In this document: positions 1 through 64,000 of the stretch, piece by piece
Position numbering within the stretch: position 1 is the stretch's first letter
How the letters are laid out: every line of letters begins with the position of its first letter
NCBI RefSeq assembly: GCF_036417845.1
Contig: NC_089979.1
Location: 121,119,415 to 121,183,414 of the forward strand
From: Apteryx mantelli
Lineage: Eukaryota > Chordata > Aves > Apterygiformes > Apterygidae
Length of the DNA: 64,000 nucleotides
Direction: 5' to 3'
Made by a program: the position numbers and the translations under genes
The notes under the pieces: model-generated
Databases searched by the model: none
Told to the model about the DNA's origin: nothing
Seen by the model: the letters and a program-made list of their open reading frames with translations, nothing else

Positions 1-626
1 TATTTGACATTAAAAGGGATCTCAAGAAAAGATCGGTGGAATGGTGGGAAGCTTTTGCTAAAGAGGTACAACCAGAGAAAGGTTGTACCTACGCCAACCA
101 CCCCGATCACATAAGGCCAAAATTGAAAACACCAATTGTAGGTGGACCGTTCCGCATGTTGAGTGTCACTCTGGAGAACTGGGAAGCCTTTAAAAATCCA
201 AAAAGCTCATACAGGAGGTTCCCCTGAAGAATACGGCTGCTGTCGAGAAGACGGTACACCCTGCTGCTCTGAGCAAAAGAGTAGGCAGAGGAGACAGAGA
301 CGTATGGAAACTGTGGGGATTGAGGCCGATAAGCCACCTCCTAAGCAGGGATACCCAAAATTGTAAGGCCCAGACTCTTTAAAGTCCCAGAGACACTTGG
401 CATCACGGATCGCCCCTCCAAGGCATTAAGGGTTCGTAAAATATCCGTTAGCCAAGCCATGGGTCCACTACTCCTCTGGAAGACGAATCAAAGGGGAACA
501 TAATATACACCAACCCTTTAAGTGGTCATTAATAAGGTGGGAGGATCAAACAGTGATCCAAGTACAAAGTGTACCTGGGAGTCCTACATTTACAGCTACT
601 TTTTGTGAGTTGGTGCCTATTGAACC

Positions 627-968
627 ATGTCTAAATCATATGGGGTTTTTACTTTTGTCCTAGTTCTAATCCTGGGCTGTAACTACCCAAACTCTTATTA
701 TTGTGCTTATTGGGGATGTGAAACTATAGCCTCTGATTGGACTCCAGAAGCAGGGTTAGATAAGTTTTTATCAGTAAAATGGGGGCCTTCTGGGTGTACC
801 CCCCCCCCCAAAGAGGATCTCCAGCTGGGGTATCGGGGAAATCCCCACTATACCCCCCCGGGAACTTGTAAACATTTAATATCACCCATCCGGAGGATCC
901 GGGATGGTTTTTGGGAAAGACCTGGGGAGTCCGTTACTGGGAGTCCGGGACCGATAGAGGTGGATTAA
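627..968 (+). pseudogene. envelope surface-subunit fragment of the endogenous retrovirus
   Basis: An open frame of 113 codons begins with a hydrophobic leader-like stretch (residues about 6-18). It continues into YYCAYWGCET (residues 24-33), which resembles the conserved YCAxWGCET segment of gammaretroviral surface glycoproteins. It ends at TAA 966-968, far short of a full envelope, after a run of C at 800-808 that is prone to slippage. Most of the surface and transmembrane subunits are missing. It is a relic, and no functional product is expected. Confidence 0.55.
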
Positions 969-1010
969 TTTTCATAAAGAAAGATGCTCCCCCTGGCACA
1001 GGAGGCTGTT

Positions 1011-1064
1011 GTTCGATTTGATGAACAAATTAAAAAGGACCAAAACAAAAAGGGGGGATTGTGA
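1011..1064 (+). pseudogene. envelope transmembrane cytoplasmic-tail relic
   Basis: A short frame rich in Lys, Asp and Gln ends KKGGL-stop, and its TGA overlaps the first bases of the LTR. Gammaretroviral envelopes commonly end across the polypurine tract and LTR border in this way. The frame is not continuous with the upstream envelope fragment, which stops at 968. Confidence 0.45.
1047..1058 (+). promoter_or_regulatory. retroviral polypurine tract
   Basis: A-rich then G-rich purine run (AAAAAGGGGGGA type) directly before the TG that starts the LTR. This is the expected plus-strand priming site of reverse transcription and fixes the left LTR border. Confidence 0.7.
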
Positions 1065-1082
1065 TAGGTGATAATTTGTTAC

Positions 1083-1182
1083 ATCAACTCATGAAGTGAT
1101 TTTACCATGAAACTAGGCGCTAAGTACGGGCTATCAACTCGTGAAGTGATTTTACCATGAAACTAGGCGCTAAGTACCGGCT
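1083..1182 (+). repeat. two tandem 50-bp U3 repeats
   Basis: Two copies of a 50-bp unit (1083-1132 and 1133-1182) begin ATCAACTC, share GAAGTGATTTTACCATG, and differ at two positions. Tandem duplications in U3 are typical retroviral enhancer repeats. Function here is inferred. Confidence 0.85.
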
Positions 1183-1339
1183 ATCACCACAATGATTGTA
1201 CTGAGCCAGCAGAGCGATATTGTATTGTGAAATGTATGCGCGCGACCTGAAGGGCACCACGCACAACGCAGAGGAAGACCCCAGCTTTCATCCCGACCCC
1301 CCCCAGCAACAGCCGGCGCAACCACAGAAGTTACAGGCA

Positions 1340-1346
1340 TATAAGG
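1340..1346 (+). promoter_or_regulatory. LTR TATA box
   Basis: TATAAGG downstream of the U3 repeats and upstream of the GC-rich block, as expected for an LTR promoter. Transcription from it would run antisense to gene B. Confidence 0.5.
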
Positions 1347-1524
1347 GGACTGTGAGCGGGGGGATTGCGCGCGCTGTTGGTGGAGCAGGAGACTCCCCGG
1401 CCGCCCAGCGCTGTTTTGCTTACTTGTGACTTGCTCAATTATTTTATAAATTGGAATTTATGCAACCCGGCCCGAGTGGTTGTCAATTTGTCGCGTTTAC
1501 CTATAACAGAACCTTGGTTGCCTA

Positions 1525-1577
1525 AGTGCTATCAGAATAGGAAAGTAATAAGTGCTACCAGAATAGGAAAGTAATAA
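1525..1577 (+). repeat. 26-bp tandem duplication near the LTR 3' end
   Basis: The unit AGTGCTAYCAGAATAGGAAA plus GTAATA occurs twice in a row with one base difference, close to the right border of the LTR. Confidence 0.75.
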
Positions 1578-2023
1578 TTGAGAGATCATTACAGTGTCTA
1601 ATGCAAATTCCATTCCTTGAATAAACTAAGAAATGAACCTGCCAAAGTGGGCAGAAGAGAAAAAACTAAGCTCTTTAAACCTCTCTGGCTGATCGGTGCT
1701 CAGAAAAGCATATGCCATCTGTAAAGGTTTAGGGCAACTTCCTTAGAATACTGTCCAAAAGTGCTCTTGCCAGGAGAAATGTTAGAGCTGTGTCTTGAAG
1801 AAAGTGGTAGTGTGGATTGTAAGTCAGGTATTCAGCATTATAGAAGGAGGCAGCTATTTACAGGCAGCTATGACAATTAAACTGTGACATTCTTGCTGGC
1901 CAGTAGCTGCAATTGATGTTTTTTGTTAGACTGAACTCAAAGAGAATAGAAAATGCTCTTTAGCTCTTCCCCCCCTTCTGGGAAAGCTTAAGTCATGATA
2001 GGAAGTATCCAGCCAGTACTCAC

Positions 2024-2176
2024 CCGGTCTGATGATTTTGGCACAATATGAACTGGGATGGGTTGCCAGGGAAGCTCAGGGTTCCAGGTTTGACTGCTAG
2101 TTGGTGGAAAGAGGCCAGAAAGGCATGACTGGGCACTCATAATGGTGCGATCATAATCTGTACTTTGGATATAAAA
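2024..2176 (-). CDS. ACP3-like: gene B exon 4
   Basis: 153 bp, 51 codons, the same length as in gene A and, from memory, in the mammalian gene. Encodes [15 protein letters not shown] and WQPIPVH. The Arg before STD is Gln (CAA, possibly a CpG-type change from CGA). Donor GTGAGT. Confidence 0.93.
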
Positions 2177-5100
2177 CTGAAGATAAAATGGCAAAGAGTT
2201 AACATTTAAAATGGCAATAATAAAAATGAGAGAGAAACTTTACCCAGCTCATCAATCTTGCCTTCTCATTTTCAGTTTCTGTTTTTGCATAAAATCAAAA
2301 GGATGAAATGAAAGCTAGCAGCGAACTTGTACCATAACTCAGCCTCTTAGGGCCCTGCTTCATTTGCGAACATGAAATTGCCAAAGCATTTTTCACTTTG
2401 GAAGCTAACCTTGGAACTGAACTGAGAAGAATAAAAAATGTGATTTAAAAGAAGGAATATCTGCATCCTCTGAAATTCAGAGGTACATTGATATGATCCG
2501 TCTGCTATACCTCAGGGATGAAGGCACTTATAACCTTGGTGGGTAACAAAGCCTCTCATGGAAGCATTGCAAAGCTATTTTCTTTTTTGTCCTCACATCA
2601 GTGCCTGTGTTGACAAAAACGGTAGTGGTACCTTCCCCATGATGCATCCATGTCATGTGACACGCACACATCCAAACACATGTGAGACCTCTCTTTCACA
2701 GGATGAGATATGTGAGCATGGCCCATCACACGGCTGTGAAAGCATTCATCTGTAAACAGGGTAAAACAGTATTGGATCACTATGACAAATTGCCAATTCA
2801 TTTGATGGGGTGGAGCTGTTCAGTCCTGGAAAACAGGGTTGTGGAAGACCCAAACTGAATGTAGGAGCATAAAGTTAAGCATTTCAGTCTATGTTTTTAC
2901 TGTGACATAACCCCCCCGATTTTCAAAAAAGTTCTGTTACCTTAATTTTTGTTTTAATGAAAGGGATATGATGTGCTTTTATTTAGCACAAGTCCATAGT
3001 GCTGTTATTCTGGAGAAATGTCCTCCAGACAGTTCTGATACATACCTCTTGCCGGTGGTATGTGCTGTTCAGAAAGTTGGAATATCTTTGCCTTATGTAC
3101 TGTCCAAGTTCATACAGCTGCTGCATTCCAGTCTGTGAGGTAAGCATACAGATGACCCTTAGATTAAGGAGACTGGAGAATCTTAATATGCTTTTCTTTT
3201 CTACTTTCTTTTTGTCTTCACCAATTTATTTTTGTGATCATTAACCATTTGTAAAACATATTTATATGTTGTAGGTGAGCTAGAATTTTTAACAGAAATA
3301 CTCATTTATATCTATGAAAAAAAAGATATTTTCTGAAATTCTAAGACTCCAACATATGCAGCAGGAAGGGCAATGTACCTGATTCTGTACAAATACTGTT
3401 TCCAGAGTGCTGTAGCTCTATAGATGCTTTTGGAGTTACTTAGGATCAGTATTGTAAGTGTATGTCAGTGACAATTGAGAAAGGGTGATTGATACCCCAA
3501 TATTCTGATGAATTTGTGGCTTACATTTCTATGCCTTCAGAAACATTCTTCCAGCTTTGCCTTGGTACCCCTGCAGTTGTCTTAGACTGCACAGTCTTAC
3601 TAATTTCCAAGGCTATGAGTTGAACTCTCTAACTTTTAACTGTCAGAGAAGTACATTCTTACTACTGCTGCCAAAAAGATAAAAAATAGAAAAAAGCTCT
3701 CAAAAAGCTATTCTAAAGCAAAAACTCATTTTCTTCCTATAAAATAAGATACTTACAGGGTATGGTAACATCTGTTGTCTGAGTGTCTGAATTTTACAGA
3801 TTTTCCAAGTCTCACTTTGAACACTAAATGCTCAGTTGTCTCTGATTAATACTTCTCCATTGTAATGACATATAGTTAGTGAATGCACTGGCCTCTATTT
3901 GCTCCAGAACTTCATGTGCCAAATATAGCTAAAGAGCTAAGGCCTGGTGTTGAAATGCCAGAGCAAGAGGTAGGCTCAGTGTCTCTTAATGAAGCTTCAG
4001 GCTGAAAGCAGCCTTATTAGAAGATCGTCCCCAGAAGCAGCCTTTTCCTGCAAATCTTCCCTTGTCTTGTGAGTAAATGGTTGCCAGTCAAATGATGAGA
4101 TGTCAGCTCATCATTTGACCTGGTGGGCAGGTGTCATTCCTCTACCCCGTCACATGGTGCAATGCTTAAGGGTCTCAACCATCAGAACTTCAGAAATTTT
4201 ATGAGTACGGATAATGTTTAAATTTGCCATTTATTTGAATGCACACACACTGCAGGAAGTTGTTGCTTGCAGGAAGACAGTCATATAGCTATGATGAACA
4301 AGATTTCAATGTGGCAGTAGTTGGATGAATATTGTTGCAAAAATGTTTATGAATTATGGAGTATTGCTAATATCATGTATCACTAGTTGGGATTTACTGA
4401 TATTTTGCAAGACACACATCAAAAATCTGCACACTTCCTATGTTAGTAGCATTCATAAATGTTACTAAGGAAGTCAACATACCTTCGTAAGTTGTCCGAA
4501 TCCCTGGGGCCATTCGCTTTCTTTGTGTAGATCAGTTGGAAAGTTTACAACTGGTGTTCGGTCACCATGTCGGAAAATCTGATAAAATTAATGTTAAAAA
4601 TTTGAGTTAATTACTGTTAGCTTTCCTTTCTCACCTGACTTGAAGACAAGCATATAATTTTAATTCCAGTGCCATTTTTCAAATAAAAATATTGAATAGA
4701 CTGCAGAAGCTTAATGTGTCAGTTAGGATTGAAGTACATTCTTTACACACAGGAATAGGTATCATTACATAGGAATTCAGTGGGCATCAGCCTGATGACT
4801 CTTCTGCCTAGAGCTTAAAATGAATCAGCCAAAATGTTAATGCCCAGATTAGATTCATAACTAGGCACCTAGACAAGAGATGTGACTGAATTTTGGACAC
4901 TCAGCCTCTCTGACTATTAGACCAGTTGCTGATGTGCTTATATGAGGATTTAATTACTTTGGCACATACAACTTAAACTTTTTTCAAATGCTTTTTTCAT
5001 AGCAGCATCTTGTAAATGTGTATATACACATTTACCTTGTTAGCTTACTTAATTTTTCTTAATATTTTGCATATGTTTATGAAAATATTCATGAAAGTCA

Positions 5101-8100
5101 GTAGGATTTTTTCTAGTAACTTCAGTGAGAGCAAAGAGTTTGCTCGCTTTCCTATGTTGGACACTCTAGCATGGTGGGTGTTAGTATGATATGTGCAGTA
5201 ATGGGAGTTGTACATCAGAAACCTTAAGTGAGACTTTTTTATTTTTATTACAGTGTACAAAAAAGTACCAACCCCAGCTTAAAGAGTTCTGAAGAACTCT
5301 GAATTCCCCTTTTCTAAGTATGTCATGTGTAGGCTTAGAAAAACAAAGTCTATGGAAGTTTTACGTGGAAGGAAATACTGTAATACAAATTCACAGGGCT
5401 CCAGACAATCTTCCAGGATGCTGATCCAAACTGTTAAAGAAGTAACCTCTGCTTGTATGCCTTTTCAAATAACTAACGTCATTGCCTGACTTTGCAGAAG
5501 AAAATGACAATGTGGAAGCGTGGTATATTTGTTAATAAAGTGACATCTATTCCATAATACCTCACTGGTATAGAGTGCGATTATAATTAATACTCTCCAT
5601 TGCCTCATTACGCCACATTATTCTTCCCCAAACATCAGAGAGGTTTGTACACGCTGGTTAGTTTGCCACTCCCACTGGTAGGTGTCTCACGTTTATATTT
5701 TCTCAAAGTAAACAAAAGCATTGTGGTTCAATATTTTAATTACCATACACACCCTTTTCAGCAGCTCTCTGTACCGATGTGCACAAACTGGTGCTAGAGC
5801 AGGTATTTCAGAGGTGGAAGTTACTATCCTTTAAAGGTGAATATAATTGGATTTCTCCTTGTGTTCAAAGTTTCTAAAGTAGACAGCAAGGTTTGCCAGA
5901 GTAGATTAGGTGTTACCACCAGAACCATGTAGAAAACTGATTATTTTTTGTGGCTGGTAATTAAACTTCACTGAAAATGTGGTTGACCTTATCAGAATAT
6001 TTTCCAGCAAATCAAGGAATTTAGTCAAAAAGCTTTGATTTTCAAGTTTTCCACCACATTAAAAATATTCTCAAAAAAATTGAAATGAACTTTGAAAAAA
6101 TGAAACATTAGTTAAAATTTAAAAAAGTTTTGTTTTTAACCTACAAAAAGGTTTTCTTAGCTAAAACAGCTAACTAGAATCAATAAGATATTTGATCAAT
6201 ATGAAATTACATAGTTTCAAGAAAAAAGCTTTCTTTTTCTGATCTCAAAGCAGCACAGCAAAAATTCCATAAAGTCTTTCTTAAATTGATTAGTTTTTAC
6301 TTCTGCATGCAACTTTTAATTCTGTATGTGTCTTTTTTTACTAAACTGGAATCTTATATTGGTTCTTTAAAATCATTTCTCAGTGTACCTCTAAACAACA
6401 TGAGAAAAGGCAAAGAGCTACGTTATCTGATGATTGATTCAGCTGATACAAGAAAAATGACTGAGGGGGACTCTTGTGTCATTGCTTATTTCTTTGGTGT
6501 TTTGTCATGCTGACATGCCACATGTCTCACATGGGATTGATTAGCTTTTCTGAACAAACTGATGCCTCTGTAAGGAATGAAGGTTAGATTCCCAATTAAA
6601 ATGTAGCTGTGTACTTTCTTGTTAAATTTATCCAACTTCATGGAAAAGTGTTTTTATGAGTAACTGACAGTTGCTCAAACCAACTGACATGATGAAATGA
6701 CTGTTTTTACATAATATGGAGTAATAGATCAAAACCTGACCAAGAAATATGCCTTTTTATTAGTGAAAAATTACTGAAAACACATTAAATCTGAAATGCT
6801 AGTTTATGATGCTTTATACTTAATATGCAACATAACCCTCAGTGTATATTTCACTGTCACAATAGTTAACCTCTAAAAACATTTGATTAGCCACAACAGA
6901 GCAGCATTTTATCTCAACAGAAGTGGGAGGGCAAAAACATACAGATTCAAAGATATTTGAATCTGTATGGGCGCTGGAGATGTAAAAGAACAAGACTGTT
7001 TTTGCTTTTTGTAACCTTAAGAAATAGAAGCAGTGGTGTTTGTTCTCTTTTAAAAAGCGGCACGGCTTTTTAAAATCCAGACAGAATAGAAAAAAGTTCC
7101 ATTCCTTGTTTGTATTTCTACATCTACATTGCACAGTGTAAAGTTAATACAATTACATATAAATATTATGTTATTATTAAGTTGGAAGAAAAGAAAGAAA
7201 CAAATACTGCTGAGAGCAGAACCCTGCTTTTAGGAAATGAAGCGTTGAGCTTCTTGGCTAGCTAATTTTTACTTGTGCTCAAACCTCCTAGTTGCCTGCT
7301 ACTTTTGAAAATGACTTTGCTTAAGTTACGATTGGAAATGGAATAATGACCTCATGAAGAACTACTTACCTAAAAGGCTAACTCATCCAGTTAGTCAGCT
7401 ATATTTCACAGAGGGTTTTTTTTCTTTTTTCACTTCAAACTTTAAGAAGGGCTTGTGTGTGGAAGTTTATCTTTTTAGCCTACTGTTAGGGAAAAAAAAA
7501 ATATCCCTACAAAGCTTACCTTGTTCATCAAATATGTATTTCTCAACACTCAGAGGATTTGGATTTTGTTAAAACAGAGCTGATCCTTCAAATTCATTTT
7601 AAGATATTTGTGTGCTTCAGCGTTTGTTACTCCTGGCATACAGATTGCCTTGCTGACCTCTCAGGAGATATTGAAACTGGCAGGATGAGAGAACAGGAAG
7701 AACTTAGGAGGGAACACAGAAGGGCAGAAGACACTGGAAAGCAAGAAGGAAGAGAAGGCAGGGAGGAGATGCAGAAAAAAAGTGAAGCATACCTGTTGGG
7801 TGCATTCACTCCAGAATCTTCTGTCTGAAATGTTTTGCCTCAGTTCTCTAAAGCAATAGATGGATAATTATCGAACACCCACTCCCTCAACTTTGGTAGA
7901 GCTGGAACCTGATTTGGTATTGGGGCTCTCCTGCTCTCTCTTTCTGATATTGTGAGGGTGAGCACTATTGATCAAAAAGGCCATGTGACTCAAACTTTGG
8001 ACACAAATTGCTTCCTTTTCTGTCAGGTGAAAAATCACATTGGAGAAAACTGGGGTAGTGTAGAGGGTGAAGTGAGAATATGGCATGTATAGTATATATA

Positions 8101-10782
8101 AGATCTTCATTCAGAAGCGCCATGAATTATAGTGAATTATGTGGCTCTGAGTAATAGTGAGCCACTGACAGATACTTGTATCGACATACCCATCTTCAGA
8201 CAAAAGTATTTCTTATTCTGTAACCAGCAGTAGGAATGAAAACAACAGATCAGTGGAACGAGCCATGCAACCAGCTCAGGGAAACTATTGATGCAGGAGA
8301 AATAAGAACATGTTTAGTCAAGGTTTCAAATGACTTGGATTGATTAGATAAATAGATATCATACCCTGTCAGTGCTTCTTATCCTGAGTTACAAGAAGAA
8401 AGACATGATGAAACCACCCTACCTCAGAAACCACACCCCTTTGTGTATATGACAGATGAAAGAGTGCTTATGTGGCAGCAGAAGTTACAGGTCAGAGCTC
8501 CTCTATACAAACTCAATAAATCAGGATTTCATTTTTACTTGGGTACCCAATGGTTCTAGATATTTCCTATTTTCTTCTGTTATACATAGTTTAAATTCAG
8601 TACACAAGAATTCCACTGAAGGTTAATGTTGACATGTAAGAAGGAAAACTAGAATAGGATTTTGAGAAAATGGTTTGAATTACAGCTTTTCAGCCAAAAG
8701 GACTTGTGGCCAATAATCAAAACACACAGAATCAGCACAAAGATGGAAATTATGAGGAGAGAGCAAGGCAAAGCACAAGAGCATAGCACAATTCTGGAAG
8801 TGAGCAAAAGGGAGCATTTGTCTGTTTTCCCCCCTGCAGATGTATTTTATATTGTACAGTTCTGCTAAGAAAGTTTTAAAAAGTCATTATGCCACATTTT
8901 CACAGTGCAATAATATTCTCAGGTGAAAACATAGCAATTTACAGAGTACAGCTGGAAAATGGCTGTTGAATTATCTCAGAAATGTGTGTTTTAGACTTAC
9001 CTTGGTTGTAGTTTGACCCTTATTATATCCCATTATATCAATGAAATGTTCTGGGGCCAACTCCTATCCTATTAATTTATGCTATCAATTCTGTTCCCAT
9101 GAAAATTCAATCAGTGAGTTCAGAAAGCAAAATTAAATTGAACACACAGAAACCATGCTTTCAAAAAAGATATATATACTGATAATAAGACTTACTGTGT
9201 TGTAACTTTTTAGGCAAATTGGTTGGTCTGAGGAAAGGTAGCAGTGATAAAAGTAAGACAGTTTAAACAAAATGTATCTATTATTTTCATAATAATTATG
9301 ATAAGTTACTCTATAAATAAATAAAGTGCTATCTTCCTATTTTTTTTGGTAGGTAGGAGAAAGTGGCTACATAGCTGTGATGAGGAAGCTGGTTTTGGCA
9401 AGGAAGGCTCTATTTCCGTAATAATATTTCCTGTAACTTGTTCTGCAGAGCCATCACTTGATAGAACACTGTAACAACTGCAGTTCAATACAAGCCTCAT
9501 TCCCTCTAGAGGATTAATTCTCCAAGGCATACTGACTGCCTGATTTCATCTATATGTCCAGGTCTCTCTCTTACCATTGGAATAACATTTAAAGAAACTG
9601 CTATAGAACGTTACTGGAACTAGAGTTGAGTTCCTACATCATGTAGTGTCTGATCCAAGAGTAAGGCTCAGCAGGAGTAGGAACCATTTTTTCCTGAGCA
9701 TTCTAGCCTCTCTCCAAGTGGCACATCTACCTAATCCAGCCAACAGACAATTAGATATGAAATAGCATATCTGGGGCTAGATGGTATGTTTTGGACACAG
9801 GCCTTCCTTCTGTTACCCATATGTGCACTTGATATCTCAAATAGAGGAAGATAGAGGAAGAATGTCTTAAAACTAAAATTCTTTTTTTATGAATGTTAAT
9901 TCCAATCCCCACAACTTTGTATTGCAAATATCACTTTAGATTAAATGTTCTTTATCAGTACATTTCTTATTAAAAAAAGAAATAAGGATGAAAAGGGCTA
10001 CCATACAACCTTCACCATCTAAATTACTTCACTGAATTAATATCTCTTTTTTACTGGAGATATTGAGGAAACTGATGATGAAGTGGTATCTAGTTGCTTT
10101 AAAACCAGAAATGGTCCACAAAAAACTATTACAGTCAGTTTTCAAACTAACTGTAGTTACTGCAACATGTATCTCAAATCTCTACATAAAATGCTATTTT
10201 CTGTTTTTCAGTATACTGCTGTGCCAGTTCAGCTGTTCTGAAATGGAAAATATTTTCATTTCTATTTTGAAATCTCAGAGCACCTTATACCATGAATAAA
10301 TTCAGCTTCCAAGCACAAAGAAGGTAGGCCAGAATCTCCAATTCTCAGACTGTGTAACTGAGTATCAGCTAAACTGAGCAAGAATAGGTTACCTAGACCT
10401 CAGATCTCTTGACTCCGTGCACTATGCTCCCACCACAAAGCTAAGAGGTTCAGTTATCTTGAAATAATAACTAGAGGTTAGTAGATGAAAAATCCTATAA
10501 CTTGAGGCATTTAATATTCTTTAAGAAGTCCTTAAATTCAGTAAGCAAAAGGGCAGAAGTAGTTTTTTCTAAGTCTACAAAGAGGCAAAGCAATTGCACA
10601 CCTTGTTCAATCCTACAATAACAAATTGTAGCATTCCCCGCAAATAAACAGAAAACCCATCTACTTACTACGACCACAAACTTCAGTTCTCTTTCTGCGG
10701 TAGTCCACTGAAACAGAATGAAGATGATATGAAAAGCAAAACACAGAAGCCTAGATCGATTGGGAAGCCATATCACTCCCAT
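2024..10782 (-). CDS. ACP3-like: gene B: ACP3-like histidine acid phosphatase, exons 1-4 (rest beyond left edge)
   Basis: Coding exons at 10669-10782, 4483-4578, 3046-3132 and 2024-2176 (minus strand), all with GT-AG introns, give the first 150 residues. Residues 1-29 are a signal peptide, so the product should enter the secretory pathway. Residues 41-47 are RHGDRTP, the phosphate-binding RHGxRxP motif containing the nucleophilic His. Exon 3 carries an N-glycosylation sequon (N92-S-T), and exon 4 has STDYDRT and WQPIPVH, both family hallmarks. Known members hydrolyse phosphomonoesters at acid pH. The Arg of the family's YIRSTD segment (Arg79 of mature human prostatic acid phosphatase) is Gln103 here, which should weaken phosphate binding. 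Exons 5-10, with the catalytic HD pair, are outside the window, so activity cannot be judged. Gene A is its tandem duplicate upstream. Confidence 0.9.
3046..3132 (-). CDS. ACP3-like: gene B exon 3
   Basis: 87 bp, 29 codons. Encodes [16 protein letters not shown] and then NSTYHRQE, including a sequon. Donor GAG|GTATGT. Gene A has GAG|GCAAGT at the same site. Confidence 0.92.
4087..4119. repeat. inverted repeat, 13-bp stem, 7-nt loop
   Basis: GTCAAATGATGAG and its exact reverse complement flank ATGTCAG. It lies in gene B intron 2. Confidence 0.85.
4483..4578 (-). CDS. ACP3-like: gene B exon 2 (RHGDRTP active-site motif)
   Basis: 96 bp, 32 codons, phase 0 at both ends. Encodes IFRHGDRTP then [10 protein letters not shown], both strongly conserved in acid phosphatases. 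Acceptor TTTTATCAG, donor GTATGT. Confidence 0.93.
5012..5035. repeat. perfect 24-bp palindrome
   Basis: The half-site GTAAATGTGTAT is followed directly by its exact reverse complement. It lies in gene B intron 1. Confidence 0.9.
6938..6969. repeat. hairpin, 14-bp perfect stem, 4-nt loop
   Basis: CATACAGATTCAAA and its exact reverse complement flank GATA. It lies in gene B intron 1. Confidence 0.9.
7677..7785 (+). repeat. purine-rich tract
   Basis: About 110 bases dominated by A and G (GAGAGAACAGGAAG, GGAAGAGAAGGCAGGGAGG). It produces a Glu/Arg-rich reading frame that is a composition artefact. Confidence 0.6.
10669..10782 (-). CDS. ACP3-like: gene B exon 1 (signal peptide)
   Basis: 114 bp, 38 codons. 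ATG at 10782-10780, then a hydrophobic core ([13 protein letters not shown]), probable cleavage after TTA, and the mature start ERELKFVVV. Donor GTAAGT at 10668-10663. The length equals gene A exon 1, which supports the chosen ATG. Confidence 0.85.
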
Positions 10783-10887
10783 CTTGGCAGCGGATGAAAA
10801 AAGGCTTTGTAGCTCCGGCAGCTGCTCTGGCTGAACAGCCCAGATGCCAGGCTGTACTTTCGAAAGGGGTGGAACTGCTGCTGCTGA

Positions 10888-10896
10888 ATTTTAAAT
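10888..10896 (-). promoter_or_regulatory. possible TATA-like element of gene B
   Basis: ATTTAAAAT on the minus strand about 105 nt upstream of the gene B ATG. That spacing suits a short 5' UTR. No CpG island is seen at this start, which fits a tissue-specific TATA-type promoter. Position-only evidence. Confidence 0.3.
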
Positions 10897-12307
10897 CCAG
10901 GAGGAATGTTGTGTGATTATGCAACGAGTCTCATCATCCTTTGTTTGCAAATTACTGTTTACATTCTGCTCAATGAAATCATAACTCAATTCCTCTTTCT
11001 CTGTGATATTTTTCTCTTTTGCAGTGTAAGGATGAGGGTTGAAATATGAAGGATTTGCTAGTCCTTTGGACTGTTTCAACCTACCTGTTCAGTTTCTGCT
11101 CTCAGAGCTCGGACTCTTTCCAGACTGTAATACAGCCAAGAGGATGAACTTGGAACCAAGAGTCAGGTGAAAAAGGTTTCTCTTTTTTCTTTGCTGGTCA
11201 GATAGTCTGTCTCCTCACCCTCTTTTCAGCTTCCCTCGCCTTTATATCCCACCTTTCCTCTTCTATATTACTTCCCCCTCCAAATCAGAATACTTATTTT
11301 AAACAACACTTCATGTAGTTTAAAATTACCAGTCCCTCAGATAAAATAGTAAAGTTACCAGGATCAGAAAAAACAGTTAAAAAACACCTTGCTATTGGTA
11401 TGTTCTTTAAGCTGCTTTCTGGGCAGTTATTTGCTTTTTTCTGTGTTGCTTTTCTTTTCCCTTGAAATACATCTATGCTTCCCCTTTTGTAACTGTTTCT
11501 GTCAAGTTTCTTGTTTGGCCTCAGTTTGCTATGAAATTCTGCATGAGCAGGCCCTGGAGTTCATATTTTCATTATTGCTGATTAAGAACATCGATTCTGG
11601 CAGTGGCTCACTGGCTTTGAGTAGATTGCTCAGCTAGCCTATCCTGACTTCTCTGTAAAATAAGAATAACAATAGTTCATAAAGATTTTGTGGATGAATG
11701 AATTACAGTTTGCAGAGAACTATAAATGTAGTGCCCTAAATGATAAAACTTAGGATCTTCTGTGAATTGTCTGATTCATTCCATTTCCATCATACCCAAA
11801 CCTGTCTCAGAGGCTTCTGTCAAGCTGTCTGCAACAGTGTCCTCCACAGTAGGTGTTTTACCATTTACCAGCAATTCTTTTTCTAGGGCCCAAAACCCCA
11901 CTAAGCCTCAAGGGCTACTCCGTTGTGTGAATGACCCTATGTATCCATTTCCTCTGATGAAGGGGAGGAGGACCACAGATCTCTGATTGCCCTATCTCTC
12001 TGGTAAAACTGTGCCCAGTTATTTTTTCAGCACTCACTTGAACTTCTTTCTTCCTCCACTGTTATTTCCTCATCCTCCTTTTTGGTCTCTCCCGATGCGA
12101 TGGTGACTATGCAGAAGATGTAAGAGAGTTATTCATACTTTATAAATGTATAATACTTTGTCCTTCTGAAAAGAAATGTAAGTTGATCATCTTCCTCTAA
12201 AATTTAAGAGTACAGGTATAAAAGTATACCTTCTTTAGAATATTTTAATGTGCATCAAGGGTCAAGAAAGGATACCATACTTTATTAACCTGTATAGTTT
12301 TTTAGAT

Positions 12308-12495
12308 CAGTGGTTCCCAAGCTTTTGGGATCAAGGAATCCCTGTTGCCTCCAAGAATTTTTTCTGTACCTTCCTAAGCCCTTACCATGAAATTCATAAC
12401 TGATGAGTTAATATAAGGTTTACTCTTTCATTGTGGCTCTGTGATGAGTGATCATGACTAATGAAGGTATGCACACCGTAGCTTGGGAATCACAT
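12308..12495. mobile_element. short non-autonomous hAT-like DNA transposon (MITE)
   Basis: The left end CAGTGGTTCCCAAGCT and the inverted right end agree at 13 of 16 positions, with no coding sequence between. CAGTGGTTC-type termini are typical of hAT/Charlie elements. The flanking 8-mers (TTTTAGAT and TATTATAG) match only partly, as expected for an old insertion. Confidence 0.45.
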
Positions 12496-13103
12496 TATTA
12501 TAGTATTTTTATAGAACCTTCTTAGTAGCCTTCACTTTAGACATGAACTCAATTTTTTTATTAAGGTGGACAACATCCTTCAGGAGTTATACTTTCAGCC
12601 ATGTTTTAAAGTACGTAGCAACTGCATTTTATAGAAAAATTTTGCTAACATCTTAAAAAAATTGAGATTTCAATCCAACACCAAGCATATGATAAATAGT
12701 TTAGGTTTCTGTGGCTTCATTCTTCCCTTTGGCACAGAAATTTTTTTAATGGTAAAAATCACTGAAGAATAGGCAATACAATACTTTACATAAATCCCTA
12801 TGCATTCCAAAATAGAAGAATGCCTGCATTCATGTGCCATAGTGGTTATAACAGGATCCTGTAAGTTATCCTGTAAGTAATCTGTAAGTATGTTGTTTGC
12901 ATGCATTGTGTTTGAAAGTCTCCTACCTTACTGGTCTTGCATGTTCATTCTAATCTGGGATATGAGAAGACTTCCCATTTCTACTGTGCTTTTAACAGCT
13001 ATAAACTTACCATACTCTGCACCAATAACATCCTTACTCTTTTTAGGAAAAGTTGCTTCAAAATAAAAAATATGTCCATGTAAATGGACTTAAACAATTT
13101 AAA

Positions 13104-13171
13104 TAATCTTTATGCTAAGTATATGTCAATGTTATTATAATCTTTATGCTAATTTAGTTCAATATTATTAT
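13104..13171. repeat. 34-bp tandem duplication
   Basis: TAATCTTTATGCTAA recurs 34 bp later (13104 and 13138), followed both times by a diverged TCAATRTTATTA. Confidence 0.7.
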
Positions 13172-16100
13172 TAAGATATGTCATTAAGTGGAATTAGCTT
13201 AAATACAATTGCCCATTTTTAGAGCATCTATCTATTTTGGAGGCTTGCTGAAGCATAGCTAGATTGGTTTTGAAATGGACTAGTTGCAAAAAACCTATTC
13301 CCTAATGTAAACAATGTTTGCTTTAGTTAAGTGCCCATGGTGGAGGGCAACCTATACACTGTGAAACAATGGGAACCATGGCAGTCAAAGCAACTGGAGA
13401 TGAAAGTGCTGCCTGCACTCATGGGCCAGGCTGCTCAAATGGGGAAAGAGCTCAGGTACTGCCATTGACCAGTTTTGTAATTCAGCACTTACTTAAACTG
13501 GTTTGGATTAATTTGCAATCATTTTATTCAATTTTTTGAGCCAAAAAATGGAAAGAAAAGAAAAATATTGTTTTGGTTAAACAAAATGATACATTTCCTT
13601 TAATTTCCAAGCACTTAGGATAAAAAGCAAAAGGCTGTGTCACAGGCCCGTGTTGGATCTTTCACTTTCACCCAATTTTAGGTAGTGTGGATGGCTGGAA
13701 GCATTCATTAAAGCACTTGAAGGCTTAACTTGCTTCTGCTGGTGGCTGGGTCTGAATCTACAGCTTTGGCAAAGGAAGGATTTGAACTTATGTCTGCCAC
13801 ATCTTGGATGAGTGCCTTAAGCACCGAGTAAAAAGAAGGAACTCCTACTTGTATCACTCCTGTGGAACAAATCAAAATCATTCAATGAATTTGACCCATA
13901 TTTGTGAATAATTTTGTGAAAATAACATCAGATTTTTCTTCTGCAACCTTACTCATTTGTTTATTTGTTTATTCATTCAATCATTTAGCTCTGTAAATAA
14001 CCCAAACAGAAAAGGAGGAGGAGAAAAGAACAAAATCGTAGTCTGGCCAGGCCAGTACCACATTGCCCAGGCAGCATCAAACTCCTGTTGTTGCTCATTC
14101 CCCATCTTGCTGACATTATTTCTGCATATAATAGGAAAAACAGTGAACATCATAAAATACAGCATTTGTGACTATTCAGGTATTACATATGCCTTTGTTA
14201 ATATATGGCTTGGCTGTCTATGCATTGTTTGTGAAAGAAAGGAGTGTTATTTTCATGTGATCCTGCCATTGAAACATGACATAAAAAAACCCTATAATTT
14301 TCTTTCCATTCTAAATAACTCCAAAGCTGAACTGTTATTGCTTGCTTATTTCCTTTTTAAGAGAAAAAAAAAAGAAAATTGTTTATGATTTCAAATCTGC
14401 AAAAGACTATGGGACAGATTTTTCAAATGGCGTCTGCTGGTGCAGTAGCAGAAAACCTGAAGTGCTTTACTAATATTATCCATTTGTTTACATCCCCAAT
14501 ATATATTCATACAACAAGATCTGGGCCTGATGTTTCAGCCTTAAGAGCACTGATGTTTATTTTTCCTTGGAGTGAGCAAGGTATACAGAAAGTATTCTTT
14601 TCTGTGTTCCTGAAGTGATAGTCTAAAGAATGAAAACCATTGTAAAGAATGTATGTGTGATGGGGGTTCTGTTGAATAGGGACAAGGGTAATAAAATAAT
14701 TTGGAAACACATTTGAAATTAATTTTACTACAACAGAAATCAACCCCCCCAAGGTATGTTCACTGGGTCATGTATCAGGGAAGAAAATATGATCTGATAA
14801 CGTGATGGAAAAGAGGGACCTTCTATTGGTGTTCTCTGAGTAGAAGGCTTAGCTAGGTTGCACATCCATAGCTGAAGTGAAGCGCTGGGACTGGGCTTCT
14901 GTTCCATGATCCTCCATATCAGAGGAAGCTGTGAGGCAGAAGAGAGTCTTCATGTAGTTCTGAAAAACCTTGAGAGACTGATTCAGGTGAGGAACAAGGG
15001 GAAGGACTGGGAATTGGAGGCTAAGGGAAAGCATGGGGGTCTTGCATTCTGTGTGTGAGCCTTCTCAGGTCTAGGAAACCAGCAGAAACCCCTGCCTTTG
15101 ATGGGAGAAGAGAGAGACCAGCTTTACAGCTCTTGAACTTTCAGCTGCAAATATCTGGCAAACGAAACATTAGAAGCAACTCAAGCTGACATGGGTTCAG
15201 AAATAGGAGAAACAGGAACAGGTTCAGAATAGAAGAGAGGATGCCTAGAAGTTTGCTTTCTGCAGCCCAGGCTGTAAGTCTTCTTAGTATTCTAATACAG
15301 ATGAAAATGGAGTATTATATTTTCATCTTTATTTGCTTTCTTTTGACAGTTTTTTTATTCCTTCTTGTTAAAGGAGGTGTGACTGATGAATTGTGTGGTT
15401 TTGAGATAAATCATTTAAAGAGCTTACACTAATTCTCCTGTGAGGGCTGTAAGACCTGGGAGTGCCTTCTGTTGATGGCTGTTATGGACATTAAGGTAAC
15501 ATTGGAAAAAATAAGCTTGTGGAAAGACAAAGTTCATGTTTGCATTAGGAAGAAGCTAGACCTGGCTGTCTTATGCTATGAGAAAACATTTTTTCCTTTG
15601 ATTGGCTGCTGTGGTAAAAGAGGTTGCATTTTTCACTAGAGGGAATCGTTTACTTTTATCTACATTTTTCAACCTCTTTGCTGTGAAACCTAAATACAGC
15701 TGTTCTTGCTGAACTGTGTTTAACTCCTTGCTGATGTTGGAAGCAAAGGAATTGTTGCTTGGGCCCTGCTGAGAAGAGAATAGGCTTTTACAATGAGAAT
15801 TCTGAAACCTGGATACTTACTGGAGGGGAAAGGGGCCTTTCTATTCTTTGGGTTCTTTTATAGCTTGTGGGGTGGCAGTTACCTGCTTCTGCTGTAGTTC
15901 TAAAAAGGAACACACAATTCCTCTTTTTTCAAAGCCCAGTGCAAGGAAAGGAGTCTAGAATATCAAAAGTTTCTGCATCTCATCAAATACTCTGGTTCCC
16001 TTCAAAATGACCTGCAGAAAACAAGGCTGTTGACAAAGCTCCTGCTGAAAAGGTAGCTTACCCGCTCTGAGAAAATAAAAAATAAAAAAGCCTGATTCTT

Positions 16101-19100
16101 CAAACAAAGAAATGTCCGCTCTTTCCAGAAGTTAGTTGCATCCGATATTTCAGATCCAGCCTTTGGAGTAATAACAGGAATTGTTTACGCAATAGGAATA
16201 TTAGAAAACATAACTAGCGAAGGATTGCTCAGTATATTCTGCATGTTTTAACTAGCTTGTAACTCTGTGGAGTTTTTCGTTTGTGGTGTCATTGGGATCT
16301 TCTTTGTTGTTAATGTCAAGAGCAGCATGGACTGACAGACTTTTCTGAAGCACAGACTTTACTATATAAGATCAGATCAGAGTATATTATCAAGGTAGCA
16401 AAAGGAACATATTTGAAACAGTGTTTGAAACCACAGATGATTTTTCTTTCAAAATTGACACTGAGTCTTGCTGTCTTTTTGGGAAGAGGTGGAATGCCTT
16501 AACCTCCAAAAGCCTTGTCAGGTCAGCCAATTGCCAGCAAGGCCTTTATGGTAGCCAGACTGGCTGACTGTAGGCTTCTTTGAAGTCTGGAGCCACAGTA
16601 TGTTTTGTCCATAACTCTCCCCTTGCTTCTGTATGAAGGTGGGATATTTGCATATGTATGTGAAAGAGAGAAAAAATAGAAAAACATCCCTTCACTAAGT
16701 AAACAACCATTACCCTCATTTTCATAGTTTCTGGGATCTGTTTGCATAAAATGTTTCATTATTTCTTGAATAAAATAAAGTAGGAGGACAGTAGAATGAC
16801 TCCTTCTATGGATGTAAAACTGCTTCCCTCACCAATTCTGGAAGTTCTTATCTCATTCTTAAGAAGCGGGCAACACTCTCAGAGATATTTTCCAATTTTG
16901 CTGTAAATCAAGGCTAGAACTCTTGAAAAAAATATAACCAAAATTATGTTCTTGAACTAGTCCTGCCAAAGTCATGTTGAAATGAATAGATCTTGAAAAA
17001 TTACTCTGGTTTTATATTGCACTTGGGTTTCACCATTTGGTAAAATAAAGATAGCATTCATGAAGGATAAGCCACCACTTGCTATAGTTTTAGTCTGTTG
17101 TACTGAGGAATGTTTTCTTCTGATAGAGATCGGGACGCTGTTGGTCATGCTGATGGAAGTTAATGAGAAAACTTAGATGGGCTGCAGTCACATCACAGTG
17201 TGGGAGGAATTGTTTCATAAAGTTAATCACCCTGAAGGTCTTGGAGAGAACACCTAAAGGCAAGACAAATAGAGAGAATCATTCTTAGCACATGCCCTCA
17301 TTCTCAGAAAGCATGGCAAATCTATTAATTTGACCTGAACAAGCAGGTACCTGAACAAGTGGGTAGGTCAGACTAGGACGAAAGAGTTGACAAATTTGAT
17401 TCCATTGAGGCTGAAGTATGAAAATCCTGTTGAAATGGTGAGCAGAGCCACCATGAAACTGTCCTGAGCAGCCAAAAGAGTGCAAAGAAATATTCTCTCT
17501 CCTTCCCAAGGATGCTGAGTTGTCATCCCTTCCTGTGTCCCACACTGTAGTCATCATTATCTGGAGGAACTTGGCTCTGATTTATACTGCACTCCTACTC
17601 CTACTGTTTTGTGTGACCTGCAGAAGCAAAACTTTCCTAATCCCATGTTTTTCCCTATACTGGGGCTGTAAGTAATGTCCATGACCCTTCAGTTAAGCAT
17701 CTGGTGGAACAACTCTGTTTCAGAAAGGGTGTCTTCATGTAGAATAGCTATGTAAGGTAAATATTTGAGCTTAGCTCCTTGATTTTGTTCCAGAAAAATC
17801 ATGTTTATGGGCTTCTAGTCATCAAATACTCTGATGCATGCATAATCATTCAAAGTATTGACATATGCATTAACAAAGGACAATATTTGAGATGGTTTTT
17901 GACAAAGCCGGAACCTGTTGAAATCAGTGATGTTGCGGTTGTGTATACTAGGTGTGAATGTGACCTGTAAACTCTTTGCAGTTCCTCTATAGCTTTGTTT
18001 AGCTTCCTGCTGTTAAGAGATCAATTGATCCAGTCTATATGCATTAACTCAGAATTGGTAACATTTTTCATTACTGTTCACTGTGATTTAGCGCAGTACA
18101 ATCCAGCTGACAGCCTGCTGCACTGTGCAGGCTGTGGGGCAGTGTGCCCAGACTCCCGCCTTTTCTTGGGTGCCATTCATGTGCACAGCAGAGAATTTAA
18201 ACCTTCTGCCTGCAGGAAGAGTTATGAGCCCCAAAACTGGGATCTGGCCCCTACAGTTACTGAGATGGAACCATTCTCACCCAGCATAAAATAGGGGAAA
18301 CTGTCAAATTTTGATATGACGATACGGCAAATTTTTTAATTGGAGAGTCTGTTGTGGTATAATCTCTTACATGATCCATACGCTTTTTGTGCACTCAGTA
18401 TTACTAGTGAAAGCAGTCATGTAGTGATGCTAGACTTGATGTAAGAGGCTTGACTCCATCTGACTTTTACTTTAGCAAAATTTGAGAATCAAAGCAATAT
18501 GTAGCCCTTGGGCTGAACCTGAAGGCCAAACAATTGGGTCTTCATTAATGGCAAATTTTGATTATAAGGTTGAGTATTTTTTATGTTTATTTACTTGGTT
18601 AGTTATATGGTTTGCTCTGTGACGGAGGAGATCTAATATCCTGGAGGCCTGTTTGTTCTTCATCTTCCTGAAGGAATATAGTGCTAAATACAAGAAAAAC
18701 AGTATAAATCTCTGCCTTCCTATTCCCGCCTTCCGCAAATATATATATCATCAATGGTCAAATGGAAAATTAGAAATCCTTATTTGGAAATGTAAACATC
18801 CTACTGGAGAATGTATTAGTGTTACCAATGTGCAGTGTTACCAAATGTATACATTCGATATTCTGGGAAGTGCCAGTCTGGTATACTATTAATATTAGTC
18901 TGATTTGATCTCTGAATGTTCCCTAAAATCAAGGGAATGAATAATATTGTTCATCAGCTTGGACAAATACTCTACAGTTAGAGAAGATAAGGTGGATTAA
19001 CATAATTCCATCCATTGGGATCTGCTTCCTCAGTAACTGAAGGTTCTTTTAGACTGTGCTAAAAAAATAAAAAATAAAAAAGGAGTATCCTGAAGTGTAA

Positions 19101-19330
19101 TCAGCCATGTAAGCCTTGATTCCATTTCACCAGAAACTTTGGCTGGAATAGATAAAAGTATCAGTGGAGTAAAATTTATGGTTATGGATATAATTCAGTC
19201 TTATCGGATCTGGATTTCTTTTCATTTCAGATCAGACCCTTCTGAAAAAGATGGTTACTTCAGATGATCCCTTGGCAGGAGAAGGTGTAATCCTGACTTT
19301 ACTTTTGAGTACATGTGCTCAAAGCATTTA

Positions 19331-19336
19331 ACTTAC
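19331..19336 (-). other. consensus donor just after the gene A stop codon
   Basis: AAAGAG|GTAAGT lies six bases past TAA. It sits seven codons after the last conserved Cys, the distance at which the membrane-bound ACP3 form leaves exon 10 by my recollection. Confidence 0.6.
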
Positions 19337-19342
19337 CTCTTT

Positions 19343-19505
19343 TTATGTCTTAATCCTACATTCTCTTGTCCAATGGTGTACTAGGACTGGTGAGACCAAC
19401 TGAGTAAATCTCTCTAGTGGACAGCGAAATTTGCAGCCAGGGAGGGTGAGTGGGTGAGGATCTCTCAAAGAATTATTCCGATAGTACATTTCTATGGTGT
19501 ATTGC
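19343..19505 (-). CDS. ACP3-like: gene A exon 10 and stop
   Basis: 163 bp to TAA 19345-19343. Encodes [32 protein letters not shown] and [11 protein letters not shown], clear homologues of the ACP3 C-terminus with its three cysteines. The acceptor TTTGAATCAG has a weak pyrimidine tract. Confidence 0.88.
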
Positions 19506-22500
19506 CTGATTCAAAATATGCAAAGGTAAAAAAAACAGTTAGGCATGCAGAACCACACAGAACACGCTTTTGTGTTGCAGTCAATGTGCTTAGGGATGAA
19601 GCTTATTTGCCTTGCTATTAATAATACCATGAGTCCACTGAAAAGATCTTTTTAACCAATAGATGGTCAGTACCAATTTGCATGTAATTTGTCATCTTGG
19701 TAGAAAGTTAAGGAGTTAAATAGATAAACAGGATGGAGTAAAACCTCTCATAACTGTAATGAAGCAGTATACAGAGGGATTTCGAACTGTGGTGCTGTGA
19801 TTCTGCTACTTTCAGTAAGCACTAAATTGACTCCAATTGTAATAATTAAAATCAGTCTATACTCTTTTTCTGTGTAGTGAACCTTGTGTATCCAGTTTAA
19901 TTAGTCTGGGGTATCAGTAAATTGCTTTTTAGAAAAAGTACATGCTTTTCACACTTTTCAATACAGCTTTTTCCAGATACTTGCCCATTTTTTTCCTGAT
20001 AAAGTTCAAAAAAATGACAGGCACTGTAAGGAGGCAGTTTCCCATTGAAGACATTGAGTGCCATTTGTAAAGCAACAATAGTGGCTGCATGCTGTAAATA
20101 CAAGAAACCTTTCCGTTAAAGGCATATTGAAAATGACTTCATATAGCTATTACTTAATGTGTTCAGCACATTATTTGTACACATAACATTATTTGTGTGA
20201 CTTCATTAACACTTACCCTCTGCTGTCTGCAGTATTGACCAAATACTGTCCTGAAATGATGAATGTATAAAGTATATATATGTGTAAAAATTTAAGAAGC
20301 CGTAGGCATGTGCAGTTCTTATCAAAGTCAGTAGGAGCTGTGAAAACTTCTTTTAATAAGAGCCTGTGGTTTTGCATGTTAAGTAAAAAGCATTCGAGAT
20401 CAGATCAGAAAACTCATCGGCTGATATCACATCTGACAGGTCATGATCTAACTGCGATCAGAAATAGGAGCTTTTTACTAAAAGCAATCCAGAAATTTCC
20501 TTTTCCGGTGAGAGGGTTTGCACATTCTAAACAAAAGCAGAGTCACCATTTAGAAACTGCCTTCATAACATCTTCCAAATAACTAGATCTATCTCAATTT
20601 TTTTTCTTTATCATCTGAAAGATGCAGGAAGCAGGAGGTTTGTTTCTAAATCATCTGTGTGATACAAGTTCGATAAAACCAGAGGCTTGGTGTTTGAGAT
20701 CTCAACTCAATCAAAACAGTATTACAACGAAATAAACCACAACATCAGGTGAAAAATGGAATGCCACATGTTTCAAAGTATTATCTGTTCATTAAAGAAA
20801 TGAAAATAATCCACTGATATGTAAGATTACCAAAACCAAATGCTTGTGCCTGTGTTTCATGCAGGAAATGTAGTTTCATGTCTTTCACTGCATTTAATAA
20901 TTGCAAAAAGGTAACATAAAAACAAGAGAAAGGACTCACCGCAGAATACATAATCATCTTTTGCTGGTTTGAAGGCTTTCTAGCATCTGTCATGTGTTTT
21001 AGAATATTTTTTAAAAGAATACCTGAAAGAAAATTGGGGATCAATGACAATGACTGAAAGAGATGCTTGTGTTTACTTTTGTATCATTTGTTACCATCTT
21101 AACACAAGGTAATCTTTAAACACACCAGATTTACTAAATTCAGTTTATAGCTAATTTGTGTGTAGTGCCCTAGTAAGACTGATACTATCTTTTATATGAA
21201 CAGTAGGCCTGATTCTGATTCCCTATAACGTATCTTGGAATTCCTAATAGTCTAAAGGGTGTTAAACAATGCCTTCACAACTGCTTTGTGCCACCAGGAC
21301 TATGCAAGAGAGTAATGAATATTGCCCTCTTTCTGGTGTAACTCCATTGATTTTCTGATTTCCAGAGATACAGAAAGAAAAAATTCTTTGAACTATGTGC
21401 CTTCATAAATCATATGGTTGCCTGTATTTTGTTAAAGTCAACTGTTGAAAAATTGTAAGACAAACTGTATGAATTTAATCAGTGTCACTGCTAATATCTT
21501 AACATAAAGTTGGAATATTCCATGAAGAAAAATCCTAAGATGAGGACTGCACTGCTAGCAGAATTAAACACGCTTCAATTACTTCTTTAATTCAATTATG
21601 TCTTCAATTACTGGCAGAATTTTTTAACAACAATTAACAGTGAAGCAAGAATGGAGGTTTGAACTTAGCACTTAGTTTTGTATGTCTTGGAGCTCCAAAA
21701 AAAGGAAACAAATTAATCAGGGCTTATTTGTGATTTGTCCTAGTGGCTTATAGAACCTGATTAAACACAGCCATATAAAATAAAATTAGGCCAAAAGGAA
21801 GACAGAGAATGAGTGAAGGAAGAATTAGTGATTAAAAGGGTATAAACTATTTTTTAAATTCCTGAATTTCAGCTACTATCTGCTGAGTGGAATAAATCTT
21901 AGAAGCACTTTAATACTCTCATTTTAGTACTCCCAGCAATGGAATATGAAACTCTTAGGCAACAATGTTACCATGCTACAGTTTATTACAATTAATATTT
22001 TGTAAGTTAAACATGGTGGCTTACATTAAATTCAGACTTTATTCAGTCCAGTGAGAATTTGCATATTACTTCAGGATTTCTTACACACTATGATCAAAAT
22101 TATACCTCCTTTATAATGTTGAATTAGGATATTCATGAGTCATCACCACCTCTCTTACCATTGACCAAAATCTTTCAGTGCTGATCATCAATATCCATGT
22201 CATGACATCTTTTATAGTTCTACTATGGAATCAGTGGCAATGTTCATTATACATCCTTCATTTTCTGCTCTCCCATTGTATTCTTGATTTTAAATGGTGT
22301 AAAAATTCAGCTTACCTCCCTGTAAACGTGATTTTTGTATTTGTTTGTGAAAGCCAAATTCCGCCTGTAATAACAATTCTGAGAGCTTTATCAGCTTGGT
22401 CCTGACACCATGAGTAGCCCACACAGGTAAAGTGTAATTGTTAATATCCTACAGTGAAGAAAGAAAATATGGTGATTTTCTTACTGATTCCTACTGCTGG

Positions 22501-25500
22501 CTGTTGTTTATTTTGACACATAGTGCTTGTCAGAACAAATTCTGAATTTTTCATTCAAATAAAAGTTTCTCTTCATTTTATAATAAAATAATGACTATTT
22601 TTCATTACACATTTCATGTGTAATTCTCATAGCATTACATTGCTTAAAATAAATTTGAAGAGCAGTGTTCAACAGAAGAGGAAACAAAATACTAAAAACT
22701 ATTATGCAAAAAGGTGACTATGCCTACTGTCAGTTGCAAATGTCTTCTGACTCTTTCTTCTTCAGCCATCTACTAGACTATATCCTAAAATCTTTACTTA
22801 AAGAAATCCTATATAAACATCAGGTTTTTAAGGGTCAGCAGCTTTGAGAAATGAGGAAGATAAGATCCACGGATCAAGGAGGAATGTGCGTAGCTGCAAT
22901 TTGAATGTAGGGGAGTATATGCATAGGGGTTAGACATATAGATGGAACTCATATTTACACCAGCTTTATCGGATTCTGACTCAGTCCTCAGACAAAAGTG
23001 GAACGGATTCGTTTTTCTTTAGGGAAGCAGCCTAGGATATGTTAACGGTTACAACTATGCAAAGGAAAGAAAGACATGCCCAACACTGCTTCTTTGCACT
23101 GCGCTGAATTCCTGTTTAAACAAAACCCTTATTTTTCCTCTAGTTCAGTGTAACCTGTTTGACAGTGCACCATTGGACTGAGCGCACTAGTGAGAGCATT
23201 CTCATAACAATGAGTGCTAAAGAGAAGGCCAACTACTTAATGACAGGGTTTGTTTAAATAAGTGAAACAATAGAACATGTCAGGTTAAACCAGCTCAGGT
23301 CACAATGTATTACTTTTAACAAATCTGATTTGTATCTTGAGAAAAGAACTGGCTACTTGCATGCTATTTAAGACAGTGCTGTGGGCCAGCGAGCACCTCA
23401 GTCTCCAAGTTATCTGAAAGTCAGGTGGCACTTAGCCAATAATAGCTAATACAGAGAGATGAACCCTTCTGTAGCTTCATGTTTGAAACAACTGCATAGG
23501 AAGGCTCTTCTCGTATGCTTGTAAGGGTAAGAGCGTTTTTTTTTGTGGCAGATATCCTAACTGATACCTCCAGAGTCTCCACTGAGTAATAGGAAAGACC
23601 AAGGCTCATCAAATCCAGCACTAGAGGAAACAACCCAGCTAACTGGTTTTGTTTTCCAGCATTTAGATAGCTCTCTGATGGCAGCTGACAATTCTGTACA
23701 CATCTCTGGTGAGATGGATTTTTCTCTCAGAATGGTATAACATTTGCAGTAAAAACCTGTAGTCTTGAGCTGTTCTGCATTTGGACAGTACGGAAGGGTG
23801 ACCTCACTGAAATGGTAGTGAGGTGCCCCAACATGTTAACATTTCATTAAACTTAAGACCCTGGCTAACATTCCATTCAAGACTGGATTGACCAAAGTTG
23901 GACCTTTGCAGAAACTGCAGGACAGAAGGTAAGCTTATTACTATCACACCCAAGTATTATATGTTGCTTGTGAAATCCACCTTAAAACTGCCTCATTTTT
24001 TTTAGGGGATTTATTGTCCATATATTGTCAATATTGAGTTTACAAATAAGTATGTTGTCAGGTGGTTGTAGAAAGTGCTGCCTGCAACAACATGAAAAGC
24101 ATTTTTAACATGAGACCCTGCAATTGCAATTTTGACTTGCTTCAGTTGAGGTAAATTTGGACTTTAAAGTGACCTGAAGTGGGGCTTGTTGCCAAATTAA
24201 GGGCTTTTAGGATATTTACATATCCCAGTCAGAGTTACCAGACTTTTCATCAAGGAATGAGTAAGGCCTCTGATAACCTAATTCAGCACTGTAGGACGGA
24301 GACCCATGAAAGTTAAGCATCACAGTACCTCGTTGTTGTAAAATCCATGTTTCTCTGGGATATGCCCAGTCTGTGTGCTTAGAATAGCCTCCCGACCTTG
24401 TGCAAACATCCTTTTACGTCATTCCAGAGGATTCTTAATTCCTGAAAATCCTGTGTCTACTATGTCCAAATGCAAATAATGACTTTCCTTGCTTATGCAA
24501 CTTGAGCATAAATTTTTTGTGGAAGGATGCTTATGTTTCTTTGCCAACAACATATTTTACTCCTCTATATCTCTGTGATGGGGTTTGGAAGAGTAACAAG
24601 ACAAGTTTACCCAATTTGCTTTCCCCTAAGTTTCTATATGCAGTCACTGACAGGATGCTGGATTTAGCAGGCCATGGTTTGCTCTTCTTGTAGTGATGGA
24701 TTGCCTACAGCAGGCTCACAAAGTCACGGTGTGTGTACAGGATTTTCAGCTGCAAGTTTGATGGTGAGTAAGAATTTGTGGAGGGGAAGCTGAAAACCGT
24801 CTGTGGTTCACAAAAAGAATAGGAATCACAGACTTAATCCTCTTTGGATGTCTTACAAACCATGGAAATAAGAGGTAAAACTGATTTTGAGAAAATGTAA
24901 GTATTTCTATTGGCCTCAGGAATTTTCTTTATACTATTTACCTCATATTGTAAAGTGTCGGAGAGCTTCTGAATTCTTTCAGTGTTCAGCTTTTTCAATG
25001 GGTATCCAGCATGAGAGGCTAAAAACTTGAGAAATGGCTGGAAGACAAAAAAAAAAACTTGTACATTGGACACAGGGCCTTTTTATGTCATTCCTGCGCA
25101 ATGCCATAGTGGGACATAGCATTTTTTAGAAAAAGGAGAGTCTTTGCACTTATGTTACTAAGCAATGAACTTTTGCCTGGTGGTATTCACGGGTGGCCAG
25201 TCAGTGCCTGTTCAAGTGGATCCTCTTTCTTCCCTCATGCTCTGTTCTCATAACAATCCGGCAGACACCAAATGAATGCTTGCACAAAAGCTCTTAAAGA
25301 GCTTTTGAAAACTTGCTTTTATCCTGGTTTCTAGCCCTAATTGCCATCCTGCCTCTTCAGCTATGAAGGTACATGTCCTCATTCGTGGTCATACCTCCAG
25401 GCATTTTGCACTCTGGTACATGTTTCTCATAGGCTTGTCCCTTCCCAAAACAGCCTAGCTGACCTTTTCCCTGTGTCTGTCCTGTTCTTGAGTTGCCAAG

Positions 25501-28500
25501 TGCATGGCTTCACCACTCATGGCGGATTCAGTCCTACAGAACATCACGAATTTAGTAATCTAGATTCCTAATATCACATAACCCTTCATGGGGAAATTAT
25601 GATATTGGACAGGATGCCTCCATCAAGAAAGCTTAAAGATGCTGTTTTACACCTGATATATGCCACTAGCTTTTCTTTTTAGAGAGATCAAGGTTTTCTT
25701 TTGTGCTGATAAGAGAATTTGGCCTATTCCATCTAGAGAAGGATGGTGATCTGAGTTCAGATTCAAAGTATAGGGGAACTGTGTGGTGGGAATATTCAGG
25801 ATGGAGTAGAGTAGAAGGGATCCATATAATATGAGGAAATCTGGCAGAAAGCCAAAAAGTGCTTAAAAGGACAGTGATAAACAGAATCAGTCTGATGTTG
25901 GTACTGAGCAGAAGAGAGGCACTACATAAACTGGGTAAAAACAGAAATTGTGACTAGCTTGAATGTAATACCCAGATGCAGAGCCAGTGATAGATGGCAG
26001 AGATGAGTAAGTTCTTAAAGATGGTAGAAGGACAGGTGAGTTTGATAGTGCCATTTGAATAAACCCGAGAAGAAGAAAATTGCAGTAGACTACACAAGGG
26101 ATTATGTAGTCACGGCAAAGGGCTTGGTGGTGGAGAGAGAAAGGAAGGGATATACTATGGAGGAAAGGAGGAAACATATGTGAGCACCTGAGTGAAGACT
26201 TTGGATATGAAACATGAACAAGTGCTTGAAGAATGCACTGAGGCTATTAGAGAAAATCTAGGGAACTGAGCCATAAGAGTTTTGTGGGAGAAGAGGAATC
26301 TGAACTAGCAGAGAGTAATGTAGAGAGAGGTATCAGAGAAGGAGCTGCTAACATAAAACTAAACAGAGAGAGAGGGACTGGAGTGGGACACTGATTTAGT
26401 CTGAGTTTTTGTTTTGTAAATGTCTGCTCTTCTAGAAGGTAGGTGGAGTGGTTTTTACGAGGTAGTCAATAATTTATCTTTTCTATGACTGCAATTTTCA
26501 GCTGATAGGGATAGCCCAGTCCAGCTGGCTCTATAATGTTGTAACTGTTTTTTTTTTTGGTATGTTGCCTACACCCGCTATGAAGATTAGAGATTTAGAA
26601 GGACAATATTGACTGCCATTTTGGTGATCTATAATGTTGCCAGGAGTGGTACATTTTAATTATAAGATTTCCATAATTGAAAATAATTTACCCTGTATGG
26701 CTTGAGCTGCCTTTGGAAATCCCGTGTTGCAAAGGTTTCTTTCAGAAGCTCGTTGTATTCTGGGCAATGTGGGAAAGGTAAGTATAGCAACTGAAATGAG
26801 AATTGCAAAACATTAGTTAGGCAAGGCACTTGTTCTGCAATTTAATACATCATTGTGGGGTTGTAGTTCTGATTGACTGCACTCATTAGGACAAGCTGAA
26901 GAATAATATGGGGGTGTCATCTTCAAGGATGTTCACTTTTGGGACCATAAGAGCCATACTGATGACCAGCTACAAAAGAATCTTTAAATGTTCAGAGGGG
27001 TAATAGCTGCAGTAGTTCAACAGATTCATTCACACAAGATGAAATTCATCCCTGGACAGAAGACTAACACAAGCCCTCACATACTACTTTGTACTTGGCT
27101 TCCTCAGGGATGATTTCACTAATTGTGTTCAGTCTTTAAACACACTGTCAACTTTTTGCAGCAAATTGCCATGCAACAGCTGGACTGCAATAGGAGACTT
27201 TGTGCATACTCAGCTGTAGTAAGTGGACTTAACCACGGCTCCAATTAGTCCAGCTGCATCATAGAAACTTGTTAAGTTTCTAAAACTCAATTTTGTCTTC
27301 CATTCGAGACATTTGAAAACCTTATTTCAGGTAAGATTTTCCATAGGTTAAAGGTTACATGAGTGGAATGATTTAAGAATTTGTAAATTCATTTATTGAA
27401 ATAAACTGAGTTTATTCTTGTTTGAACTTTTTTGTATTAAATTTTGAACATAAGTTCAAACAAAATTTGAAACGGAGATTTTCTTAGTGTTTTTCTCTAA
27501 TGTGCTTTTTGTTCCTTTTCCACTAATAAAGCTCTATCTATATAGCCCCACAGTTAAAAGAATAGCTTTAAAAAGAACTTGAGAGTCTGGAAAGGATAAT
27601 TAGCTGCAAAAGCTTCACAGCAGTTCCTCAGTCTTTTTAGAAAGATAATCTATCTGTTTGAGAAGGTAGGTAGCTATTCCTGAATTCTAACCATAGGTTC
27701 ATGAACAGGCATGACTTTACCAATATTTGATGGACGCTTGTTTTAGTTGAAAAGATACTTGTGGTCTCAAAATTATGTACTTCTGATAAAGGTAAATAGA
27801 GTTACAGTACAAATAATGGAAAAAGGTAGGAAAAACACATATGTGTTTATGGCTTTATGATCTGTTTGAATAAATTTACCTGCTCCCCTAGATGTGAAGA
27901 AGGTACAGTAGCTGCTTGCTGAATTTGATAGTGGTGTTGATACCAGTCAGGTATTCTTGACTGTTTTCTTGGGTACCACCATCTGTGACACTATCAGAAG
28001 CAGCTCCTGACTCTATGCCAGACTGTGTGCATGCACAGGAAGACGTGTATCTCCGTATCCTCCTTCATGCTCTCATCACTCCCAGGTGAGAACTATTGCT
28101 CCGTGTCCCTGCTTAATCTGTTACGCTACTGCAGACTGTGTAAATTAGACTTGTAAGCTCACACAATCTATCTCACATCACATATGCTGTCCTCCTCTCT
28201 CAAACTTGGACTTACACTGTACCCTGATCTTCCTAGCTTTTTACCATAGCTTTTCCACAAATTGGGAACTACTGCACCACTCATCTGCCCAGCTTTCCCC
28301 TTTAGGACAGCTATATGCCACCTGCAGAGCTGGTATCCACACAAGTCCTTACAGCTCCAAGGTGGGGAGTAGAAGAAGGGAGATAAATAAATACATTGCC
28401 CTGTGAACTCATGCTCTTAAAACTCTGAGTCCTCTTTCCTTTCCCCTTTTATTTTTTCCACTAACCCACAAAGTGCATGAAGAATAATCCTGTGGCTCAA

Positions 28501-31500
28501 TTCTCATTGTATTGAGAATCACAAAATGATTCTCTTGCCTTTTCTGTTGGCCAGGGACTAAAAAAAGCTGAGGCACTAGTGAGAATAGTTATACTTCCTT
28601 TTCTCACATGGAGAAAGTCATTTTTGTGATAACACCATGTATAGGATTAATCTGTTACTACCTCTACGGTGTATTACTCATACATCATAGGTTAATTCTT
28701 TTTTCTGACCTTGAGACTTTTTTTTCTTCTATTTTCAATAACTCCAGGTCTCTGGAGTTAGTAAGTCTGTTCATTTGGAAACTCCTGACAATATTTCTAC
28801 TCAGCTTATTAGTCTTTTCTGCATAATGCTTGCATCTTAATGTACTTTTCATCACCTTCATCCTGCTCCTTCATCTCATATATCTTAGATATTCTACTAA
28901 TGACTAAGAATAAGCAAATGCTCCTAGTTTGTACTCACATTATCATGTGACAGTGGCACCGTGTGAACTGGAATTGGCTGCCAAAGGATTTTTGGGTTCC
29001 AGATTTGGCTCTGTGTCAGTGGGTACAGCCCAGCAAGACTTGCCTGAGCGCTCATAAGTGTTTGATCACAATCAGTGCTTTGAATGTAAATCTGAAGCAA
29101 GAAAAGAAAACAAGTTATTCATGGTCGTAGCTGGCAGCATATCCCTCCTGTTAGTTTTTGCTCTTGGTGGGAAAGAAAAGGACTGGTACTGTGCTGGGGG
29201 AACTGGCATTAAAATGGAGTAAAGAAGGTAAGATGGTAAAGAAGAACCCTGAGATAGAAAGGGGAGTGAGAAAGAGAATTAGAGTGAAACTGTCACAGGA
29301 CCTTGGAATACAAATTTGTTGTGCAAGGGAGTTGCAACATGGCAGCAGTTCCTTTGGAAATCCTATTGTAAAACATCAGACTAACTCCCTTTCATCACCA
29401 CTTTGTTTGGGACAACATGGATGCACTGGGCAGCTTGACCCTAAATGAAAGCGAGGCTGCATCCACTCTGGAGGTGGATGTACAGAATTAGAGATATCCA
29501 AGATAGATACTCTGACCTACAACAGTGAGGGAGCTGAACTTGATATACAGCATCATACACAGATCCCTGTACATGCTTTTCAGTTAAACCATCAGCCTGA
29601 ATAAAAGTGGAGCCACAACTTCAGGGATACTTTGAAACCACACTGAGTTCAGTAGGTATTAAGTGAACTCAGAGTATACCAGATTCAGACCCTCAGGCTT
29701 CCAGAAAGTCCCATTAACATCCATGAAAAACATCTTCCCTTCCAGATCCAATACTTGCCTCACACTGCTTGTATGCAATACTCAGGAAATGAGAGTATCT
29801 TCTCCGCGTGTACTGCCCAAGCTCATACTGTTTCTGTATGCCGAGCTGTGGAAATAACAGAATAGTGTAAGGAGCTCAGGATGTGTACTGTGTATCTAGT
29901 CCTAGAAAATGAGATCATCTTTCATATTATTTCGGTAAAGACCTTAAAATATTTCCTTTTTAAGGTGAAGGAGGAAAGAAGGCAGGAGGAAAATGCAGTA
30001 AAGTGGCTGTGTTTACAGTGTTGGAACTTCAGCTTTAGTATTTTCCAGCTTTCACCGTGAAACATGAACACTGAGTGAACATAGTCTCATTAATACTAAT
30101 TTCTTTAGCCACTGGAGAAAAAGGAGAGAAAGGATGTTCAGATTCAGACTACCTTGCATGCAGACTGAGATCATTATCAGTTTTTGAAATTCACATCTTA
30201 ATGAACAAGCAAACACAGCCCCCTCCATTTCTGGCTGTTGTGTAGTTAGATGCAACTTCCTGTAAATGGGGTTAATAAGGAAATAGCATATCTGTAGTGA
30301 TTCTAGGGCATTCATCATAGGCAAAGGATTGAATGTTTCACCTGGAGTGCCCAAATACTGTTGAATGAATTCAAAGGAAGTTAAAGGTGCTGTGCACTTG
30401 ATTAGTGAAGTGTGGCAGTTTAACTTATTTAAAAAGAGCCTATCAAGCTGGAGGGCAATATTGATATTAAAATAAATGAATATAAATTAATCATGAGCAC
30501 CTTTGGACTGGAAATTGGAAGGACCATCATGGGTGAAGTTCAGGAACAACCTTCCAGTGAAAGTACTGGAAGCAAGAATCCCTGACTAGTTTGAGGACAG
30601 AGCTTGTTACATGTATGAACCCAGATTGTATGATGTGGTTTTCTGCCATGGCAGGAGACTGGACTTGATTGCTTAACAGGTCCCTTCTATTCCTGCATTT
30701 TAAGAATTGTTGTATTAAAATCTGCTTATTCATTCTGTCAAATGCTATCGGCACAGTAGGTTTTATCATAAATGTTATCTGGAGATTCAGTGACCATAGG
30801 GCTCAGTGGGCCATGAGACAGCATGGGATGCAGTTTTGCATTTTGCTCTGCTAAAATCTGTGTAGGTGCTTATCCAAGCTAATAAGCCTGGCTGAGGGAC
30901 AGGATGACAGGCATAGCGATGTCCCAACTACACTGTCTAGTTTCTGCTTTGTTGCTGGCTCACAGCTAATTAACTGGGAGAACAGAGCAACCACCTGTCC
31001 ATGAAGACATGCCCAGGATATGGCTCCCATGGAATATCACCAAGTGGTTCCTTATGAAGGCCACAGCTTTAACTTATTTTTCAGGAAGACACAAAATCTT
31101 GAATAGAAGACCTTGAGTGAAAGGAAGTCCTCCTTGCCTTCAGGTATTTTCTTCCAGTGGTTAATTATTATCTTCAGTCTGCAACATTTGCTTCTTAGAT
31201 CTTGTCTGAATGTCCCCAGCTTTTAGCCACTAGATTTTGTTACACTTTTGGTATGATACATTATCTACCATCACAAATCTTACCCCCAATAAGATAGTAA
31301 TTGACAAAACAGAATCCATTCACTTAATCTTCTGTGTTAAACTAAATAGATGATAGTTCTCTACTCTCACAGCAAAATGGTTTTTTTAACCTCAAGTGAT
31401 TTTTGTAGCTCTTTACTGAACATTTTCCAACTTCTCAGCATCATTTTCTAAACACAAGACATGAGATTGCATGCATTGTCCTTGTAACGGTCTCAGTAAT

Positions 31501-34500
31501 GTTATATGTTGCGATCTTCTTACTTGTACCTGGTGTTTCCTGGCCTAAATTGCAATATATTTGACTCTGCTCATGTAATCACTGCTTGCATTGGGATCTC
31601 AAAAGCAGTGATTATCCATTGTTTCCCAAAGTCCTTTCTTGAGTCATAGGATTACAGGATAAGTCAGGTTAAAAACGACCTTAGGAGGTTTCTAGTCCAA
31701 CCTCCTGCCCAAAGCAGAGTCAGCTATGAAGTCAGACTGGGTTACTCAGAACTTTATCCAGAGTCACTACTTTCTGAACATGGCCCCCAGTATATAAATG
31801 TGATCACCTCTTTTAATTGCTAGAGTTGTGTGTCCAGAGTTTCCTAGGGTATACACTTGGCCTAGGCTTCTGCCCTAACTTGTTTACTTTGTGTATTGTT
31901 AAATCCTGATGCCTGGGTCTTGGAGCCTTCCAGAACCTGTGTGGCCTGGAGCAAGCCAGCATGTAGTGCTGCACTCTCATAGTGCGTGTGTGTAATGATT
32001 GAGTCATAGGTGAGTTAAGGCAGAGGTAACTGGTCTTAACCATCTTTCAGACATTCATTGTTTCTTCCTACCTGATAATGAGCTTTGCTGCACAGATATT
32101 ACTCCTCTGTTTGTTTGAGGGAGGTGGCGTGAGTGGAAACAGGCCTGACATTGCATCAGAGATTAATATGGCCTCCTAAGCATGGAGTGGAGGAGGACCC
32201 CCTGTGCAGCTTGTTCTATTCTCATTACAGTGGAGAGGTGGCAAATGATTAGTTCTCCCAGGAGAAATACATGTACGTTGTGCTAGACATAAGGTGTGTG
32301 AGCAAACTTACTCTACAGCAGCCTACAAGAGAAACATGCACCTCACAGTCTGTCTATGCATGCAAGATAGCCATGTGTCTGGCACTTCCAGACTCCCAGC
32401 ACATCTAAGCTACTTCAGTGAGGCTGCCTGATCTCTAAAGTCCTGGACAAATGACTAATGTTTTCTTCCATCCACACAACACATCTGGGTGGGGAAAAGG
32501 AAGAAGACACAAACACAGTGGGTAGTGCTTATGAGAGTGAAGCATGGGTAGGGTTAAAACCTTTTAGTTTCCTCATGTTTCCTTGGTACCTGGAGTACAG
32601 GAGCTCACCCTCTGCTCCATTCACAAGAGGAAATACAATTACGCAAAAACAAACTGGGTTTCAGTTAACCCAAAAATTAACTCAGGAAAGACTGTTTCTG
32701 CAATTAGGCTCTGCAGTTGTCATCTTAGCTGCTGTTAGTTACTACCTTCAGCGGATACGCAGTTCTGCCCTAGTTCCACCAATACCTGCACTAAAACAGC
32801 TGATCTTTAAATCAGCTCTCCCTAGCATAGCATGAGAGAAGTTTCTGCTAGCAGTACTGATCTCAGCTATGAAGTTCATGAGCTAGGAAGCACTCCTGCT
32901 CAGTGGAGATGGAGAGTGGTCTGCGAGCACTTCCACTGCTTTGTGCTACTGAGGGCTAAAGCTAAGTGCTTGGTGTCAGGTGAACTGTGATGGTCACTGG
33001 TGCCTGGCTCTTCCCAGAAGACAGTAATCTGCCTGCAATCAAACAGCTCAGTGTATGCTGCTTTTGGTCTTGAACAGGACCACTCATTTAAAACCAGTGA
33101 CTGCTCACAGCTGTAGCTTCCTAGCAAGTTCTTTGGCCTATGAGGGAGCTGTATGTGGCAACCTAATATGGGCTTTCTCCAAACTAAAACAAAGTTCCAA
33201 CAAACAAATGTCAATAGACACCAGCTTGTTCCAATATTTAACTATATTGGCCCAGGGAAGCAAACAGACCTTGGTAAGTTGTCCATATCCTTGCTGCCTT
33301 GCAACTTCTTTATGCTTGTCAGTTGGAAAAAACTCCTGTGGAGTATCATCACCATGGCGAAACACCTGATAAAAAAGATGGAATTGCTTTCATGTTACTG
33401 TGCTTTATATAGTGGTTATAATTAGTGTGGTCCCAGGGAAAATGCATCAACAGTGAGTACTGTATCTGACAGGTGCAAAATATATTCATGACGTTCTTGG
33501 GTCTAGATAGCTACAATACATATTTGCCTGATTTATTTAGACAACTGTTACAGCTTTTTTTCTCTTCATTTGAAAGCAGTTAGTTCACAGAAACTTTTGC
33601 AAGTTATATATATGCTACACAACATTTTATAGATTTTAGAGAGGTCAGAAAACTTTGAGAGGTATAGACCACAAAATGAATTAGACAGAAAACCAATAGA
33701 AATATATACATAATTTTTCAGAAATACTGGAATGTCAATATTTTGGTAGGACTATCTAGGAATCCAGAAGGAAGAAAATCAGACTATTGCTCTAAATACA
33801 GTTCCCGTGGCTGTCTGCTGCTAATCACTCTTTCTTGGCAGAAATTATCCTTAAAAAGCCTTGTGTTGGCAGGCACCAGAGGTGCTGAAAGTGTCATCTA
33901 ATATCTAAATACACGCTAGACTGTTATTATGAAAACATTGAACCTGCCTTGAAATTTCACTTCAGACAAAAGATACATATATAAAGATAAATTAAGATTT
34001 TTCATTTATTCAGTGAATTCTCACGTTGTCCAGCATAATTCCTGTAGATGTGTGTCATGTCATCTTAAAATTTTACCACCAGCTTTTTTATTCCTTTGTC
34101 AAAATAAGGGTAAATAAAATTAACAACTGCAGCGCAAAAACATACATATGATTTACATGCATGTGTGCAATACTCAGAACAGACCAAATTCAGGCCTCCT
34201 ACAAACACAGATACCTTATAATCATTGCAAATAGCATTAGTTTACAGCATTGGTTCTATGTCATTTATTCAATGCAATTTATACCAGTTTGGGTTTCACA
34301 TAATAACCACTGATTTGCTTTTTTATCCACTGTTTTCTTCCATGGCACAGAGGAATTTTGCAGACAGTTAAAATCAGTTATGGAATCCTATTTTACAATA
34401 TAAGAAGAATCCTGTTGGATTCCTCTCTTATTGTTGTAAAAAAGGCAGTCTTTATCAATCCAGAAAGTTACTTCCATCCAGGATTGCAAAAAGGAGAGAA

Positions 34501-34768
34501 AATCACAAAATCTTACTTAAAATTTGGGACTCTTTTCACAGAATACAATAGTGGATTTTGAATATACAGCGAACACCTCAATATTCACAGTGTACCCCCT
34601 GTCCCCCACTGTAGACTACAAGAAGAGCATGAAGTCCATGAACTATCTACTTACTAATGACACAAACTTCAGTTTTCTTTTTGCAGTGGTTTGGTGAAGA
34701 AAAATGCAGAAAAGGCAGAACATGAAACATAGACTCCAAATTCCACACACCAGCTGTCTTGCTCTCAT
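19343..34768 (-). CDS. ACP3-like: gene A: complete ACP3-like acid phosphatase paralogue, predicted catalytically dead
   Basis: Ten coding exons (minus strand) total 1131 nt, 376 codons plus TAA, close to human prostatic acid phosphatase (386 with signal). Residues 1-29 form a signal peptide; [12 protein letters not shown] starts the catalytic fold. Exon lengths and phases in exons 1-4 equal gene B. No stop or frameshift interrupts the frame if two GC donors are used. The motif RHGxRxP reads RHGDDTP (Arg to Asp45), the YIRSTD Arg is Gln103, and the catalytic HD pair reads H288-A289. These correspond to Arg15, Arg79 and Asp258 of mature human enzyme, so phosphatase activity is probably lost. 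Five of six disulphide cysteines remain (C159, C312, C347, C351, C372); the partner of C312 is Tyr214. Sequons N219 and N333 are kept. A secreted pseudoenzyme is the best reading; early decay of a duplicate is the alternative. Confidence 0.9.
19979..19984 (-). other. overlapping GC and GT donors at the end of gene A exon 9
   Basis: GCAAGT (19984-19979) contains GT at 19980-19979. Using the GC joins GG to exon 10's G and keeps the family frame. Using the GT adds four bases and shifts exon 10 into a frame with an early stop. Confidence 0.7.
19985..20091 (-). CDS. ACP3-like: gene A exon 9 (catalytic HD replaced by HA)
   Basis: 107 bp if the GC donor is used, ending in phase 2. Opens [17 protein letters not shown] where active family members have HDTT, then [17 protein letters not shown]. 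Acceptor TGTATTTACAG. The donor is GG|GCAAGT; a GT four bases downstream is the alternative. Confidence 0.88.
20940..21022 (-). CDS. ACP3-like: gene A exon 8
   Basis: 83 bp completing the split Gly codon. Encodes [11 protein letters not shown], then QKMIMYSA, matching the conserved strand before the catalytic HD. Acceptor TTTCTTTCAG, donor GTGAGT. Confidence 0.92.
22316..22448 (-). CDS. ACP3-like: gene A exon 7
   Basis: 133 bp, ending in phase 1. Encodes [12 protein letters not shown], then [16 protein letters not shown] and KSRLQG, aligned to family signatures (LPxWAT, SRLQGG). Sequon N219. Acceptor TTCACTGTAG, donor GTAAGC. Confidence 0.92.
24942..25037 (-). CDS. ACP3-like: gene A exon 6
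   Basis: 96 bp, 32 codons, one codon longer than human by my count. It ends SDTLQYE where the family has a Cys (DPLYCE in human), so a disulphide partner is lost. Acceptor follows a long T tract, TGTCTTCCAG; donor GTAAAT. Confidence 0.88.
25285..25307. repeat. inverted repeat, 11-bp arms, 1-nt spacer
   Basis: CAAAAGCTCTT, A, then the exact reverse complement. It lies in gene A intron 5. Confidence 0.85.
26692..26790 (-). CDS. ACP3-like: gene A exon 5
   Basis: 99 bp, 33 codons. Encodes [16 protein letters not shown], very like mammalian ACP3, with the conserved Cys (C159). Acceptor CTCATTTCAG, donor GTAAAT. Confidence 0.92.
27418..27463. repeat. inverted repeat, 12-bp arms
   Basis: TTGTTTGAACTT (27418-27429) and its exact reverse complement (27452-27463) flank a 22-nt AT-rich loop. 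It lies in gene A intron 4. Confidence 0.85.
28939..29091 (-). CDS. ACP3-like: gene A exon 4
   Basis: 153 bp, 51 codons. Encodes [15 protein letters not shown] and [15 protein letters not shown]. Gln replaces Arg both before STD (shared with gene B) and in the DRT triplet (only gene A). Donor GTGAGT. Confidence 0.93.
29753..29758 (-). other. GC-type splice donor of gene A intron 3
   Basis: GAG|GCAAGT is at exactly the site where gene B has GAG|GTATGT. GCAAGT after AG is the classical form of the minority GC-AG intron. No GT at the site keeps the frame and length. Confidence 0.85.
29759..29845 (-). CDS. ACP3-like: gene A exon 3 (GC donor)
   Basis: 87 bp, 29 codons. Encodes [14 protein letters not shown] and then [10 protein letters not shown]. 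The sequon found here in gene B is lost. It ends GAG|GCAAGT. Confidence 0.9.
30512..30712 (+). mobile_element. CR1 LINE 3' fragment
   Basis: Ends with TTCTGCCATGGCAGGAGACT, a GGACTTGAT-type segment and AGGTCCCTTCT, the conserved CR1 3' signature in forward orientation. The upstream part (GTGAAGTTCAGGAACAACCT) also matches CR1. Diverged, so old. Confidence 0.7.
31640..31766 (-). mobile_element. CR1 LINE 3' fragment
   Basis: Reads as the complement of a CR1 3' end: GAGTCATAGGATTACAGGAT, then CGACCTTAGGAGGT and TCTAGTCCAACCTCCTG. Matching stops near ATCCAG. Confidence 0.75.
33270..33365 (-). CDS. ACP3-like: gene A exon 2 (altered active-site motif RHGDDTP)
   Basis: 96 bp, 32 codons. VFRHGDDTP replaces the expected RHGDRTP. 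The codon is GAT where gene B has CGA, so at least two base changes. The tail GYGQLTK is conserved. Acceptor TTTTTTATCAG, donor GTCTGT. Confidence 0.92.
34655..34768 (-). CDS. ACP3-like: gene A exon 1 (signal peptide)
   Basis: 114 bp, 38 codons. ATG at 34768-34766 with A at -3. RAR precedes a hydrophobic core ([14 protein letters not shown]), with probable cleavage after TTA and then KRKLKFVSL. Donor GTAAGT at 34654-34649. Confidence 0.87.
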
Positions 34769-37700
34769 CCTGATGGTAGCTTTCACCTATTTTGCACACC
34801 GAAGTCCGTGGCTGGATGTGGTGATACAGTAAATACGTGGCTAAGAGGGGAGGAGTTGGCTGTGCTCAGTCCAAAAGTGGGCTGTGATCTCTTCTCCTCC
34901 TCCCTTTTTTCCCCTCTTGGGGTAAAGCCAAGTACATATTCTCTGGAAATTCATGAACTGAACAGTGTATTTTGCATTTGTGCTCTGTTTCCGTGCCCCA
35001 TGTATACAAGAGGTGGAATCTCTGAGCCCTCTAATTCCTGCCCCAGGCACTTGCAGGGCAGCTCAAAATAAAGAATTAGAAGTTGTCTTCTGTTATTTAA
35101 GCTAGGATTTTGTCAGTCAGCCTTCTCAGAAGTGGGAGCACTGCAAAATATGCTCTATGTTGCTGTATGCAAAAGAGCTAATAAATCGCCCTCATTCTTA
35201 ATGCTCACACAGTTTTCTTTGAACACTTTTTAAAAAAAGTGAGAAGGAGCAGCACTGACAGTTGTTCTTCTATAAAGGACCTCTGATGTTTTTCCTAGAT
35301 TTGGCTCTGGTCTTTAGAAGGGATAGGCAGCATGAGGTTTGGTTGTATAGGAACAGGGATAAGCCTAAATTCACTGCAAAAAATAAAGATATATCTATGA
35401 ACTTTTCAACCCAGCAGTAGATTGGCTATGTCTCTAGAGGCAAAGCAGGTGTCATTATTGTCAAGAACCATGCCCTAAAATTTCATACATTCAGGTAAAT
35501 TTTTGATGTTCACATTTCTTTTCCAGCAAACATTGCCATTGTTATAGCATATATAAATCAAGAGGTATTTCTGTCATTTCCCTTGTATATATTCAATAAA
35601 GGAAAAAAAACTAGCTCAGATACAGTTTTGCAAGACACAGCATTGATCTTACAAGCTTATTGGTCTACGTTCAGTCACATTATTGTGTTAATGAAAGCCC
35701 TGTTAATATGTAAAAATCAGAAGTGATTTCTTAATGATGAAAAGTTCTCTGTATGTATTAGTTTTAAAGAAATTTCTGAAAAAAACCATGTCGCTACCCC
35801 AAAAGACTATATAATCTCAAACCAGTTAAAGGCACAAATAACAAAAATTTCCCTCATAATTATTAGAGATGGGCTTGCCTAGAGGGATCAGTTCTCTTTC
35901 CTGAAGTAACAATGTCACACCTTTCACATCCACTGGAGCTAAAGAGAATGAAACATTCAGAGGTCAAACTTTCCTGGAGCAAGATGGTTCATCTGTCATT
36001 TCTGCTTTTGTGCCTGACAAGTCTAACCCACTCATTCAGAATGGAAGAACATGGGGAGCTGCCCACATTTGTTGAGAAAGAGAATTCTTTTTTTATATGA
36101 AAGACCTGGGGGAGATTTGTGTTCACTGATTAAAGCTATCCACACTCTGTGAAGTTTGCTGTCTCCACTGGCTGTCATACTTCACAAATCTCTTTGAGGA
36201 GAGCATGTGTTCTGCTGTTCCTAGAGGACATTACATCAGATATTACTCCTTAGAAACCTTGCCTTGCTGAGCAGTGTTTTTTATTAGATCAGCTGATATC
36301 ACTGAGAAAAAAATAGACAAGTTTTCAGGACCACAAGGCCCCATACAGACTCTTCAGATAGAAGCTCTTTAGGTAGATAAGTCTAGCAGGAATGACAGAC
36401 ACACGGCATGAACAGAAAGGTTTAGCATTATTCTTTTCCAAGCACCTATTGCCTCCCACATTATAGGAGACTTCTGTAACGAGGAAGCTGAAATTACTCT
36501 TATTCTAGAGATGGCAAAATAACAGTGTAAAAACTGCTAATTGTTTCCTTTGATTTGATCCTAGTGTTGTTAATTCTGTGGCAAGTGTGACATAAAGGGC
36601 CGGAGTTTTTTAAAGTACACTATACTGGTGCAAGTTGGTTTCTGCTGAAGGTCATAGAGGGAGAATAAAACTGTGCTGCTGCCATGTACCATCATTCCTG
36701 AGAGTGAAACTCTAGAGAGCAGGAGATGGTGCATTCTTGGCAGCTAATGCACATGACAGCATTATGTGCAACACCTACTTGTTGCAGGTGGTGAGAGGTG
36801 TAAAAACTGTAACTGCTTTCAAAGTCAAGGTAACTGATTCTTTAATACGCCTGCAGCCACTGTCGAAACAACAGGTGAAGGTGGGAGAGGAGGAAATATT
36901 GATAAAGACAGTAAAAGAACCTCCCTGATTGCCTTGAAAGTAAAAAGGAAAATATCTCAGATGTAGATCATATGTCTTTGTCTTACCAATAAACTTGGTA
37001 TGTAGTTTATGGGATCATGTTAAATATAATATTATTAAGCAGGCAAAAGTACAGCTTTGTATTGTGTCCTCTATTGTGATGTCTTAAAAGTCAGAGAGTT
37101 TAGCAAATCTGTTGGATCTTTGACATTGTTTAGGGAAAATAAAGTTTTATTAACAGTCCTTCAGTGCTTCAAAGTAGGTGCATGGATTAAGTGCTATTGT
37201 TGTTTTTAAAAGTTCATTCATCCGAAAGGACAAAATTTGGCCCTCTACCCTCATTGTACTGAATTGCAGTGTAACAAACCTTCTCCAAGCTGTGATGCTT
37301 GCCCTCCAACTTTTATAGCGTAGAGTGAAATCTGCTTGGTATTCAAACACAGTGTAGGATTGGACTTGCAGCTTGAGATGCTACTTCTTCATTGGCAGTG
37401 AAGGAGAATCAGAGTCAATTGAAGATACCCTGATAACCATGCTAGGAGAAGACTCCAGTGTGGAATAAGAGAGGATAGAAGGTGGACTTCAGCCTTCCTA
37501 CCCTGCTTCCCCTCCTCCACCACCCCCCTCCTAGCAGGCTACTTGCTCCAGCCTCTGGTGTTGAAGTCATGGCTCTGTGGCTTTTGCAGTGCCGATGTCC
37601 ATGTCTGTTTCTGTGACTTTTTGCATTTCACCCCTCCCCACCCCCAAACAGGTCAGGGCTGTGTCTGCCTCTGAATAGAGTCCAATGTGAGAGTGTTTGC

Positions 37701-40700
37701 TCTGGCTTACTGTGCACCCACTTGCCTCTTGCTTGCCCACTGTGAGTAAAGTGAGGATATTGCCCACTCAGCTGAAATAAGCTAATTGCCAGAATGAAAA
37801 AATTACAACTCCAGATCACTGTCTCAGTATCTAAATAGAGAGGTATCAGCTGCATCTATTTGGCTAATACTTAACATAGACTTCTTCAGTTCTTTATGTT
37901 AGGAGGAGAACAAAGACATGTCATGTCACCGTGCCCCTGTCACAGGGACACATTATCTCCCACCTCAGAAAGAATTCTGCCCCAATCAGATGTACACTTT
38001 CTGTTAATGATTTCAGCACTGGCATACAATATTCTTCCCGCCCATTTTAAAACTGAGTTAGAGATATGTTCACCTGCCCTTTGAAGCTAGCTTAAGGCTT
38101 ATCAGCAGTATGGACAAAATGGATCATCAGCAACCTGCAAAGAAAGTAATCTGAAATGGTAATAGGGGCCCTAGAGAGCTGTGCATGCTGTTCTTGCTGT
38201 TGCTGGAAGGAGACAACACCTGCTGCCCCATATTCTCTAATCCTTCCTTCAATGGCAGCAGAAAGCAGGAGACAGCAGTTGGTGTTCAGACTTGTAAGTA
38301 GTAGGGCTGTGGTTGTTCTTAGGCCATTCTGCAGTCCTAGGCCTTCTCTGTGTGGGGCCAAAGCTGCATTCATGATGTCAATTTGAGATAAAGTACTTTT
38401 TTACACAGTGGCCAGCTTCTTCTCCATTACCCTGATGCAAATATAGAGTAACTAAACAGAATTGGATGGACTTACTCCAAATGTATCTCTCTGAAGGTTT
38501 ACACAGCTGTTAGTCTATTGATGTTCTTCTCTGCACTTTCTGGTTTTCTGCCTTTCTTGGCTTTATTTGGGATATGTACATCTGTTGCTCCAGATCCGCA
38601 TTCAGTGTGGGTTGGAACAGCTCTTTTTATCTTTGATGAAACTGCACTGGCTTCAAGCAGCTGAGTGGCTGTCCCATGACTTCAAAATACAAGAAATGGA
38701 GAGTGTTAAACTGTATTTCCTCAACCTGCTCTGGTGAGGAAGCTTTATCAAAAAGATGGATCCTAGCATTCATAGAAAAGACCAAATTCCAGATCCAACC
38801 TTCATCTGGAGTCTTGCTGCACTGTAAAGTCCTCTTCTCTCAAAAGTGAGCACTTTCTGTCCGGTTCCGTGTGATTCTCCTTTGTCATCATAAAATATGT
38901 GACTTGAGGAGCAAGGCTGATACGGAGGAATTGCAGATTAAGGTGCAGCTGCTGATGGTAGTTGTCTCTTAGCAGGCAATGACTATTACATCAGAACCAA
39001 GGGTTTTAGCTGGTATTATTCCACGCAGTGGCCATGCTCATATTGGCCTTAGTCCACCAATGTAACATAAACCTGAACCCTGTGAAGAATAAAAACCCTT
39101 TATCCTTTCTTTTTCCCAGATTCCATGAGTGATAGCAAACTTGCTTGGGTGTGATGGATGGCTGGATCACATAACCAGACTGCCATTGCAGGAAAGAGGT
39201 AAGATTTGTAGCAAATTGCTAGGAGACAAAGATCTTTAGACGACAGATACTATCCAGTCATTTAGACTTACTGATGAGTTGTATGGGACTATCAGGCTTC
39301 ATGTTGTTCTGACAGTGGGAGGTTAGATACGTCTCATACTGGAAGAAGACAACATTTCCTTCCAGCCAGCCATCATCACAGCTGTCTTGCTTGGGCTTAA
39401 GCCAGAAGTGTTTCATCTGGGTGCTGACATAAGTCCAAACAGCAATCTCCCTTTGTGTAATCAAGCATCAAGCTATTGTCCTTGTGCACTTTAGAATACC
39501 TGAGGGTTTTGGGTTGCTGCTTTCTTTAAATTTTAGTAATTATATTTAACTTTAAGGTAGGCTACAATAACTATGATTAAAGCAATCGTTCTGTCCAGCT
39601 GGAATGATTTCTGATCGTGACCTAGCACAATGTTACAAGATTTGAAATGCAAATATATGGGAGGGAAGAAAGATATGTTCTTTCAATAACTTTTTTTTTA
39701 ATTTATTACTCCATTGCAATAAGAAAAGCTCTTTATAAAGGATCTTTATAAAGTCCTTTACAAAAATCCAAATTAGGGTCAAGTGTAAGCCAGCAATTTC
39801 TCAATAATATTGGATTCTGATAGTGATGAGTGTCATCCACCTGTGTGGATGTTTTCCTTTTAGTACTTAAATCCCAGATTAGGAGTGAAGAATTAGTAAA
39901 TCAACTGTTTGCTTCAGAAATATCATCTACCTCCCTTTCCATTCTGTTCTGGTGCTGTTATGATTCCGAGATCTCTTCATATTACTGGGGATTTTTTTTT
40001 TTGTTATTTTCACTTTTGTTCATTTTAAATACTGAAGCATTTTATGCTGGTACATAAATATACTTCCATGGCACATTTCAAATCTATTTTGGTCAGGTGT
40101 GTTCTCAAGAGGGTTGTGGTTGATTTAAATGTTGCCACAAACATTTTCTGCATGAAAATCCTTCTGAACTGTTACAATGGAAGACACTGTTTTTATGTCA
40201 TTACACTGTGTATATTGATACTAACTTGGCTGTATGGTGATATCACTTCAAAGCACTCCTTGGCATTTCCAGTGTGTCTTTTAGCAGTGAAATTCTCACT
40301 GACTTGTCAATGTGGTTGTTACAAACAGAATGTATATTTTTGCTTCAGGCTGTATATCCAGTTTCTCTCACTTTAAATCCTAGTATAAGTATCGCATATC
40401 AGGGTAACAGAAATTTAGATGTTTTGGGGAGACAATTGTTTAATTTGAAAGTGACATTGAGTTTTGTCCAGTATTTTGATCTGCCTCTACAAAGCACAAC
40501 AAAAAGATATGCCATTTTTATATCTACTATAATCTTGTGTTGTTCATGTTTGTCTTGACGCATGCATGCTCATAAAACACAAAAGGCATAAATGTGCCTT
40601 CTGCAAAATTACAGAACAAACCTTTCCAGGGGGCAATGGCTAAAATGATGATCAGACAGAATGGTACTGGCACTTTATCTATTGTTTTCTTTGGGATATG

Positions 40701-43700
40701 TTTCTTTCTGAGTTGGAGGGTTGAGGAGAATTTGGCTGAGTGAGCAGTAGCAGCTTCAAGGTCCTATTTTCATAGAAAAAGAAGTGCCAGTAGCAGGAAG
40801 ATAGACTTGAAGTAATGCAGGGAATTGGCCAAGGCCTCTGTGAACTGCTTCTACTGCTGAGACAGACTAATGCTACCTTCAAATACTGATCATTCTTGGA
40901 AGCAACCAAGCTACCCCTCAATTGCCAGCTGAGTTGGTAACTATAATGTGGATGTCGTTTTATGAAGTGTGGGCTTATAGGGTTGATTTTTAATATGTTG
41001 TGCTTTCACAAGAACTCAGGAAAGTGCTACTTTCCTGCCAAGTCACTTGAGATCTTTGTTGTACAGTCCAGACTGCTCTACCTGACTAATTGACCTGTTT
41101 ACCTGAGTAATTGGCTTGGACTTCAGTAGAAGTTATATGCTCAGGCACAAGCACAAAATGGAGAACCAAGATTACTATTTCAGGTAATGGAGAAAAATGC
41201 TGCCCAGAGGATTCCTGACTTTAACAGACATGCAATTAGGTTCATGTTCTGATTGACTTCAATAGATGCAAGATGGTAGTCCACAGAAATAAACTTTGTT
41301 GTGATTTATATTTCATTGAGTGAAATAGAGTTGGTCAAGGTTCATCATGTAATTTTTCATGTTTTCCACACACTGAATTCATATTGGACTTTCACAGTTA
41401 AACTGTGAATCTCTTCTGTTTTGTCAGCTCTAGATCAGGCTATCATCTAACCTTAATTCAAAGAAAGCAATGAGAAAAAATAGAATAGCATGAAAGGAAA
41501 GCTTATTTTAGTGCAAACCAAACAAAAATGATATGTATAAACCCCCACACATTGTGCATTGACAGGAGCTAAGGAGTAGTATAATACTTGGAAAATGTTT
41601 GCATACATGTACAGATGCCTCAGAGAATTATTTTGCAAAGGTATATTGCCACCTAGTGCTAAGATCTCTTTTGTTCATTCTGCTTTGGGCTAGTGTTGCA
41701 GTAGATTCCTGACTGACACTTTTAGGAGACTCATCGGAAATGTAGTGTTGTCTTGAGAAACTCAGAACAGCAGCACTGCAGCCAGACATCAAGAATGCAT
41801 GGCCACATTTCCAAATTTACATAAAGGTTCAGTTCAGTGATTGTCACCCCCAAAGTCAGGGTTGCTGTCAATATAAATTTACTCTTCAGAAAGAACCTTT
41901 GCTAAAGTCAGTGCCCAGTTCTTGTCTCAGCCCGGTGAGGAGTGGCGGAAAAAATAGGTAATGTTTTTGTATAGTCTTAGTATTAACCCTTAAATAATTT
42001 TCTCTTTGTGCATTTTCACTTGTTCTGGCACATTAGCATCTTCCTAGAGAGAGCTGTGTCTGGATTAATTTTGCAAAGCAAGAGAATTTGTGTGTGTGCT
42101 CACAAAGAGGAGGCTAGGTCAACATAGTTTCTTCCTCTTTGCACATAGGTTGTTGAGTTTTTTTTTCCTTTTCTATGCACGTCAGTTCTGAGTTTTACTT
42201 AAATTATAAATTATACAGAATTTCTCTGTTTAACGTTATGATGATATTCAAAGATGACATAGTTTTCAGATTTCAGTTCCACATTTCCTCTTAACTTTGG
42301 AGTTGCCAGATTCATAGCAATGACTTCTAGGCAGTGAACTGGAGACTAGCATTTTATCACTAGCATTTTATCAGCAGGCTGGCAACACTTCCTCTCATAA
42401 AGGTTATAAGAACTTTTGCCACTATGGCATCCTGCTTTACAGCTGTATAAAGCTTTGCTATACTTTAGTGACTGAAGCTGTAATTTCCTATCTGTATGCC
42501 TTGAGCTTAGTTTTGGGAGGGAAGTTTCTGCCAAAGTTGTATGAAGTCATCTCTGGAAATGTGGCTGAAAAAATAAGTAGTTTTACCTAGAGACAATATT
42601 AAAAAAGCTCCAGTCCATCCAGCAGTGCTTCCATCTCTGTTAAGACTTTTTTTTCAAATGATGCAAGGCAACAGTTCTTGGCCATTCAGACCAAAATATT
42701 TGCACAGAGCATTTGTTGAAAGTTGTTGGGCGGGGAGAAAAAGGGAGAGGGAGAAGTTCATTGTATATTCCCTTATCTGTTAATCCTGGAAAGGTAAAAC
42801 TAAATATGGAGCTTTATCTATTTCCTAACTATTTATATATAGTTTAACTATAGGACTGCTAATCCAACTTGTTTCTTCTGTCTTCTTGAGGATGAGCAAT
42901 TGAAGAATTTTCTTCTTAACTCTGTGAACACATTTAAGTAAGTAAGTATAGCTCCTACACTTGCACCCAGATGAAATTATCTAGCTCAGGTTAGCAGTAT
43001 CTCTTATGCTTGTTATCAGTTACTAAACCAGTTTAAGGAGATGATTGGTTTCAGGTAAAACTTTGTTCTTGGAAAATCATGGCTGAAATGAATAATTTTT
43101 TTTTTTTCTCATGCACTGTCACATTCTGCCTGCTTGTCTTTGTCTTTTGAAACATAGCTCAGTTTCTTATTCTTTTTCAAACTACTAGCATTTGTTGATT
43201 GCTAGAATGGTCATTTGTGGCAGATTTTATTGTACTTTCTTCACCTCCTATCAGTAATGGGCTAACGTAATTGCTTTCAAGAGGCTTCTTTATTTTTTCC
43301 TTCATTATCACATGGTGAAGCAAAGAGTATCTAGATCTACACCCTGCTGTTGAAATTTTAATTTCCTGGAAGCAATATTTCCTGATGTACTGGAAAGCTT
43401 AGTATGACTTGATCTGTCTCTAAACTGTTAATTTTACATTACTGGGAATCTATATCTTACAGAAGCCACTGTATTCTAGATATCCCAAGTTTTTGATAAT
43501 GATGCAGGCAATCTGCGAGTTTCTGGGAAAATCACAAATAAATGCAGTTTTGGGAATGATATGGCTAGGGAAGAGGGAAAATAGGGATGCTATGGATAGA
43601 TATCAGAATGCACTTGTGATGAAATTACCATCCTGCTCCAGCATCATGAGACAGACACAATGGGACTGATCTTTGGGTTTAACAGTCGCTCCAGATTTGT

Positions 43701-44934
43701 TTTGTAAGTAACAAAACTCTGTAGTTACAGCAGCAGAACACTGCATAAAGATGATATAAATATTGCAATGCCATATCAAACCATTTTTATTTGACTATTT
43801 TGTCTAGTTGGATAACTGAATTTCCCTTCCTTTTCTCTGAATTGTGAGCAGGTATTATTTCTTCTTCCCTGAAGTGTCATCATTTCTGCTCCCACAGTCA
43901 ACCCAATGTCAACCCATCCACATTACATACATTTATGCAGAACATACCTTCTCTGGTATCAGTTCATCTCCTGGAGTTATATAACAAGAGGAACCATGTA
44001 GCTCTTAGTTCATGGGATTTCCCACTTGCTCAATAGTTTTAAGTGCGACTCCCCAAACCGTAAGTAAACTCTGCTGTTGTGCACATTATATATATAATGT
44101 AAGCCTGTTCATGTAGTCTGGTTACACCTATTGAATATTCATTAAAATAAAGCCACCACAAACTGATGACCTCAGATCCTGCTGCCTCTTAACAGATGGT
44201 GTCATAAACAAGGTTAATACTACCCCAACTATGAGACCTGTTTGTTTATGCATAAAAGGATAAAGTCACCTATCAGGAGGGATTTATAAGTATATTACTA
44301 TGAATGTGCATTTTTCCCTCACTTAAGGACAGAATAGAGCAGGCAGAAGCAAAAGAAGAAAATGTACCATGTATCAGGTACTGGTTATGAACATTGAAAT
44401 GTCTTATGTTTGAATAAGAAAAGCCAAAAGCATGTTCCTGAGATGCAATATCCTGGTATTTGTGCCTGTTTGTAAGACTTCGTAATTCCTAACCAGTCAG
44501 CTCTATTGAGACTCAAACATTATATCTCCATATACAAAGGAATGTGGGAGACCTGTGGGTTCCCATGGATCTAATTAGGTCAACAAGAAGATCTTACCAA
44601 ATTTGTAGTCTCTGAAATAAAATGACTGTACTAGGGAATTCTCTTGGACGAATGTGAAGTCTGGCTCGCAGCTCTGACCAGGCAATTTTTATTTTGATAT
44701 TACCTTCCTCACGAAAATCAAGGCTGGTATTATAAAGTCTTCATGCAAATAGATTCTTCACCTAAGTTTTTCAGGGAAGAGGAATCCTCTTCATTATATT
44801 CTCTTGTATCCAATACTGAAAAAACACTGAAAAACTAAATGAAATGTTATGTGAGATACAGTGAAAGGGTTAAAAGTCCTTACATCCTTTTCAGAGCTCC
44901 TGAAATTTTGATTAGTGGTCATGTTCATTGCCAT
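34769..44934. other. gene-free region upstream of gene A
   Basis: Contains the gene A promoter by position. No CpG island and no convincing TATA box were seen. It holds an 18-bp palindrome at 44083-44100. Open frames here are short and show no recognised domain. Confidence 0.55.
44083..44100. repeat. perfect 18-bp AT palindrome
   Basis: ACATTATAT followed by its exact reverse complement. Confidence 0.85.
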
Positions 44935-45315
44935 TTAAGGGCTGATGGATTTGAGGCTCTTTAGATTAAAGAAGACATGACAATAATCTTTACATATTTA
45001 AAGGCTGCTGCTAAGAGGAAAGGCATAGTCTTCCCCATGCTGGGCAAAAAAACAAACAACCATAGACTTGATTTGCAGAGAGGCAGGCTGAGCCTAGACA
45101 TTAGCACAAACTAAAAGTAAGGAGAGTGAAGCACTGGAATGGTTTGCCTATGAAGACTGTAAAATTTCCATCAATGAAGATGTTTCAAAATAAGTTACAT
45201 GAGTCTCTGCTATAGGAATATAGTTATATACCTGCTACATGGTATTGGGAATAGGCTAGATGACCCTTGGGGTCCCTTCCAGGACCGTTTTCACCAGTTT
45301 AATGATTTCACAGAT
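44935..45315 (+). mobile_element. CR1 LINE 3' fragment
   Basis: Forward CR1 landmarks in order: TTTACATATTTAAAGGCTGC, GAAGCACTGGAATGGTTTGC, then CTAGATGACCCTTGGGGTCC and an end near ATGATTTCAC. Much diverged. Confidence 0.7.
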
Positions 45316-48300
45316 ATATTGCAAACCCTTTGGGATATATGAGTTACTAATATCTATCTGGGGTTAGATTTAGTCTAAGGAACCTGATAGTCTTTTGGGA
45401 CTGAAAATTCTAGCAGTTAAAAATTCGGGTATTAGGTGTGGACTGCAGAAAATGATTATATGCTCCTGCCCTTAGAGACAGCTTTAAAGCACCATCTCCT
45501 GAGTGCTTTTAATTTCTATGCATTAAAAAGTAGTTTTTTTTTAATCTGCTTCTAATTAATGAAGTTCAGTTCAAAAAATTGACTTCATTCTTACTTATTT
45601 GATATTTACCTCCATTCTGCTGTAGTACTGTTGAATATTTTAAACTAATGAATTAGTTGAAGGCAATGAGACCAAATTCAAAATACCAAGCCGACTTACT
45701 AGCTCCTCCCACTAAAGTGCACAGATAAGAGATTGTGTTCCTTGTGGACAATTTTCTGAGTTGTATTAATGAAGCACGTTACAGATGTTACTGTAAAAAT
45801 TAACTTTGGCCTCAAATCCCTTATCAATTTCCCTTTATTAAGATTTTGCCAAACACTCTGAATGCTTTCCATAACCAAGGCTTCTGCAGTCAAATTATAA
45901 AAGACAACACCATGAGAGAAAAATATCTAGAGAACTGAAGAGCAGCTATCACATGGAATTGATGGGCATTAAATCCACATTATGCACAAAGGCATGACTG
46001 CCTTTAAGGCCTTCTAGCTGTTGACTTTGATACTGTCAGGCTTCTTCTGCAAGAAAATATATTTAGAATCCTTAGTCAGATAAATGGCAGGAAAGTGAAT
46101 AAACTGTCTGTGGAGTGAGCTTTAGTGTTTTGGAGAAGTAATTTTTGTGGATGAAGCCCTAAACTGAGTCATGAGACACCTGACTTCAGCTGAAGACCAC
46201 GTTTGACTTCCTGCTTGACTTCCTACATGAACTACAGGGTATATCTGAAAACTGCAGTGAAATGCAGAAGATAGCCAAGTTAGCACTGACCAAGCTATTC
46301 CACGTACCACAAACAGTACAACTACACAAACACTGTGCTGTTATAGCCAGTCCTTCAGCAGTATCGGTTATACCACCCTGTGACTGCAGATCACAGTGCA
46401 GAGCTTGCTCTGGTTATGCAGGGCTAAGAACAGCTGCCCAAGAAGCAGAAGGAATGAACGGGGTTGAGGCTCTGTGATACTGTGACTGGACTCTCTCCAG
46501 GACCCAGCCTCGCTAGTTTGTTACTGCTAAAATGTCAGGGTGGATATACCCTTCCCTGCCTGTGCAGAAGTTAGGTCTGTTACCATTGGTGAGATACTTG
46601 ACTAATTTGGTAGATGAGCAGTAAGAAACGTCTGCTCCAGTTGTCAGTTCTTTGCCCTGATCAGGTATTGCTTGCATTTTAACCTAACGTTAAACTTTTC
46701 TGTGATCACCATGCTTCATTTTTAAGCTTAAAACAGAGAATTTTCTGCATAAGATGTCTACAGTACTGTTCAGAAAGCTTTCTCTCCTTTAGATGTCCAG
46801 AACATAAGCCGAGCATAAGTAGATCACCAGATGAGACAACAAAGAACTCTCTCTCCATGGTATACGATTGCATGATTAGAGGCTGCTACTTGAATTTTAT
46901 CTAACTGATTTGTTTCATCTTAGACTATTCTAATTTTCCTGGCTGACTATTACCAGACAATGCTGAATTTCAAGCTAGATTGCTGCTGCTGTCTGATGTT
47001 GCTCTTCAATGCCAAGATCTTTCTAATGGGAGAATGATTTCTGCTTCTGCTCACATGGGTAACACTACATATATATTACAACAGACATTGCATTCATTTA
47101 AATGAAATGTCATATTTAAATTCCGTAGCATACTTCTTTTGCAAATTAAAACCTGAGTTAGTATAAAAATCTTAACTGTAAAAGCAACCTTGTTAGGAAA
47201 GGTTAGACATTTCAGCTGTATTGTTAAAAAACAAACAACCCCCCAGCTCCATAACTGCTGACCTAACTTTCTTCCCAGTTCAGAGATCACATGTGGATCC
47301 AAAGATGTGTGGACACATGGTCTTAAAAGTGCTCCTTTGTTCTTATCTTTACTGCCTTTATGCATAAACACTTCCCCACCTTCCTCAGTGATATATATTT
47401 CAAGGACAGGCAGTAGTGTGTAGGTGGAACTCATATCTGCAAGGCCATTTACTGCTTACATGGAGATATCATATCTTGTGGCACAGAGCTGAAAGACACG
47501 TAGGTCAGAGACCAGAGGGCAGAGGGAGCTCTGTGAGTATTTCAGAGGGAAGAGGCAACAGCTCCTCGTTAAGGGTCATGCCATTTTGTTGTGGGAAGAG
47601 GTAGACCGAACATGCAGCTGGAAGCTGTGGTTTCCCAGCACTCTGTGCCAGAAGCTCCTGATGGTTTTATTTCTTCACATAGTCAGGGATTTGGATAAAC
47701 CTTCAGTCCCTGTGCTTGTTGCTGATGATCAGTCTTGGCCTGGGACCCTTTTCTGCTAAGAAGTATATTGAGTTCTTAGAAGAAAAAGGAATTTGTCTGA
47801 TCCTCAGAACCAAAAAATCTTTCTTTATGTGAACACCAGTCCTGCTGCATTAAGAAATGTCAGTCACATCAACAGTGTGCAACTGCCCTGGAAATTGTGA
47901 CATATCCCACTCTGAAGCTGTCAGGGAAACTGTAACATCTCCTACCCAAGGGAGAAAGGCAGTTAAAGAAATGACTGTTAAAATAGCCAAGGATTTAAGC
48001 AAAGGAGGGGCCCTTCAAACACTAGATCTTCATAGGGTGCTGGCCAGAGGAATGGCTACGGGTGCATATGGGATAGGTCGTCTGAGTAAAATGAAAATCA
48101 TAATAGCTCTTTAACAAGGAACCTGGTTCCTGTAACTCCATTTTCCTAGGAAGAACTCCAGTTAAATGGTAGAAAACTGAACCCCTTGAAGTACAGATAT
48201 ATATAAACTATCCATTTATCTGTGCAGACAGCCATGAAGTAGGGTTAGAGGGCCAAAATGAGCATATGAGATTTGTCTGCTATAAAGCTGTTGTATAGAG

Positions 48301-51300
48301 GTAATTTGTACAGTGTTTGAGACATGTTCTTTTTTTATATCAGTCAACAAATCATGAATAAAAACTAGATGAGAGTAAAGCTCCTGAATCAGCTTTTCAC
48401 TTCTATAGTATTCTGTTCTCTGCTACTAATTTTGCCTCTAATTTTAGAGTAATGCTAGATGCATCTGGCAATGCTAGTCTGACAGCGGTTTCCATTTCTA
48501 GCTGGTAGTACAGGTGTTCTTTTCAGAGGCATACCTGTACTGTTTTGGGCCAGTATGTTGCCTATGACGATAATTTTGCCTGGAAAACTGAAAATCTTAT
48601 TTGGGACACTAATAGAGGATGGTATGGAATGTGGGAAGAAAATATTAGCTTGAGGCAAAGAGCAGATTTATTGTACTGTGCCTCTGTCTTATTATTTGTT
48701 CCTAATCATATCTGTGATTCAGCTGTAGTCTCTACATACACACATGCATATGCATACACACACGGTTGCATTCAAGTTATCAGTCTCCAAAAGTCCCAGT
48801 GATCTGCCCTGCAAGGAATTATAAATTGTTTTGCTGTGATGTATAGGAACATCTGATGCTTGCTTGCACTGCTTCAGACTCTGACATCTCTGATATGTAA
48901 AACATGTTGCCTTCCATTGCGTTTGTCACTCAGGGAACAAGGGGCTGCCTTTAATATTCTTTTGCTGGATAAACAGAGCCAGCTGCTCAGATCTGTGCCA
49001 TTCCTGAACCCCAGTGAACATGAGGCTTTGGAATATCAAACATGAATCTTCTCTGTTTCAGAGGAGTACCTTGTGCAATCCCAAAATTAATATTCTCCTT
49101 ATGTCTTTCATAAGAATCACAAGTTAATTAGCCAATGCATAATTCAGTGGATAAATTCTGAGTGCTGAAAAACATGCATTTTCTGCCATAGTGCCTTAGA
49201 GATCCATTTGAGTTTAGAATTTCTTTGCTGGACACATATAAGTGTGAAAGTGGGTGTATTTTGTGCTGCAAACAGTAAGCAAAAGCAACGTATGAACAAA
49301 AAGATCTAATTTGGTTAATATGACTTTCCCATTTCAGCCTTTTATGTTCTACAGTAACACAGCATTTAACTACATTCAATTAGTTGATTTGTCACCTCTT
49401 TGCAACGTAACGACAAAAATGTACAGTCCCACAAACTGCTCATGTTATTAGAATTATTTCTCAGGACGAACATTTAAATAACGAGAAGAAAAGCAAGCAT
49501 AGATCTCTTGTCAGTGTTTCAATTATATCAGATATTCTGTATTAGATTAGATAAGATTACATGTGGACCTCAGTGATTTGGTTAAGTCCCTTTAAATTAA
49601 TATAGAGTTTGCTCATAGTTGATCCAAGCAGTCTTCTTTTCAGAAAATTTTAGAGAGATATACATTGGGTTTTCAGTTTTGTCCATTAATTGTGCTGCAT
49701 GTAAATTGTCAGTCACCCTGAGCACTGTTCTTCCTATGGGATTTCCAGCATAAAATGTCTAGTTTAAACCTGAAAATGACAGCGCAAGTGCATACTTGCG
49801 GTATTATACATAACAGTGATGATTTGATTGAATTGTTTCATTCTTACTTGGAGCTGCAGAAGGTTGATTGTGTTACAGTGAAGGAAACAGAAATGAACTG
49901 TATGAGGCATAAATACTGAGGGAGGAGACGGTGAAGAAGCACACTGGACTAGTGCACTACCTGGTTAGAAGAATATTGTTAAGATGACCTACTTTACTTT
50001 TCTGCTGCATGCCAGATTGAAAAGTCCATGGGTCAATAATATTTTTAAACCTGCTTTGTTTTGATCCTATAACTAAAAAAAGTTTCTGTGCTATTATTTT
50101 TTTTTCTTTTCAAGGACAGTGTCCTTCCTGACCATAGAATTATAGCAGAGCATCTGTGATGTGTCCCACTATCACAGAAATTGCTACTGTAAGCTTTTCT
50201 GCAATAACAGCAGCCTTCCACATGGTCAGCTCCTCACCCCTGCAAAGGGACAAGCCCCATTTAGGAAATACTGCTGACTGAGACAGTTAAGCATCCTGGA
50301 AATATGGGGAATTGCTGTTACTGTTGTGGCTGTAAAAAATGTAAGTGGGATTCTTCCTGTAAATATGAGATATCCCTACACGCAGGTGGGGGAAAAGAAA
50401 GCAGGAATGTGAAGGAATGAGTATGTTTGAAGTGCTGCCCCTTTCTTAACCACTCACAATTGAAACATTTGTGATTGCACCTGGGATGTGAGCCCTTTCC
50501 CCCATTGATTAAATGGGACCCATCCAACAGTCTGATGCTGCTCACAGCCACTCTGTAGCCGTTTTCAATTTCTTGTAGCCTATTTGGTGTTAGTTCAATG
50601 CACGTCTCAAAGCACCAGCTCTGCCTGTGATTGCTTTTCAGACAAGATTTCTGTTCTATCAGACGGAAAAGAGGGGTCTCCAGGAGATAAGGGGGAACTA
50701 AATCACATCAGTGGTTGTCTGCTAGACACTTTTCCATGTGCCTTTTATCCACACCAAGCCCTGTGTACATTTCACATCAGCTGTCTTCATATTTGTGATT
50801 GGTAATTTGAAGTAACAAACCTTTGTTTGTGTTGCTAAACACCAAACTGGGTAAGGCATCCAACCCATTGTTCCTTGACCCTCTTTTGAAATCTGCATAA
50901 TACAGAATGACCCACTTTGCTTTGCAGCAATTGTGTTGCTAACTTCCCCTTACACACTTCAAAAGGTGTAGCTGCCTGGGCCATTACAGCACCTTGGCAA
51001 GCCAGGGTGGTCAGAGGAGAATGTGAGGACCAGAAGTTAAAGCACAGCTTGATGGTGTTGCCTGGCCAGTCTCTGACTTTCTGGTGAAGAGTTTATATAT
51101 TTTTAAGAGTAGGTCCTCTCTTCTTCCCTCCTCCTCCTCTTGGCATGCCCTGTGGTTTACAATCTACTGCAATTACATTTCTGGTTCTTGGCTTAAGCTT
51201 CACAACGGATGAACTCAGCAGGTTTTTCTAGCATCTAAGCCAGCTTTTTGAATGTGATGGAGTTAACCAATTTTCAACCACTGCAGCGAACCAGATCAGA

Positions 51301-51342
51301 CACTGTGTCTCTGTTCTTTCTCAGTCTGGGAATATAAACACT

Positions 51343-51439
51343 CATACCATACCACACCATACCACACCATACCACACCATGCCACGCCATGCCATGCCAT
51401 GCCATACCATACCATACCCTACCATACCATACCATACCG
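51343..51439. repeat. interrupted pentanucleotide microsatellite (CCATA and variants)
   Basis: About 19 units of 5 bp in ordered variant blocks: alternating CCATA and CCACA first, then CCATG/CCACG, then pure CCATA. The minus strand reads (TGGTA)n-like. Confidence 0.92.
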
Positions 51440-53728
51440 TTTCATATCTGTGTGAATGTAACTGGTCAGCAATATTGGTTGATATATTGAGGACAGGGAA
51501 AATAGAAGCATAGCACTTCACCATTTCAGGCAGTGTTTGAGGAGAAAGCTGAGGAAATTTTGTTGTTAATCTCCCAGGAGGGACAGAATTTCTCAGGAAA
51601 GCCCAGTCAGATAATGATGGATCCTTTTTTTTTGCAGATCCTAGGAAAATGTGTGAAATGAAGGCATCCGGATGAATAAAGAAGTACCACAGGCTGAAAA
51701 GATAGGCCTCCTTCACAGTCTTTTTGAAAAGTATAGCTGTATAGCCAACACGTTTTTGACTGAAATGTCAAAAGTTTAAGTGTTTAGTGACTGTAAATGA
51801 GATGAGATGATACGGATTTGTCTGCTTCCACTTCACATTCCTTGCCTCTGACTAATGTTGAGTTTCTCTCTCTGTGTAGATACAGCTTTAAGGTCTATTG
51901 CTGGGCACTTATTTCTTTGTATTAAGGCAAGTCACTGCAGTGCTTCCTAGCTCATGTTTGGCTGCAATTTGGAAATGTCTTTGCTTCAGTGGGCTATTTT
52001 ATCTGTATTCATCATTGTTTCAAAGTCTTTTTTCTCTTTGTTTATTGATCCTATTAGCATATTTTTACAGCTGAAAACCATCAAACAATTACTGTGTGGA
52101 GTTCAGGATATAATTACTGTGCTTTGGAAGTGGTCTCCTTCCTTACTGAATTTCAATACAGTATTTGTCCTTGTTTTTGAAGCATCAGCCAACTGGTAAT
52201 TTGGCAATCCCTGTATTGCATTTCTAATTGGGTGATAGCATAACGGCCACATAGCTAGTTTTTATTTGCCACTGGGATGATTTTCAAGTTTCTCAACAGC
52301 TACTAACTCAAACTTTCTCTCTCGAGAGTGGAAAGAACTAATCCAAGTTGTGAGTAAACATAATTTTCATTAAACAAATAGCAGGTTGGTTCTCCCCCTC
52401 ATAAGCCTGTGAATAGTAGCTACCTACAGCACTTCTGTAACATTCTCACATGAGATTCTGAAAAGTTTTTCAACTGGTAATTAAATTAAGATTGTCACAT
52501 TCCCATCACATGTGCATCAACCCCAGTTTACTCACAAGGAAATCGAGGTAAAGAGAAGAGATGACTTGTTCATAATATCCCAGGAGGTGAGTGAAAGAGA
52601 TGGGATTTCAAAGCCAGATCTCTTGGCTCTTGGTCCCTCCTCTTAATCACAAAACCTGTCCTGTGGAAGCCAGTCTACTTTTTCTACTTTTTGTCCTTTT
52701 GAAGTTACCCATCCTGTCATAGTCTGTGAAAATAACTTCTGTGTATTCAGTCCTTTGATGACTGATCCTGCAGCAGGCAGAGGTATATTTAGATAATATT
52801 GGGATATATCTGTTTTATGGTTATTGTAGAATAATTAAGATGAGATACTTATGATTACTTCTTGCCCATTATGTAATTTTAGTTGTTTATATTGACTGTC
52901 ACACTAGATGATTGATTAGTTTGGACCCATTAAACACTGTTACATTGCTAGTTTCATCCCACCGAGCAGTTACTACTCTGAAATTATTAGAGGATACTGC
53001 TAAATTAGTAAAGCAGAAACTGACACAGAAATTCACATGCCTTTGTTATTGAATCAGGGTACAAATGCAGAACAACAGGCTGGAGATAGGTCCTGCTACC
53101 TGGGCCCACATCACAATTTTATTTATCCTTTGGCAGAACAAGATGACCTACTGTCAGTAAGTATCCTGGGGGAGAAGTCTGAAAAAATTATTCCTTGAAC
53201 ATGGCTTTTGTATCTCATATTGTCTGCTTATACATAATGTTTTTCCCAAGCATTCCTTGCTCATAGTTGGATACAGCAGTAAAATCTCTAGTTTGTATCA
53301 AGCTTTTTGAATCTCTCATTTACATATATTTCAAAACTACATCAGCATTTATGATAATAATACTGTGGTGAAACGGTTATTAACCTTTTTCAGCAGCTTA
53401 TGAAATGGCTGGGTATCCAAACAGCTCCCATTCCCTGGCTATACTTTCCAGACTGACAAGATAGCAAAATCTTTATGCTCTGTCCTCCCATTAACACAAA
53501 CCCACCATGGTTGTGCCTGGCAAAGCTGAACAAATGGATCTAATCATCACAGCCACAATTCATTCTTTTGCCCCACGGAGCACAGTTCCAATTCACTGGG
53601 CCTCTCAGAGATCCTATATTCATCAGTTTGTCTTACTGAAAACTCAAATCTGATCAACAGTTGTCTATAAAGCAGCAGAGGGTGTTTCTGCTTTATCTGA
53701 TCTTGTGGTTTTTTTGGTTGGTTTTTGT

Positions 53729-53766
53729 TTTATATATATATATACATGTGTATCTATACGTATATA
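53729..53766. repeat. TA-rich simple repeat
   Basis: (TA)7 followed by alternating purine-pyrimidine ACATGTGTATCTATACGTAT. Confidence 0.8.
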
Positions 53767-56155
53767 CTTTTGTGAAAGTTTTGTGTGGAGTTTGCTGTTC
53801 CAGGATGTATGCATCCCCTCATCTCCTCTCACTGTTTTCAAAGACTTTGTACTTTTCTGCCCTATATGAAGTGTATTTTGTGTCTGCCTCTTTCAAATAC
53901 TCCTTTTTACTTTTACCTCCTCTCTCTTTTTCATTGTTTCATTATGTTCTGTTCCGGAAGAGATATTATGTAAGTATTACAGAGAATGAGGAACTACAGC
54001 CAGATTAATAACTAGTAGTGAGATGCATTATTGTGAAATAGCATGTATCAAAAATCAGGAAGCAAACTCCACAATCAGAGCTACATTAACAAAGGTCTTG
54101 TAAAGACTAGTAACAAGTTTTGTTGGTCTAGTCTTGAGTCATTCCTACGTGACTGTACAACACAGATTGTTGTTTGCTGTTATTACTGCTTTTTGTCTCT
54201 TTGCAGTGGATTTAATGTTGAAAGGGATAACATTCTGGAAATGCTTCTTCCTGTTTGTGGATGAATTCTGGAGAATAAAATCAAGGTAGAATAAAAATGG
54301 GACATGGAGAAAGGTTGGGACTGTGTAAGAGAAAAAGGCACTAAGGAGAGATGATGACAAAAGTATTATACTGACGGGAGTTTGTTTATTTCTACAGAGC
54401 ATAGTTAACCTGTGGAAAACTTTGCTGCCAAAAAGTATCTCCAATGACAACAATTTCATACAAGTCAAAAAAGGATTAAGCATTAACACTGATTACTGGA
54501 AAATCTTCATTTACATGAAACAGAACAAAATTATATATACATGAAAACTGTTACACATTGGGCTATAAACTAATTAAAAAGAGATACAAAGAAGTTTTAA
54601 GAGTGAGCAGGTTGCTTCCAAATTATCCTCCTTCTCTTCTTACATATTTTCCCCAAAGGACATATTTCTCTTCAAGGTTTCTTGACTAGACAGATAGCTA
54701 TTTTTTTGTGCAGTATTTTTGGAACAATTGATCCTATGTTTCGGCTGATTTACTCTTCATCGAAAATGTCAGTGACAACATGTGTTGGCGTCTCCAGCTT
54801 GCAATGCTCTATTAGCATGAGTTAAAAAGAATGCCCATTTAATTTCTGCAGGCAACTTTATCTTGAATATTTTAAAGGTTCCATTTTTTCTTTTCGTACT
54901 TATGGATTTTGTTATCTCCACTAAAATGCCAGTTAGTAACAGCAAGACCTATAGAGGTCATTGACTGCTTAGCTTCAATAACATTCAGCAGTGACGAGAT
55001 ACCACTCATCATTTTTACAAAAAAAATACATCAAGAGGAAATGCCTGATGGAGGGAAAAGGAGAGAAAGATTAGTGACGCTAACGACTGAGAATGTATTA
55101 AGTATTTATGGATGACATTTATGCTCTCCTAATTAAGTAAGAGCTTTGCTTGCTCTATCAGCACTCATTCAGAAACACACTGGTTGACCACATTGAATCA
55201 TCCTAGGGCACACAAGCCAGGAAAATGGATCAGCTTAATGCTGAGAAGGCCTATTTCATATGGCAATAGTATCCTAACTGGCAATACTCAGAAACTGAAG
55301 CAACTCTTTTGCTACTACTAATTAACTCTTCCTCTTTCTATGCAGTGATGCAATTTGTCCAAACTTCTGTTGTGAATACATCTAAGAATATGTTTCTCGT
55401 AGTTCATACCAGAAAAGATCATTCGTGGCATTCTCCTATTGCCAGCCAGGTTTGAACTTCTGACACCAGGGGGAATCCTTCCCTCTCCTCTCCTTGGTTT
55501 GCAGGAATTCCATTTTTCTAGTCTGTTGCTCCTTTTTGACCTCTAAGGTGAGGGCTTTCCCAGCAGTGGAACCCAAGAAACATTGTGTGGGATTTTGACC
55601 TATGCAATTACAGTTTCTTTAATTCAGCTGGCCCAGACCTCTGGTAGGTTTTGGTGGAAGTTTGGACCCTGGACAATCAGGTTTTGAAACACAGTTTCTT
55701 TATCAAAACCAGAAATTCTGTAATTCCTACCAATTCTCACCAAGGCTCCCAAACTCCCTGCAACTTCTGTGGCTTTCAGACACTTGGGCAGGGCTGGAGC
55801 TGAAAACCAAATGGACTTCCAGAACTTAATCCCAGATCAGTAGCAAGGAGCTTGAAACCCCTGACATCTTCAGCCAGAGCTGAGGTTTACAGAGCCTGTA
55901 GACTAAGCTTTTGGAGCAGCAACCATTAGCAGTTCTTGCTGGGCTGGCTGCTTTGAGTAATGGATCTGGAGAGCATGGGGATCTCCAAAGCTGGGCCATT
56001 CTATCTCGTGGTGTGTCCCAGGACAGTGACTATGAGAGTACTGAAGCCCATTGCATAGACATAAAGCCAGAGAATCCCACTTTTGATTTGCTAAAAGCCT
56101 ACTGGCTAAACATGGCAGTTTCACCAAAGCATTATTTCTTAAATGAAACTTTATT

Positions 56156-56710
56156 TCACACGCACAAAAAACTTTTCAACCATTTCTTTTGTGGAGGGGA
56201 CTGCTGGTGACACATGATGAGGCTCCCAACATCTTTGACAGTAATCAGAGTGGCAGTGTCTGACAGAGTGAGGAGAAAGATGAGAAGGAGGGTGCAAGGT
56301 GACCAGTCCTGCTTTTTTTGCAAAGAACTAGAGTGCAACAGATATTTCCAATAGTTGATCTGTATCTTTCCTTTAGTGATGTTTTCTACACAGATCTTTC
56401 CTGGTTGAGTTCTAACATTCTGTGTCATTCCAGAATCTTTGTACATAGGATATGTATGTATAATCTCATGTCCACGTTTAATGCCAAAATCTGGCCAGGG
56501 AAGTTCAGCGTTAGAACATGTGTTTATATGGTATCTGAATTTGGCTCGTAACACATTACAATCACTTCCCCTCAAGAAATAGCTGGTGGAAGACTCTGAC
56601 TCTTTGTTCTGCTCTACCACCATTTCACTTTTTGATGTTAAAATACTCAGGCAAGATGTTTCATTTGAATATCTATGGCAGAAATTACTAGTGTTGTTCT
56701 TCCCTAGCAT
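56156..56710 (-). other. 184-codon open frame of unknown nature
   Basis: One uninterrupted ATG frame in non-GC-rich sequence. It has no signal peptide at the start and one hydrophobic stretch (SPCTLLLIFLLTL, about residue 140). There are several NxS/T sites and scattered Cys. No family recognised. It may be a chance frame, a retrocopy remnant or a large exon. Codon use gives no clear signal. Confidence 0.2.
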
Positions 56711-58184
56711 TTGCTTGACAAATTAATTACCAAGACAGTTTTGTGCCGCCTGTGCGTTTGCAAGTCTGTAGAAGGTGGCAGCTGAGGGTTCAGCTTGCGT
56801 AAATTAATTACAGGTGCAACTGACCTTGTGTGAAAGTGGCTGTGGCACATATAAGATTAAGAGCCATTGTATTATGCTGTCACTAGGAAGCACCTGCTCT
56901 TTGTATTTCTGATCAGTCAGTGTAATGAGCTGGATTGTATCTACTTTAAGAGTATGATATCTTACTCTGGAGAGGGGGAGAGCAAGAGAAGGGAGGTAGT
57001 TTTGGAAGAGACTGTGCCCCAGGTGCCTCCACTACCTGATGCAGATGTGGAGATGGGGACATCCTCCAACTTTGCTCCCATAGGGTAAATGGCACTCTGG
57101 CGATGCCAGGATTGGCCTGAATCAGCTGCAGTGGGATGGAGGTGCTACATGGAGTTACGCTCCCTTTTCCCTCTAGGTGACGTGCACCTATTGGTGGTAT
57201 CAGTGAAACCCATTTAGCTTCCCTGATCTGCCACATAGGAAGGGGCAGTCTTTTAATCAATGCAGATGAGGCAGGGAGAGGACATGGTATAGGTCAAGAC
57301 TGGCCTCAGTTCAGAGAGACATCTGCTTAACTATATTCACATGCTTCAAATTGTCCAGATAATTCGGTGCTTTCTTGAACTAGGACTATCATTCATCTAC
57401 TGGTGTCTCAGAAAAAGTTTGGAAATTGTTACACATATAGTTTCCCTGCTGTTCTGCTTTTTATCTTGGGAAAATTTGCATGGATACTTTTTTTCTGAAG
57501 AATCCATCATCTCCCTCTGCTTATTCCTCAGCTGAAAGAATTATCTGTCTGTGAGATCAGTTAGTTGCTGCAGGAATTGTGGTTTAGGGAATAAATGAAA
57601 GGATCAGACACTTCTCAAAGAATAAATAGCTTTTAAAATTTCAGATGTCGTTGGCAAAAAATACATGTATATTGTCCAAAAAAAAAAAGTTTTCTGAGTG
57701 TAGCAGTGCCTTCTAAGTGTTACCTGGGGCAAAATTATAAATACAGACATCAAAATTATAGCATTCATAAACTTTTATAGTAAGACCTGAAGTGCTGAGC
57801 ACTGCTGATGCAAAGTACCAGTGGCCCGTTGCAGGGCTGATGCTTTATGGATAACTTTGGAAAATACTGTAGACTGGATTTGATCTGTAGCTATATCAAT
57901 GTAAATTGAAGTAAGGGTAGCCTTGCCCTGGAGACAGTGGCAACGGTAGCTCATTGGGTTACTTTGGAGTGGTGGTGAGATGTGAAGTGAGAAACTGATC
58001 CTTCGTGTATAAACAACTCCACACAGTTTTTCCTATTCTTTCTTCTCAGTTTAAGGAAGTTGTCTTCTCCTTTCAGTCATTTTTCTTCTCTCTAAATCTT
58101 CCTTCCTCAAATGAGCATGACACCAATGTCACGATGCTGAGAGTGTTTCTAGATCTCTGCTGGGGAGGGCATGTTGACATAGCT

Positions 58185-58760
58185 GCCCAGAATCGCTGGG
58201 GTTGGAAGGGACCTCTGGGGGGTCTCTAGTCCAGTCAAGTGTTGAATATCTCCAAGGATGGAGATTCCACAACCTCTCTGGGCCCCTGTTCCAGTGTTTG
58301 ACCACCCTCACAGTAAAAACTTTTTACTTATATCTAATGGAAATTTCCTAAGTTCCAGCTTGTGGGTGTTGCCTCTCATCCTCCTGCTGTGCACATCTAG
58401 AGAGACTGATTTTGTCTTCTCTGCACCCTTCCATTAGGTAGTTGCAGGCAGCAGTGAGGTCTCCCTGAGGCTGGATGAACCTCTCTCTCTCAGCCTCCTG
58501 TCATACGTCTTGTGCTCCAGCCCCTGAGCAGCTTGGTGACCCGTCACTGGACTCACTGCAGTATGTCTATGTCTTTCTTGTATTGGCGAGCCCAAAACTA
58601 GGCACGTACTCCAGATGCAACCTCACAAGTGCCTAACAGAGGGAAAGGACCACTTCCTTGAACCTGCTGACTACTCTGGTACTGATACAGCCCAGGACGT
58701 AGTTGGCCTTCTTTGCTCCAAGGACACACTGCTGATGGCAGTACAGACCTGTTTTCCTCG
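58185..58760 (-). mobile_element. avian-type CR1 LINE 3' end
   Basis: The plus strand carries the complement of the CR1 tail: GGGTTGGAAGGGACCTCTGG, TCTAGTCCAGTC, CCACAACCTCTCTGGGC, GTTCCAGTGTTTGACCACCC and AGCCCAGGACGTAGTTGGCC, all in consensus order as I remember it. The element is 5' truncated; its 3' end is at the left. It is the best-preserved CR1 in the window. Confidence 0.9.
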
Positions 58761-59370
58761 CTCACCTTTGCTGGAGGATAGCAGCCCTGTAGCAGAGGTC
58801 CCTGAACAGGCAGCATGGGCCCTCCCACCAACCCCAGCCCTGGACTGGCATGTGACGATAACTTCAGAGAGCTGGGAGGAGAGGAGGGTATGGTAGCCCA
58901 TTCAACAGCCCAGTGCATTACCAAAGCCTGGAACAATAATGTGCTGCTCATCTTTACCTCTGAGGTTTTGCATAGCTCTACTGCTGCCCACTTTCTATCA
59001 GGGACAGAGGGCACCAACAGACCTTGCTGTCCCTGCCAACCCCCTGGGCCTTCCCCACCCTGCCCAACCCAGGCCCCCATTTCAGCCCATCTCGAGGCCG
59101 TCCATCCCTGCCCCATGACACCATAGTGGTGCCAGGCTCCAGTCCCACCACAGCCCTTCTGAGCCTGACTCCAACCTGCAGGTGACTGCCTGGCCCAGCC
59201 TCGGCCCATCCCTGTCCCCATTGCCAGTGCCCAATGCCCAGGGCTGGGCTGCCTCCAGCTGCCCTGCTCCCATGCTGGTGGTGAAGCCCTGCTCTGCTGG
59301 CTCAGGGATACCCCTCAGGTCCTGGCCCCCAGGGAGCCGTTGGCCCATGTGGCATCTTGATGTTTTCCAT
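58761..59370. other. GC-rich block next to CR1
   Basis: C/G-rich sequence unlike its surroundings, with long frames on both strands (207 codons on minus) caused by the scarcity of stop codons. No domain recognised. It may be an unrecognised retroelement or LTR, or a GC-rich relic. Confidence 0.4.
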
Positions 59371-61479
59371 CTTCAGCACAGGAACCTTTGTGTCCCACAC
59401 TCAATTATGTTCTTTCAGGTTTCCATTAATCCCCTCCTCTTCCCAGCATCAGTGCTCTCAGGCCTTTCACCATGGATGTCTATGACTGCTAGGAACAAAT
59501 CACAGACACTGTTGAGATGTACTAATGCTTCTTGCAATGATAAAACAAAAGGACATGTATAATGCTTGGGAAAGGTGCATTACTGAGAACACTGAATTCT
59601 GAACTTCCTCCCTTTTCTTCCTCCCTTTGTTGATTAGATTCAGGGCAGGGAGCTGATCTGTACCTGTCTCAAGCTGAGGCAGTCCCTCTGCCTGAATGAT
59701 GACCTGAGGGGTTCAGGTCTAGTTTGCAGATACTGCCCATTCTGTCTATCACTTTCTTATTTTCCACCAGGAGAATCCATCCATGCCTGCCTTGTGATGT
59801 GGACAAGGAATATGCTGGAGGAGGAAACAAACTGACACCACTATCTCATTTTTTATAGGTTATAATTAACTGATGCTAAAAATGTTGCATGAATACTAGC
59901 AACCTGGATTCATTTCAAAGAGCGAGCCTAAAGATGAGAAACTTCATATTGTATTAATAATCTCTGAGGGCTATTGAATTAGAATCCTGCCTCATTGGAG
60001 TAAACAGAAATTTTTCCTTTAACTTCAGACTGTTTCCATTCAGGATTCTAGAAAACAACCAGAATTTTGCTCTGAATTAGATGGGTCCATGATTAAACAT
60101 TCATACTGCACAAAGCTGACCTGAATATGTTTATTTCAGAGATTTTTGAAGAGCTACCCAAGGACAGCATGGACTGCTCTGGGGCTGTATGGAGAACTGA
60201 ATTATATTTAACAACAGCAAATAAAGTCATAATGGTAATGAAAAACAAAAGGAGAGAAAAAATGCACTAGTTCTCAGAAATTCACCACAAGATAAAAGAA
60301 GAATCATGAAATGATCCCAGGTACCTCAGATGTATGTGAATAATGCATTGTGCCTAGCTTTTCCTACTAGAGGTTTTTCATTTAATATGTCCTTCATACC
60401 AGTGCTTTAGAATTAATTTATATTCCACAGGGTCAAACATCAACTTTTCAACTTCAGCAACAACAATTTAACTTGGCAACACACTTACTGTCCTTCAGCT
60501 CTGCAACTGTTTGTTAGATTCAAATGAAATACAGGGAAAGGGAGGGTTTTTATTTTTGTTGTACAAAACACAATCAAATTCCATTTACACTGAGGTTTTA
60601 GAAGCCTGCATGCATTTAGTCAGCATAATGCTGCTGATGTGTACAAATACAAGAAAGTCTTCTCCACCAGGAACAGACACGTACTTGTGACTGGCTTTCT
60701 TGATCACCTGGTGGCAGCTGCTAGGTTTCTGAAGTGTGTTAGCTCACCTGTAGCTGATGCTCTTTTTTAAAAAAAAAGCCCTCAGAAGGAAGCCTCTTAG
60801 AGCTACATTGCTGTGTTTTACTTGCCTTTGTGTTTCCCTGGATGACATTTGGGGATACTTCCAATATGTGGTGGGTGACAGTCCTTCCAACATCCAGTGA
60901 AAATTGAAATGGAGAGGATGTGTCCACCTGGAAATGAAGGGATCCACCACTAATGCTTTAAGCAAAGCCATTCCACGTGAGTATCTGCTTCTCTGAGAAG
61001 ATATCTACCATCACAGATGAATGTATGTAGCCCGTAACATGCAGGTTTTGATGATGGCACACACATGCCTCTTTTAATCATAAGCTTCCTAATGGTAAAA
61101 CCAATGGTTTTAACTCACAGACAGCTCTGCAAAATCACAGGCTTGTGCAGGTCTCATTTTTGAAGCTCTGCCCTGGCTCATGTCTCCAAGCAGTGCACTG
61201 GCTATATACTAAGTGAAATCATGACTTCAGTGAAGCAAATGGCAAAAGCTTCTGTTGACTACAACAGGGTCTTGATGTTATTGTCCACATGGAACACATC
61301 AGTAAGCAGCCAGGTCATCCATAAAGGTATTCTTGAAATAAGATGGGGATATCTGCTGCGTGTGGATGATTGGTACAGTGGGCCCATGGGGAAGATCCTT
61401 AGACAGCAAGACATTGTCCACTTCTTGTCAGGCCCCTCAGTGCACTAATAGACTTTATTGGCCCTGAGCAGCCTCACCT
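59371..61479. other. gene-free spacer
   Basis: Ordinary AT-rich sequence. I see no gene, repeat array or RNA gene in it. Confidence 0.5.
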
Positions 61480-61940
61480 GGGACCCCCACCCACACTTTC
61501 TGCCCACAAGCCCTGGGGCCCCATTTAAGTTCAGTCTTGGGCACCCAGCCTAGCTATGTTGTAGGTGTGCCTGTCCTCAGCCCTGCCTCTGGTTGTGTCT
61601 CCTGGATGGACCTTGGCCCTGTGCTGCAGGTAGCCTACCTCCTGGATGGACCCCTTGGTTGTATGCTGCAGCTTGTCTCCAGCCCTGACTTTGGCCCTGT
61701 CTCCTTTTGCTCCTGCCTGGAGTCCCTGGTTGGGCCCTGGGCCTGGTTCATCACTTGCTGTGTCTGAGGCTGCCAAGGGACCCCACTACCAGCCCCCAGC
61801 TCTGCCTGCCATGGTGACCCTGTGGGATGCTGCACCGTTGGTGAGGGTGCGGCCTGCACTGGGGTCACCCTCAGCTTCCAGCTCGCCTTCCCTTAAGGAG
61901 CAGCTGGCCCTCGCTGACATGTCTGGAGAAACTTGGAAGT
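61480..61940. repeat. second GC-rich block with about 40-bp degenerate internal repeats
   Basis: TCCTGGATGGACC starts at 61600 and again at 61640, each followed about 20 bp later by TGCTGCAG. Flanking CAGCCCTG and TTGGCCCTGT segments also recur. Frames on both strands are composition artefacts. The origin is not recognised. Confidence 0.5.
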
Positions 61941-64000
61941 CAGTGTCTTAATTAAAATTAGGCTAACTAGTCCTTAAATTGTTTTCTATGCCTTGCTATT
62001 ACTGCCATGTAACTGGCTCCCCAGGTCACTTATTACCATTCTGTTTGCAGATGATGTGACTGGGACATTCACCAGCAGATGTGGATCCAAAGTGGTTTCC
62101 ACATGAATGTTCCTATGCTGCTCCTTCTCCCAAATGTGTTTGCACATCAGTCCCAGTCTCTTAACTTTTACAAATATTCAAATGCCAGGAGATCTCCAAT
62201 ATGAATGTTCATAGGAGAAGAAAAAAAGATCAAAGCACTATGAGTGAAAATTACACTGCAGTTAACATGCAATGTAACAATAAGACAAAAGAATTACTTT
62301 GATATATGTATTGTGTTACTCAGCTGAACCATTAGCATGAATTTTCAGAAGCAACATCCTCAGGTCACAGTTTTTTAACACTGATCTGGATCAGGAAGTC
62401 AGGGTAGCTATTGGTCCATTTTTAGGTACTGAACACATGTGACTTCTATGAAGTTTGGCACTGATGCTTACTTTTTCTGCTGCATTGCTGATTATTCATT
62501 CTTCTCACAGAAGTAAACAGTCTTAGGTGATTCTGGACTGTTTCCAGTTAGCTGGCCTCTTGAACTAGAATTTTATCTTCACAAAACATGGAAACCAAAA
62601 ACTTTGGGAATTCCAGATTCTGTTTAGTAAGTACACAAAAACCCACCAGCTGTGCACTGCCACTTTTAGTGACCTTTATCTAAACAAAATGCAGAAATCC
62701 TGCAAGAGCAGGGAACAAACATCTCCTGCAACCTGGTGTGCTTGCATAGCTGGTAGGTGGCAGTGAATCAATCACCTAATCACCAAAGATTAGATTGTAC
62801 TCCAAAATTAGTTTGGAAATGATGGGAAGTTTCATTTCTTACGGGTGTGTAAATGTGGATTTTATTATAAGCTGAACATTAAGTCTGTTCAGTGGAAAAA
62901 ATACTGCATGATTTCCATATGAAAGACTACCTCAGAAAAAAGTAAGCCCTTCAGAATCAAGAAACATTTTGTTCCTGAAACATAATATACGTTATTCTCT
63001 GAATCCTAATTTATAAACAAGAAATGAAAGATACCACTAAATGACCTTCAGTATTTGGAAGAAAGTTTTTCCTGTTGCCCTTTGTAGAAGGGTTGTCATT
63101 CCTGTGTCCAGATCTGGTCCTGAAGACAGTGAATGCATGTGCCTGTATACATGATAATACGTGCAATGCAGTACTGTGGGTAATGTTAGAGGTACTGTGA
63201 ACTGGTACCTGTGGATCCTATAATGGGGCTTAAGATCCTTATTGTCCACATTCTGGTGGTGGTGATGGGTTAGCATGAGATGATTTGTCTGGGCCCTGTC
63301 ATCTGTCCCAATTATCTTCTCTGGGGATTTTCCATTTCAGAAACACAAGGCAGCAGCTACTGGTCACCCTAACCTGAGGCGTTTGCTGTTCCGTATATGG
63401 TGATAGTTCATTTCCATCTTCTCTTTCCCAGGTTTGCTTGACCTAGTGTGAAAACTCAGATAGCATTATATGACTGGGCTTTTACCAGCTGCTTGCTCTT
63501 AAAAGGATGTAGCTTAGCATAAACTCTAGTCACTTCCCATTTTGGGAAAGGGGATACTCAGGAAGCTGGTGAGGTGGGAAGAAGGGTATTTTACATCTTT
63601 TTCTGTGATTCGCAGTGGTTTCACTAAACAGCAGCACTGGCTGAAAACCTTCAAAAGTAGTTCAGCAAAAATTACCAACATTCAAGGAATTTTTCACCCT
63701 TCAAGTATACAACATAGAAGAGTGTATTTTTAAGCATAACCACTTGAATAATATTTCTGACAATGCTTATGAAAAATAAGATCACACATCTTTTCTTATT
63801 GTCATAGACAGTGTAATTTTTAGGAAAAGGAGGACATTTGTTGAAGAAGGAGGGGAAAAAAAAGGATGGCTAGATAAGTTAGCTAAGATTGACCAATTCC
63901 TTTGAATAACTTGATGGTGCCTTTTTCTAATCACCCAGGTGAGAAGCCTGCCTGCCTCAGGATCTTCTTGCTATCTCATCCAGGTCACAGATGTACTCCT
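61941..64000. other. right-end gene-free sequence
   Basis: No exon or repeat family recognised. Only short frames without known motifs. Confidence 0.5.

Follow-up and report, generated by a model that had tools for sequence, protein, structure and literature searches.

On the minus strand of a 64,000-nucleotide stretch of the Apteryx mantelli genome (the window), a tandem paralogue of the prostatic acid phosphatase (PAP) gene ACP3 encodes a protein that lacks three catalytic residues, Arg15, Arg79 and Asp258, and the membrane anchor. Judged by sequence comparison, it is an old, constrained paralogue and not a decaying copy. We think it probable that its product, found in turtles, crocodilians and birds, is a soluble secreted binding glycoprotein of the oviduct or egg. 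Supporting this reading are the absence of all three residues from 55 of 136 homologues, a 100/100 group in the tree, conservation between turtle and birds, the fold and the tail-less end; duck shell-gland RNA and name-level matches in eggshell and eggshell-membrane proteomes also support it.

Splicing of ten minus-strand exons (34768-19343, Table 1) gives 1131 nt, that is 376 codons plus a stop, in a single open frame, and so reproduces the signal peptide-bearing frame proposed by a sequence-only reading of this DNA. All nine acceptors are AG; of the nine donors, those of exons 3 and 9 are GC and the other seven GT. No stops, frameshifts or broken splice sites, such as would mark a pseudogene, were found in the ten-exon frame, which is the same as that of the A. 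owenii model P0027 save for the two ends of P0027 and its absent exon 6. Comparison with the active A. mantelli protein P0077 revealed no tail exon for the altered gene in the window, and complete altered models all stop at the same place, without a tail; we read the predicted kiwi protein as soluble. The GTAAGT just past the stop is possibly a relic of the donor leading to the membrane-tail exon of active ACP3. Rfam gave no match across the window, and none of eight other open frames had a Pfam match above the cut-off.

Table 1. Positions in the window of the altered gene and its active-type sibling (residues numbered as in human PAP, except in exon 1)
Feature	Position	Strand	Remarks
Exon 1	34655..34768	-	residues 1-38; signal peptide ~1-29, predicted by eye
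Exon 2	33270..33365	-	RHGDDTP codons 33339-33359; Arg15 to Asp at 33345-33347
Exon 3	29759..29845	-	GC donor; Arg54 retained, codon 29804-29806
Exon 4	28939..29091	-	YIQSTDCDQ; Arg79 to Gln at 29062-29064; duck primer site
Exon 5	26692..26790	-	
Exon 6	24942..25037	-	Trp174 and Cys183 lost
Exon 7	22316..22448	-	glycosylation sequon of human Asn188 retained
Exon 8	20940..21022	-	
Exon 9	19985..20091	-	GC donor; His257 retained, Asp258 to Ala (codons 20086-20091)
Exon 10	19343..19505	-	stop TAA 19343-19345; no membrane tail
GTAAGT	19331..19336	-	six bases past the altered gene's stop
Active-type sibling ACP3, exons 1-4	2024..10782	-	~10782-10669, 4578-4483, 3132-3046, 2176-2024

The active-type sibling adjoins the altered gene downstream on the same strand and runs on beyond the window's left edge as far as coordinate -13743 in window numbering. 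It matches P0077 piecewise, includes the membrane-tail exon, and carries RHGDRTP, STDYDR and HDTT. Within one species the altered and active proteins are 51-56% identical. A third close relative in the kiwi genome, a lysosomal-type acid phosphatase of the same superfamily (G000:C4; presumably ACP2), retains RHGDRSP, STDCDR and HDTT, unlike the altered gene.

The kiwi altered protein belongs to Pfam family His_Phos_2 (PF00328; 1.6e-28, 100.6 bits against a curated cut-off of 23.6). Its best solved relatives are rat and human PAP (E ~1e-120), and in its predicted model the PAP fold, that of branch 2 of the histidine phosphatase superfamily, is intact. The second Arg of the family's RHxxR motif is missing (RHGDD), the HD acid motif reads HA, and the catalytic set of active ACP3 (Arg11, His12, Arg15, Arg79, His257, Asp258) is incomplete. 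Compared with ACP3 (PDB 1nd6, 1rpa, 8xj4), the altered protein lacks Arg15, Arg79, Asp258 and the membrane tail and has its own branch of the tree; Cys183 is also gone in most archosaur rows. At positions 11, 12, 15, 54, 79, 257 and 258, in what we take to be the human PAP numbering, where PAP has Arg, His, Arg, Arg, Arg, His and Asp, the kiwi altered protein has Arg, His, Asp, Arg, Gln, His and Ala. The replacement of RHGxRxP by RHGDDTP and of HD by HA had been noticed from the letters alone, and both changes (Arg15 to Asp, Asp258 to Ala) were confirmed. The same reading gave the Arg of YIRSTD as a third loss and equated it with Arg79. Gln is indeed present there, but this is residue 73, where 54 of the 79 active copies listed, and the kiwi sibling (YIQ), also carry Gln, and it was discarded as evidence of a lesion. 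The true Arg79 lies six residues further on and is Gln too in the kiwi altered protein, so the loss stands although the wrong residue had been cited.

How widespread is this pattern? The 136 proteins compared were the window's own and 135 listed among the top 120 of 1121 matches and the top 120 of 1241; they include partial, mis-spliced and fused models, sometimes several per species, and some odd residues may be annotation errors. Arg15, Arg79 and Asp258 are jointly absent from the 55 altered proteins, and there are no intermediates: 79 proteins retain Arg15 and Asp258, and every one of these also has Arg79, Arg11 and His257. The other two (P0047 and P0056) have a gap at 15 and lack Arg79 and Asp258, and were assigned to neither class. 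At least two proteins scored as active, P0030 and P0050, also contain altered-type stretches, as fused models would. Among the 55 altered rows listed, position 15 holds His in 43, Asp in 6, Leu and Gln in 2 each, and Tyr and Ala in 1 each; position 79 holds His in 35, Gln in 15, Tyr in 3 and Pro in 2; position 258 is Ala in 49 and some other residue in 6; His12 is retained in 53, Arg54 in 52, His257 in 50 and Arg11 in 49. No altered copies from squamates, mammals or amphibians were found within these two top-120 lists (of 1121 and 1241 matches), beyond which deeper members are possible.

For the tree, 69 of the 136 rows were chosen (26 altered, 43 active), most fragments and fusions being left out. 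The 26 altered rows form one side of a 100/100 branch, apart from the active ACP3 rows, and within them turtles branch off first, crocodilians next, and palaeognath and neognath birds last; the nearest row to the window's protein is A. owenii. Since turtles, crocodilians and birds share one altered group, the loss of the residues predates the turtle-archosaur split, which took place roughly 250 million years ago, and the duplication is at least as old. A duplication placed in the turtle-archosaur stem itself, with the 26 altered rows and the 18 active ones from turtles, crocodilians and birds as a clade, was borderline rejected (AU p 0.043), so that an older duplication with losses elsewhere is possible. 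In a re-run tree the altered rows and all 27 active sauropsid rows fell on one side, with weak support (80/47).

Conservation was compared pairwise in five species with both genes, over the 342 columns at which none of the ten sequences has a gap. Between the turtle Carettochelys and four birds the altered protein is identical at 251-259 columns (73-76%) and the active sibling at 220-228 (64-67%), and column sign tests favour the altered protein with p 0.0015 to 0.025, the four tests sharing one turtle and being non-independent. Against the argument from constraint, the active protein is the better conserved in five of six bird-bird pairs, the sixth being reversed by a single column. The 26 altered rows have 205 of 342 columns conserved at 90% or more; the 18 active rows from turtles, crocodilians and birds, a different set of species, have 190. 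The 43 active rows have 103 columns conserved at 95% or more. The altered rows keep the same residue at 90% or more in 86 of these and drop under 70% in 11: human 15, 31, 32, 79, 94, 142, 174, 183, 187, 258 and 259 (positions 174 and 183 belong to exon 6, which is mis-spliced in several models). These 11 include three of the six catalytic columns (hypergeometric chance 0.015); Trp174 and Thr259 are lost alongside Arg15, Arg79 and Asp258. Trp106 is retained in 26 of 26 altered rows. The N-terminal 31 residues, mostly signal peptide, are identical at 23-26 positions in four altered bird, alligator and turtle comparisons, and at 12-21 in six comparisons of active rows. That an intact frame has been kept without the catalytic set, as first suggested for the kiwi alone, is thus borne out by deep conservation from turtle to birds, and a search for orthologues found full-length ones (374-376 residues) in birds, alligator and turtle among the matches listed. 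Such conservation in birds, crocodilians and turtles probably reflects a useful non-enzymatic job.

The two GC donors, together with the many partial models in other birds, could be taken to mean that the gene is decaying and that its frame is intact by chance. The junctions tell against this. Eight altered bird models that run past exon 3 read Glu-Ala-Ser there, as the kiwi GC intron gives, and the Glu-Val-Ser that a GT donor would give was looked for in altered bird models and not found; the kiwi sibling has a GT donor at this exon. Past exon 9, eleven altered models read Gly-Gln-Val, where a GT donor would give a stop. These readings match the GC introns, so both GC donors are common to other birds and were ruled out as lesions. 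Gly-Gln-Val-Ser at the exon 9 junction also occurs in 7 of 76 models searched as active, and in the kiwi sibling, and the exon 9 GC donor is probably older than the duplication. Decay is further opposed by the full-length orthologues from turtle to birds, by constraint comparable to that of the active gene and by duck transcripts; we give it almost no credence, and rejected it on the conservation and the 100/100 altered group.

Evidence of expression comes from the Putian duck, in which an RNA-seq and qPCR study of the shell gland includes 'prostatic acid phosphatase-like', gene 101805018 (PMC6339300). The primers of that study have 2 and 1 mismatches to exon 4 of the kiwi altered gene and 6 and 4 to exon 4 of the sibling. 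They encode MSAQASL and PVHTVP; both occur in the altered proteins of Cygnus and Anser, whereas active Anseranas has MSAQSCL. Since the primers fit the altered gene and not the sibling, the shell-gland transcript was assigned to the altered orthologue, LOC101805018, and a duck orthologue of the gene is to this extent transcribed, as had been asked of it; the amplicon lies within one exon, and the primers alone are no proof of splicing. Other data are name-level matches only: in zebra finch eggshell, 'Prostatic acid phosphatase-like' is given as 0.29% iBAQ (PMC4666066), and a data table for chicken eggshell membrane includes LOC428451 (PMC6811977). The chicken gene and the zebra finch entry gi|449493197, known here by name, are perhaps of the same kind as the kiwi altered gene. 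Against a place in the egg stand the single-exon primers, low counts for gene 101805018 in duck ovary (0.00 and 0.86; PMC10887599), the dash for turkey and quail eggshell in the PMC4666066 table, which has 'low' for chicken, and the promoter: the window has two one-mismatch matches to oestrogen-response elements (1.32 expected by chance), one of them within the gene and none close to its promoter. The altered protein is possibly an egg or oviduct component, and the assignment at the level of the paralogue comes from the duck RNA only.

Is the protein catalytically inactive? In the RHxxR family, according to PMC11836120, the His is the nucleophile, Arg residues bind the substrate phosphate and an Asp is the proton donor. 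Ordinary turnover should be severely impaired once two Arg and the Asp are gone. The retention of His12 (53/55) and His257 (50/55) in the listed rows is nonetheless unlike a drifting site and argues against a non-catalytic reading, and an enzyme with changed chemistry, in which substrates with good leaving groups still pass phosphate, or another group, to His12 with the help of different residues, would also account for the retained Arg11 (49/55) and Arg54 (52/55). There are precedents for activity despite lost catalytic residues: Ala in place of the acid residue activates yeast Vip1 (PMC11836120), and the rat enzyme fructose-2,6-bisphosphatase is still partly active when its catalytic His is missing. 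With these counter-examples the inactivity of the altered protein stays an inference. Yet Ala at either Arg or the His of RHxxR greatly lowers Vip1 activity, the second Arg included (PMC11836120), and the residues that take the place of Arg15 and Arg79 vary, with no single fixed newcomer; we consider changed chemistry unlikely. The His12Ala form of human PAP serves as a catalytically dead control in PMC8373891, and the altered protein, unlike it, retains His12.

PAP is a dimer, and the altered protein might act on its sibling, pairing with ACP3 subunits and lowering or redirecting their activity. The tandem same-strand gene, the shared fold and the constant Trp106, which we take to be a dimer residue, fit this idea; the two proteins are only 51-56% identical, and we hold such a regulator to be distinctly unlikely. 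The nearest parallel for a binding role is in fleas, whose salivary acid-phosphatase-like proteins XcAP-1 to -3 (PDB 8gdl; PMC10728186) are likewise secreted, of the same fold family and incomplete in the catalytic set; according to that paper they bind amines and leukotrienes and do not cleave p-nitrophenyl phosphate. A scavenger of small amines or lipids in their style is nevertheless improbable: the flea proteins are recent, flea-specific and of demonstrated ligands, they have lost His12 and His257 (XcAP-1 also strand 3), and their amine pocket is absent from human PAP (PMC10728186). The kiwi altered protein, 18% identical to them, shows nearly the reverse pattern, with both His kept, Arg and Asp lost, and the loss old.

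On the favoured reading of a soluble binding glycoprotein, an ACP3 paralogue has shed Arg15, Arg79 and Asp258 together with the membrane anchor and works as a secreted protein. The oviduct would secrete it into the egg envelopes, where it may bind a partner or an anionic ligand, without dephosphorylation, by way of surfaces retained from ACP3 and of the changed pocket, which mostly keeps Arg11, His12, Arg54 and His257. A bolder version, which we regard as a long shot, is that this is a dedicated non-enzymatic egg-envelope protein ~250 million years old, and that in many neognaths and a crocodile the former phosphate pocket, with four His (human 12, 15, 79 and 257), binds a metal ion or other new ligand.

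Titles and passages searched in the open-licence PubMed Central literature gave no description of this vertebrate protein as inactive, and those of PMC6347800, PMC4608100, PMC12128419 and PMC8536833 held nothing on this gene. Bird 'prostatic acid phosphatase-like' entries are published as phosphatases, the lost residues going unmentioned in the passages available, and active copies are so named too; the label covers both an enzyme and what is probably a non-enzyme. The case for a pseudoenzyme often comes from a single genome, whereas here the loss can be dated to before the turtle-archosaur split. An altered protein about as constrained as the enzyme encoded next to it amounts to a natural experiment on the phosphatase fold without its catalytic set and, if it is an egg protein, would be a neglected, testable component of turtle, crocodilian and bird eggs.

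The altered ACP3 paralogue, which lacks Arg15, Arg79 and Asp258, contains two GC-AG introns within a single gene. The GC donor that follows exon 9 appears to be common to this gene and its tandem active-type sibling; the one that follows exon 3 is absent from the sibling. Both introns are frequently read through in homology-based models from other birds. Two of the homologous proteins compared, P0030 and P0050, each contain active-type and altered-type stretches and are apparently fused annotations of the tandem pair.

Positions of features in the window
Feature	Position	Strand
GC donor after exon 3, altered gene	29758	-
GC donor after exon 9, altered gene	19984	-
Signal-peptide stretch, altered gene	34768-34676	-
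Open frame, 113 residues	627-968	
Microsatellite, 5-base unit, about 19 copies	51343-51438	

By eye, the open frame looks like a fragment of a retroviral envelope protein; it has no Pfam match at E 0.1.

In the galliform proteins P0006, P0007 and P0043, Arg11 of the RHG motif (human PAP numbering) is altered too, being replaced by His. The signal-peptide stretch is unusually conserved in the altered proteins relative to the active ones: 23-26 of 31 residues are identical between the altered bird, alligator and turtle proteins, as against 12-21 of 31 for the active proteins.
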